Source of the DNA: Chondrosia reniformis
Taxonomy: Eukaryota; Porifera; Demospongiae; Chondrillida; Chondrillidae
Assembly (NCBI GenBank): GCA_947172415.1
Contig: OX359200.1
Coordinates: 6,388,501-6,452,500, forward strand
Length of the DNA stretch: 64,000 nt
Direction: 5' to 3'
The notes below the pieces were generated by a model that worked only from the letters and a program-made list of their open reading frames with translations, ran no database searches and was not told the DNA's origin. Positions 1-64,000 of the stretch are shown here, piece by piece. The stretch's first letter is position 1; each line of letters begins with the position of its first letter. The position numbers were made by a program, and so were the translations under genes.

Positions 1-3000
1 ACTTGCTGGAGGAATAGGAGTGCTGTCTCCTTTGATCCATGAGGCATTCAGACTACTTTGTCCCTCAATAATACACGGTAGATAGAGAGTACTGCCAGGA
101 ACGGCTATTACTTCCTTTGGAATCACAAACTTTCCAGCGGATATACCTACAAGATAGAGTTTGAACTTTGACAAGATAACTTTGTGTTATTTCATTTTTA
201 ATTATATATCTATGGATGGATTAAAGGTTATTGTCCAAAAAAGAAAACTCCTATTAATATACTAATTAATTACAATTGTTTATTTAAAAATTTATTAGTA
301 TAGAAATACATCAGCAATACAATATAGAGACAATTTTATGATACCTGAAGATGAGTCATCACTAGGAGGAACAATCTGCAGAGATTCCCTCAACTGATAG
401 TCCTCACAGGTGTATGTGCCAATGTCGCTCAATTGAAAGTTCGTGATGTGGAGAACTGCCACCTTGGTTCTCGGAAGATAATAAAAGCGAATGCGGCCAG
501 AGTTTGTCTGAGTAAGAGCCTCTTCTCCCTTCAACCAGATTGGGTCTGTGGTCACTAGAGTTGATGTCGGTCTGATGCAGCTGCAAAATATTATCACTTG
601 TTTGCGCAATTTAATTTTAAGCGTAGCATCTATAACGTTAGGGTCTCTCCTCCTGGGAATTTGAAGTCGTACTGAAATTTCTTCACATTTGTCTTGATAG
701 GTGACTATATACACAATAAAGTATACGGAGATTACACATTGTAACTTCTTACCCAGACATACAGACGGATGCACTGGATAATAAATTTTCTATAGCAGTG
801 CAAGAAAATTGAAAATATTTAGGATTTTCTGACCATATAAATCCTTCAGCTGAAGAAGTGCTTTTAATCAATTGCTTTGCACTGCTACAGAGAGCTGATT
901 AATTCTCCCATTATATAAGTAACTTGTGAAATACGTAGGGGAGTTAATTGATCAGTGAAGTGACTAAAGTCTTACATTGACAACTTATGTAGAAAATTAT
1001 ACGTATGTACGTATGTACCATGAATCTGCAGAAACCAGTAATATATATATACAGTACCTCAATTAAAAAGTCAGTAAAATCAAGATATTTCTTGATAGAT
1101 AGCAATCTAAATGTAAGGCTCTAAGTAGGGACCAGTCTTGGAATAATTCAAATAATATAAGGTTTAAATCTTCACTGCTTTACACTTATGTAGATCCTTT
1201 CAGACCTAAATGGTACCCAATAATCAAACCACAAGTCGAAAGAAGGGGAATCAAACCCAGGACAGCTGGTTATGACCACCAGTGCTCTACCGTTGAGCTA
1301 CAATTGCCACAGTAATGCCTCATTCATGTTTCCCCTCTTATACTAACTACAAAGAAGTAATTAGTTGAGATTCACTAATGAGTGGTGATTCTCTTTATCA
1401 GAATAAGCTGATAATCAAGACCCAGCACATTAGGAGGAGCCATCTAAGAAATGTTAAAGCATGTCTCACTAACATTAAAGCTTATACTGTATAAGGGAGA
1501 ACACAAAGTCTCCTCTGTGCTATTTAATTATCAGCTTATGAAGGTTTACCAGACTGAAACATTCTGATTTATAACACTTGCTGCTACGTATGTCTTATTA
1601 GAACCAGCTCAACATATATCCCTATATACAGTAGTAGTAGCAAAGGACCTTGCAGTCTTACTTCATATATTCAACGTACCGTCAACTGGTACTAAAGTTG
1701 GATATGAGAGTATCATTGGACTAGATCCACCATTGCTCTCTGCTATCACACCAAAAACATGCTGCACTCCTTCTTGCACTCGATGAAACACGTAGCTATG
1801 GGCATTCTTCTCGACCAGCCTCTTCTCTACTGGTACATATTCATCATCTTCAATCTATAAGAAAGAGATATACAAGGACATATATATATATATTTATGTA
1901 CTTAGTAAGGTAATGGTGCCTATACTGTATATATACTTAAAAACTGGTCCTAATTCGAGACACTTATAATTTCTTACCACGCCTTTCTGACAAATGTTAG
2001 GTTGCATTTTAAACACTTAATGTGTACAAGCTAAGCAACACTTAAGTCACATTAGCATGCTATTTTTGCAACTGGCATCATCAGAAATAGAGGGGTGAGA
2101 AACCACTAGTGCATGCATATTTCTGAAATTAGGTATTCTTACCTTACCTGTCAGGTATGATTGATACTAAACTCAGATGCATATTAGAAACAAAGCACTT
2201 AATGACAAAATACATTGTCTTCAAGACATCCAATTACTTGCCTTATAATGCCTGATTGTATATACCCGTATAAAGCCCACAGGAAAGTTAATTGGAGGTC
2301 CCCAAGTGACATTGAGGCTGGCTCCAATTTCATGTCTCAAGGTAATAGCAATGGGAGGGCTGGGTACTGTGGAAAGAAAAATTGTTCTCAGTTATATGTA
2401 CATGATGTCCTGTGTGTGTTACATACACGGTCTGAGCGAAGGAATGTATGTTATGTCTGGCCCAGTGTAGAAGAAGAAGAAGAAGAAGAAAACTCCTGTA
2501 TCCTCATCCAAAGCTCTCACTAGGTTTAATTCCCTATAGGCCTTTACTCTAAAGTAAATGTAGAGTGTTGTATAGACTATTCATGTATCATAAAAGTGGA
2601 CACCCAGTTCTTATGTAAAAGTGAATACATTAAATATGTAGGTCTGAATCAGTGCACCTCTGGACCTGTTTAACACTTTGACATAGTATTATATAAGAAA
2701 TTTACTGTAACTAGCAATCCTCATACATATGTATTTAATGATATTCAGGTTATAGCACTGTGAAAACATTAGTCACAATGTATACAATAAATACATCTAG
2801 TAAAAGTGCCAGTTTATAGTGAATTGCCTTATGTTATACACCCACACTAAGATCAGGAACTATTATAAGTATGCAATACAGTTTTAGCTGCATGGACACA
2901 CAAAGCATTCCTTCAAGAATCCCTGACCCACTAATACAATGCAGCCGCGTAAGCCCCACATTTTAACAGCTCCCCTCATCAGTGGTATAGGGTGACAGAG

Positions 3001-6000
3001 AAAGAATACACTTATTCTAAGTGAGGAACAGGAAGTGTAGGTAGTACAACTATGCGTTTATTTACAGGAATGTAACTTTGAGAGGATAAGTTTAGACTAA
3101 ATTTACCAGGTTCAGTTATGTAAACTCCAAGATAATAGTCTAGTTCAACTTCAACAATAGTCCTAATGTGACAACGATAAAAGCCTTCTCCGCTGAAAGA
3201 AGATGCTCTTTCTGTAGCATCTGGTAATGGAGACCAGGTCATAACGGCTTCAATTGTTCTTCCACCGCTGCGATGTACCTGATAGGGCCCACTCAATCCT
3301 TCCTTTGTGGACACCTCCAAGCCATTGGGATAATACCAGGAGACTGTGGCCTCGTTCACTCCTATGCCATTCAAGGAGCAGACTATCTCTTGAGGATAGT
3401 TATTACCAATGGTCACATAGGAGTTATTGTGGAAATTCTCATCACCAACTGATATTTGTGGATCTGATGGAAGAAAAAGCATACATTGAATCAAGCTACA
3501 ATAAGTATACATTCGATCCTATAAGAGTGCTATATTCAGCATTGTGTATATACACGTACTGTGATCACTTGCCAAAACAGCATGTCATTCCACAATTAAC
3601 TATTTCCTTAAACTGAAAAACGCTAATTATGGTAGGACACTAAAGAGTATATAATTATGTTGAAGTACAGTGGTTGGTATTTGTTTGAGTAAACTAAAGT
3701 GAAACCTTCTCAAAGTCTAGTCTGCTAAAATGTGTCTGTCCTGTGTATGCATGTATATATAGAATGTGGTGTCTGTTAAAAGAGATTTAACATACACTAA
3801 CATATATGTATGTAGCCAAGGATTCACAGAAGATCAAGATAAAGAAAAAGACAAAGACTCCCAGAATCACTGATGAAGGGTGGAATTCCCAGAAACAGCT
3901 GTCTGACCCAGTGGAGAAGAAGGGAAAACAAGAAAGAAAAGACTCCTGTATCTTAATCCAAAGCTCTCTCCAAGTTTAGTTTCCCTATAGGCTTTTTTAC
4001 AGAATAGGCATAGCATGTAGAAAAATTATGTATTAGATTTTTCCTATAGTTTTCCAGTGCAATTCCGCTCAAGTTCTGTTATATTGAAACTCCCACTAAC
4101 CTCTTTAGTATGTATGATTAATTAGAGTTGGGCTATCTACTCAGATATATATAGACCACATAATTAACTTATGCTTCCCGTTTATGACCCAATTTAAATC
4201 TAATCAGGCAATTTAATCAGCTACTAACCATATGTTCTAGTGATATCATTTAATTTGAACTCTTACAAATTACTTAGCAACCAAAAAGCTACAGATGTTC
4301 TCAATTATCTTGTAATCTTATACGTAGCTTAGGCTTCAGCTGCAGGCTAATCATATGGCTACTAATTATATATCCACCTGCTTCATATAGATACAGATAT
4401 CTACCTACGTATATGATATGAAAAATCTAATATACCATTTTTCTACATGCTATGCCTATTCTGTTTCACATTCCACCCTTCATCAGTGATCCTGGGAGTC
4501 TTAGTCTTTTTCTTTATATCTTGATCTTCTGTGAATCCTTGGCTCTCTATGCTAAATATCTAGGGGCCTTATATACACAATTTTGGCGCCAAAAGTTAAA
4601 TAAGGTGTTAACTAAGACACATGATATATACTATGTAAAATCACTAGAATATATTATGCCAAACCAGCCAAGGGACCATGTAGGTTCTTATTCAATATAT
4701 ACGTACGTATGTACAGTATACGTATACACATTGTCTCATGTAGATGTATATTAGTAGAGGATATCCATGTGATAGGTATGTGAGTTTGCACTGACCTGTA
4801 ATGTGAACCTCCAGACTACTTTGAGTAGCAGTTCCCAAAATGTTTGAAGCCGCACACACATACCTTCCCGAAGCAGACACATTCCGAGGAATAATCATGT
4901 GCTCCAGTTGCTTGGTTACCTGCTGTCTTACAGAGGTGCCATTGTGTGACCAGACCATGAGAGGGAGAGGGTTACCATTCACAATACAGCGTAACATGAC
5001 ATTGTACACAGAATATCTGCTTATTTGGTATCTTCCGTTCGGAGAAACTGTCATATTCTGTGGCTTAACTGAAACAGAATAAACATACAATGTAGCAATT
5101 ATTACTGAAAGAAAGAGTACACGAATAATAATTACTGAACAACCAAACAAAACTAAGCAAGTAAAACAAGTAATTACACAGGGTTGACAGATAGCTACTT
5201 ACACTGTACTGAGATGTTGAATGTGGCGTGGTTGTGGGTGGAGCCTACGCGATGAAAGAGTCGACACTCGTAAATTCCAATGTCCCTTATCAAAGCCTCA
5301 TCAAAAATGAGTTTGTAATTATGAATATCTTTATCAGATCCTGCAGTAGTTTCCACATCATGAACCGACTGCACCTTTCGCCCCCTGATGGCCACATTGG
5401 TCACATTATACTGTTTATCATCTTTGAACCATAAAAGTTGCGGCGTGTGGACGGCTCTGGTTTCTACAGCAACCTGACAAGTGAATTCAACTGATTGGGT
5501 GACATTGACAACAACCTTATGGACTCCAGTAGTTGTTAAGGTTGGTGTACCTTTAGAAAAGAGTATAGCTTCATGTTAAAACCTATTGAATACCCCTGTA
5601 CCAAATAGTAATATAATATATCCATTTTTGCTGTTCAAAGTACAATATATTAATACGCTATAGCTTATGAACATCTATTAACAAATTGGTAAAAAAATCA
5701 AAGCATTTCACTAGCCAAGCTCAAGATGTTTTATATTATATGGATTTACAACAATAGCTTTAAATCATAATTATCTAGACTCCTCAGAATCTATGTATTA
5801 ATGAATAAAATCATTATATTATTTTGATCTGGATAAAGGATTTAAGTGCAATTTTTATATACGTAGTTAATGAATCAAACTAGAAACTCTATTACGGGGG
5901 AGACAGTTCTTTTTTAAAGGACAAATTTACACTTGTATATATACGTATGTATGCATGGGTTTTAACCCGTAAGTGCTGATTGCAATATATACATATAGTA

Positions 6001-9000
6001 CGTATAAACACAGACATATACATTTTATCAGGAGGAGGAAAATTTATCATGAAACTGCATCCAAAGCTCTATATAGGCTTTCCCTAAGTTATAAAAGAAC
6101 AGTCTATTGTATTAGTATATATACGGATGCCAACCATATACACGTACATACGTATATAAAATGATTATTCATATATGTACATATATACTAGTGTGGTAAA
6201 ACATTTAGCTAACTTGTATGCAATGATTGCCCATAAATTAGCCTAACATACAAGTGGTCATAAGTACTATAATAAAAATAGATCAAATTAAGATTCCCCT
6301 TACATCTAGCAGCCATGTATAAAATTAACTTCAATAATTAGATATACGTACGTATGTACAATACGTATGTACATTAAGTTAATAGACTAAAGTAATAAGG
6401 AATACTCTTTCAACATACCATATATGGACACAACTGCATAAGGAGAAACAGCTTCATCTCCTTCACTGTTGATAACTCTACACCTGTAGTCATCTTCTCT
6501 CTCCAGACCCACATTATATAGAACAAGAGGGTGACCAGGTTTGGTTGAAGGCAAGCTACTGCCAGATCTTGCCTCCCAATGAATAGAGGTCAGGCCATCT
6601 CCTCTCACAGGACAGTGAAGGAGAATGTTACTCTTCAGCTCAGCTTGGTACCCCATTGGCGGTTGCAACACAGATGGCAGCTCGATATCTATGAATAATG
6701 AAAGTGATAATCAACCACAAGTTATACACCCTGATAGAACTAAAATACAAAAGAAGCAATTGCTGGGAATCAAACCCATGACATCTGGTTTTGCATGACT
6801 ACTATTGCTCTATTACTAAGCTAAAATTGCCACAGTAATGTACCATGTCATTTTTCTCCTCTTATACTTACTACAAACTAAGTAATTAGTTGCCATTCAC
6901 ACTAATTAGTGGTGATTCATTTATCAGAACAAACTGGTAACCAGAGACTACTTTAGTTTTGAAAGGTTAAACCTTACCAGATACTTTCATGCAGTTGGAA
7001 ACCCTTGAAATATGAATTTATATGTGATGAACTCACTTCTGGCATTAATTGGTAGTAGGTAAACATATGTTTCCGAAAAAAAATCTTGACAAATATATAA
7101 TCCTGTGTACTCCTTAGAAAAACTTTCAATTCTCAAAGTACTTTCTTTCACAATATTTTCCTGAAATTGATCTTGGTTTCTGTCTGTAGTGACTTCAGTG
7201 GTACCATGGTACCAAAGAGGTCTTGAAGAAGAAGCTTGTATGGAGCAAGCACATTTTATAGTAAATCTTGTTCCAAAAGGTACAGGCAAATAACGTGTTT
7301 CCAACTCTTCCAATTCTATGCTAAACAAATCTGTTGATAGGGTCAAACTCAAGCATCTTTGCAACTCATCCGCTACAGAACCAAATAACAATAATAATAA
7401 TAATCAATTTAATATAGCAATTTAAATGTCCTCTCAATTATTTTCTTAATTATTTAATCAATTTAATTATGTATTAAGGAAAGCTCTTTTACTTTGAGGA
7501 TGGACTCCATTTTATTTGCATTAGATAAACAAACAAAATCTATAACTTAATCAAAGGAAGCTTTGATTATAAGATCATTCTTAAAGTCTTAAACTGATAA
7601 AATTGAGATATGACTGTTAATGCAGCCCACTCAATAGCATGCCTGATTGAATTTAACAGCTTTTGTATATTCGTGGTTATTATCATACTGTTTACAAATG
7701 TGAGTGCTTCACTAGTAGCCAGAATTCTTATAGTGAAGACTTTAATTTAACACTTTTAAAAAGGCTTCTTCTTGCATACACTTGTATATCATTAGCTTAA
7801 ACTTCATGTAAATAGAGTCTCCTAAAAGTCCTTTGATATTGTGAACATTTGGTTCAAAGGACCCTACTAGGAGCTATATGAACTATGTATGTTACATTAG
7901 ATTACTATAACTTGTATATAGTAACTATATGTGTATAAGGCATTCAGGAAAGTCATGTCTGCATAATATAATATCTTACTGTTCCGATGAGTGAGGATTG
8001 AAGGTGTGAAAGACGCTGGTCCTGACCCTGTGGTACTGGAGACATAGACGCCAATGCTATAGGCACTATTTGCTTTAAGATTGTCTATAGTAATTTCTGT
8101 GACCGTATTAGCTACTTTAAAAGTGTCATATTCAATTGTATTATTTGGAAATACAATAACTGTGTATCCAAGCACCTTCAGACCAAAAGGCTCCAGCGGA
8201 GGCTGCCATTTTGTGTGAACTGTACTAGGACTCATTGCAGTAACAGAGAGAGAGGACACTTCTCCTGGAACTAAAGAAGAAGAAAGGAAAAATAAAAACA
8301 GCATACAAATCATGTGCAGAGAGAGCAAGACAGGAGAAAGAGAAATGAAAAATAAACGAACAGAAATGGCTTCAAGTAAAATTATATATCTTTGATGGCT
8401 GCTATTCCTTACAGATATAATTATACCCTTGTAATCAAAACATCTCAAGTTACACTAGCAGTGGTATATAAATTTATATATAGATCTATAAATAACTTTT
8501 GATATGGGTAGTTATACTATGTACGTAAATGTGTTAACACAAGTGTCAGTATAAACTTTACTAGGTCACAAGTGTTATCTATGAGTGACAACAAGAGAGT
8601 TAGCCCTGCTGGAACCACGTACCTGGCGGAGTATCAAATACGCCCACTTTAATCTGCTTAACTACACCTTCTGCAATTCTTCCTCTGCAAAGGTAAAATC
8701 CTTCTAGAGAGAGATTTTTTGAGGTGAAGTAAATAACAGATTTAAAGTCAGAGAGCTCCTGATATACATCCTCTCTCTTTGAAATAGTGATTCTGTTTCC
8801 ATTTTGATCTAACCACTCAACGCTGTCTGCCTCGTAGCAATCTGGATTAGTGTAGCAGGTGAGACTTGTTGTGGCTTCCATAAGGATGTAGCCATCCTGA
8901 GGTAGCACCTTGTTGTTGCTTCCCACGACTAAAATATCTGTGTAAGTGGATGAATGAAGTAGCAAATTACTATTAATACTGACGATGTATAAAGTTCTCA

Positions 9001-12000
9001 TTGCACATATATATACATATAAAATATGATAGATTTCACATAATTTTAAATTCCGTTAGCCTACAGGGTTTATTGTATAATTGTATTAACCTATTTGGAG
9101 ACAATTTCCTGAAAACATACATGTACATTACTTTTTCTCTAATTCTTCTCTAATTAAGTGAAAAAGATACTTAAATGTTACATAGCTTAGCAAAATAGGA
9201 TTATGAATGACCGACCATGTTAGGCCAGTACGTGTTGCTTAGTTACTATTTTACAAAATGTTTAGATTCAATTGGTTATAAAGTGGCCACTTAAGCCAGC
9301 AAGAGAGGGTTAACTGTGATCACACGATTCTTACTAGGGTTATTTCCCTATAGACATCAGAGTAATCCACCAAATATATAGTAATGAACTATACATAAGG
9401 AGCTAATTGCATAATATTATGCAACATAGCAAATGCAAATTTTCATAGTAAAATCTAACATAATCATTCAGTATATGTAATTACCATAGTTGGGTGCTTT
9501 GGTAATGCACTATTGAATGTTGAAGCATACTTCATGAATTGTTAAGGTAATGGAGAAGAATTTCCAAAAGAATTAGTAAAAGCTGCAAGGTTAAGCTTGG
9601 AATGTCTTTCCCAACAGCAGACAAAATATGTCATTAAGAGTGTCTAGCTCTAATAAATTGAGCGGAAAGGCTATGCAGTGGTCTATAAAAGGTTAATTTA
9701 ATTATACTGCTATCAGACTGTTTACATGTTACCACCCAAATTACAAATTTAAATGTCTAGTGTGGTTAGACTATGAATTATACTTAGTCTGATAGGGATA
9801 CATAAATGGCATTCACTGACCCTTTAAAGTTTCCACATCAAAGAGCTATGGAAATGTCATAGAAGAAGGAAGAAAGATGTCACATGTACACTGGCTTTAC
9901 TATTCAGGTTTCAAGCAAGAAATGAAAATTAATAGCAACCACTTTCCAGGAACCTGTAGCAGTTTACCACGCCCTTGAATACCTTCAGAAGTTTACTGGT
10001 TCCTTCACTGGCTTCAGGAATCCATGTGTCTGACTAAACCTAACCTAATGATGATCATTTTGTAGTAGGAGACTCAGAGACTACGTAGTTACCTCAAAGC
10101 TTTACTAATTAAATCAGACAATTTATCAAAAGGTAAGTACAGATGGAGGGGTATAATCCATTAACATTAGAAGTGAAATTTCAGATGTTAACTATGAAAT
10201 AAGATTATACATATAAAAATGTTTCTTATTACAAGGTCTTCTAAATATATACTCAGGATGCCAAAAAATGAATTCTAAACCTACTGTTATTTTAGGAAAC
10301 GTATCCCATGGTTACCAGACTAAATAGCTAACCACAACTGTTACTATGTACACAAGTTTCACATCAAAGTTTGAACTTGAGTATAGTATCACATTGTGGG
10401 GATGTTTATCCCTGAATATTACTATAAATGTCTCATACAAGACATAGACATACATAGATGTACACACGAACATAGATAGTATATTAAAGTTCTTGAGCTT
10501 ATCAATGGCAAGTAATAATAAAATGAATTATTACTTGTCATTGATAAGCTCCAGAACTTTGATATACTACAATTTGACTTGGCAATGAAACTCTACGACA
10601 TAACGTACAAAGATATACATACGTACATGTCATGCATAGATGCATATACATATGTATTTCATCATAGCCAATGCAGGATGTGTGGAACTGCAGCTCTCCT
10701 TTTTATATGTATAGGGGTATAGCACTTTAGCCATTTGATACATCAGTTTGACTTGCTTACCAGATTGCTTGTTGAATGCTCCAGTAGCACCAAATGAAGT
10801 AAAGGCAGCAAAACCATAAAGCACTATTCCAAGTCTGGCCAAAGGATTGCGATGAGTGATGCTGTATGATGTGGTTGCAGTAGGAAATTGTAATCTGGCG
10901 ATGTAATACTGAGGCCATCCAGGAGGGATAGAGTACAGGTCAGGTGTGTCACTGTTTAATAAGGTCTTCAGAGAAAAAGAGCCAATCATGATTGAATCTG
11001 TAGAAAAAGAGACAAAGCATTCATATACGATGTTTTATATATGTACTGTATAAGATCATAATTGGGAGCTAGTTATCTAATTCAGCTTTTTATGAGGTTA
11101 ATTTGACAGTATAGATGCAGATAAAATAATAAGCAAATCTAATTGCCAAACTGTGACATCATGCAATTTCTATATAACTGACATCAGTGTAGATCATCTA
11201 TACTGATACTAGATTCCTATCCTTAAAATCTTATTAGGTTAGCCAGTGAATAATATGTATTGTTTCGGGACAGCAACTGATATTTGAGAAATAGTCACTA
11301 CTATGAACAGATGTTGATGGTTGATTAATACCATCTACATACGTATGTAGCAGGCTTTACTAAGGATTAGATGACATATTTTATAGGGACAGTAGTTAGA
11401 GTTACAAAGTAATACATTTAGTGTCCAACTACAACAGTCTTAGGCTTCCTTTGTAACAAATATCCCAAGCTATATCACCATTAGCATCACTAACCGGGCT
11501 GGTAGTCTGCAACTGGGATGATAATATTGACATAGTTTTTGAAAGGATTATATGCCCTGGAAGGACGAAAGAAAGTCGACTGGTGCCCATAGCTATCAGT
11601 TGGAGGTAGTACTATCATGCTAGGATTTGCAGCAGGGGAAAAGTCAACAAACGCTCCTGTTGAAAATTGTACAACAAGAATTGGCTTGTCAGAGCACACT
11701 AGACAGTATTGGTGCGAAGAGACTGTATCCTGTCCCCCTAGCTGGGTTCCACTCTCCCAAAATTTTCCTCCAGCAAGGGTGAAGTTTATAGTAGTCATGT
11801 TAAAAGCTTGGTCATTTAGCTTTGTCCAGCATTTGATTTTTACTGTTGTGTCATCAAATGCTGATAAAACACGATACAAATCATACTTGGTCCTAGTTAG
11901 CAGCGGTGCTGTCACGTAAGTCTTTCCCCACATATTTACTGGCGGTATCATCTCTCCTATAAAGTCTTTGTGCTGCCTGTCTGCTGGCACTTGAGTACCA

Positions 12001-14039
12001 CCATGCCCGGAGAAGAGAGAGATTGGCTTTCCTCCCCAAACTGTCACTTTTGATCCCGTAAGATCAAACTCTGATTGAATAAAAAGCGTTTCTGACCTAT
12101 CTAGAGTGACAATTTTATATTGATCTGTCGTAGTAAGAATATTGCTACCAATGTAAGCTGGTTGTATGGTTGATATATTGAGAACTGTAAGATCATGGTG
12201 TGCCACAATAATAATAAAACTTTTGTCCCGTATGTCTACATCTACCTCTTCATTTCCATCAGCATACATTATTGCATAATAGGTCATAAATTCATCCTCA
12301 AATTGTAGCAAATTCAGACTATCAGACGGCATTGCAAGAAACATGGCTGACTGATGCTTCAGATTGCTATTCACAAAGACAGATATGGTTTGCTCAATTG
12401 ATCTCTCACTGACATAAACTCTAACAGCCTTGTTGTTTTGGAATTCAGAGGTCAATATAAGCTGTTCTGCATCCTCTTTTCCTAGTGTTAAAATATTGCC
12501 CCTGTTTTGACTCACTGTGGCTGATCGTCTATAGCCAACAGCGGGTGCCTCTACAAATACTGTGATCTCTTCAGTTGAAGAAGTGCTTAAAATGAAGGCT
12601 ATTTCATCAGGAATTGAGGAAATACGTGGAAGTGCTATTAGAAAGTCTCTTCCATCACTTCTGGCCTCTACAAAGAAGATACAATATGGAATATAAAACA
12701 CTCTTTCCTATAAAGAAATGGTGGACATCGGTATAAGGTTATATCTTCACTGTATGTTATATAGCTGCTAGTAGTATCAAGTTTCAAAGTCTGGCTTCTG
12801 TCCAATGACCGGATAACTTAGGAAAGTGTTCATGTTTGATTGTGTATAACTGGGCATACGCAACTAGTTTTCAAATTGTATACCTATGCAATGCATACAT
12901 GCATGCACTTCTTTGATCATGCAATCCTTTAATCGTTATACATTAGTGTTTTGATGACCCCAAAGGCCGACATAGTTACACCCACTCACATGTGTACAAA
13001 GAAAGCAGCACATGAACACACACAGGAATGTGGATATGAATAATGTTGCATAACCACACCATCAAATGGCACACCTTACCAACAGGGTTGTCAGTGAGAG
13101 CTACTGCTCCAGAAAAGTAGTTGTTTTCTCCATGAGGAAGAGCGTAGTATCTTCCATCTCCAAGATTAAACCCCGACCACCAGGACACTTCATTAAATAT
13201 TTGTAGTTCACTGGAGTAGAGAAGGCTACCATTTTCTGCATATCTAAACACTGCATAGGACCTGAATATGTCTGAAATGAGCACTAGTTGAAAGGTGTTG
13301 TTGATCTAAGAGTGTAGAAAATTGTTGAGCTTGTGGTAGGATGTATTGATAAGAGCTGATCATATTACAAAACAATGGTCTATTGGGAATAAACATTGGG
13401 GATGTACTGGTGTAGATAAGATTGAACAGGTCTGATGACAAAATATACGCACACCACTTCTATAATACAATTTCTAGACTTGAAGTTAAACTGACCTGGT
13501 TTTCGGAGCTGCAACAGGGTATATCGACCCAAGTTACTACAAAAACGAAGTTTGGCTCAAAGTGTTTCAAATTATAACTCCTCTTCACCTCTTCCTGCAC
13601 TTCGCTAAACTCATCCGAGGTAAGCCTTTCGCGATAGTACACTCGTGAGATAGATTGCCTTTCCCCGTAGCTCCATAGCGGAGCTACGAAAGGAATGGGC
13701 TGGTTAGCCGTTCGAGGTGTCCACTGCTTGCAGCAGGGTCCAAGGGGTTCTCCGAACGACACTAGACCGTAAGGTGATACCTGAATTACGACAGGAAAAA
13801 GCGGTAAATGCTACGCACCCCCCACTTTATGGTCGACATATGTTGATATTAATCAGTTGACTTACAAAAATACTTCTGTACACGCTGTTGCCTATCCTCA
13901 ATCCATTGACTGTATATATTTCTGAGGAATTGCTAATGTCAGTGTCAAGGATGTTTATGTCCCCGGAGCCTTCTCCAAAATTCAGCAATGAACTGGAGAC
14001 AGAATTGAACAGTAAGGACCAAAGCACTACGGCAAACAT
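1..14039 (-). CDS. NIDO / IgGFc-binding / Ig / FN3 adhesion or receptor protein (3' end outside window)
   Basis: I read about 16 exons, roughly 1,690 residues, leaving the window at base 1 inside an Ig domain. Order: signal peptide, NIDO (exons near 14,039-13,866, 13,780-13,496, 13,308-13,083), IgGFc-binding-like domain (12,669-11,497 and 10,998-10,761), Ig (8,937-8,625), FN3 (8,272-7,981), Ig domains near 7,374-7,038, 6,690-6,420, 5,550-5,200, 5,070-4,797 and 3,462-3,108, an FN3 split over 2,369-2,247 and 1,855-1,678, then Ig near 690-345 and 149-1. From the IgGFc-binding exons onward, nearly all introns are phase 1, as in exon-shuffled extracellular proteins. The start chosen is the Met at 14,039, which begins a hydrophobic signal peptide; an in-frame Met lies at 14,120. 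No transmembrane segment is visible, so membrane receptor or secreted protein is undecided. The 1.8-kb intron at 10,760-8,938 could instead be a gene boundary, but the phase matches across it. Function in adhesion or recognition is inferred from domains. Confidence 0.8.
1221..1411 (-). repeat. tRNA-derived SINE-like element, copy A
   Basis: On the minus strand the segment at about 1,311-1,243 reads like a tRNA gene with an A box (TAGCTCAACGGTAGAGCA) and a B box (GGTTTGATTCC). The acceptor-stem 3' side does not pair, so it is not a working tRNA. About 100 bases before it (plus coordinates 1,312-1,411) also recur in copy B, showing a longer dispersed element inside an intron. Confidence 0.7.
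2461..2547. repeat. Fragment of a dispersed repeat with (GAA)n
   Basis: CCCAGTGTAGAAGAAG is followed by CTCCTGTATCCTCATCCAAA and CCCTATAGGCC. This is a partial copy of the family at 3,816-4,542 and 56,842-57,078. The trinucleotide run is internal to the copy. Confidence 0.55.
3816..4542. mobile_element. Fold-back (inverted-arm) mobile element
   Basis: The left arm starts CCAAGGATTCACAGAAGATC at 3,816. The right arm ends with its reverse complement at 4,542. Both arms run inward through the AAAGAAAAAGAC region to the GCATAGCATGTAGAAAAA stretch; the right arm lacks a middle block. About 370 AT-rich bases separate the arms. No coding capacity is seen. Single-arm relatives lie at 2,461, 6,030, 15,078, 16,165 and 56,842. 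Confidence 0.7.
6030..6088. repeat. Short fragment of the fold-back repeat family
   Basis: The stretch AGGAGGAGGAAAATTTATC, ATCCAAAGCTCTATATAGGC and TTTCCCTAAG matches the middle of the 3,816-4,050 arm in diverged form. Confidence 0.4.
6702..6940 (-). repeat. tRNA-derived SINE-like element, copy B
   Basis: This copy has the same organisation as copy A, with mutated A and B boxes, including the shared stretch around CTAATTAGTGGTGATTC. It lies in an intron of the same gene and in the same orientation as copy A. Confidence 0.65.
10477..10570. mobile_element. Hairpin MITE-like element
   Basis: This is a near-perfect inverted repeat. TAGTATATTAAAGTTCTTGA on the left pairs with the segment ending GAACTTTGATATACTA on the right, through GAGCTTATCAATGGCAAGTA and its complement, around a short A-rich loop. 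It would extrude as a stem of about 43 bp and sits in the 1.8-kb intron. Confidence 0.65.
10761..12669 (-). other. IgGFc-binding-like domain exons
   Basis: A long exon and a shorter one together give about 470 residues. Features include RDFLIALPR at the start, VTVWGGKPISLFSGHGG, QVPADRQHKD, a W-G-K-T-Y motif followed by VTAPLLTRT, and a C-terminal LGIVLYGFAAF. These match the N-terminal domain of Fc-gamma-binding protein, which is widespread in invertebrate surface and mucus proteins. The phrase SGHGG in this domain is not a caspase motif. Binding of immunoglobulin is not expected in an animal without antibodies; the name is only the family's. Confidence 0.75.
13083..14039 (-). other. Signal peptide and NIDO domain exons
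   Basis: The first exon encodes MFAVVLWSLLFNSVSSS, a good signal peptide, followed by LLNFGEGSGD. The second has the NIDO signatures SPYGLVSFGEPLG, PFVAPLW and RVYYRERL. The third has NNTFQLVLISD and YAVFRYAENG, the typical second half of NIDO (nidogen extracellular domain). NIDO is known from nidogen, alpha-tectorin, mucin-4 and SNED1. The exons join in frame, at phases 0, 0 and 1. Confidence 0.85.
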
Positions 14040-14530
14040 CTTCACAGAACTGCGACACACAAAAAAGCTGCAAATATATACGTACTCTATACCCATGCGC
14101 TTTTGTTCCTTAGCACTCAATGAATAACGTTATCCAAAAGCTGAAGACGTCTTATGACGTCATTAATCTCCAGGAATTAAACAGAAGCCCTCGTTGGACA
14201 CTCAATTGCATAGCTTGCAGGAGATGGGACTTTGATGGGTGCTGCTTCAGTTGATAATCATGCAATATAATCTACCAAACAGCCATTACTAATTTAATAT
14301 GTGATAGTTACTTAAGATTAGCGTGATTGATTGCAGAAATGTCATGTTTTACTATATTTTATTAATTAAGAGTAGTCACTGGATATATTAGGGCTGTTTC
14401 TGACTGAAATGTATATATAATCACTGTCTTTATTGTATTGTTTATCTAATAATAAAAACACTACAGAAAGAATCAATTAGGGAAAAAAACAAAAAAGTGA
14501 TTATCGTATACCTAGACATAAAGATTCAAA
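14040..14530. other. Intergenic region between adhesion gene and Rab-like gene
   Basis: This should hold the promoter and 5' UTR of the adhesion gene and the 3' UTR of the Rab-like gene, both on minus. A dyad AAGACGTCTTATGACGTCAT near 14,144-14,163 contains two TGACGTCA-like (CRE/ATF type) half-sites and is a plausible promoter element. Otherwise it is AT-rich with no ORF of note. Confidence 0.4.
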
Positions 14531-15658
14531 TTAACATGAACATTTACGTTTTTCAGTGACTGAATTGGGACTTCCCCTTTCAGTGGTCTTTTGTTCGTTT
14601 AACAAAACATTATTAGTGGCTTCCTGCAATTTGATGCTTTTTGTGACCTCTTTAGCAGAGGGGCTGTAGGCACGAGACTTCCATGCATTATGTAACTTCT
14701 TCACAACTAGATCAAAACTTTCTGAAACATTTTCCCCAGTTTTCGCATTGACTGTGAAAATTAAATCCTGTGGTATATTGTGTTCTGTTGCAAAGAACTG
14801 CACATCTTCATCAGGAACTACCCTGCTATTCCAGCCATCCTCATATTCGTGGGCCCATAATGAAATGATCAAGTTCTCTGCATTATCAGTATAGTGATGT
14901 ACTGAGCTCATCCAGTCATTCAGAGCTTCTAATGATGAAGTATCTGACAAACGGAAAACTAAAATGATAGCATTGATGTCTTGAAAGTAGCTCTTGGTGA
15001 GAGAATCATAGGTCTCCAATCCAGCAGTGTCCCAGAGGGAAATCTAGGCATTGTAAAAATAATGAAAAATCTAAGATACCATTTTCCTACATGCTATATG
15101 CCTATTCTGTAAAAAGAGCCTATAGGGGAACTAAACCTAAGAGAGCTTTAGATGAAGATACAGGATGACATTCAACTACCCATGAGTGGCTTTATAAATT
15201 TCTATATTTTTGTCATCCCAACTTTCTGAAAATCAAAATGAATGATGGAGCATAATATGAATGATAGCATCTCTCTCGTCCATTACACGTCAAATAAATA
15301 TGGAGGCTATAAAGCGGTCTGGCTATGCGAGACTAGTTTCGTTTTTTTATTATATATGAGAAGTGAAATTTATCCCTGTATTAAGATTAAAACAGAGATG
15401 TGTGCTCATTTAAAAGAATTCTAAAGATAGCTTCGCTGCACAAACCTTCACTTCAGATCCATCAATATTTCTGCTTAAGTTCTCAACATCGAGTCCTGAC
15501 GAAGTAGGTTCATCGACCGTAACATCGACAAATTTACCTTCTCTCAGATACTTGAATAATGTTGTTTTGCCAACATGGAGTTTTCCTCCAAAAACAATCT
15601 TATAAAATGCCGTTTCAGAATTCCGGGGCGTAATACGAAAGTCTCTACTCTCCGCCAT
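14531..15658 (-). CDS. Rab-like small GTPase paralogue 1 (divergent)
   Basis: Two exons (15,658-15,446 and 15,043-14,531, phase 0) give 241 residues. The P-loop is GGKLHVGKTTL, switch I may be EPTSSG, and switch II is WDTAGLETYDS. The usual G4 NKxD motif is absent: the strand reads ISLWAHEYED. G5 appears as VNAKTG in place of SAK. The C-terminus KRKCSC is a Cys-x-Cys geranylgeranylation signal, so membrane attachment is likely. Residues 71-170 are Rab/Ras-like, followed by a Lys/Ser/Thr-rich tail. Loss of NKxD suggests weak or altered nucleotide specificity (inference). It lies head-to-head with its paralogue 71 bases away. A fold-back repeat fragment is in the intron. Confidence 0.75.
15078..15170. 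repeat. Single arm of the fold-back repeat family
   Basis: CATTTTCCTACATGCTATAT, ATTCTGTAAAAAGAGCCTAT and GGGGAACTAAACCTAAGAG match the arm at 56,842-57,078 in reverse orientation. It lies inside the intron of the Rab-like gene. Confidence 0.55.
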
Positions 15659-15729
15659 CTTTATTCATACCTGATGGGTGTGTACATATACGTAGGTGCG
15701 GCCATCACATGCAGTAGCAAAATCAGCCC
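15659..15729. promoter_or_regulatory. Presumed bidirectional promoter of the Rab-like pair
   Basis: Only 71 bases separate the two divergent start codons, so both 5' UTRs and the core promoter must lie here or within the first exons. No TATA box is evident; CATATACGTAGGTGCGGCCA is the most distinctive stretch. If the plus gene starts at its second Met (15,751), the spacer is 21 bases longer. Confidence 0.5.
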
Positions 15730-17127
15730 ATGCAGATATTAAATCCGACAATGGCATACCCTGTCGAATCAACTCTTCCTGTAGAGCAGAACTTGGATGC
15801 AAGGTCAGGGAGATCGATATCGACAAGAAGAGAAGAAGTTAGTATAGTTATTTTAGGAGTAACCAAGAGTTTAGTCTCTTTAAGAACTCTTTATCTAGCA
15901 TATTCTGTTCATTGCAGAACTTCCATATATCCCTCTGTGGGCAAAGCGGCGTCGGTAAGACTACAGTTTTCAACATATTGAAGGACATGCAGCCTATCAC
16001 ATCATCTAGCCATGGGCCTACCGATAACTTTACAGCGAACGTTACAAGAGAGAACGGTGCTTTTACAACAACTTATAATGTAAGCACTATATATTGGAAT
16101 GGCGTAACATATAAGCCATTAAAAGGGCTATAGTCAGAATAATCCTGCAACACAATTTTTCAGCATGCTACATCTACTTTGGAGCAAAGGGCCTATAAGG
16201 AACTAAACCTAGTAAGAGCTTTGGATGAAGATACAATAGTTTTTCCTCCTCCTTCTTCTTCTCCTCCTCCACTGGGCCAGATAGTTCTTCTTCAGTTATT
16301 CTTCAACAGTGACCATAAGAATCTTTGTCTTTTTCATTCATGCAGCTGTAGGGTGATGCTCATCTTAGATCTTAAAGACTTCTTTAAACACTTCTTTACA
16401 TTGTACAAGAGAAATAAGCATGTGTTCTACCATAAGCCTAAGACTTAATCTAAGGGAGACATATACAGTATATTAATATATCCAGACCTTTTGATGGAAA
16501 ATAGATATCTTTTATTTCCTCTTTTTTGTCTACTATGCCCCATAAAATACATAAAATAGTATGACTGGTGTTGTCTCTGTATAGTTTAAATTATGGGATA
16601 CAGCAGGTCTGGAAAAGTTTCGTTCAATGACCCACAATTACTTCTACAACAAGATGATGTGCATTCTGGTGTATAGTTCACAACTAGATGGAAGTTTAGA
16701 GATTTTGAGGGACTGGATCACCAAAGCTAATGATCAATCTATTAAACCACTTCTTTCTCTTTGGGACAATGAAAGAGTTGAAACTGACCACAATGTCATA
16801 GATGAGGAGACACGAAAGAAAAATAGAGATAAAATGATGGGTTTTGGACAGTACTATGGTATTCCGAGATCGCTCTGCTTTCAAATAAATGCACTTGCTG
16901 ATAGTGAGGAACTGGAAGAATCAGTCTCAGTACAGGAAGCATATGATTTGGTTGTGAATGCTATTATACACAAAATAGAAGTAGAGAAATCAGCTGAGGT
17001 TGTTAGCAAAAGTTCAAACTCTGAATCATTTTCACTTAAGAGGGAAACTGATGAAAGTGGGGCTAATCAAGAAGTTACAAATGATAAACCTAGAGGCAGC
17101 AGAAGGCAAAAATGTTGTGAAGAATAA
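15730..17127 (+). CDS. Rab-like small GTPase paralogue 2 (divergent)
   Basis: Three exons (15,730-15,837, 15,918-16,079 and 16,585-17,127, all phase 0) give about 270 residues. The P-loop is CGQSGVGKTTVF at the start of exon 2; exon 3 opens with FKLWDTAGLEKF. As in its neighbour, the G4 motif is missing and the strand reads LLSLWDNERVE; no SAK is clear (FQINALAD). The tail is acidic and Ser-rich and ends QKCCEE, a possible CCxx prenylation site. The N-terminal 36 residues are extra relative to paralogue 1. An AATAAA lies at 17,190. The exon-1 donor GAA/GTTAGT was chosen because it keeps the frame. Repeat sequence fills intron 2. Confidence 0.72.
16165..16345. repeat. Single arm of the fold-back repeat family in intron
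   Basis: GGGCCTATAAGGAACTAAAC, GAGCTTTGGATGAAGATACA, a CTCCTCCTTC run, CCACTGGGCCAGATAG and AATCTTTGTCTTTTTC follow the order of the 56,842-57,078 copy in reverse orientation. Confidence 0.55.
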
Positions 17128-17515
17128 GAGGCTAAACATTATTACATGAATAGCTACATAGCTAGAAAATATATATCAGCATGTGACATAATAAATGGAC
17201 CAGCTCGAGTAGCTATTAATATTGTTATAATATATGTATGTATATTTACTCTTTTACAAAACTATATACAGTGCAAGTTACAATATACTAAGGTAATCTA
17301 TATATATATATATATATGTACAGAACAAATTATGGCTGTAAATCATATAACATGATTCAGAAGATAATAAAAATTAAATTCCATTTAAAACATTATACGT
17401 ATATATGTACGTATATGTACTAGCTTGCATATGATTAATGTGGTTAACCTTCATACAATGTGCATGAAAAAAATTGTATAGAAAGTTCAGTTCAAAATGT
17501 TCAAAATGCTGCCTC
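17128..17515. other. 3'-3' intergenic region with a dispersed 33-bp repeat
   Basis: This separates the converging Rab-like gene and NFS1 and includes AATAAA at 17,190 for the former. At 17,264-17,297 it carries TACAGTGCAAGTTACAATAT followed by ACTAAGGTAAT and a (TA)n run. The same 33 bases occur inverted at 55,391-55,424, and the first part recurs at 49,890 and, inverted, at 21,569. A near-palindrome of TACGTATATGTAC type lies near 17,397. Confidence 0.5.
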
Positions 17516-20500
17516 TCAATGCTGGGACCACTGAATGGTCTTCAGGTCAACACCTTCCTGCACCATCTCCCACAGCGGGCTACAGAGGTAGGGAATTAAG
17601 GGAGAGAGAAATTAAAAATTTGTGGTTTATTTATCATTTTAATCGCTCATGAATAAAATTTACAAGTTATTAGAGGGGATGAAGTTCCGTAATCACGGAA
17701 AACAGATGGAATTCATGGAATACGCCTTTTGAAACGGAATTAGCAATTTTTTTAAGTACATGAGTATACGGTATACCTAAGTAACTTTCAAAATAAACTA
17801 TCCATACTTAGTCTAAAGGTTACGTACGGGTAACAGACAGGTTTGCTACGGTTTTAGCCTTAAACCCATACTTCATTAATATTGGTGACCTTGATGTAAT
17901 CTAAAACAAAGTCTTCATGTAATTCTTTTGACTTAATCACAGTGGAGGGTGTCACCAGCCTACAGGTTGAAGCCTCATCGTCTTTTTTGAGCTTCGCTAC
18001 TTTCCTCGTACAATGTTTTCGTTTAGATTACATCAATGTTGAAGGAAGATTTGATTGTATATTACTATTACAGTGCACTTATTGTATGGAAATATATAGC
18101 ATTGTTATTATTAAAAATGACTCAAAACTGGAAAACGTTTGTTGAAATGGAATTTGGTATATGAAACGGAAAACCCCTTTTTAAATGGAAAATTAGCTTG
18201 TAGTCACTAACCTCATCTCTCGGAGATTGGTTACCACGCCAACACAGCGCTGTACAGTGTAATCAATCTCTTCTTCAGTGGTAAAACGGCTGATTCCAAA
18301 TCTAATTGAAGAATGAGCTAACTCTTCATCAGAGCCAATTGCCCTCAGTACATAGGAGGGTTCTAGAGAGGCTGAAGTACAGGCACTACAAGTGTATAAA
18401 CCACATACTAAAGACAATGATTATACAATATTACTTTCATTGTATTGTGTATAAATACATACATACTAAACAGACATTAATTGAACAATATTACAATTCT
18501 CAAATTACAAAAAAAAACATTTCACAGAAGTGGAAATATGTAGTACTGATCTAATGAGAGTATAATGTAATCAACTGTTACGACTGAATTGTCAAGCATT
18601 AAGCATAATGGATATAGACAATGATCGAACAATATCATGTGTCAAGTTACCTTCCCGAAGACAGAGCAACATCTTTCAAAGCCATTAACAAACTCTCACC
18701 CTCTACATATGCAAACGAGAGGTTCACACATCCTACATACGTACACAAAGAAAAAGATCACACCTGTCCATCACAATTGATGGAGACAATTAGTCTTTTG
18801 GTAGTAGAACTATTTGATGGCAGGGATCAACTCAAAGGGTACTACTGAATATACCTATATATAAGGTGGACAAGAATTTATATACATACAAAGCACACAA
18901 ATGATATACATGTAATTATGGATCAGTTCTCTTCACAGAACTGTACAGTAAACAAACCTGGAAAGGATTTTTCTGGATCTCCATTTCTGATGACCTGAGG
19001 AATCTGAGACGTAATGCCATCAATGAGCTTCTTAGACAATCTTGTGATATAGGCATGATCATACTGCAAGTAGGCAGGATTGAGATCGAGATCGAGAGAT
19101 ACTTCAATAGTTTGGGATCTAGGGCACACACTGAGCCATAGTCATGTACGTACGTACGTACCTCCATTTCCTGGGATGCCAATTCACATGCAGCTCCTAG
19201 CCCCACCACTAGGGTGTGGGGCAGGGTACCACTCCTCATGCCCCTGGGGTACAGGGTGGGAAACCATTGACAGCAGCAAAACGGAAACATGTTACCACCT
19301 ACCTCTCCTGTCCTCCCCCACTGATGATGGGATCAATCCTGACTCTTGGTCTTCTACGGACATACAGGGCTCCCACGCCTTATATGGAAGAAGAGAAACG
19401 ACTGTTATTTGATGAATCAACTTTACAGACAAACAACACAATTAGGCCCCACCCCCACCCCCACTCCTACCCAGCCCCACCCCCATTCCTACCCAGCCCC
19501 ACCCATTCCTACCCAGCCCCACCCCCATTCCTACCCAGCCCCACCCATTCCTACCCAGCCCCACCCCCATTCCTACCCAGCCCCACCCCCATTCCTACCC
19601 AGCCCCACCCCCATTCCTACCCAGCCCCACTCCCATTCCTACCCAGCCCCACCCCCACCCCCATTCCTACCCAGCCCCACTCCCATTCCTACCCAGCCCC
19701 ACCCCCATTCCTACCCAGCCCCACCCCCATTCCTACCCAGCCCCACTCCCATTCCTACCCAGCCCCACCCCCATTCCTACCCAGCCCCACTCCCATTCCT
19801 ACCCAGCCCCACCCCCATTCCTACCCAGCCCCACCCCCATTCCTACCCAGCCCCACCCCCATTCCTACCCAGCCCCACTCCCATTCCTACCCAGCCCCAC
19901 CCATTCCTACCCAGCCCCACCCCCATTCCTACCCAGCCCCACCCCCATTCCTACCCAGCCCCACCCCCATTCCTACCCAGCCCCACTCCCATTCCTACCC
20001 AGCCCCACCCATTCCTATCAAACCCCACCCCCATTCCTACCCAGCCCCACCCCCATTCCTACCCAGCCCCACCCATTCCTACCCAGCCCCACCCATTCCT
20101 ATCAAGCCCCATCCATTCCTATCAAGCCCCACCCATTCCTATCAAGCCCCATCCATTCCTACCCAGCCCCACCCATTCCTATCCAGCTCCACCCATTCCT
20201 ATCAAGCCCCACCCATTCCTATCAAGCCCCACCCATTCCTATCAAGCCCCACCCCCATTCCTACCCAGCCCCACCCCCATTCCTACCCAGCCCCACCCCC
20301 ATTCCTACCCAGCCCCACCCCCATTCCTACCCAGCCCCACCCCCATTCCTACCCAGCCCCACCCCCATTCCTACCCAGCCCCACCCCCATTCCTACCCAG
20401 CCCCACCCATTCTTATCCAGCCCCACCCATTCCTATCAAGCCCCTCCCTACCTTTGGGTCCGTATATTTTGTGTCCACTGATTGACATGAGGTCAATGTT

Positions 20501-23100
20501 CATATCATTGACATCAACCTCAATCTTGCCAACAGCCTGTGCTGCATCAGTGTGAAAGAACACCTTCCTCTTCCGGCACAGCTCTCCTGTTGGACACAAA
20601 GCAAGCTTACGTACACTCAAAGGAGCATAACACTTGAGGAATGAATAACTTCATTTGCTGAACAAAAGCTACTTAACATATTATGCATATGATTAAATTT
20701 CTTTCAGCATTTCAGCAGTTTATAGAGCAGCAAAGTATTTGTGAGAGGATGTAGCATGTCAAATACCTACACTAAAGCAACTAAAATGTAACTGCTAAGT
20801 ACACTACATAGATTGAGTGGCAAACATGTGGTCAACTTCCAAAAATCTAACCACAAATATGGCCAATGACTGCCTTATATGGTACGTATGTATCTGAATA
20901 TACGTACCTATTTCTTTGACAGGCTGAATGACTCCAATCTCATTATTTACTGTCATAATAGACACAAGAGACGTATCTGGTCTCATTGCTTCTTCTAGAT
21001 CCTGTACAAATGAATATACCAAAGTTATAGGTCAAGCATCAATATCAGTAAGAAAGAATAGCTATTGTTTAATCTTTGCCTATGTTAATATCACATATCC
21101 ATGAATCACATAAAGGAAATGGAATTCATGATCAACCAACTTTGAGATCAATGATGCCATTGGCCTGGACTGGTAGGTATGTCACTTCAAATCCTTCTCC
21201 TTCCAGCACACGGCATGAATCTAAGACACACTTGTGCTCCTTCAAGGGAAGAGAGAGAGATTAACCCCAAGGTGAACCAGTGAAGCTAAAATCACTGATT
21301 AATGCATAAACAGTAATAAAGAAAGCCAATTCTGACTTTACTTGCAGAATTTAGAAATCTACAAAACCAAAAGTGCGATACAAGATACGATACAAATTTC
21401 TTCCAACTACATCCAACTAAATTTAAAGGTTTTATCTTTTGAGTATCTAAAGACACAGTTTAGGTTTGACCCCCAGAGAACTCGGAGACCACCAGAGAGC
21501 AGCCCTAACTATGTGTGTGTGTATGTATATTTATTTATTTAAATTATATTATATTATAATGGTATATTGTACATACGTAACTTGCACTGTATATAGCATC
21601 AGTATTTGCAGTGTCACCAAACGTATAAGACTGAAGTGTAAGCAAGAGATTAATGTAGCTTTAGTTCTCACAGTTTGTGTAGTTATAATGTGCTTCTTCT
21701 TTGACTTGTAAAACTTTCCCACTCCCTTGATGGACATGTTATTGGACTCGGTAGCACCACTTGTGAATATCACTTCTCGAGGATCAGCTCCAATGAGATC
21801 AGCTACTTGCTACACGTGTTGAATAAGAGAGAGACACTGAAAGTACGTATGTAGTATGACCTCACCTTCACCCTCACAACTCCATACCCAACCCCTCCCC
21901 CTCCACATTGCACACCCCTCCCTCCCCCTCCACACTGCACACCCAACCCCTCCCTCCCCCTCCACATTGCACACCCAACCCCTCCACCTCCACACTGCAC
22001 ACCCAACCCCTCCCACCTCCACACTGCACACCCAACCCCTCCCACCTCCACACTGCACACCCAACCCCTCCCACCTCCACACTGCACACCCAACCCCTCC
22101 CACCTCCACACTGCACACCCCTCCCTCTCACCTTCCCCCTCCACACTGCACACCCCTCCCTCTCACCTTCCCCCTCCACACTGCACACCCCTCCCTCTCA
22201 CCTTCCCCCTCCACACTGCACACCCCTCCCTCTCACCTTCCCCCTCCACACTGCACACCCCTCCCTCTCACCTTCCTGGCATGCTCCACTGCCTTCTCAC
22301 TCTCCCACCCGTACGCATGTGACCTGGAGTGTGGGTTGCCATAGTAGGCAGTCATGTAGGGCATCATTGCATCCAATACCCTGGGGTCCTACATGATAAG
22401 TATATGGATTTGAACACATTAAAGAATATTGTGTTTTAAGTCTATCCTCTTTGTGGTTCCTTAGCTTCATAGACATGTATGATGTCCTAGATTGTTCAAC
22501 ATATTGTAATAAGATAACATGCAGATACAAGTTAAAATGGCTCCAGTATGTACAAAGTAATTTATGATTCTTATGAACACTACATTTCCAATAAAAGTGC
22601 GTACGTATTTAGAGTTGTTAAATAATAATAATAAATTTAACATCCTAAGTCGGCCTTACAGTGTGTGTTAATAGGTCAAGGGAACCTTATATTCGTAGTC
22701 ACCTTAACATGATATTATATATTATAGGCATGTATATTATAGATATACATGTACATCCATACATTAACTTACAGTGGGCGATGTCGCTAGTACGTCGAGA
22801 TAGAGTGGACGAAATTCCTGTTTCTTTCCTTTTCAAAGCAAGAAAATATAAATAAGCAAGAGCAAATAGTAAGAATATCGCGACATTTTAGATTTACAGT
22901 TGACGGTTCAGTTACGTAAGCCTACTATAAGTGCTTTAGACATCGCTTTTACACTAACCAGAATCTTCTGATGACTTTGATACAGTTTCTGATTTATCAG
23001 TCTGTTTGACTTGAGCCGCCTGTTGCCCTTGAGTAGGACTAACATGAAACTGTCGTAAAAGTGCCAAGAGTCGAGTTTTCTGAAACATCCTGCCAGCCAT
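17516..23100 (-). CDS. NFS1: Mitochondrial cysteine desulfurase NFS1
   Basis: About 13 exons give roughly 450 residues. NFS1 is a PLP enzyme that takes sulfur from cysteine for Fe-S cluster assembly on ISCU in the mitochondrial matrix. Visible signatures are [10 protein letters not shown] (exon near 21,810-21,665), [10 protein letters not shown] and the PLP-lysine motif [10 protein letters not shown] (20,585-20,452), [24 protein letters not shown], and the catalytic-Cys loop [18 protein letters not shown] (18,740-18,212). The last exon (17,579-17,516) ends [10 protein letters not shown]. The start at 23,100 gives [18 protein letters not shown], an Arg-rich mitochondrial presequence. Exon 1 ends at 22,959. 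All key residues are present, so the enzyme should be active. Two introns carry minisatellites, and a large element abuts the start codon. Confidence 0.95.
19446..20446. repeat. Minisatellite in an NFS1 intron (17-28 bp unit)
   Basis: There are about 45-50 copies of CCCCACCCCCATTCCTACCC-AG and shorter variants lacking CC. A diverged block near 20,010-20,235 has ATCAAG in place of ACCCAG. On the NFS1 sense strand it is G-rich, with GGGG, GGGTAGG and GGGGGTGGGG runs. It starts within 6 bases of the preceding exon's splice donor. It produces long Pro/His/Ser/Thr-rich open frames on plus that are artefacts of a repeat without stops. Confidence 0.95.
21880..22266. repeat. Minisatellite in an NFS1 intron amplifying the splice donor
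   Basis: On the sense strand the exon ends GGAAG/GTGAGAGGGAGG. A 35-bp unit beginning with that donor context is repeated at 22,232, 22,197, 22,162 and 22,127, giving four extra GGAAGGTGAGA sites. Beyond 22,110 the unit shifts to a 29-bp form containing CACACTGCACACCCAACCCC. The array is entirely intronic. Confidence 0.92.
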
Positions 23101-23109
23101 TTTTAAATG
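23101..23109. repeat. Left 9-bp target site duplication
   Basis: TTTTAAATG lies between the NFS1 ATG (23,100, minus) and the left terminal inverted repeat. The same 9 bases directly follow the right terminal repeat at 43,707-43,715. Confidence 0.7.
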
Positions 23110-23129
23110 TACAGTGGCTAGAGTGCCGG

Positions 23130-23876
23130 TGTCACAGGATATTTTATCCCCCGTGTATTTTATCCGCCCGGATAGTATAAACTATCCCGGCGGATAAACG
23201 AAACTAGGAAATTTTATCCTACCCTAGGATAATTTATCCTACCCTAGGATAATTTATCTAATACTCTACGATTTAAGCGTATCATCACGAAATCCTTTAG
23301 ATACATAAGAAGGAACCTTGGGCTGAAAAAGGGATACGATTTTAGGATTTTCAGCCAATAGGAAAGTGACAAAATAGAAAAGCGCTGAAAATGTCTATAA
23401 AAACCGTTGCATTTTCGTCCGTAACAGTTTAATAACCGATCTACAATGACATCGACGATACTATCAGAGGAGAGATGCCAAGCACTCGTTCACTATATCC
23501 ACGGAAGCAAGGAAAATCGACCCGAATATCCTGACGGATTCACAGCTAACGATAAGAGAGCGTTGAGACAGCAGGCCGAGAAATTTGATGAACGAAACGT
23601 TGTTCTATTTCGAAAAACAGATTATGTATTTTATTAAGTATTTTGTACTTATTTATTAATAATAAACATTCATATATGACAAATGATTAGGATAAACTAT
23701 CCTAGTATATTTCATCCCCCAGATAAAATATCCTAGGATATACTATCCTAGAGTAGGATATAATTTCCTAGGGTAGGATAAATTTTCCTAGGATAAAGTA
23801 TCCCAGGGGGATATTTTATCCTAGGATACTTTATCCGGGGGGATAAAATTTAGGGGGGATAGAATTTACTGTGACA
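23130..23876. mobile_element. Nested Ginger-like DNA transposon, non-autonomous
   Basis: It is bounded by TGTCACAGGATATTTTATCC on the left and the complement of TGTCACAGTAAATTCTATCC on the right, with CCGG on both sides (23,126-23,129 and 23,877-23,880). Both subterminal regions repeat CCTAGGATAAATTATCC-like motifs. TGTNR termini and a 4-bp duplication are known features of Ginger transposons. The internal ORF has an integrase-flank flavour. It interrupts the left terminal repeat of the 20.6-kb element. Confidence 0.6.
23446..23637 (+). CDS. Short ORF in the Ginger-like element, truncated transposase N-terminus
   Basis: The 63-residue ORF begins MTSTILSEERCQALVHYIHG and contains DKRALRQQAEKFDERNVVLF. 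The latter resembles the segment before the H2C2 zinc-binding region of Gypsy/Ginger integrases (KRxLRRKAxxFxxxxGVLY type). It stops right after that region, so no integrase core exists. A TATAAAA at 23,395 lies 51 bases upstream and could be a promoter. Assignment is by eye; it may be a captured fragment that is not translated. Confidence 0.4.
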   Translation: MTSTILSEERCQALVHYIHGSKENRPEYPDGFTANDKRALRQQAEKFDERNVVLFRKTDYVFY

Positions 23877-23880
23877 CCGG

Positions 23881-24050
23881 TACCGGTAACGGAACGTATT
23901 TGCGTTAAAGTGCCGGTACCGGTAATTTTATGAGTGACTACGTTTGGACCAGTACCGGCACCATTACCTTTTTGGTTAAGGCGACGGTACCGTATTTTAA
24001 GAATTGACACGTTCGTTACGGGTACTGGCATCATTAATTTTTGGATTAGT
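23881..24050. repeat. Subterminal GGTACCGGTA-type repeats of the large element
   Basis: Several imperfect copies of GTGCCGGTACCGGTAA and CCAGTACCGGCACCATTACC lie in both orientations, continuing the terminal-repeat sequence. They may be transposase-binding sites (inference). Confidence 0.45.
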
Positions 24051-24189
24051 GTAACTTTGTACGATATTTATTATAAATTCCAATATTTTGCCTAAGTAAA
24101 TTGTAAAGTAAAGTAAGAGTAAAAATATAGTCTACATCCTGGTAAAAGTTTTTTTGGAATTCTCTTCAGAATTGATTTTACATATATAT

Positions 24190-24370
24190 CACAACGAGAA
24201 AAAAGAAGAAAAAACGACCCAAGCGTGTTTGGAACTCAATCGGTTCCCAGACCCTTCAACAAATATCGCGATATGCTAACGATAAGGAAAAAAGAAAAAA
24301 CGTCCATTCTCAGTGGGTTACAACAAATATCGCGATATACTGACGATAAGAAAGAAGAAAAAACCAGTCA
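24190..24370. repeat. Short direct repeats with CGCGATAT and a segment shared with 61,167
   Basis: CAACAAATATCGCGATATGC at 24,258 and CAACAAATATCGCGATATAC near 24,322 start two about 65-bp direct repeats ending in AAAGAAGAAAAAAC. The stretch at 24,190-24,242 (core GACCCAAGCGTGTTTGGAAC) recurs almost exactly at 61,169-61,222. Confidence 0.6.
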
Positions 24371-24435
24371 CGTTAGCCAGCAGAGACTGCTGTTACCGTC
24401 GAGCACCACGAGGAGGTGTGACTTGGATTTTGCTC

Positions 24436-24740
24436 GACGCAGGGAGTTCACGTTACCATCCACAATGCGAGCCGTCCTTCCATCGCTGGTCGTCTGGGGC
24501 CAGGATCGTTGGTAACGCCTAACTGGTGCAGTTTCGGCTTTGGTAGTCACGGAGTGACAGAACCGGCCTTATCCCTCCCCGGGTTCCGTTGTATCGATAA
24601 ATCGATAATTGGTGAGCACATCCCCATGGCACCAACCGATACAGGGCAGCTACGGAACCTAGACACTACCAAGCCAACGAGTTTGGACTTACTTCCTTAC
24701 CCGAGGCTCCACGCTAGCAGGCCTGACTGGTCATGTTAAA
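24436..24740. other. Diverged relative of the GC-rich satellite-island core
   Basis: Blocks shared with the island cores, in the same order, are GTTACCATCCAC, GGATCGTTGGTAACG, GTCACGGAGTGAC-AGAACC, ATTGGTGAGCACATCCCCAT, GGCACCAACCGAT and CACTACCAA. The reading frame open in the islands is closed here by TAA and TAG, so what is conserved is nucleotide sequence. Short inverted repeats (TTGGTG with CACCAA; GTTACCA with TGGTAAC) are kept. Function is unknown. Confidence 0.55.
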
Positions 24741-24944
24741 ATGGACTATTTATATGCAATTACGTTGTGAAATGATAAAGAAAAAAAGGGAAAAAAACTG
24801 ATTACCGTTATAATTGATCCAACTCCAGGAGCTTCCTTTTATTCTACAGGCTTCTCTCTCGCATCACCCTGCCACCAGCGCGGTGGTGATGGAAGTGGAA
24901 ATATACTAGTTATAAATATGCACTATATTCAGTTCCTAAGTATG

Positions 24945-25009
24945 GCTGGTGCTTAACATTTTATACAATAATAATGTTATAGTTTATTATATTAATTTAA
25001 GCACCAGCT
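24945..25009. repeat. Inverted repeat GCTGGTGCTTAA / TTAAGCACCAGC
   Basis: A 12-bp stem encloses an AT-rich loop of about 40 bases, immediately before the satellite. Related GGTGCTTA motifs recur at the far side (43,141-43,440 and 43,577), so the satellite is bracketed by similar hairpins. Confidence 0.55.
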
Positions 25010-27185
25010 ATATAACTCTTCCAAATGGAGACATAAGAGGCTTAAACTTCGTGTAGGCACTCACAGGCATGTATGAAACATTTCCAAAGAGGTTTGGAAA
25101 TTTTTATAAATCTTAACATTTGCCCTATCTCTCACAATACATTAATTTCGTATATCAGTATTTCAATGTACATTTGGTGCTGTAACTCTTCCAAATGGAG
25201 ACATAAGAGGCTTAAACTTGGTGTAGGCACTCACAGGTATGTATGAAACATTTCCAAAGAGGTTTGGAAATTTTTATAAATCTTAACATTTGCCCTATCT
25301 CTCACAATACATTAATTTCGTATATCAGTATATCAATGTACATTTGGTGCTGTAACTCTACCAAATGGAGACATAAGAGGCTTAAACTTGGTGTAGGCAC
25401 TCACAGACATGTATGAAACATTTCCAAAGAGGTTTGGAAATTTTTATAAATCTCAACATTTGCCCTATCTCTCACCATACATTAATTTTGTATATCAGTA
25501 TTTCAATGTACATTTGGTGCTGTAACTCTACCAAATGGAAAGACACGAAGCCTAAACTTGGTGTAGGCACTCACAGACATGTATGAAACATTTCCAAAGA
25601 GGTTTTGAAATTTTTATAAATCTTAACATTTGCCCTATCTCTCACCATACCTTAATTTCGTATATCAGTATATCAATGTACATTTGGTGCTGTAACTCTT
25701 CCAATTGGAGACATAAGAGGCTTAAACCTGGTGTAGGGACTCATGGACATGTATGAAACATTTCCAAAGAGGTTTTGAAATTTTTATAAATCTCAACATT
25801 TGCCCTATCTCTCACCATACATTAATTTTGTATATCAGTATTTCAATGTACATTTGGTGCTGTAACTCTACCAAATGGAAAGATACGAAGCCTAAACTTG
25901 GTGTAGGGACTCACAGACATGTATGAAACATTTCCCAAGAGGTTTGGAAATTTTTATAAATCTTAACATTTACCCTATCTCTCACCATACATTAATTTCG
26001 TATATCAGTATTTCAATGTACATTTGGTGCTGTAACTCTACCAAATGGAAAGATAGGAAGCTTAAACTTGGTGTAGGGACTCATGGACATGTATGAAACA
26101 TTTCCAAAGAGGTTTTGAAATTTTTATAAATCTTAACATTTACCCTATCTCTCACCATACATTAATTTCGTATATCAGTATTTCAATGTACATTTGGTGC
26201 TGTAACTCTACCAAATGGAAAGATACGAAGCTTAAACTTGGTGTAGGCACTCACAGACATGTATGAAACATTTCCAAAGAGGTTTGGAAATTTTTATAAA
26301 TCTTAACATTTGCCCTATCTCTCACCATACATTAATTTTGTATATCAGTATTTCAATGTACATTTGGTGCTGTAACTCTACCAAATGGAAAGATACGAAG
26401 CTTAAACTTAGGGTAGGCACTCACAGACATATATGAAACCATTCCAATTGGGTTTTGGAATTTTTATAAATCTTAACATTTGCCCTATCTCTCACCATAC
26501 ATTAATTTCGTATATCAGTATATCAATGTACATTTGGTGCTGTAACTCTTCCAATTGGAGACATAAGAGGCTTAAACCTGGTGTAGGCACTCACAGACAT
26601 GTATGAAACATTTCCAAAGAGGTTTGGAAATTTTTATAAATCTTAACATTTGCCCTATCTCTCATCATACATTATTTTGTATATCAGTATATCAATGTAC
26701 ATTTGGTGCTGTAACTCTACCAAATGGAAAGATACGAAGCTTAAACTTGGTGTAGGGACTCATGGACATGCATGAAACATTTCCAAAGAGGTTTGGAAAT
26801 TTTTATAAATCTTAACATTTGCCCTATCTCTCACCATACATTAATTTCGTATATCAGTATTTCAATGTACATTTGGTGCTGTAACTCTACCAAATGAAAA
26901 GATACGAAGCTTAAACCTTAAACTTGGTGTAGGGACTCACAGACATGTATGAAAAATTTCCAAAGAGGTTTGGAAATTTTTATAAATCTTAACATTTGCC
27001 CTATCTCTCACCATACATTAATTTCGTATATCAGTATTTCAATGTACATTTGGTGCTGTAACTCTTCCAAATGGAGACATAAGAGGCTTAAACTTGGTGT
27101 AGGCACTCACAGGCATGTATGAAACATTTCCAAAGAGGTTTGGAAATTTTTATAAATCTTAACATCTGCCCTATCTCTCACCATA
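25010..27185. repeat. 170-bp satellite array, block 1
   Basis: There are about 13 head-to-tail copies of a 170-bp unit; for example TGTAACTCT recurs at 25,181, 25,351 and 25,521. Each unit holds a dyad around TTTCCAAAGAGGTTTGGAAA and the invariant TTTGCCCTATCTCTCAC. Two main variants alternate: CTTCCAAATGGAGACATAAG and CTACCAAATGGAAAGATACG. Confidence 0.97.
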
Positions 27186-28285
27186 GATACACCTCATAAT
27201 TGCGTAATAGTAAAAAATGTCCGACCGTGAGAAGGTAGAACACAAATATTCGATTCAGTACTATGTATATGAATCTGATAAACTAGAACGCTTTCAAAGC
27301 TTTTTTTATGCACATGGATATACACTTTGTAGTACTTGATTGTTGGTGAAGTAGTATCTTTCCATATAAACTATCTGGAAGCCGTTATAGTGAAATTTCG
27401 CCAATCGACAGCCAACGAAACTCCAAAGAAATAAAATTGGACCATACCGAACGCTACCATCCACGACGCTCAGAGGCCGGGATCGGTGGTAACGTTCAGC
27501 TTATCGAATCTGCCGAAGCAAATTACTACTGAGTTGAACTTTGGGTGTCACTTGCGTGAGAAGAACCAGTTCTTCTCGATATGGCCGACTCATATGAATC
27601 CTAAGATATCAGATGCCAATCCCACATTACGTGGAACCCCCCCGAAATCCGGATTATTGGTGAGCACGTCTCTATGGCACCAACCGATTAGGAGACAGCT
27701 TCAGAGTCTAAGCGCTACCAACCCCTATGGGAACAGCTACCACCATAGAGATGTGTCCAGGTAGGCCTACTTTATAAGGTTTTGCGCTTCTATTTAAACA
27801 ACAAAATTTCGAAAGAAAACGGTTGTGGTTGGCGCTTTTCCATACTTAAGAATAGGGTATTTGCGAGAAAAATATAGTCCAAATATTTCAAGTTCATTAC
27901 AGATCAAGGCATCGTTTCAAGCAACTTTGCAAGTATACTCAGTTTTTGTGGTCCATCTCGAAACTGGGAAAAATGGATAAAACCCTGTGTGTGTCTTCAT
28001 AGGCCGAGGAGAGGAGCTTTTCTGGTCCCACGTAGAAACGATTTTAGCGAGAGGTGTTCCGATATCAACGTTTAATACTATAACCAGCCACACTCAATTT
28101 CAAGTGCTGTAAAACGATAATGGCTGCATACATCTATATAGACATCTTCTGATAGCTGTGTTTAAGGTGCCTCTGTGGGTTTCTAGTTGCCCCATGCTTG
28201 TAAAAACCTATATAACTTGAGGTGTTCCGATAATTTGCATAATATTATCGCACGATCTAAATACTATACCGTCTTCTATGCTAGT
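27186..28285. repeat. Satellite island 1 (1.1 kb) with GC-rich core
   Basis: Non-satellite sequence begins GATACACCTCATAATTGCGT and ends at CTAGTGTACATTAGGCGCTG. The core at about 27,450-27,800 is GC-rich relative to its surroundings. Its 92-codon plus frame (27,486-27,764) has no recognisable domain. Islands 2 and 3 appear identical. Confidence 0.85.
27450..27800. other. Conserved GC-rich core of island 1, candidate structured element
   Basis: This contains GCTACCATCC with GGATCGGTGGTAAC, GTCACTTGCGTGA, CAAGAACC-type AGAACCAGTTCTTCT (a perfect AGAA/TTCT dyad) and TTGGTGAGCACGTCTCTATG followed by GCACCAA. It is nearly invariant even in the diverged island 4. It could be a structured RNA, a protein-binding array or a promoter; the sequence does not decide. 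Confidence 0.5.
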
Positions 28286-29266
28286 GTACATTAGGCGCTG
28301 TAACTCTTCCAAATGGAGACATATGAGGCACTCACAGACATGTATGAAACATTTCCAAAGAGGTTTGGAAATTTTTATAAATCTTAACATTTGCCCTATC
28401 TCTCACCATACATTAATTTTGTATATCAGTATTTCAATGTACATTTGGTGCTGTAACTCTACCAAATGGAAAGATACGAAGCTTAAACTTAGGGTAGGCA
28501 CTCACAGACATATATGAAACCATTCCAATTGGGTTTTGGAATTTTTATAAATCTTAACATTTGCCCTATCTCTCACCATACATTAATTTCGTATATCAGT
28601 ATATCAATGTACATTTGGTGCTGTAACTCTTCCAATTGGAGACATAAGAGGCTTAAACCTGGTGTAGGCACTCACAGACATGTATGAAACATTTCCAAAG
28701 AGGTTTGGAAATTTTTATAAATCTTAACATTTGCCCTATCTCTCATCATACATTATTTTGTATATCAGTATATCAATGTACATTTGGTGCTGTAACTCTA
28801 CCAAATGGAAAGATACGAAGCTTAAACTTGGTGTAGGGACTCATGGACATGCATGAAACATTTCCAAAGAGGTTTGGAAATTTTTATAAATCTTAACATT
28901 TGCCCTATCTCTCACCATACATTAATTTCGTATATCAGTATTTCAATGTACATTTGGTGCTGTAACTCTACCAAATGAAAAGATACGAAGCTTAAACCTT
29001 AAACTTGGTGTAGGGACTCACAGACATGTATGAAAAATTTCCAAAGAGGTTTGGAAATTTTTATAAATCTTAACATTTGCCCTATCTCTCACCATACATT
29101 AATTTCGTATATCAGTATTTCAATGTACATTTGGTGCTGTAACTCTTCCAAATGGAGACATAAGAGGCTTAAACTTGGTGTAGGCACTCACAGGCATGTA
29201 TGAAACATTTCCAAAGAGGTTTGGAAATTTTTATAAATCTTAACATCTGCCCTATCTCTCACCATA
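28286..29266. repeat. 170-bp satellite array, block 2
   Basis: There are about six units, the first shortened at the island junction (ATGAGGCACTCACAGAC lacks about 20 bases). From about 28,390 the block repeats the end of block 1, as part of a 2,081-bp duplication. Confidence 0.95.
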
Positions 29267-30366
29267 GATACACCTCATAATTGCGTAATAGTAAAAAATG
29301 TCCGACCGTGAGAAGGTAGAACACAAATATTCGATTCAGTACTATGTATATGAATCTGATAAACTAGAACGCTTTCAAAGCTTTTTTTATGCACATGGAT
29401 ATACACTTTGTAGTACTTGATTGTTGGTGAAGTAGTATCTTTCCATATAAACTATCTGGAAGCCGTTATAGTGAAATTTCGCCAATCGACAGCCAACGAA
29501 ACTCCAAAGAAATAAAATTGGACCATACCGAACGCTACCATCCACGACGCTCAGAGGCCGGGATCGGTGGTAACGTTCAGCTTATCGAATCTGCCGAAGC
29601 AAATTACTACTGAGTTGAACTTTGGGTGTCACTTGCGTGAGAAGAACCAGTTCTTCTCGATATGGCCGACTCATATGAATCCTAAGATATCAGATGCCAA
29701 TCCCACATTACGTGGAACCCCCCCGAAATCCGGATTATTGGTGAGCACGTCTCTATGGCACCAACCGATTAGGAGACAGCTTCAGAGTCTAAGCGCTACC
29801 AACCCCTATGGGAACAGCTACCACCATAGAGATGTGTCCAGGTAGGCCTACTTTATAAGGTTTTGCGCTTCTATTTAAACAACAAAATTTCGAAAGAAAA
29901 CGGTTGTGGTTGGCGCTTTTCCATACTTAAGAATAGGGTATTTGCGAGAAAAATATAGTCCAAATATTTCAAGTTCATTACAGATCAAGGCATCGTTTCA
30001 AGCAACTTTGCAAGTATACTCAGTTTTTGTGGTCCATCTCGAAACTGGGAAAAATGGATAAAACCCTGTGTGTGTCTTCATAGGCCGAGGAGAGGAGCTT
30101 TTCTGGTCCCACGTAGAAACGATTTTAGCGAGAGGTGTTCCGATATCAACGTTTAATACTATAACCAGCCACACTCAATTTCAAGTGCTGTAAAACGATA
30201 ATGGCTGCATACATCTATATAGACATCTTCTGATAGCTGTGTTTAAGGTGCCTCTGTGGGTTTCTAGTTGCCCCATGCTTGTAAAAACCTATATAACTTG
30301 AGGTGTTCCGATAATTTGCATAATATTATCGCACGATCTAAATACTATACCGTCTTCTATGCTAGT
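29267..30366. repeat. Satellite island 2 (1.1 kb), duplicate of island 1
   Basis: I see no difference from island 1, offset by exactly 2,081 bases. The GC-rich core is at about 29,531-29,881. Confidence 0.9.
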
Positions 30367-33300
30367 GTACATTAGGCGCTGTAACTCTTCCAAATGGAGA
30401 CATATGAGGCACTCACAGACATGTATGAAACATTTCCAAAGAGGTTTGGAAATTTTTATAAATCTTAACATTTACCCTATCTCTCACCATACATTAATTT
30501 CGTATATCAGTATTTCAATGTACATTTGGTGCTGTAACTCTACCAAATGGAAAGATACGAAGCTTAAACTTGGTGTAGGCACTCACAGACATGTATGAAA
30601 CATTTCCAAAGAGGTTTGGAAATTTTTATAAATCTTAACATTTGCCCTATCTCTCACCATACATTAATTTTGTATATCAGTATTTCAATGTACATTTGGT
30701 GCTGTAACTCTACCAAATGGAAAGATACGAAGCTTAAACTTAGGGTAGGCACTCACAGGCATATATGAAACAATTCCAATTGGGTTTTGGAATTTTTATA
30801 AATCTTAACATTTCCCCTATCTCTCACCATACATTATTTTGTATATCAGTATTTCAATGTACATTTGGTGCTGTAACTCTACCAAATGGAAAGATACGAA
30901 GCCTAAACTTGGTGTAGGGACTCATGGACATGTATGAAACATTTCCAAAGAGGTCTTGAAATTTTTATAAATCTTAACATTTGCCCTATCTCTCACCATA
31001 CATTAATTTCGTATATCAGTATTTCAATGTACATTTGGTGCTGTAACTCTTCCAAATGGAGACATAAGAGGCTTAAACTTGGTGTAGGCACTCACAGGCA
31101 TGTATGAAACATTTCCAAAGAGGTTTGGAAATTTTTATAAATCTTAACATTTGCCCTATCTCTCACCATACATTAATTTTGTATATCAGTATTTCAATGT
31201 ACATTTGGTGCTGTAACTCTACCAAATGGAAAGATACGAAGCTTAAACTTAGGGTAGGCACTCACAGACATATATGAAACAATTCCAATTGGGTTTTGGA
31301 ATTTTTATAAATCTTAACATTTGCCCTATCTCTCACAATACATTAATTTTGTATATCAGTATTTCAATGTACATTTGGTACTGTAACTCTACCAAATGGA
31401 GACATAAGAGGCTTAAACTTGGTGTAGGGACTCACAGACATGTATGAAACATTTCCCAAGAGGTTTGGAAATTTTTATAAATCTTAACATTTGCCCTATC
31501 TCTCACCATACATTAATTTCGTATATCAGTATATCAATGTACATTTGGTGCTGTAACTCTACCAAATGGAAAGATACGAAGCTTAAACCTTAAACTTGGT
31601 GTAGGGACTCACAGACATGTATGAAACATTTCCAAAGAGGTTTGGAAATTTTTATAAATCTTAACATTTGCCCTATCTCTCACCATACATTAATTTTGTA
31701 TATCAGTATTTCAATGTACATTTGGTGCTGTAACTCTACCAAATGGAAAGATACGAAGCTTAAACCTTAAACTTGGTGTAGGCACTCACAGACATGTATG
31801 AAACATTTCCAAAGAGGTTTGGAAATTTTTATAAATCTTAACATTTGCCCTATCTCTCACCATACCTTAATTTCGTATATCAGTATATCAATGTACATTT
31901 GGTGCTGTAACTCTACCAAATGGAAAGATACGAAGCTTAAACTTAGGGTAGGCACTCACAGACATATATGAAACAATTCCAATTGGGTTTTGGAATTTTT
32001 ATAAATCTTAACATTTGCCCTATCTCTCACAATACATTAATTTTGTATATCAGTATATCAATGTACATTTGGTGCTGTAACTCTACCAAATGGAAAGATA
32101 CGAAGCTTAAACTTGGTGTAGGGACTCATAGACATGTATGAAACATTTCCAAAGAGGTTTGGAAATTTTTATAAATCTTAACATTTGCCCTATCTCTCAC
32201 CATACATTAATTTCGTATATCAGTATATCAATGTACATTTGGTGCTGTAACTCTTCCAATTGGAAACATAAGATGCTTAAACCTGGTGTAGGGACTCATG
32301 GACATGTATGAAACATTTCCAAAGAGGTTTTGAAATTTTTATAAATCTCAACATTTGCCCTATCTCTCACCATACATTAATTTTGTATATCAGTATTTCA
32401 ATGTACATTTGGTGCTGTAACTCTACCAAATGGAAAGATACGAAGCCTAAACTTGGTGTAGGGACTCATAGACATGTATGAAACATTGCCAAAGAGGTTT
32501 GGAAATTTTTATAAATCTTAACATTTGCCCTATCTCTCATCATACATTATTTTGTATATCAGTATTTCAATGTACATTTGGTGCTGTAACTCTACCAAAT
32601 GGAAAGATAGGAAGCCTAAACTTGGTGTAGGGACTCATGGACATGTATGAAACATTTCCAAAGAGGTTTTGAAATTTTTATAAATCTTAACATTTACCCT
32701 ATATCTCACCATACATTAATTTCGTATATCAGTATTTCAATGTACATTTGGTGCTGTAACTCTACCAAATGGAAAGATACGAAGCTTAAACTTGGTGTAG
32801 GGACTCACAGACATGTATGAAACATTTCCAAAGAGGTTTGGAAATTTTTATAAATCTTAACATTTGCCCTATCTCTCACCATACATTAATTTTGTATATC
32901 AGTATTTCAATGTACATTTGGTGCTGTAACTCTACCAAATGGAAAGATACGAAGCTTAAACTTAGGGTAGGCACTCACAGACATATATGAAACCATTCCA
33001 ATTGGGTTTTGGAATTTTTATAAATCTTAACATTTGCCCTATCTCTCACCATACATTAATTTTGTATATCAGTATTTCAATGTACATTTGGTGCTGTAAC
33101 TCTTCCAAATGGAGACATAAGAGGCTTAAACTTGGTGTAGGCACTCACAGACATGTATGAAACATTTCCAAAGAGGTTTGGAAATTTTTATAAATCTTAA
33201 CATTTGCCCTATCTCTCACCATACATTAATTTCGTATATCAGTATTTCAATGTACATTTGGTGCTGTAACTCTACAAAATGAAGACATACGAGGCTTAAA

Positions 33301-33393
33301 CTTGGTGTAGGCACTCACAGGCATGTATGAAACATTTCCAAAGAGGTTTGGAAATTTTTATAAATCTTAACATCTGCCCTATCTCTCACCATA
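30367..33393. repeat. 170-bp satellite array, block 3
   Basis: There are about 18 units mixing the two main variants. A recurrent sub-variant has AATTCCAATTGGGTTTTGGA in place of the TTTCCAAAGAGGTTTGGAAA dyad and keeps the inverted symmetry. Confidence 0.97.
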
Positions 33394-34493
33394 GATACAC
33401 CTCATAATTGCGTAATAGTAAAAAATGTCCGACCGTGAGAAGGTAGAACACAAATATTCGATTCAGTACTATGTATATGAATCTGATAAACTAGAACGCT
33501 TTCAAAGCTTTTTTTATGCACATGGATATACACTTTGTAGTACTTGATTGTTGGTGAAGTAGTATCTTTCCATATAAACTATCTGGAAGCCGTTATAGTG
33601 AAATTTCGCCAATCGACAGCCAACGAAACTCCAAAGAAATAAAATTGGACCATACCGAACGCTACCATCCACGACGCTCAGAGGCCGGGATCGGTGGTAA
33701 CGTTCAGCTTATCGAATCTGCCGAAGCAAATTACTACTGAGTTGAACTTTGGGTGTCACTTGCGTGAGAAGAACCAGTTCTTCTCGATATGGCCGACTCA
33801 TATGAATCCTAAGATATCAGATGCCAATCCCACATTACGTGGAACCCCCCCGAAATCCGGATTATTGGTGAGCACGTCTCTATGGCACCAACCGATTAGG
33901 AGACAGCTTCAGAGTCTAAGCGCTACCAACCCCTATGGGAACAGCTACCACCATAGAGATGTGTCCAGGTAGGCCTACTTTATAAGGTTTTGCGCTTCTA
34001 TTTAAACAACAAAATTTCGAAAGAAAACGGTTGTGGTTGGCGCTTTTCCATACTTAAGAATAGGGTATTTGCGAGAAAAATATAGTCCAAATATTTCAAG
34101 TTCATTACAGATCAAGGCATCGTTTCAAGCAACTTTGCAAGTATACTCAGTTTTTGTGGTCCATCTCGAAACTGGGAAAAATGGATAAAACCCTGTGTGT
34201 GTCTTCATAGGCCGAGGAGAGGAGCTTTTCTGGTCCCACGTAGAAACGATTTTAGCGAGAGGTGTTCCGATATCAACGTTTAATACTATAACCAGCCACA
34301 CTCAATTTCAAGTGCTGTAAAACGATAATGGCTGCATACATCTATATAGACATCTTCTGATAGCTGTGTTTAAGGTGCCTCTGTGGGTTTCTAGTTGCCC
34401 CATGCTTGTAAAAACCTATATAACTTGAGGTGTTCCGATAATTTGCATAATATTATCGCACGATCTAAATACTATACCGTCTTCTATGCTAGT
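33394..34493. repeat. Satellite island 3 (1.1 kb), duplicate of island 1
   Basis: It appears identical to islands 1 and 2, offset from island 1 by 6,208 bases. The GC-rich core is at about 33,658-34,008. Confidence 0.9.
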
Positions 34494-37400
34494 GTACATT
34501 AGGCGCTGTAACTCTTCCAAATGGAGACATATGAGGCACTCACAGACATGTATGAAACATTTCCAAAGAGGTTTGGAAATTTTTATAAATCTTAACATTT
34601 ACCCTATCTCTCACCATACATTAATTTCGTATATCAGTATTTCAATGTACATTTGGTGCTGTAACTCTACCAAATGGAAAGATACGAAGCTTAAACTTGG
34701 TGTAGGCACTCACAGACATGTATGAAACATTTCCAAAGAGGTTTTGAAATTTTTATAAATCTTAACATTTGCCCTATCTCTCACCATACATTAATTTCGT
34801 ATATCAGTATTTCAAAGTACATTTGGTGGTGTAACTCCTCCAAATGGAGACATAAGAGGCTTAAACTTGGTGTAGGCACTCATAGGCATGTTTGAAACAT
34901 TTCCAAAGAGGTTTGGAAATTTTTATAAATCTTAACATTTGCCCTATCTCTCACCATACATTAATTTCGTATATCAGTATATCGATGTACATTTGGTGCT
35001 GTAACTCTACCAAATGGAAAGATACGAAGCTTAAACTTAGGGTAGGCACTCACAGACATATATGAAACAATTCCAATTGGGTTTTGGAATTTTTATAAAT
35101 CTTAACATTTGCCCTATCTCTCACCATACATTAATTTTGTATATCAGTATATCAATGTACATTTGGTGCTGTAACTCTACCAAATGGAAAGATAGGAAGC
35201 TTAAACTAGGTGTAGGGACTCACAGACATGTATGAAACATTTCCAAAGAGGTTTGGAAATTTTTATAAATCTTAACATTTGCCCTATCTCTCACCATACA
35301 TTAATTTCGTATATCAGTATTTCAATGTACATTTGGTGCTGTAACTCTACCAAATGGAAAGATACGAAGCTTAAACTTGGTGTAGGCACTCACAGACATA
35401 TATGAAACAATTCCAATTGGGTTTTGGAATTTTTATAAATCTTAACATTTGCCCTATCTCTCACCATACATTAATTTCGTATATCAGTATTTCAATGTAC
35501 ATTTGGTGCTGTAACTCTACCAAATGGAGACATAAGAGGCTTAAACTTGGTGTAGGCACTCACAGACATGTATGAAACATTTCCAAAGAGGTTTGGAAAT
35601 TTTTATAAATCTTAACATTTACCCTATCTCTCACAATACATTAATTTTGTATATCAGTATTTCAATGTACATTTGGTGCTGTAACTCTACCAAATGGAAA
35701 GATACGAAGCTTAAACTTGGTGTAGGCACTCACAGGCATGTATGAAACATTTCCAAAGAGGTTTGGAAATTTTTATAAATCTTAACATTTGCCCTATCTC
35801 TCACCATACATTAATTTCGTATATCAGTATATCAATGTACATTTGGTGCTGTAACTCTACCAAATGGAAAGATACGAAGCTTAAACTAGGTGTAGGGACT
35901 CACAGACATGTATGAAACATTTCCAAAGAGGTTTGGAAATTTTTATAAATCTTAACATTTGCCCTATCTCTCACCATACATTAATTTCGTATATCAGTAT
36001 TTCAATGTACATTTGGTGCTGTAACTCTTCCAAATGGAGACATAAGAGGCTTAAACTTGGTGTAGGCACTCACAGGCATGTATGAAACATTTCCAAAGAG
36101 GTTTGGAAATTTTTATAAATCTTAACATTTGCCCTATCTCTCACCATACATTAATTTCGTATATCAGTATATCAATGTACATTTGGTGCTGTAACTCTAC
36201 CAAATGGAAAGATACGAAGCTTAAACTTAGGGTAGGCACTCACAGACATATATGAAACAATTCCAATTGGGTTTTGGAATTTTTATAAATCTTAACATTA
36301 ATTTGCCCTATCTCTCACCATACCTTAATTTCGTATATCAGTATATCAATGTACATTTGGTGCTGTAACTCTTCCAATTGGAGACATAAGAGGCTTAAAC
36401 CTGGTGTAGGGACTCATGGACATGTATGAAACATTTCCAAAGAGGTTTTGAAATTTTTATAAATCTCAACATTTGCCCTATCTCTCACCATACATTAATT
36501 TCGTATATCAGTATATCAATGTACATTTGGTGCTGTAACTCTACCAAATGGAAAGATACGAAGCTTAAACTTGGTGTAGGGACTCACAGACATGTATGAA
36601 ACATTTCCCAAGAGGTTTTGAAATTTTTATAAATCTTAACATTTGCCCTATCTCTCACCATACATTAATTTCGTATATCAGTATATCTATGTACATTTGG
36701 TGCTGTAACTCTACCAAATGGAAAGATCCAAAGCTTAAACTAGGTGTAGGGACTCACAGACATGTATGAAACATTGCCAAAGAGGTTTGGAAATTTTTAT
36801 AAATCTTAACATTTGCCCTATCTCTCACCATACATTAATTTCGTATATCAGTATTTCAATGTACATTTGGTACTGTAACTCTTCCAAATGGAGACATAAG
36901 AGGCTTAAACTTGGTGTAGGCACTCACAGGCATGTATGAAACATTTCCAAAGAGGTTTGGAAATTTTTCTAAATCTTAACATTTGCCCTATCTCTCACCA
37001 TACATTAATTTTGTATATCAGTATTTCAATGTACATTTGGTGCTGTAACTCTACCAAATGGAAAGATCCAAAGCTTAAACCTGGTGTAGGGACTCACAGG
37101 CATGTATGAAACATTTCCAAAGAGGTTTGGAAATTTTTATAAATCTTAACATTTGCCCTATCTCTCACAATACATTAATTTTGAATATCAGTATTTCAAT
37201 GTACATTTGGTGCTGTAACTCTTCCAAATGGAGACATAAGAGGCTTAAACTTGGTGTAGGCACTCACAGGCATGTATGAAACATTTCCAAAGAGGTTTGG
37301 AAATTTTTATAAATCTTAACATTTGCCCTATCTCTCACCATACATTAATTTCGTATATCAGTATATCAATGTACATTTGGTGCTGTAACTCTACCAAATG

Positions 37401-40400
37401 GAAAGATACGAAGCTTAAACTTAGGGTAGGCACTCACAGACATATATGAAACCATTCCAATTGGGTTTTGGAATTTTTATAAATCTTAACATTTGCCCTA
37501 TCTCTCACAATACATTAATTTTGTATATCAGTATATCAATGTACATTTGGTGCTGTAACTCTACCAAATGGAAAGATACGAAGCTTAAACTTGGTGTAGG
37601 GACTCATGGACATGTATGAAACATTTCCAAAGAGGTTTGGAAATTTTTATAAATCTTAACATTTGCCCTATCTCTCACCATACATTAATTTCGTATATCA
37701 GTATATCTATGTACATTTGGTGCTGTAACTCTACCAAATGGAAAGATACGAAGCTTAAACTTGGTGTAGGGACTCATGGACATGTATGAAACATTGCCAA
37801 AGAGGTTTGGAAATTTTTATAAATCTTAACATTTGCCCTATCTCTCACCATACATTAATTTCGTATATCAGTATTTCAATGTACATTTGGTGCTGTAACT
37901 CTTCCAAATGGAGACATAAGAGGCTTAAACTTGGTGTAGGCACTCACAGGCATGTATGAAACATTTCCAAAGAGGTTTTGGAATTTTTATAAATCTTAAC
38001 ATTAATTTGCCCTATCTCTCACCATACATTAATTTTGTATATCAGTATATCAATGTACATTTGGTGCTGTAACTCTACCAAATGGAAAGATACGAAGCTT
38101 AAACTTGGTGTAGGCACTCACAGACATGTATGAAACATTTCCAAAGAGGTTTTGAAATTTTTATAAATCTTAACATTTGCCCTATCTCTCACCATACATT
38201 AATTTCGTATATCAGTATATCTATGTACATTTGGTGCTGTAACTCTACCAAATGGAAAGATACAAAGCTTAAACTTGGTGTAGGCACTCACAGGCATGTA
38301 TGAAACATTGCCAAAGAGGTTTGGAAATTTTTATAAATCTTAACATTTGCCCTATCTCCCACCATACATTAATTTCGTATATCAGTATATCTATGTACAT
38401 TTGGTGCTGTAACTCTACCAAATGGAAAGATACGAAGCTTAAACTTGGTGTAGGCACTCACAGGCATGTATGAAACATTGCCAAAGAGGTTTGGAAATTT
38501 TTATAAATCTTAACATTTGCCCTATCTCTCACAATACATTAATTTCGTATATCAGTATTTCAATGTACATTTGGTACTGTAACTCTTCCAAATGGAGACA
38601 TAAGAGGCTTAAACTTGGGGTAGGCACTCACAGGCATGTATGAAACATTTCAAAGAGGTTTTGGAATTTTTATAAATCTTAACATTTGCCCTATCTCTCA
38701 CCATACATTATTTTGTATATCAGTATTTCAATGTACATTTGGTGCTGTAACTCTACCAAATGGAGACATAAGAGGCTTAAACTTGGTGTAGGCACTTACA
38801 GGCATGTATGAAACATTTCCCAAGAGGTTTGGAAATTTTTATAAATCTTAACATTTGCCCTATCTCTCACCATACATTAATTTCGTATATCAGTATTTCA
38901 ATGTACATTTGGTGCTGTAACTCTACCAAATGGAAAGATACGAAGCTTAAACTTGGTGTAGGGACTCATGGACATGTATGAAACATTTCCAAAGAGGTTT
39001 GGAAATTTTTATAAATCTTAACATTTGCCCTATCTCTCACCATACATTAATTTTGTATATCAGTATTTCAATGTACATTTGGTGCTGTAACTCTACCAAA
39101 TGGAAAGATACGAAGCTTAAACTTAGGGTAGGCACTCACAGACATATATGAAACAATTCCAATTGGGTTTTGGAATTTTTATAAATCTTAACATTTGCCC
39201 TATCTCTCACCATACATTATTTTGTATATCAGTATTTCAATGTACATTTGGTGCTGTAACTCTACCAAATGGAGACATAAGAGGCTTAAACTTGGTGTAG
39301 GGACTCACAGAAATGTATAAAACATTTCCAAAGAGGTTTTGAAATTTTTATAAATCTTAACATTTGCCCTATCTCTCACCATACATTAATTTCGTATATC
39401 AGTATTTCAATGTACATTTGGTGCTGTAACTCTTCCAAATGGAGACATAAGAGGCTTAAACTTGGTGTAGGCACTCACAGGCATGTATGAAACATTTCCA
39501 AAGAGGTTTGGAAATTTTATAAATCTTAACATTTGCCCTATCTCTCACCATACATTAATTTTGTATATCAGTATTTCAATGTACATTTGGTGCTGTAACT
39601 CTACCAAATGGAAAGATACGAAGCCTAAACTAGGTGTAGGGACTCATGGACATGTATGAAACATTTCCAAAGAGGTTTTGAAATTTTTATAAATCTTAAC
39701 ATTTGCCCTATCTCTCACCATACATTAATTTCGTATATCAGTATATCAATGTACATTTGGTGCTGTAACTCTACCAAATGGAAAGATACGAAGCTTAAAC
39801 TTGGTGTAGGGACTCATAGACATGTATGAAACATTGCCAAAGAGGTTTGGAAATTTTTATAAATCTTAACATTTGCCCTATCTCTCACCATACATTAATT
39901 TCGTATATCAGTATTTCAATGTACATTTGGTGCTGTAACTCTACCAAATGGAGACATAAGAGGCTTAAACTTGGTGTAGGCACTCACAGGTATGTATGAA
40001 ACATTTCCAAAGAGGTTTGGAAATTTTTATAAATCTTAACATTTGCCCTATCTCTCACCATACATTAATTTCATATATCAGTATATCAATGTACATTTGG
40101 TGCTGTAACTCTACCAAATGGAAAGATACGAAGCTTAAACTTAGGGTAGGTACTCACAGACATATATGAAACAATTTCAATTGGGTTTTGGAATTTTTAT
40201 AAATCTTAACATTTGCCCTATCTCTCACCATACATTAATTTTGTATATCAGTATTTCAATGTACATTTGGTGCTGTAACTCTATCAAATGGAAAGATACG
40301 AAGCCTAAACTAGGTGTAGGGACTCATGGACATGTATGAAACATTTCCAAAGAGGTTTTGAAATTTTTATAAATCTTAACATTTGCCCTATCTCTCCCCA
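34494..40400. repeat. 170-bp satellite array, block 4
   Basis: About 35 units form the longest homogeneous block. Small indels include an extra TTAA near 36,300 and 38,003 (ACATTAATTTGCCC). Confidence 0.97.
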
Positions 40401-41204
40401 TACATTAACTTAACAAATGTACATTTAGTACCGTAACACTGTCAATTCGGTAAATATGAAGCTTAAACTTGGTATTTACATTCACAGATATGTATGAAAC
40501 ATTTCTAAACAGTTTTAGAAATTTTGATTTCTACATAAATTTGCCCTATCTCTCCCCATACATTAGCTTAACAAATGTACATTTAGTGCCGTAACACTGT
40601 CAATTCGGTAAATATGAAGCTTAAACTTGGTATCTACATTCACAGACATGTATGAAACATTTCAAAACAGTTTTAGAAATTTGATTTTTACATAAATTTG
40701 CCCTATCTCTCCCCATACATTAACTTAACAAATGTATATACATTTAGTACGTAACTCTGCCAATTCAGTAAATATGAAGTTTAAACTTGGTGTCTACATT
40801 CACAGACATGTATGAAACATTTCCAAACAGTTTTAGAAATTTTGATTTCTACATAAATTTGCCCTATCTCTCCCCATACATTAACTTAACAAATGTATAT
40901 ACATTTAGTACGTAACTCTGCCAATTCAGTAAATATGAAGTTTAAACTTGGTGTCTACATTCACAGACATGTATGAAACATTTCCAAACAGTTTTAGAAA
41001 TTTTGATTTCTACATAAATTTGCCCTATCTCTCCCCATACATTAACTTAACAAATGTACATTTAGTGCCGTAACTCTGCCAATTTGGTAATAAGCTTAAA
41101 CTTGGTGTCTATATTCACAGACATGTATGAAACATTTCCAAACAGTTTTAGAAATTTTGATTTCTACATAAATTTGCCCTATCTCTCACCATACATTAAC
41201 TAAC
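40400..41204. repeat. Diverged satellite variant, about 158-bp unit
   Basis: There are about five units marked by CTATCTCTCCCCATACATTA, TTAACAAATGTACATTTAGT and CAAACAGTTTTAGAAATTTT. The TTTGCCCTATCTCTC core ties them to the 170-bp family. They form the diverged right shoulder of the array. Confidence 0.85.
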
Positions 41205-42279
41205 TTCTAATTGTGTAATACTATAAATGGCCGACCTTGAGTAGGTGTAAGAGTGAAAATGCGGTACTGTATATATTTCTGAAAAAATAGAACTCTTTGA
41301 AAGATTTCTTATACACATGGATATGCACTGTGTTGTACTTGATTGTTGTTGAAGTAGTATCTATCCACATATATTATATGGATGTCGTTAAAGTGAAATT
41401 TTGCCGATCGACGGCCAACGAAACTCCAAAGAAAAAAAGTTGGACCCTACCGAACGCTACCATCCACGACGCTCAGAGGCCGGGATCGGTGGTAACGCTC
41501 TGCCGAGTTGAGCTTTGGGTGTCACTTGCGTGAGAAGAACCAGTTCTTCTCGATATGGCCGACTCATATGAATCCTAAGATATCAGATGCCAATCCCACA
41601 TTACGTGGAACCCCCCCGAAATCCGGATTATTGGTGAGCACGTCTCTATGGCACCAACCGATTAGGAGACAGCTTCAGAGTCTAAGCGCTACCAACCCCT
41701 ATGGGAACCGCTACCACCATAGAGATGTGTCCAGGTAGGCCTACTTTATAAGGTTTTGCGCTTCTATTTAAACAAGAAAATTTCAAAAGGAAACGATTGT
41801 GGTTGGCGCAATTCCATACTTAAGAATAGGGTATTTGCGAGAAAAATGTAGTCAAATTATATCAAGTTAATTCGGGATGAGTGCATCGTTCCAAGCCATT
41901 TTAAAGGTATATCCAGTATTCGTGTTTCATCTAGAAACTGGGAAAAATGGATAGAATCCTGTAAGTGTCTTGATTGGCGGAGAAGACCAACTTTTCTGGT
42001 CCCATGTAGAAACGATTTTAGCGAGAGGTGTTCCGATATGAACGTAAACAGGTATAACCAGCCACACTCAATCTCAATTGCAGTAATAGCATAATGGCTA
42101 CCTGCCTCTATGTAAAGACCTTCTGACAGCTGCGTTCTGGACTGTCCCTGCGTGTTTCTAGTTGCCCCATTCATGTCAAAACATTTTAACTTGGTATGCC
42201 GATAATTTGCATAATACTATCGCACGATATATATGCTACACCATTTAAGGTCATATAGTAGAAATTTAATGCACGTACA
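41205..42279. repeat. Satellite island 4 (diverged flanks, conserved core)
   Basis: This is homologous to islands 1-3, but the outer parts differ by many substitutions and indels (start TAACTTCTAATTGTGTAATA versus CACCTCATAATTGCGTAATA). The central part at about 41,453-41,774 is almost the same as in island 1. Confidence 0.85.
41453..41774. other. Conserved GC-rich core of island 4
   Basis: From GAGTTGAGCTTTGGGTGTCA through CTTCTATTTAAACAA I find only two or three substitutions against island 1, including A to C within GGGAACMGCTACC. A 29-bp deletion lies before it. Sequence on each side is far more diverged. Confidence 0.6.
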
Positions 42280-43135
42280 TTAGAGTGCTGTAGCTCTGTC
42301 AAATGGAGAGATATGAAGCTGAAACATTGTGTAAGTATTCACAGAGATGTATGAAAGGCTTCCAATGAATTTTGCAAATTTTCATATCTACTCAAGTTTG
42401 CCCTATCTCACACCATACATTAACTTTGTATAGCAGTAATTCAAAGTACATTTACGGCTGTAACTCTTCCAAATGGAGAGATATGAATCTGAAACTCTAG
42501 CTCAGTATTCACAGAGATGAATAAAAGATTTCCAATGAGTTTTACAAATTTTGAAATCAACTCAAATTTGCCCTATCTCTCACCATACGTACATTAACTT
42601 TGTATAGCAGTAATTCAAAGTACATTAAGTTCTGTAACTCTTCCAAATGGAGCGATATGAATCTGAAACTCAATGTCAGTATTCACAGAGATGTATGAAA
42701 GGTTTACATTGAGTTTTGCAAATTTTAAAATCAACTCAAATTTGCCCTATCTCTCACCATACATTAACTTTGTATAGCAGTAATTGAAAGTACAGTTATG
42801 GCTCTAACTCTGCCAAATGAAGAGATATGGATATGATACTCTATATCAGTATTCACAGACATGTATGACACATTTCCAAACAGTTTTAGAAATTTTGATT
42901 TCTAAATAAATTTGCCCTATCTCTCCCCATACATTAACTTAACAAATGTACATTTAGTGCCGTAACACTGTCAATTCGGTAAATATGAAGGTAACTACAT
43001 TCACATACATGTATGAAACGTTTCCAAACAGTTTTAGAAATTTTGATTTCTACATAAATTTGCCCTATCTCTCCCCATACATTAACTTAACAAATGTACA
43101 TTTAGTTCCGTATTTCTGTCAAATCGGTAAATATA
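42280..43135. repeat. Outer diverged satellite copies
   Basis: About four units are marked by CTGTAACTCTTCCAAATGGA, GAGATATGAATCTGAAACTC and GTATAGCAGTAATTCAAAGT, then one or two units of the 158-bp variant up to about 43,135. Confidence 0.85.
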
Positions 43136-43140
43136 TACAT

Positions 43141-43459
43141 GGGGCTTGCCGGTGCTTAGAGCAAAAAGTGACTTAAGCACCGGCAAGCTTATAAGATGGG
43201 CATAGGACAGTTGGCAGACACTTGGACCCCCTTAACTGTCAGTTTGGGGCTTGCCGGTGCTTAGAGCAAACAGTGACATAAGCACCGGCAAGCTTATAAG
43301 ATGGGCATAGGACAGTTGGCAGACACTTGGACCCCCTTAACTGTCAGTTTGGGGCTTGCCGGTGCTTAGAGCAAAAAGTGACATAAGCACCGGCAAGCTT
43401 ATAAGATGCATATGGGCATAGGACAGTTGGCAGACACCTGGACCCCCTTAACTGTCAGT
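43141..43459. repeat. Three tandem 105-bp units with two hairpins each
   Basis: Units start at 43,141, 43,246 and 43,351 with GGGGCTTGCCGGTGCTTA. In each, GCTTGCCGGTGCTTA pairs with TAAGCACCGGCAAGC (15-bp stem), and GGACAGTT pairs with AACTGTC around ACTTGGACCCCC. The third unit has an 8-bp insertion (GCATATGG). No ORF. Confidence 0.85.
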
Positions 43460-43683
43460 CTCTTTCCTTTCCCTATTGCCATTTGCCGAGCGAAAGAAAT
43501 AACTAAGGTGTTCTATAACGTATTGTTTTATTATATACGACTACTTTAACACAGCTATGTGTACGGAGTTTGTAAGCTGGTGCTTATCGATGTACCGCAT
43601 TATACTTATATTATATTTAATATAATTCTTGACGGTGCTTAATGACTTTTGTATACACTTTAATAGCTCATGATCACTTTTTT
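43460..43683. other. Right subterminal region of the large element
   Basis: AT-rich, with GCTGGTGCTTATCGATGTAC at 43,578 and GACGGTGCTTAATGAC at 43,631, relatives of the GGTGCTTA hairpin arms. No gene is seen. Confidence 0.5.
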
Positions 43684-43706
43684 GTACCGGTACTCTAGCC
43701 ACTGTG

Positions 43707-43715
43707 TTTTAAATG
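43707..43715. repeat. Right 9-bp target site duplication
   Basis: TTTTAAATG immediately follows the right inverted terminus ACTCTAGCCACTGTG and equals 23,101-23,109. Confidence 0.7.
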
Positions 43716-43783
43716 ACATCAAATTACATTCAATTAAAAGTCAAAGTTACAAAAACTATATATGAAGTACACGATTAAGTCTC

Positions 43784-45482
43784 TTAATTAGCAAACAAAG
43801 AGTCAATCTCTTTACGAATGTCTTCTGGAGGATCTTCTCCCCATCCAGACATCAGAACCTTACCATAGCGGGCTACATCAACTGTGCCACTAGCCGTCTT
43901 CTCTTTAAAGGAATTAATCTTGCCTTCTTCCACTAGAACATAATGCCAAGCTGGCCTGCCTCTGTCCTTACCACGAACAAGATGAACAAGAGGAGACAGA
44001 TAGTGGACAGCTTCTGAAATTTTAATTTTTTTCCCAATTTTTAAACTACAACTATTATGGGGAAAGCCACTTGTACACCTTATCCGAGTAGTATCATAAA
44101 AAAATTTTAGCTCTCCACTTAGTCGTTTATGTTTTCCACCCACCATTGTTAAATGGTTGGAAGGCTGATAAAGCTCAAGATTCATATTCACAAATGTTCC
44201 ACAACTGAGACCTTTCATAGATTCTGGCGGTGTCCATATCTTCAGTTGTATACCAGACTCATCAGCTCCATGGCCACACACTGGGACCCCTCTCTGGTCT
44301 AAAATGGCCGCCAGTCTAGGTATCCACTGTGAGGAGAAGGGGCAATCACAAAGAAGATAAAGGAGCTTGTGCCTAAAGTAATTCTCATAAGAATGGAATA
44401 TATCTTCAAAGGCAATTACTCCATCTCTGAAACACCAGTTACCTGTCTCTTCCTCACCAGATCCAACAAACCAAATTAGAGCTGTATTAGAGAAGATTGA
44501 AGAGATAATGTATTGTTTGTATACATACCTTTTAAATACCCTATATGTACCTCCAGGGGTTTTAGATTGTCTCAGGAAGTCCTCAATCAGAGTGAGGTAG
44601 AAATCCCTTGAAAGTACATATTCATTGTCATGATCAACGAACCACACAGGAACCAGATCACCAGTTCCTCTCACAGAGAAATCTACAACCGGATTGGTGC
44701 ATTTGGTGGGATCAGATTGCAAAAGTTCTAACATCTTAGAAATTTCCTTATTGACTCCTTCATATTCATTATCCACTATCCTTCGGATACCAGTGGCATT
44801 AGGATCAGTGTTGAAGATTATCAAGACTTCCAAATGTACAAAAAGAGCTACATGTATATACATGAAATTTAAGTGTACATGGCATAAGTGTAAATCAGTA
44901 CACGTTGAAGATGATACACACCTCGTGGCGAAGCTATATTCGTTGATTGAGTTTCTTCCTCTTTATTATCAATTTGTTGATTATCTATATAAAATCAATT
45001 GAAGAATTAAATACTCATGTACAAAGACACTTAAATCCTAAATTTCTTTAAAGATAGTAACTTCACTCATACTTGGTGCTTGCTTTGGAATTTGACTGAA
45101 TATGTTCCTTCCTGTACTATAACGATTCGGTTCTGTGTCAATCGAAAGGTCATTGAAGGAACTTGCTAGAATTGTTTCAGTTTTAGAATCAGAACTTCCA
45201 AAACTCGTATCACTCATTTTAGAAACTTTTGCTACAATATCTGCAATGTAATAACAATATAATTGCAAAAAGTGATCTACAATATTACAAAACTATAGTT
45301 TTTTCGGATTTATAGCAGGCACAACGCAGTTTACCTTCTCTGAGCAATTCTTCTCGTATGAGACCGGTACACAGGGCGTCCAGGATTTTGTCACCTTCAC
45401 GTAACGATAATTCTTCTATCTCTGGTTGTCTCTCGAGAAATCTTTTAACAATACCTTGCAGTACACTTCGTACTTTTTCCAT
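43784..45482 (-). CDS. Caspase-fold-like paralogue 1 (apparent pseudoenzyme)
   Basis: About five exons: 45,482-45,335, 45,243-45,085, 44,985-44,924, 44,825-44,551 and 44,481-43,784. The N-terminal 50 residues are helical (IVKRFLERQPEIEELSLREG), possibly a death-fold segment. Exon 4 carries VDFSVRGTGDLVPVWFVDHD and SRDFYLTLIEDFLRQ. Exon 5 begins ALIWFVGSGEEETGNWCFRD and continues LLYLLCDCPFSSQWIPRLA. These sit where peptidase C14 proteins have GHG and DxCxSG, but His is Ser and the nucleophile position is Pro. The C-terminus has LVHLVRGKDRGRPAWHYVLV and SGWGEDPPEDIRKEI. Family membership is inferred from motif spacing. Function is unknown; the context is three tandem copies. Confidence 0.65.
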
Positions 45483-45633
45483 TACGTCTTTCAGATTCTT
45501 CTAGTAAGTAGGTGGAAGATCAGGGTAACGTGGGGTATTTCCCTTTATGCTTCCCCTATTGTATCTTAGGCAGTTGCACGTTAATATACATTTTCAATTA
45601 CTATATATCCAACTACATAATTAGCTTAGTTTC

Positions 45634-47480
45634 CTATGCAAAGAAACTCTTAATTTGTTTAGAAACATCTTCAGGTGGATCAGTTCCCCAACCCGATTGA
45701 ACAATTCTTCCATAATCTGCAACATCAATATTTCCTGATTTCATTTTCTCCTTAAAGACATTTAACTTCTCCTCATCAACTAAAACATAATGCCATGCTG
45801 CTTTTCCCCTGTCCTTGCCACGGACAAGATAAACCAAGGATGCAAGGTTGACTGTCAAGTCTCTCCATTTAAACTTGGCCACAAGATTCTTGTCTAAAGA
45901 ACATGTGTTGTCTGATAGATTAGATGGGCAGTAATGAAAGGCAGTATTGATCAAGCGACGCTCATGTCCTGGTTGAGTACCTTTTAAGTCAAAACATAGC
46001 CAAGGATAGGGGTCACCAACTGTGAGTGAAGTCCTCAAGAAATTGCCGCACTTGGCAGTTGTGGTAGAAGTACTTGATGCCCAAATCTTGAGTGCTAGTC
46101 CTTCTTCATTTGAAGCACAGTGACCACAAGGGGAAATTCCCTTAGCTTCCAGTATCTCAGCTAACCGGATCACCCAACTGCCTGAATAACTGCAATCTGT
46201 TATTATGTGAAGTAGTTTACATTTAAATAAATTTTCATACAAACAAAAAATATCTTCAAAGGCAATTACTCCATCTCTGAAACACCAGTTACCAGTCTCT
46301 TCCTCACCAGATCCAACAAACCAGATAATAGCTGTATAAACATACATGTGGAGAGGATAAGACATGTACATATATGTATACAGTCACTCTGAAAATTCTT
46401 TAACTATATTAAAATCAAAGCAGTCATATAACACGTCTATGCATACCTCCAGGTGTGTGGCACTGTTTTAAAAAGTCTTCAATTATGGTCAAATAGAAAT
46501 CTCTAGAGTGTGGATAGTCCTCATCATCAATCCAAACTGGACAAAGCTTTCCACTTCCTTTTACTTTAAAGTCTACCAGAGAAATTGGGTGTTTAGCCCT
46601 AACTTTATCCAGCAGCTTCAACTGATCAAATATCTCTTTGTCCAATCCTTCATAATCATTATCAGAGCTTCTTGGATTTGCTTTAATTTGGCCATGCCTC
46701 AGTGGGTTATTCATTACAATAATTAGACATTCTGAGCTCACCAAAATATCTAAAACCAGCCAATTAAAATGTACAAATTCAGAAAAACATGATAAATTGA
46801 TTCAAACTTTATGTATTTATTCAGACTTTGATCAAATTAACTCACGATTTTTAGCTATTGCTATGTTTCTTTCAAGTTGTTCATTATCCAATGCAGCATT
46901 ATCTTGGACATGATGTATATGTTCATGAGAATTTTCTGGAGAGCAAATAAAATGTGCATACTTCCACTAAACCTTATATAGTTTTTCAGAACAAAGCATT
47001 AAATAAATAATTTTTAGAACTTAAACTTACCAAAATTTAGCTCTTGACTGAAAATGTTATGTACAAATTCCTCACGATTAGGTTTTGTAAACACTGTGAG
47101 ATCATTTAAAGAACGCTCTGCGAGTCTACGACCATCATCTTTCTTCTTTGTTTCAGCTACTTCCAGCAATACTTTAGAATCTTTCATTTTAGCAAGAAAA
47201 TTATAAAGACGATCGAGTGATTTACAATTATTTTGAAGACGATAACAAGATAAAAAAACTTTGATCATAAATTGAATACTTCGTTATATATTCAAGTCAT
47301 TATATATTCTGTAACTATCTTAACCTTCAGATAATATCCCTTCTCTAGACAAATTTTCACACATGTTGTCAATTATATCATATTCTCGTAGCTTAAAGTC
47401 ATGTAATGCGTCTTCTGAGAGAGCATCTGCGGCTACCAATTTCAAAAGAACTTTCCTTACGACAAGTTTTGCGGCGTCCA
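45634..47480 (-). CDS. Caspase-fold-like paralogue 2 (apparent pseudoenzyme)
   Basis: Five exons with the same layout as its neighbour: near 47,480-47,325, 47,187-47,030, 46,938-46,846, 46,750-46,449 and 46,333-45,634. The N-terminus is MDAAKLVVRKVLLKLVAADA. A linker exon shares NDLTVFTKPNREEFVHNIFS with paralogue 1. The core reads AIIWFVGSGEEETGNWCFRD and LLHIITDCSYSGSWVIRLAE, so GSG replaces GHG and DCSYSG replaces a DxCxSG-type motif. The C-terminal region VYLVRGKDRGKAAWHYVLV and SGWGTDPPEDVSKQI is intact. The phrase around GSGEEETGNWCFRDGVIAFE is identical to paralogue 1, suggesting recent duplication or conversion. Stop codon at 45,634. Confidence 0.65.
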
Positions 47481-47579
47481 TGGTTTGGGTGGGGATTTTC
47501 CCTAGTTTAGTCCCTTAGTACTAAGTTTAGCTCACCACATATTTCAGCAGTGCATGATACAAGAAATAATAAAAATATT

Positions 47580-49006
47580 TTAAACGCCTTTATGCAGCTC
47601 GTCCATCTTCAAGTCCTTCCACTTCAGTTTAGGATGATGCGGTAATTGACAGGGTTGACCATATAAGGAGCCACACCTGAGTACAGTAGAGTCTAGTCCG
47701 CATGAGGTCTGACCACTTGACAATCTATTAAATCTAAAAGTTATTCCATTTCTGTTTGACTTGACTGCTTCTTGTATAAAACTACCTTGAGTGACTTTGT
47801 CTTCAGGAAGACCTGATGCATACACTTTAATGAGGTAGCCCAGCTCCTCAGAGGCGTGGCCACATGGAGCCACGCCCTTCTTATCTAATGCCTTAGCTAA
47901 TCCAGTGACCCAACTACCAGAATGGTTACAGTCTGTGACTAGAGTTAGTATTTTTCCACGGCAATGTTTCTCATAAAGTTCAAAAATATCGTAGAAAGCG
48001 ATTATTCCATCTTTGAAGCACCAGTTTCCAGTCCCTTCCTGCCCCAATCCAACATACCATATCATAACTGCATTCATAAAACATATATATACAGTATAAT
48101 ACATACACAGCAGTATGTAATATATACCCATTTGTTTACACTGATAAAATGCACTTCCAAGGGAAGTACCTATTAAACCTAATCAGAAACTGAATTTTAT
48201 ACAATCAAGTGCATAGTAATCAGACTATAGTGTCTATATTGAGTGGAAACTTGCCTCCAGGTTTCTTACAACCCACAAAGAAGTCTTCAATCAACTTAAA
48301 GTAAAACTTCTTTGAGTGCCACACACTCCTTCCATCCCTCCACACAGGGACTACCTCTCCTTCTCCTTCCACCATCTTTGGACCCAAACATGGCAAACTC
48401 TTCCGAGGATCATCTTCAATCATTTTCACTATTTCAAGAATCTCTTTATCAGTATAGACTCCACCTTCTTTTAGCTCATCCAATCGGTGACCAGCTTCAC
48501 TCAGCCAGTTTTCAATAAACTTCCCAACAGAGACAATCATCAAGCAGTCAGTGTCAGAAACTAAATCTATGAAGCAAGAGGAAATTATGTACTTAAAGTT
48601 GTATACAAACTTACTTACCTGCTTGACGCGAACCAAACTCATTCACAACCTACTTTTATATGTTAAGCATGTTTCGAAATCTTTATACGAATGCCACTTG
48701 TATTGAGGTTCTGTATAAAAATAAAATATCGATTATCAAGTATTGCTAATTCCTTGTCTTGTGATATTTACCTTCAGTATCTTTCAGTAGTCCTTCCTCT
48801 TCAAGAGCTTGCAAAAGTTCGTGTATTATAAGTTCTCTATTTGCTTGTAGACTTGAAACGAGAGGTGATTCTCCTAACGAATCGGAAACTCCATCTAAGA
48901 CCTTTCCCATACGCTCATTCATGTCAAGATCACTTATAATGTTATCTATTTTTGAAGGATTCACACTGCCGTCATCCTGTATGGCGGCCATATTGGCCCC
49001 TCCCAC
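47580..49006 (-). CDS. Caspase-fold-like paralogue 3, C-terminally truncated
   Basis: The first exon (about 49,006-48,770; a second Met at 48,991 is equally good) ends HELLQALEEEGLLKDTEG. Exon 48,566-48,255 has GEGEVVPVWRDGRSVWHSKK and FYFKLIEDFFVGCKKPGG. The last exon, about 48,072-47,580, has VMIWYVGLGQEGTGNWCFKD and ILTLVTDCNHSGSWVTGLA. The His position is Leu and the nucleophile position is Asn. The protein stops at KLKWKDLKMDELHKGV and lacks the roughly 60-residue WHYVLV...SGWG region of its neighbours. The donor after GG is GC where the paralogues have GT. A further small exon near 48,640 is possible. It could be a functional short form or an early pseudogene. Confidence 0.55.
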
Positions 49007-49476
49007 GTATTTCCTGGAATCTACTAAGAAATGAATTATATAGGCATGACCACCTTAATATTCATGCATGATCAGCATATGACATCCAAATGTATTATAT
49101 ATGATATATCATTCTAAAAAACTAAAAGCATTGATATATCCAGAGTTTAATGATGATGATATATATATGTATCACTTTATTATATATTATTAATGTATTA
49201 AAGTGATACATGCTGAAAGGGAGCATTAGGCCAAGCTTACAAATAAATTCAATACATAATATATATAACTCGGTGCTTGTGTATGTGACTGTCTGGGAAG
49301 TGCGGCCTGGTAGCCTTAAGTGGCGATGGCTTAATGCGCCCAGGCAGTCGGCTATGTACCTGGGCGGACAGCCTGGTAGCCTTAAGTGGCGATGGTTTAT
49401 ACGTGTCCAGGTATAGCCCTGTGCCCCTTAACCACCTTTGGTTTGCATTTTATACATCTGTTGTATGCATGGGCAC

Positions 49477-49507
<31 letters not shown>

Positions 49508-50093
49508 TATTATGTTAATACTGATTCAACTTTCAAAATTGACCATGTATCATTATTTCAAAATTTAATAACATTGCTGTATACATATATATACACATAC
49601 ACTCTCCATTGCTAGGGCAACCAAGGCAAATTACATTCCACAATCGTTGTATAACTATAATAAGAGGCACTTTGGCCTCTTATTATATATAGTTATACAA
49701 TGCAATATACTGCCAATAACTCAGTAAATGCCGATCAAAAAAGCCTAGGGGCGGAGTGTATACTGAATAGAGGCCTGGGCCTCTATTTCTTTCCAGGGAG
49801 TTTTGACCCGGCCTCTATTTGAGCCCGGCTTCTATACAGACATATACGGTAACTTTTACATAATAATTATATATATATTATTAAATATATATACAGTGCA
49901 AGTTACAATATAAATTCATATATACATAAGCAAAATACATGTACAGAAACCAGTGATACGTACATAGTCAAAACAGTCAGTGATTGGAATACAAATGAAG
50001 AAGATATGTATAAAATTTACAAAACTGAAAAGTCACAAAAACATCCCATAGTTATCAGGAGATGATCTCTGAGTGCACGTGAGTAGATGAATA
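49007..50093. other. Intergenic region: short repeats, hairpin, (AAT)n
   Basis: A GC-rich patch at 49,295-49,435 has the direct repeat GCCTGGTAGCCTTAAGTGGC followed by GATGG at 49,307 and 49,370, plus CCAGG motifs. (ATA)n runs over 49,479-49,507. An inverted repeat at 49,643-49,703 pairs TTGTATAACTATAATAAGAG with CTCTTATTATATATAGTTAT. At 49,890 lies TACAGTGCAAGTTACAATAT, the dispersed repeat of 17,264. No coding sequence is seen. Confidence 0.55.
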
Positions 50094-53000
50094 TTACTGA
50101 GGAGTCCCGGGGACATCAGCTGTTGTTGGAGTCTGTGGAGAGCCAAATATAGAAAAATCATATATACGTATGTACTTTCTACTAAAGCAATCACAGCATT
50201 CAATGATAACAAGAGGAAGAATGAAAAGTTACATACTGTTAATAGAGAAACACTACTTTTACTTTCCCATGAAACTAACTCCTATAAATGAAATAATAAT
50301 AATAGCAAACTGTCCAAATTTGTATGGTGCATGTATAAAGGGTTTGAAAAAAAAAAACGGATTTATGGTTTAAAACAGGGTGCATAGTACAAAGGAAACT
50401 TAATTGTATTTAAATATGTAGACAAGTTACTGTATATAGGCTCCATAATTATTCAACTATTAATACTGTGACTAAGGACATAACCATTTATATTTAAATT
50501 GTTACCATGGAGACAGACCCAAAACGCAAAAGATATTGTCTGGGAAGTATTTTGGATGGAAAAAGGAGTGCATTAAACTTTGTCCAGATTTTTAGTGCCA
50601 CCCGGATACAGTACAAAATGTAAATTGTATCGCAAGTTGCTTACCTGAAATCCACTATCATGTACAATAATTGTCTCTGAAACAGCTGTCACGGGAGACT
50701 TAGAATTCTTGTCATAGAATGTTTTTAAAAGTGTCACATTACTGAAAACGCCTCCATTGGACGAGTTGCCTCTAGAGTGCGTAGGTCCCTCCTCCTCATC
50801 CTCACTGCTACTGCTTTCATCTGCGTCCCACTCACAGGAAGCATTTCCTTCATTTTCATGAGGCGACTCCACATCACTGTGATCCACGTTGTCTTCTTCC
50901 TCCTCACTCCTTCTGTCTGGCTTGGGCACAGGAATTAGCAGACTTTGGGGGACAGGTGATGTTGACTGCTGCTTCTTGTCCAGTCGAAGAGATGCACTGC
51001 GACGGAGATTTGACCCTCTTGGCGGTGTTTCTGATCCTAATTTTCTTTTTTGATCACGACCCAAAAAGTCAAATCCACCTGACCAGTTACGTGTATGACC
51101 CCTTGCATGACGGAGTCTTTTTTGTAAGCTTGCACTCCGAGAGACAAAGGGAGACGATCGAGATCGAATGCCATCTAAAAACTCCTTGACAGATGGAGAC
51201 ACACTCCCTCCTGGAGTAACAGCTGTGGACTTGCTTCTCTGAGTGTCTGGGTGTCTGGGAGGAGTTACTTCAGACTTAAATCCAAGGTGTTTAGGTCGAC
51301 CAGGACTGCTGTGAGCTACCGGACTGACACTCTGTTCTGATGATTGGCTGCTTTTCTTCTTTCTCCGGGGAAGAACTGGGAGGTCAAATATCTCATCCTC
51401 GGAGGTTGTTAAACTGCAAAAGGAAGAGATTTCTTTAACATATGGACAGCATAAGATTAGGATAATCCTATGTTCTTCAAATTATAGATTCCTCTCTATG
51501 GTGGATATAAGATTGGGAGCATGCTGATCTGGCCGTGGTTCACTGCAGGGTCTGCAGCACCAAGTGATGACCCAAAGAGTAAGAGGAAGCAAGAGAAGAA
51601 GGAGAAGAAAGTTTTCAAGCGAATTCAGAAATAGCTAACTATAATGCAGAGTATGATGTCACTATTACTTTACAGTGTTAGTACATATATATGCTTACTA
51701 TCCATTAGGCTCTCCAGAAAGTCTCTTCTGAGATTTGGATTTTTTTCTTCCTAAAACTATCTCTTTCCTATAAAAATAAATTATAAATTCCATATCTACA
51801 CACATACGTATATGGTAGTACTCCTAAAATACACTATCTAGAGTAATGAGGGGCATGTATTCAAAACTATATTCATAGACTTTGGTTAATAACATAACAC
51901 AAATAAAATCCAAGCCATGAATCTCATTACAGGGAAGGCTAGACTGTCTGGCACTGTAGCCAAATTTGGGCAGAAAATTGTTACTAATTTTGGTACAATA
52001 TGAACAGCTGGAGGTGTGAACCATTTCTGAAGTCATCTTGAGAATGGCCCAATATGAAGTAACACCATGTCAAATATTATGACATGTTAGGTATGCATAT
52101 ATACGTACATATGGCAAATTATAAACACATAAATTGTTTAGTAATATTATCCTGGTACGACATCCATCAATCTGAGATAAGATAATGCTCATGCACAAAG
52201 TGACATGTGTTAGATTATTCAAGCATGGCCTAATTAATGTACATATTTTATCTTTCTGATCTAAGATTAAGATTACCCTAAAGTGTAATGCTGTGAATGT
52301 TCTAGTACAACAATACTTTTGAGAGATTACCGTTTCAATTCTTCCTCCCTGGCATCCAAGTTCTCCTTCTCCTTCATCATTTGTTCATATAGCTGGTTGA
52401 CATCATTAGCTTTTTGTTGCAAGCCTTCTTTGATATCCAGAACCTCTCTATAGCAAAAATATGCACATAAATTCACATTTGTAACACATACTAATATGAA
52501 AACTGCTATATCTCAAAATTACCCAACTTCTTAGTTTTAAAGTTTTATAGAAAAGACGTAGCCGTTTGTTAAAGCTTTACTTTACAAGAATTCTGTTTCA
52601 CAGATGTATAAAGTGCTTCACAAATACTGCATTAATCATACTTTAGCTCTTCCTCTCTCTTTCTGACCAGCTCTGCACTTCCCTCCATACTTGTGACATC
52701 TTCTCTGAGTTTCTCCAGTAGCTGAAGGATTTCACTTTTCCAGTGCACCTACGTAAATCAAACATCAAAACAAGTGATGGCAAGAGAACCTCGGACCACA
52801 TGCACATGTAGAATTACACAATTCCAAAAATATGATCTAAAAAAGAAAGGTATTTATAATACTTTTTGTACATACACAATTTACATTAGCAAAAGGATCA
52901 CTGATAAATATAAATGAACTGTAGAACAGAATATTGTAAGTATGTATTTATCAAGACCACTGACAGTGGCTAATTACAGGGAGATCCTCTTTGGAAAAGG

Positions 53001-56000
53001 ATTGCAGGATCAGTAGGGAAACTGCACAGACTGCATTTTACTATAAGCCACTTTGAAGTCATACATACTATCCTAACTAAGTACGATGATTTCACCATAG
53101 ACTAGTCTATGATTTCACTACTTAGGCTTGTTATCAGAAAGGGTTCTCCCCTCTTATTGAACACTGTGGTTTGCTATCACTTAGACTTTTCATGACTCAT
53201 CTCCTTAGCAACAGAGGGACAAAACAAACTTTATCATATGTTCCCTATGAATATCATTACAATCCAACTCTCTTTAAAATCTCATATGCATGGAATCTTA
53301 AACGACCACACAAATATATAATTCTCCAATAAAAGATACAATAACAGTGCTATATTTAGAAGATTCTTCAAAAATTTATTTCAAGTATTAAGGGGTAGGC
53401 AGGAAATGCTTTAGTGCATCTTAGAGAACTAGCTATCTTTATCTCACTGTTGCAAAGCTAGGTAATAGAGTAACTATCCCTTTAACATGTTATTGTACAA
53501 TTCAGGGAGGAGTCTGAGATTTATGCAAGTGGGAGGGGCAATGCATCCCCGCCCTCATTAACAGTATGAATCTGCTATGCTTGCACAACTAACTTGTGTC
53601 TGGATGTAGTTCACTGGCTCAAATGTGATAAACTCTTCAGCTGAAATGCCCAGATGCATCAGCACGTGTTTAAAGGAGGGCCTGTTCTTGGCTTTGGGGG
53701 CCCAGCAGAGCTGCATGAGCTGTTTCAGTCCCCCAGGGCAGGTGGCCGGGATAGGGAGGGTCAACTTCCCAATCCCTACCCCATATATAATGGCTTGGTG
53801 GCTAAATCCCTACAAAGGAGAGCAACAGGAAGTGTGGGCACAGAAGAAATGACAGAAATGTGAAATAAGAAAATTGAGTCTTCCAGGGTTATGCTAACAA
53901 ACAACTACAGGAAGTGAAATGGTGTAATAAGTATATACAAGTACATTTAAAAGACCTCACATAAATGTTATTGGATGTATATGAAACATGCTTTTCATTG
54001 TAAGCCCTTAGATACAAGCTACATGTAGTCTATATTAGGTAACTTAAACAGTTTATTCCAATATACAAGAGAATCAGTAGTGAAAATAATTACATTGTAC
54101 ACATACAATGTATTTTTTTTAGATTCACCAAGGACGCCTAACATAAACACACCTCGTAGGGCCGCTGCATTGTTAGAAGCTCCCATATTAGGACTCCATA
54201 TGACCTAAATACACAAAAGTGAGACCATTCAGTTTGCATATTTTGAGTATGATATCAGCACAATGATATCAGAAAACTATCACCATATATGGGTATATTA
54301 CTACTGACAAGGAAATTAATACACAGTAGATTTACGTACCAGACATCCACCTTCTCGGAAGCAGGCTTTCCTCTGATGAGCTCCGGAGCCATCCATGCTA
54401 CTGTGCCAACCATCGTCATGGGCGTGCTGCGATCACCAAACTTGCGACTGGTCCCAAAGTCAGAAATCTTTAGTTCATCATTGGACCCGACAAGAATACT
54501 GCAGATAAACAGATAGTGTTACAAGCATTTCCCTTCTAAAAGTCCCAACAGCCCTTTGTTACTACCATCACTTCCTGTTACTACACAATAGCCAATAACA
54601 TGTTACTATTTATAGTAACACCATATATAGAAACTACAAGGAAACTGGGGTTCTGTTTAGCTATACAATAGTGTTTACATTTAACAGAAGTGGGCTCACT
54701 TGATTATAAATATTTCTACCAAAGTACAACTGTACAAAATCTGCCAGCCTGGGTTTACAACAATTTAACTTCAAAAGTAATAAACCTTCCAATCACTTCT
54801 TACATATAAATAAGACCTAATTGACCAAAACAATACTATTAGGGAATATAAAATACAGAACAAGTTGACAAGGATGTTCTGAACAGTACAAAGTATTCAT
54901 GTGCTACTAATATAAAGAGTACAATTGGACTGTATACACAATACAAATGTACGTACAATGTAGTGTGTTTCTATGGGGGTACAGATAAACATGCTAGGCT
55001 GAAATTTCTTGTTGCTAAGAGCACTATAATCTCTTATATACAAGTTGCGAAATGCAAGCAAGCAAATTACAAGATAACTTCTCAGTCACCAGAAGAAGAC
55101 ATCACATGAGGGAAATAATTATATATCAGCAGGATTCTTCACCAGCTATCACTGACTATAAAGTAATTATAGAAAGGCCCACTCTACCCACTCACATCTT
55201 AGACACACTAGCCACTTGTTGACTGAGCTGGCAGTATCAAGTGTCACTCTAGGGTAGGAGATACCAGCGTGGCCACAAACACCCTCTCTTTGCCTGAAAC
55301 AATAATGCATTACTTTGTATGTTTACATAGGTATAGTAAAGGTCAACCACCAATGTAGGATTAGCAATAATATATATATATATATATATGATTACCTTAG
55401 TATATTGTAACTTGCACTGTATATAACAGAAATAGGGCATACACTCCAAACTAACGGAGGTTAATATCTTGAATATTGTTTCAACATATGTATTAACATG
55501 GTAATTTTATTGTAGCATATATATTGCATGATATAATGCCTTCTGATGTCAAGTATTATGCACTAATAATAATAAGCTGAAATCAGGTTAGGTTGGTTAA
55601 GGAAAGTAAACACACAAAGTCACCTATTATGATGTAATGTTTGTAAAGGTCCAGGCAGATAGAAGAATCCAGAAGAAAAAACTGTGTCTCTAGACGCTCC
55701 CAAAGTCGAAAGATGAACCTTAACAAAGATAAGTTCGATGCAGTTAGAAGAAACCCTTATTCTATGATGTAATGGTTGGTTAATCATCCTTTCTGGAAAT
55801 TAAATTTCATAGGCATAGGAAAAGCAGTGACAGGTCTGTTATTAATTGAATGTACACTAAAGAGAGCTTGATATGCGGGCAGTATGCTTGTAATCAAGAG
55901 TTGGAAGGAATTCTTAAAATGCACAAGTTATTGCAAAACAGACACAAACAAGATAAATTTTGTTTTGGATCATTTGCTAGTATTGCTTTTAAATTAAACA

Positions 56001-56686
56001 CAACATTTGTGACTGTAATATTGACTAAACCATTCAACATACCATACGAGCTACCTTGCATTGTTAGTGAAATAATCATATGACGGACTGGACTTCATGG
56101 ACTTCTTATATACACCTAAGCATGCCACATAATTCATGGGACAGATGCTATACAAGTGCTATAGTACTGATTGCAGATTATATCAGTGATGCAAATTCCA
56201 AAGTATCAGCTTACAATTTGACTACCTTAAAGAGACTAGAGTCTAAAATAACTAGCTGATTCAGTCACAGGCTGTTTCAACATCTATAGGACTTGTAAAC
56301 ACAATTACTACTAAGCAACCACTCTATAAACATGGGAAATATCACTGCAACCTCACTTGCAAATTCAGTTTCTTATCACAAGGAATTTTAATTACAGAGT
56401 TAAAAAATCCTTTTAGTGTTTGACAAGTTCACATACACTGATTCTAACCTGAATTAGGTATAGTTAGAGGTTGCATTAAAAACACTCACTTGGCACTTTT
56501 CAAGTCGCGATGGATAATTTTCTTGTGATGAAGGAACTGCATTCCTCCTGCAATCTGCCTGGCCCAGGTAATCACCTCTGGAGGAAGGATCTCTTGTCGA
56601 TCCTTTATAACATCATAGAGAGAACCTTGGGCACAGAATTCCATCACCAAACAAAAATTTGGTTCCTTTGTACAAACACCTCTTTA

Positions 56687-56755
<69 letters not shown>

Positions 56756-58115
56756 AAATAAAATGCTCCTCTTTCAAGAGTACCTGGGAATATTGAGCAA
56801 TTTATATCATTCATTTATATGGTGTGTAATACCATACATACAAGGATTCACAGAAGATCAAGATAAAGAAAAAGACAAAGACTCCCAGGATCACTGATGA
56901 AGGGTGGAAACGGCTGTCTGACCCAGTGGAGAAGAAGATGAAAGAAGGGAAAAGAAGGAAGAAAAGACTCCTGTATCTTTATCCAAAGCTCTCTTCAGGT
57001 TTAGTTCCCCTATAGGCTCTTTTACAGAATAGGCATAGCATGTAGTAAAATGGTATCTTAGATTTTTCATACATTTTAAGATGAGAAAACACATGGTTGT
57101 GCAGTTTTTCTGTAGCCTGTTTTGAAAGCCTATAATAATTTTCACAGTGACAAGTACTGAATATCCTGACCAGACAAACATGTTGCAAATATGGAGCACA
57201 TGGAGTTTACTTAACCAGGAAGTTATGATGAAACTTGCTGTAACACTAAATAATATACGTACATGTACATATATGTATGTACATATGGATGGATGGGCGG
57301 GTTTAACTTGGTAGGGACCAAACGTGCTGAACAAATATGGATATCTGTGTATATGGAGGATTATTGTTGATGAAGTGATATAGAGATACAAGCTACCGTA
57401 AAAAAATCTAGGGAAACTCCATCTCCATCTCTACGTGACCAAATACGGCAGATAATTCTTAGACGTATGTACGTCTACGTCTATGAAGTCACTACATCAA
57501 GTTTACATTACCCAAAGTGACCTAATGGCGACATATGTTACAAAGCGCTCAAAGTTGAAAATGAAAATATTATCGGCGACCTCTGCGTGTAACAGCTGTA
57601 ATGAGACAAGGTACTTTCAGAATGTATTTATATTTATGTGCGGTTGAAATTACCGCAGTCTACACAGATTCTAGTTTCCGTGAAACCGATTTCAAGTCTG
57701 CAATTAGACCAGCTCACCTAAAATGAACAATGTTCGCATGTCGAAGGCTGTTAAGATGATGGGTTTCTGTTTCTCTGACATCCTTTACCATCTTCACTGC
57801 AACAGTTTCACCTTTGTACTTGCCCCTGTAGACAGCTCCCTGACCTCCGCTACCGACAAAGACGAGACTGTCTTTGATTTCTGCAAAGTCGATCTCTGGT
57901 ACAGCTTCTTCGTTTTTGTCTAATTTTCCAGGTTTTTTGATAAATCCGAAAAAACTGCTAAAACAGCCTGCCCATGCTCCATCAACGCGTTCGAGCGATA
58001 GCTCGTCTCGTTGCCTTTTCTCATCAATTTCCAGTATCTGGTCCTCTGTAATAGAAGGATCGTCCGAATTCCGCGATGGTTCCTCTAGCAAGACCTTTTT
58101 CAACTTTTCGGCCAT
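50094..58115 (-). CDS. MAP3K of the DLK/LZK type (MAP3K12/13-like)
   Basis: About 11 exons. Exon 1 (58,115-57,718) encodes the start of the kinase domain: glycine loop GSGGQGAVYRG, VAVKMV, and DVRETETHHLNSLRHANIV, which parallels the DLKETD segment of DLK/LZK. Exon 2 (56,681-56,490) has EFCAQGSLYDVI and HRDLKSAN. Near 54,497-54,345 follow SDFGTSRKFGD and MVGTVAWMAPELIRG, then exons near 54,205 and 53,813-53,595 (RPSFKHVLMHLGISAEEFI). A coiled coil lies in exons near 52,748 and 52,449. The Ser/Arg/Glu-rich tail (51,414-50,646) has SETPPRGSNLRRSASLRLDK and an acidic run, ending TADVPGTPQ. Catalytic Lys, HRD and DFG are present, so it should be active in a JNK/p38-type cascade (family knowledge). 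The coiled coil probably dimerises it. Confidence 0.85.
55391..55424. repeat. Dispersed 33-bp repeat next to (AT)n, inverted copy
   Basis: ATTACCTTAGTATATTGTAA followed by CTTGCACTGTA is the exact reverse complement of 17,264-17,297. Both copies adjoin (TA)n on the same relative side, so the microsatellite is part of the dispersed unit. Confidence 0.6.
56690..56753. repeat. (GA)n microsatellite forming a splice-acceptor pyrimidine tract
   Basis: About 30 GA dinucleotides on plus, read as (CT)n on the kinase-gene strand, are followed directly by TTTCTCTTTAAAG and exon 2 of the kinase gene at 56,681. Confidence 0.9.
56842..57078. repeat. Full single arm of the fold-back repeat family
   Basis: It runs from AAGGATTCACAGAAGATCAA to TGGTATCTTAGATTTTTCAT, closely matching 3,816-4,050. 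It lies in the first intron of the kinase gene and is the best-preserved single-arm copy. Confidence 0.7.
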
Positions 58116-58214
58116 TCGCGTACCTACACTACATAATACTCTCTACACAATGCCAGCAGATAGGAATGATGATAAAGATATTACTGATCTCAGTGACGTC
58201 ATGTTTAAAAATAG

Positions 58215-61105
58215 TTACAAGGGAAACAGTTTAAGTTCGGATCCCCTTTTTAATTTTCTTCTTAGCATTTTGTTTCTACTAAACAGATGAGCGAACGAAG
58301 GTGATTCATTTTCAAGTGCCCGTTGAATCGCATTCTTGACTTCCTCATTGGCATCTTCATAGAAACACACAACTAGTACAAAGGGAAAAAACTTGTATCA
58401 TGTGTTATGCCAAATACTTGCACTATGAGTCACTGGCCCAAAAAGGGAAGTGACAGAGTTTATGCTATAGGAACGATGAAAATGCAATTAAACCACAAAT
58501 AAACGTTCTCAAACATCAAGAGACAAGCCTAAAAGATACAATTGCTAAGAAATGAACACAGGACAGCTGGTTATGCCTAACGTGCTCTGCTACTGAGCTA
58601 CAGTTGCCATGGTATAGCTTTGAACTAATTTGACTGATATAATTAACCAAATTAGGTTAATTGAACCATCCAATAATTGTGATGAAAATATAGCTCTAGT
58701 ATATGAGGGGGACTAAAGGAATAAGTTAAACATCAACTTGGTAGTTATAGCTTAGTGGCAGAGAGAGAGAGTGATTTTCTATCTAGGCTGCCTATACTTT
58801 GATGATGATATAATAGTTGTGGTTTTATTATCATTTGATTTTTCAGCATTATTCTAATCAGCATGTCTAAAGATAGTAATACTTAATTAGTGTTTCCTGC
58901 AGATTTGGCAGCAGTACAAGGCATATTAGCTACCTAACCTTCCTCTTCCTTGTACAGTAGCAGTTATATACACAAACTGTCATATAGACCCCTTAAACAA
59001 TGGATGATGCAATAATACCTTGATTAACATGTGTTAGCATATTTATATGACAACACAATTGTGCCATAATTTAGGGGATGTGTTGAAAATTTTATCAGAA
59101 AATGGGGAAATAAAATGTAAATAAAATCAAAGGCAATACTATTGCAAATGAACTGGAATAAGAGGGAGTACAATGCACAATACTTGTGCAAAGAGGTGTA
59201 CTATGAAGGATCACTAGAAGTCATTATGTCAAACCAGCCAAGTGAGCAAAGATTACCCTTTACATCCAATAAACTAAATGAGTGGGCGGGGTAAATCCAT
59301 AGTTACATAATCAACAACATAATATTATTGACACAATAAAAATAAGTATTCCTTTTAACTGTGTTGAACTTATCTCTAGGATAGAATATCTTTTGACTTG
59401 TTGAGCGTCTAAAGATGTGCCAAAAATATGCCAAAAACTGTGTCGTCAGATGCTCAAGAAGTCAAAAGATGTTCCATCCATTAGAATATACCATATACCA
59501 TAGCACAACAGTTAAGTAAAGTAGTTACCTTCTCCTAGCTTTCCAGCTCTTCCGGTCCGTCCAGAGCGATGGAGGAACTCGGCTACATTTAGTGGAAAGT
59601 CATACTGGAGGACCAGACTTACATCTGCAATATCCAATCCTCTTGCAAGAAGGTCTGTGGTCAGGAGGACTTGGCACTCTCCAGACTTGAATCTCCTCAG
59701 TGTCTCAAACCGTTTCTGAAGGTCAACATTACTGTGAAATATTTCTGCCTTTTTAGTCCACCATAGTTCTCTAGCTTTTCCACTATTGAGCTGATTGTAC
59801 AGGAAATCTACCGACTTCACTGAATTGCAAAAGACAAGAATTTTTGGTTCTCCATTAGATGAGGATTTTACAGTCAATTCCTTGCTTCTCTGTCCATTGT
59901 CTTCCAGATTCAATGGTGACACTTCATACTGCTGCTTTAAAATTGCCATCAGTTGTGTGAATTTATCTTCATCATCTGTAACTTGTTTGAATTGGAACTT
60001 TGTAGAAGCAATTGCCATGTGGGTGTGGCTTGTGTTAATGAAGAGGGTGTTCCTCGGCACCCATTTTTTCAGAAGAGAATGAACAGTCTGACTACCACCA
60101 GAGGGCAACGTAGCAGCTACAAACACCAACTGAGGCACCAGCTCCTTGTGTGCGCGTTTTATATCACTTTCTTCACCGTCCACTGTACTTTGATGGAATT
60201 TTCCTTTCCACCGGTCCTTAAAGTACTTCAATACAGACCAAGCAGCACTCCTCTCTCCTCCTGTGAGGAGTACATCGGCCTCATCTACCACCAGAAGCCT
60301 GACATGCTTAAACACATTAGGAAGGTGATAGTTCTTGAGTTGGGTTGGTATACCAATGACTAGCTTTGTTGTGTCCCTGAGGAGTAATCTGGAGTTCCTA
60401 TGAACTACTGTACTGTGTGTAGTACCATTTGAAACCTCATGATACATCTCTTCAACCTAAAGCAAAGTGAACATCTAAATGATTCATCCATTAGGAAAAT
60501 TTCATATAATACAGCATCTACTTAGTATCAACTCTACTTAGTAGATCCATTTCTAATCTTTGTAGCAAATTTCTCTACCTGGTGGCAAAGTTCTGGCGTT
60601 GGAACTAGAACGGCAGCTATTGGATAGCGAATCCCTTCAGCAATCACTGGTTCCTGTTCTTGAATAATTTGTTGAATCCGCATCATGTAACCTTACATCG
60701 TAAACAATTGGGGTCATTCAAAACAGATACTTTTATCGTATAGAATACAAACTTACATAAGGTCTTTCCTGAACCAGTTTCGGCATTAACGACGACATTT
60801 TTTCCTTCGAGTATTGGTGGCAGCGCCTGGAAGTACACATACAGAAAAGAGTGATGATGTACGTGCGATTCTCAAAACTTTTAAAACGTTTTTCATGCAC
60901 TGACCAATTCCTGAATATTTGTCGGGTCGGTAATGTTCAGTGAAAGTAGCCTTTGGATTGCACCGCCGGATAATCCTAACTCATCGAATGAGCTTTTCTT
61001 ACTAGATACTTCTTGAACGATAGAATACCTCCTCAATTGACACTTAGGCCTAACTACAGACTTTCGCAAAAACAATAATTGCAAGCGAGGCTTTATAGCA
61101 GCCAT
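58215..61105 (-). CDS. DDX28: Mitochondrial DEAD-box RNA helicase, DDX28-like
   Basis: Exons: about 61,105-60,903, 60,830-60,762, 60,698-60,582, 60,457-59,530 and 58,370-58,215. The start MAAIKPRLQLLFLRKSVVRP is Arg/Lys-rich with no acidic residue, as expected for mitochondrial import. FDELGLS followed by DPTNIQEL is a Q-motif region. Motif I is AETGSGKT, motif II VVDEADVLL, motif III VFVAATLPSGG (AAT in place of SAT), motif V RGLDIADV, and motif VI HRSGRTGRAG. The C-terminus is basic (KMLRRKLKRGSELKLF). DDX28 is known to act in mitochondrial large-subunit ribosome assembly. All catalytic motifs are present. The stop lies 99 bases from the MAP3K start on the same strand. A SINE-like copy is in the 1.16-kb last intron. 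Confidence 0.87.
58545..58612 (-). repeat. tRNA-derived SINE-like element, copy C
   Basis: On minus: GGCAACTGTAGCTCAGTAGC, AGAGCACG and GGCATAACCAGCTGTCCTG match the tRNA-like part of copies A and B. The B box is damaged (GTGTTCATTTC). The sequences flanking it differ from the other copies. Confidence 0.55.
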
Positions 61106-61468
61106 TTTATGTGCATACTGATATCATATGAGGAAAAAAGGAACGCAGCAGCTAGAGTGCTGATATCGGCGCAACGAGAAAAAAGAAGAAAAACCGACCC
61201 AAGCGTGTTTGGAACTCAATCGAAATACTATACGCCTTTATTCCATCTCCATATGACACTTATAATCCACCCGCTCTACTATATGACCATACGTATGTAC
61301 TCTATATATGGTTCATAATCATTAACTAGATTCATGCACTAACTCAAGTTGAGTGAGAAAGGTGTAAATAATTGAAAATGCATTGTACAATAAGGTAAGT
61401 AAGTTTGTAGCTCATGCACAGTTCAGTTCCTAGATCTTCACAGTGAGACAGTCCAACTATATAAGGGA
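61106..61468. promoter_or_regulatory. DDX28 upstream / RBM39 downstream region
   Basis: This holds the DDX28 promoter and the RBM39 3' UTR, both on minus. At 61,169-61,222 it carries a segment with GACCCAAGCGTGTTTGGAAC, almost identical to 24,190-24,242 inside the large element. No ORF is supported. Confidence 0.45.
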
Positions 61469-63480
61469 CTACTGGGATGGCCGAAGTGGCATTACAGCTG
61501 ACATGGCAGTTGGAAATATCCCATGATACTGGGAATCTGGCATACTCTGTGCTTGAATGATCTTACCTACAACAGAACATAACAGAACCAGTTAATAATA
61601 GTAGAAATTACAGAAAATGAATATGTATATCAAGTCTATAACACACAAGTGTCGCAGCACTATTACAGAAAATGGCAGTATATACTGAGAAACTGGCTGT
61701 CATATATATTCTTATTAATCTTATCTCCTTTGTAAAAGCTTAAGCTTGGGTCCAGCCTTTTAATTATCTCTAAAGTTCATGCAGACATTTGATGGAAAGA
61801 AGTCAATTATGGCTCTGGTATGATTATCTGTGATTTCTACAAAGATGGGTGGACTTACTGTGCATGCATAGCAGGAAAATTTGGCGAGGACTTAAATTTG
61901 GTGATTTGGCAAGTAATTTGAAGCTCGTTATGCAAATTTAACCGTCGTCCATTTAAACAATTAAGCCAACGATTGCATCATAGTTACGGGGCAATCCGCC
62001 AAATATATAACTCACCAAATGCTAAAATCAAGCATTTCGCCAAATACGCATATTGCCCGCCAAATATTCCCACTATATGGTCTTATCAATTCCTATATAT
62101 AGATATAGGTCTACATATATATTTGATATTCACCTCCATACTTGCGACCATTAAGAGCATTAATGACAGCGGCAGCCACTTGGGGGGTCTGGCATTTGAG
62201 ATAGACACTTCCTTTGGGGGAGGAGATGTCCACGTGAATATGATGCACCAAACCAAACTTGTTAGCCTCTCCAAGCACATCATCCCTAATATCCTGAGAC
62301 CACGATAGTCCTGACTCACTAGTGGAGGGGGAATTGACCATCAGTGATTATGAAATAAACCTTACATATTTCAAGGTATACTGAAAGTTGATAATAATAG
62401 GAATCAGCAGCATTGCATTAAAATTACACATTAAAGGTCAAAGGTGCTCCCATTGGCTTACAAGATGCCTTTACAAACTACTACATACGTACATACACAG
62501 TTCTACAAAAGTGGGTGGCCGATGAACAGTTTAAGGTGAACAAACATCAGTACGCACGTGAATAGTGTTTGATGTGAATAGTGTTTGATGTGAATAGTGC
62601 GCTTGCTACTTACTTTGAGGGATCAAACATGTTGTTTAGCACCAGACAAGAAGACACTGGTCCAGTTCCCTGAGGCAAACCAGGAACTGACAAACCTGTG
62701 AAAGAAGGAGCAGGCATTGTGAAGACGTAAAATTAGACAGAGAGAAAGTGTTGTGTTGTAACAAACCAGCTTTGTGTCCTTCAGACAACTTTGCCATGAG
62801 AGCAGCTCTGGATGTCCGTGACATCCCAATGCCAACATCAATATCCTCTCCGTCCAATGTAAGCATGTCGTCAGCCCGCTCTGTCACATAGTTGACCTTG
62901 ATTCCTTGGCCAGCGAGCTCAAATCCATTCATGTGTTTCATGGCATTCTCCGCACTGTCTGATATACGGAACTCTATGAAGCCGTAGCCTTTGGAAATAC
63001 CATTACTCTCCCTCTGAATCTTGCATTGTTCAACCTGTGGGGCAACAGTGCGAATTATTAGTTGAGTTAACTGGTATTATTATTAAAGTTACATATTCAT
63101 TAATAATCATGTACAATGGAAGCTGCATAAACAGTCACCTGTCTGGGACAGTTATTTGCTTAAAAAACGGTCACCTGGAGCAAGTACCAAAAATTTACAT
63201 TACACTTCGTATATACATTTATAAGCCAGTCACCTGTCTAATGCAGCCAGATAAATAGAGTCCCATAGGTGACCGGATTAGACAGGTTCTACTGTACATA
63301 TGCATACGCATGTACATATCATAAAAATGTACATACGTATTTATGTGCAGCGCCATTACCTGGCCAAATGGTTCAAAGACTGCCTTGAGCATAATCTCAT
63401 TGATGTTGTTGTTAAGGTTTCCCACATAGAGCTTCCTTGGACCTTCCGCTTTCTTTAAATTCTCTGCATTCATGGCAGCT
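61469..63480 (-). CDS. RBM39: RNA-binding protein RBM39 (CAPER-alpha), 3' part
   Basis: Exons 63,480-63,360, about 63,036-62,764, 62,697-62,613, 62,320-62,132 and 61,573-61,469 are visible; the N-terminal RS region and RRM1 lie outside. RRM2 has KLYVGNLNNNINEIMLKAVF and KGYGFIEF, then MNGFELAGQGIKVNYVTERA. The linker SRTSRAALMAKLSEG is diagnostic of RBM39. CLVLNNMFDPSK starts the third RRM, a U2AF-homology motif (UHM), with DIRDDVLGEANKFGLVHHIH and INALNGRKYGG. The protein ends MPLRPSQ. RBM39 is a nuclear splicing factor and transcription coactivator whose UHM binds SF3B1- or U2AF65-type ligand motifs. The loop R-x-F reads RKY here. Confidence 0.9.
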
Positions 63481-64000
63481 CTAAGAAGGGGAAGACGGAG
63501 GATCAAGTAATTACAGATTCTAGCCAAATTAATTAAATATGCTGTTTACTGTCAAACTTCCTATTACTAGCTTACATACGTATGTACGTATGCATGTACG
63601 TATGTAGGTATGTCCAATACAGACAAGTTGAACATCAAACTTCTGTCACCAAAAAAACAGTACTAGTGAGGTTATCATTGCTGAGGGGGAGGGGTCAAGT
63701 GGTCAACCTCAATTAAGGGTTTTACTCATAATTCAAACATACATAGCTCTACACCCTATTCCAGACATTTTGCTATTGTTTCTATTCTGTAGATTGACCA
63801 ATGCCCTCATCTAAGACTTTAATCATTTCTTTCTTTTCTTGAAGAGGAAACACTTTCTTTGTTAAAGTCATTCTTAATTCTTCCATGAAATTCTTTATCC
63901 GAAAATATGTAAGAAATATTTCACAATGACCACAGTATAAACTATAGAAACTCTATATAGCGACAATTGGGACTGCAAGGAAAGTTCATCTTTAACTTGC
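63481..64000. other. Probable RBM39 intron to the window edge
   Basis: No RRM1 sequence is present. Near 63,571-63,610 lies a run of TACGTATGTACGTATGCATG type. A 35-codon minus-strand frame (63,886-63,782, starting MEELRMTLTKKVFPLQEKK) follows an acceptor-like GGATAAAG but ends in TAG; its status is unclear. Confidence 0.4.

Follow-up and report, generated by a model that had tools for sequence, protein, structure and literature searches.

How satellite DNA reaches gene-rich places is an open question, and the locus analysed here offers one such event: 18 kb of satellite now lies about 1.9 kb before the start codon of an NFS1-like gene, inside what an earlier note on this DNA had described as a single transposable unit. 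The window, the whole stretch of 64,000 nucleotides that was analysed, comes from an assembly of the sponge Chondrosia reniformis. In this one assembly, several copies of the element each have their own junction with satellite, so that single capture events can be followed one by one.

Structure of the satellite-bearing unit

The unit spans positions 23110 to 43706 (20,597 bp) and is bounded by inverted ends and an exact 9-bp target duplication, TTTTAAATG. Both copies of the duplication abut the terminal inverted repeats (TIRs) directly, with no gap, exactly at the repeat boundaries as had been claimed. The terminal match itself had been overstated at 21 of 22 bases; on recounting, 19 of 20 core bases are identical from ACAG onward, or 19 of 22 when the ends are counted as 22-mers. 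The NFS1-like gene is on the minus strand, and its ATG (23098 to 23100) adjoins the left TTTTAAATG, placing the element nine bases before the start codon.

23101 to 23109, no strand: left copy of the target duplication TTTTAAATG
23110 to 23129, plus strand: left terminal inverted repeat
43686 to 43706, minus strand: right terminal inverted repeat
43707 to 43715, no strand: right copy of the target duplication TTTTAAATG

Inside these ends are two arms that the earlier description did not mention, a left one of 1.9 kb and a right one of 0.57 kb. The left arm hosts a nested 753-bp MITE, of which 100% identical copies are found at four loci (L002, L003, L004, and L005), and the right arm has three 105-bp repeats. 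Both arms are kept in the window copy, the ordinary middle is gone, and satellite stands in its place. Tandem Repeats Finder reports an array from 25013 to 41199 with a period of 170 and 94.8 copies, and nhmmer with one satellite unit as query returns 83 stretches between 25011 and 43134, every one on the plus strand. The two programs agree with the description of a 170-bp satellite. It contains four islands, and satellite and islands together make up 88% of the unit. Over 1,120 bp, islands 1 to 3 are 100% identical, and island 4 is a 1,086-bp relative at 84%. The array also contains perfect repeats of 2,148 bp at an offset of 2,081 and of 1,454 bp at an offset of 4,127, and has therefore grown recently.

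23128 to 23880, plus strand: nested 753-bp MITE, its ends GTGTCACAG, which breaks up the element's left end
23881 to 24365, plus strand: left subterminal region, common to other family copies
24941 to 25012, no strand: 72-bp palindromic unit of the ordinary element, the final element sequence before the satellite
25013 to 43137, plus strand: 170-bp satellite array with four islands, replacing the ordinary middle
27157 to 28276, plus strand: island 1, of which the first 29 or so bases are satellite
29238 to 30357, plus strand: island 2, identical to island 1
33365 to 34484, plus strand: island 3, identical to island 1
41161 to 42246, plus strand: island 4; its minus strand carries, at about 41381 to 41740, a core related to 24366 to 24754
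43138 to 43459, plus strand: three 105-bp hairpin-bearing repeats of the ordinary element
43456 to 43685, plus strand: right subterminal region, common to other family copies

A dispersed family of non-coding transposons

The genome search that the earlier note had proposed, for the terminus paired in inverted orientation, gave 53 TIR matches at no more than two mismatches, compared with two for a reversed control pattern. There were 11 paired copies, six of them with a perfect 9-bp duplication and two more matching at eight of nine bases, whereas none of 110 cross-pairs matched at nine of nine. Since the TIR so exceeds its control and other copies too have 9-bp duplications, the pairing seen in the window is not due to chance, and the window element is a real non-coding transposon copy. 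Its earlier reading as a non-autonomous TIR element is supported by the dispersed family, the paired ends, and the duplications, and no transposase linked to the family was found. Ordinary copies carry a satellite-free, hairpin-rich middle of 0.5 to 1 kb between the palindrome and the 105-bp repeats. The pair of ends at C2:9.504-9.528 Mb was rejected as a 24-kb copy and is read as a short one because left-arm sequence lies directly behind its right end (L049), and C4:7.026 Mb was discarded as a further giant copy, its ordinary middle being present.

A genome search with PF10551 gave eight matches, none near the listed TIR matches; the six loci around these matches held no family TIR, two having short, chance-like matches only. 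Two candidates for an autonomous partner were also rejected. L078, on C14, has family TIRs and a perfect duplication but contains an integrase-like and a Ulp1 peptidase fragment; the former, with 58 genome matches, was read as Ty3/gypsy-like integrase by resemblance only and had no Pfam match. L070 encodes an OTU-domain reading frame but shows no partner TIR in its 9.6 kb.

Satellite in other copies and elsewhere in the genome

The interior is satellite-free in 26 of 32 readable family copies, and in the other six (the window, C7, and four half-copies) satellite stands at an interior breakpoint. All six breakpoints differ, three are found per orientation, and all fall between the palindrome and the right end, so a central satellite common to most members with shared junctions is not what characterizes the family. 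The C7 copy is complete, with 2.5 kb of satellite and an island between two TIRs and a perfect 9-bp duplication. At C10, C6, C2:1.73, and C14, only half-elements were seen against satellite, and these four may simply be truncated beside it. A genome search at no more than three mismatches with the left element-satellite junction of the window returned the window itself as sole match, and no two of the copies compared share a junction.

The satellite motif has 15,244 genome matches; the hundred places listed first are on C1 without exception and include many small arrays. Islands occur in many satellite arrays and are 99% alike among the 40 genome-wide matches listed. The nearest relatives of the window satellite are in an array at about C12:7.28-7.29 Mb; monomers there are mostly 92 to 96% alike those of the window, with one 340-bp stretch at 99%.

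How the satellite may have entered the element

The best reading of these data is recurrent satellite capture into broken transposon interiors, rather than a transposon that evolved to seed satellites. A non-autonomous TIR transposon with 9-bp duplications, Mutator/Rehavkus-like, would have inserted directly before the NFS1-like start codon; its hairpin-rich middle would later have disappeared, and repair of the break or gap would have put satellite DNA in its place, with an array such as that found at a distance of 0.87 Mb on this chromosome as template; and the captured satellite would then have expanded in place via unequal exchange. We give this whole account, insertion, replacement in repair, and growth in place, a probability of roughly one half. 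The repair mechanism, the donor array, and capture after rather than before insertion are inferred, and no repair intermediate was seen among the copies read. The window arms differ from the family majority at 9 of 299, 7 of 183, and 7 of 209 bases, whereas the island at about C12:7.28-7.29 Mb differs from island 1 at only 11 of 934, a contrast suggesting that array material was exchanged when the element was already old. This timing argument is weak, as the monomers are mostly 92 to 96% alike, later homogenization is possible, and islands are so alike among the listed matches. Both enclosed cases, in the window and on C7, have perfect 9-bp duplications, which would be expected too if loaded copies moved and so count against capture in place.

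The satellite may instead have been captured elsewhere and the loaded 20-kb element brought here by transposition, as the earlier note proposed. Intact ends and a perfect duplication enclose the whole unit, and the similar C7 copy, with satellite between its TIRs, indicates that a satellite-loaded copy could have moved. We nevertheless regard delivery by transposition as doubtful: the window's left junction has no second genome copy, no two copies were found with a common junction, and the island identity to the C12 array exceeds what the age of the element would lead one to expect. The wider idea that the element seeds arrays at new sites is weakly supported; the C7 copy speaks for it, and the 26 satellite-free copies, the unique left junction, the six differing breakpoints, and the arrays elsewhere that lack a TIR at the few edges read speak against it. 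Those edges, at C12:7.28 Mb and C1:6.44 Mb, would also fit a satellite spreading by its own means, for instance as integrating extrachromosomal circles, one piece of which hit a resident element, and the abundance of the motif, the many small arrays listed on C1, and the islands shared by many arrays point the same way. We consider this unlikely, however, since the window has lost its ordinary middle rather than merely gained satellite, and six interiors of 32 seems a high number if landing were random, as judged informally without an array count. Array edges also cluster in part of the unit as a broad phase cluster with no single terminus, so a satellite transposon with its own ends is not claimed.

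Satellite arrays are hard to assemble, the structure is known here from the assembly alone, and three islands are identical across 1,120 bp; the enclosure could in principle stem from misassembly or from unrelated ends that happen to pair. Such an origin is very improbable, given that the ends belong to one family, are correctly oriented, and are flanked by a perfect duplication whose length is precisely that found in other copies, and that a second complete satellite-bearing copy is present on C7.

A conserved core with a predicted ribozyme

The left arm contains a match to the Rfam family RF02682 (47 bits against a cut-off of 44), an HDV-like ribozyme that closes a conserved core on its 3′ side.

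24366 to 24438, minus strand: HDV-like ribozyme (RF02682), predicted cut between 24439 and 24438
24366 to 24754, minus strand: conserved core, with the ribozyme at its 3′ end

Helices P1 to P4 pair in the window copy and in the four variant copies checked, and the double pseudoknot of P1 to P4 and the conserved J4/2 segment expected of an HDV-like ribozyme are both present; self-cleavage is predicted. The core of about 390 bp is 90 to 100% identical to that of a distant relative, whereas the flanks are 46 to 72% identical. On its minus strand, TATAAATAG at 24746 to 24754 lies 30 bp before AGGCCT at 24719 to 24724. The satellite islands carry a core related to that of the transposon left arm, and a shared 37-base core motif had no exact matches in viral_contigs.

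RNA structure beyond the ribozyme is a lead. The single-sequence fold of core plus ribozyme was not better than shuffles (z −0.75; 21 of 100 as good). In an alignment fold of the core with 18 rows, two of them (L003 and L035) almost empty, both sides changed in 9 of 37 pairs, mostly in one two-group contrast; in a second core alignment the region ended at another place.

Tentatively, and with more doubt than belief, the TIR family and the satellite islands might carry relatives of one selected RNA gene, with a TATA box, an AGGCCT start 30 bp on, and a structured RNA whose 3′ end, in the transposon, would be cut by an HDV-like ribozyme. What is maintained would then be this near-invariant module rather than the satellite; transposon and satellite would be two carriers of one selfish RNA, and satellite capture and insertion directly before start codons would be consequences. 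Why a non-coding TIR transposon retains a nearly unchanged, predicted self-cutting RNA as the rest decays is a testable question, and this strongly conserved motif may be a more unusual discovery than the satellite replacement.

Comparison with known elements

HDV-like ribozymes are described in LINE retrotransposons, R2 among them (PMC7761336); that of R2 is at the 5′ end (PMC3414825). The sponge family is similar in having an HDV-like self-cleaving motif within a mobile element, but here that element has TIRs and is no retrotransposon, and the motif forms the 3′ end of the conserved core. Our literature search found no paper joining an HDV-like ribozyme, a terminal inverted repeat, and a transposon.

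The family resembles Rehavkus/Mutator elements in two features, target duplications of 9 bp and a minisatellite that precedes one terminus. Rehavkus, whose hosts are given as insects and annelids, is described with a 9-bp target duplication, a minisatellite before one TIR, TIRs of 26 to 400 bp, and a PHD-finger transposase, and MULEs as having target duplications of 8 to 11 bp, inserting in or near genes, and acquiring foreign fragments (PMC6446971). The sponge family shares the duplication (exact in six of 11 pairs and in none of the 110 cross-pairs) and the minisatellite, the 105-bp repeats near the right end in many copies, although they are absent in some. It may differ in its seemingly short TIR, clearly inverted over about 20 bp and followed at both sides in many copies by ACCGGTAACGG-like sequence, and no MULE or PHD-finger transposase was linked to it in the PF10551 search.

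Cg_HINE Helentrons of the Pacific oyster are likewise non-autonomous DNA elements with satellite-like central repeats between flanking modules, but as Helentrons they have central repeats as a rule, whereas the sponge family has TIRs and 9-bp duplications and satellite is exceptional (PMC7492417). Tetris, a foldback element of Drosophila virilis in which tandem repeats within the terminal repeats seeded a satellite, is alike in being non-autonomous, in its duplications of 8 to 9 bp, internal tandem repeats, and related kilobase-size satellite arrays, and in that its autonomous partner was not found (PMC4079207). It differs in that ordinary copies of the sponge family are free of satellite, and traffic here seems to run from satellite to element.

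Layout of the Window Element and Its Family

The window lies at G000:C12:6388501-6452500 in a genome of 117.4 Mb and 15 contigs. The satellite-bearing unit occupies 23110-43706 (20,597 bp) with TTTTAAATG exact on either side. Its inverted ends, aligned starting at ACAG, share 19 of 20 bases; taken as a 22-mer they share 19 of 22.

Components of the window unit
Left arm: 1.9 kb, inside the unit
Satellite with four islands: 18.1 kb, inside the unit
Right arm: 0.57 kb, inside the unit
Nested MITE: 23128-23880, interrupting the left end of the unit

The 753-bp nested MITE is probably very young, since it is 100% identical at several loci (L002, L003, L004, and L005). At L063, L072, and L074 the terminal inverted repeat (TIR) likewise passes straight into GTGTCAC after CCGGT, and at L077 and L078 the same junction is found slightly further inward, as if this MITE had a preference for such a site.

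The pattern CAGTGGCTAGAGTRCCGGT has 53 genome matches at up to two mismatches, compared with two for the reversed pattern. The right arm has 40 genome matches (38 candidates, all 38 scored) and the left arm at least 58 (40 of 98 candidates scored). Based on 20 regions and the loci cut out by the searches, an ordinary copy consists of a TIR, left subterminal region, core block, and 72-bp palindrome, followed by a middle of 0.5-1 kb, a variable 105-bp minisatellite, the right subterminal region, and a TIR; several copies are incomplete, with varying parts missing. The dinucleotide before the TIR is mostly CG, with CA or TA in some copies. Both TIRs were found in 11 copies, six of which have a perfect 9/9 target duplication, the remaining five scoring 8, 8, 7, 6, and 2. 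The mean match was 7.7 in true pairs versus 4.3 in 110 cross-pairs (maximum 8), and in the copy scoring 2, L063, TTTTTGAAA can be read by eye on both sides once four extra left-end bases are skipped. The duplication length is nine, because lengths of 6, 7, 8, 10, and 11 gave no perfect pair. Excluding two satellite carriers, paired copies range from 118 bp to 2.9 kb. The 118-bp copy (L048 1499-1616, C13:4.64 Mb) has a perfect 9-bp duplication and little sequence besides its two TIRs; at L078 (C14:4.7915-4.7935 Mb), family TIRs and a perfect duplication enclose a Ulp1 peptidase fragment and a fragment that resembles an integrase.

Insertion Next to Start Codons

At 9 of 38 distinct ends an ATG lies directly beyond the duplication, where 0.96 would be expected (P = 3.6e-7, uncorrected for the selection of this offset from 58); examples are L040, L043, L053, and the left end of the window element. 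We judge five of the nine to be plausible gene starts; the frames of the other four run into a stop codon soon. Beside the window element are four minus-strand exon frames with collinear matches to Pfam Aminotran_5, and this gene is probably NFS1-like, following the name used in the earlier note. C-rich minisatellites with 22-bp and 29/35-bp units lie between its exons at 19448-20448 and 21879-22276. A minus-strand reading frame without a Pfam match ends at 43784. With the element subtracted, two same-direction reading frames would be 77 bp apart at the putative empty site. The frame adjoining the copy on contig C7 appears to resemble a CoA-transferase.

Satellite Within and Outside the Transposon

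The window satellite extends from the palindrome end to the first 105-bp unit, and thus the ordinary middle is gone from this copy. By our reading, satellite lies at an interior breakpoint in 6 of the 32 copies with readable interiors, the other 26 being satellite-free.

Copies with satellite at an interior breakpoint
Window: both arms kept
C7:7.358 Mb (L071): both TIRs, 9/9 duplication; satellite and island separating the 105-bp repeats from the right end
C2:1.729 (L062): half-element against satellite
C10:5.995 (L011): half-element against satellite
C6:7.999 (L014): half-element against satellite
C14:5.516 (L021): half-element against satellite

The four half-elements may have been truncated beside satellite. 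The six cases have six different breakpoints, with orientations divided 3 versus 3, and the window left junction has no second genome match at up to three mismatches. Outside the element, satellite or island occurs within ~130 bp of 5 of the 38 ends.

With up to three mismatches allowed, a 27-base satellite motif occurs 15,244 times in the genome (control, 0), which would amount to ~2.6 Mb, 2.2% of its length, if every match marked one 170-bp unit. The first hundred places listed form many small arrays and come entirely from C1. The best 40 of 983 island candidates are 99-100% identical, and the island matches listed fall on C1, C2, C4, C5, C6, C8, C10, C11, C12, and C14. The array most similar to that of the window is at C12:7.28 Mb. 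Array edges were read there (L087; L088 is still array interior) and at C1:6.44 Mb (L089). No TIR was found at these two edges and the only arm match was a chance-like one of 17 bases; the satellite therefore occurs without the TIR transposon at the few edges read. Several small arrays with similar motif spacing, including L089, lie at C1:6.44-6.57 Mb, as if a ~2-kb satellite-island-satellite unit had been dispersed there.

Conserved Core and HDV-like Ribozyme

The left arm contains a conserved core of ~390 bp:
24366-24754, minus strand: core
24366-24438, minus strand: predicted HDV-like ribozyme (Rfam RF02682, 47 bits, cut-off 44)

A 29-base ribozyme piece matches the genome at 80 places when up to three mismatches are allowed, and the match is exact at 61 of these (control, 0). 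At least 42 of the 80 lie near a TIR-family mark, and the remaining 38 have no mark among the left-arm matches listed. Compared with the window in 40-bp steps, two of these, L090 and L091, show 90-100% identity across 24390-24749; identity falls to 82-85% at the 24350 step and to 46-72% in flanking sequence. Across 24 copies, divergence from the majority is 0.5-2.4% in the core and 0.7-13.5% in three other arm pieces. By hand count, 16 of the 23 distinct ribozyme copies share the same 73 bases; L064, L068, and L075 have helix changes that preserve pairing through G-U, and one P4 pair appears by eye to be broken in L067. The simplest reading of this near-invariance is purifying selection; gene conversion may also have acted, or the core may have spread recently.

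In the near-invariant core a TATA box precedes AGGCCT by 30 bp, and the HDV-like ribozyme lies at the 3′ end. Upstream sequence was shown for 13 of the 14 element rows, and in all 13, as in L089, TATAAATAG is found 30 bp ahead of AGGCCT; TTTAAATAG takes that position in the five island rows. The islands carry a related core of their own: island 4 of the window (41161-42246) matches L089 at 97-100% across 41381-41740, at 87-89% in the two preceding steps, and at no more than 78% outside. No Rfam ribozyme match was found in this island core.

Timing and Origin of the Enclosed Satellite

The window arms differ from the family majority at 9/299, 7/183, and 7/209 bases, and the core at 4/392. Island 1 differs from an island at C12:7.29 Mb at 11 of 934 bases, and one 340-bp satellite stretch is 99% identical between the window and C12:7.28 Mb arrays. 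Sequence comparison suggests that arrays exchanged material after the element had aged, not conclusively, because longer satellite alignments between the window and C12 arrays are 92-96% identical. The window array has grown recently in place, as it contains mismatch-free repeats of 2,148 bp and 1,454 bp at offsets of 2,081 and 4,127.

We propose that an ordinary transposon would have come first and the satellite second, captured during repair into a broken, hairpin-rich middle. Such capture would account for ends that persist around a missing middle, for junctions private to each copy, and for satellite in either orientation. It is also possible that a satellite-loaded copy moved by transposition, for which the perfect duplications in both fully enclosed cases (window and C7) speak.

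Comparison with Known Elements

In the open-access literature we found no relevant report joining an HDV-like ribozyme to terminal inverted repeats and, for HDV-like ribozymes and DNA transposons, nothing beyond the R2 work; R2 and other LINEs are reported to carry HDV-like ribozymes (PMC7761336). Rehavkus has 9-bp duplications and a minisatellite ahead of its 3′ TIR (PMC6446971), and satellite-like arrays within non-autonomous DNA elements are already known (PMC7492417, PMC4079207, and PMC5139131).
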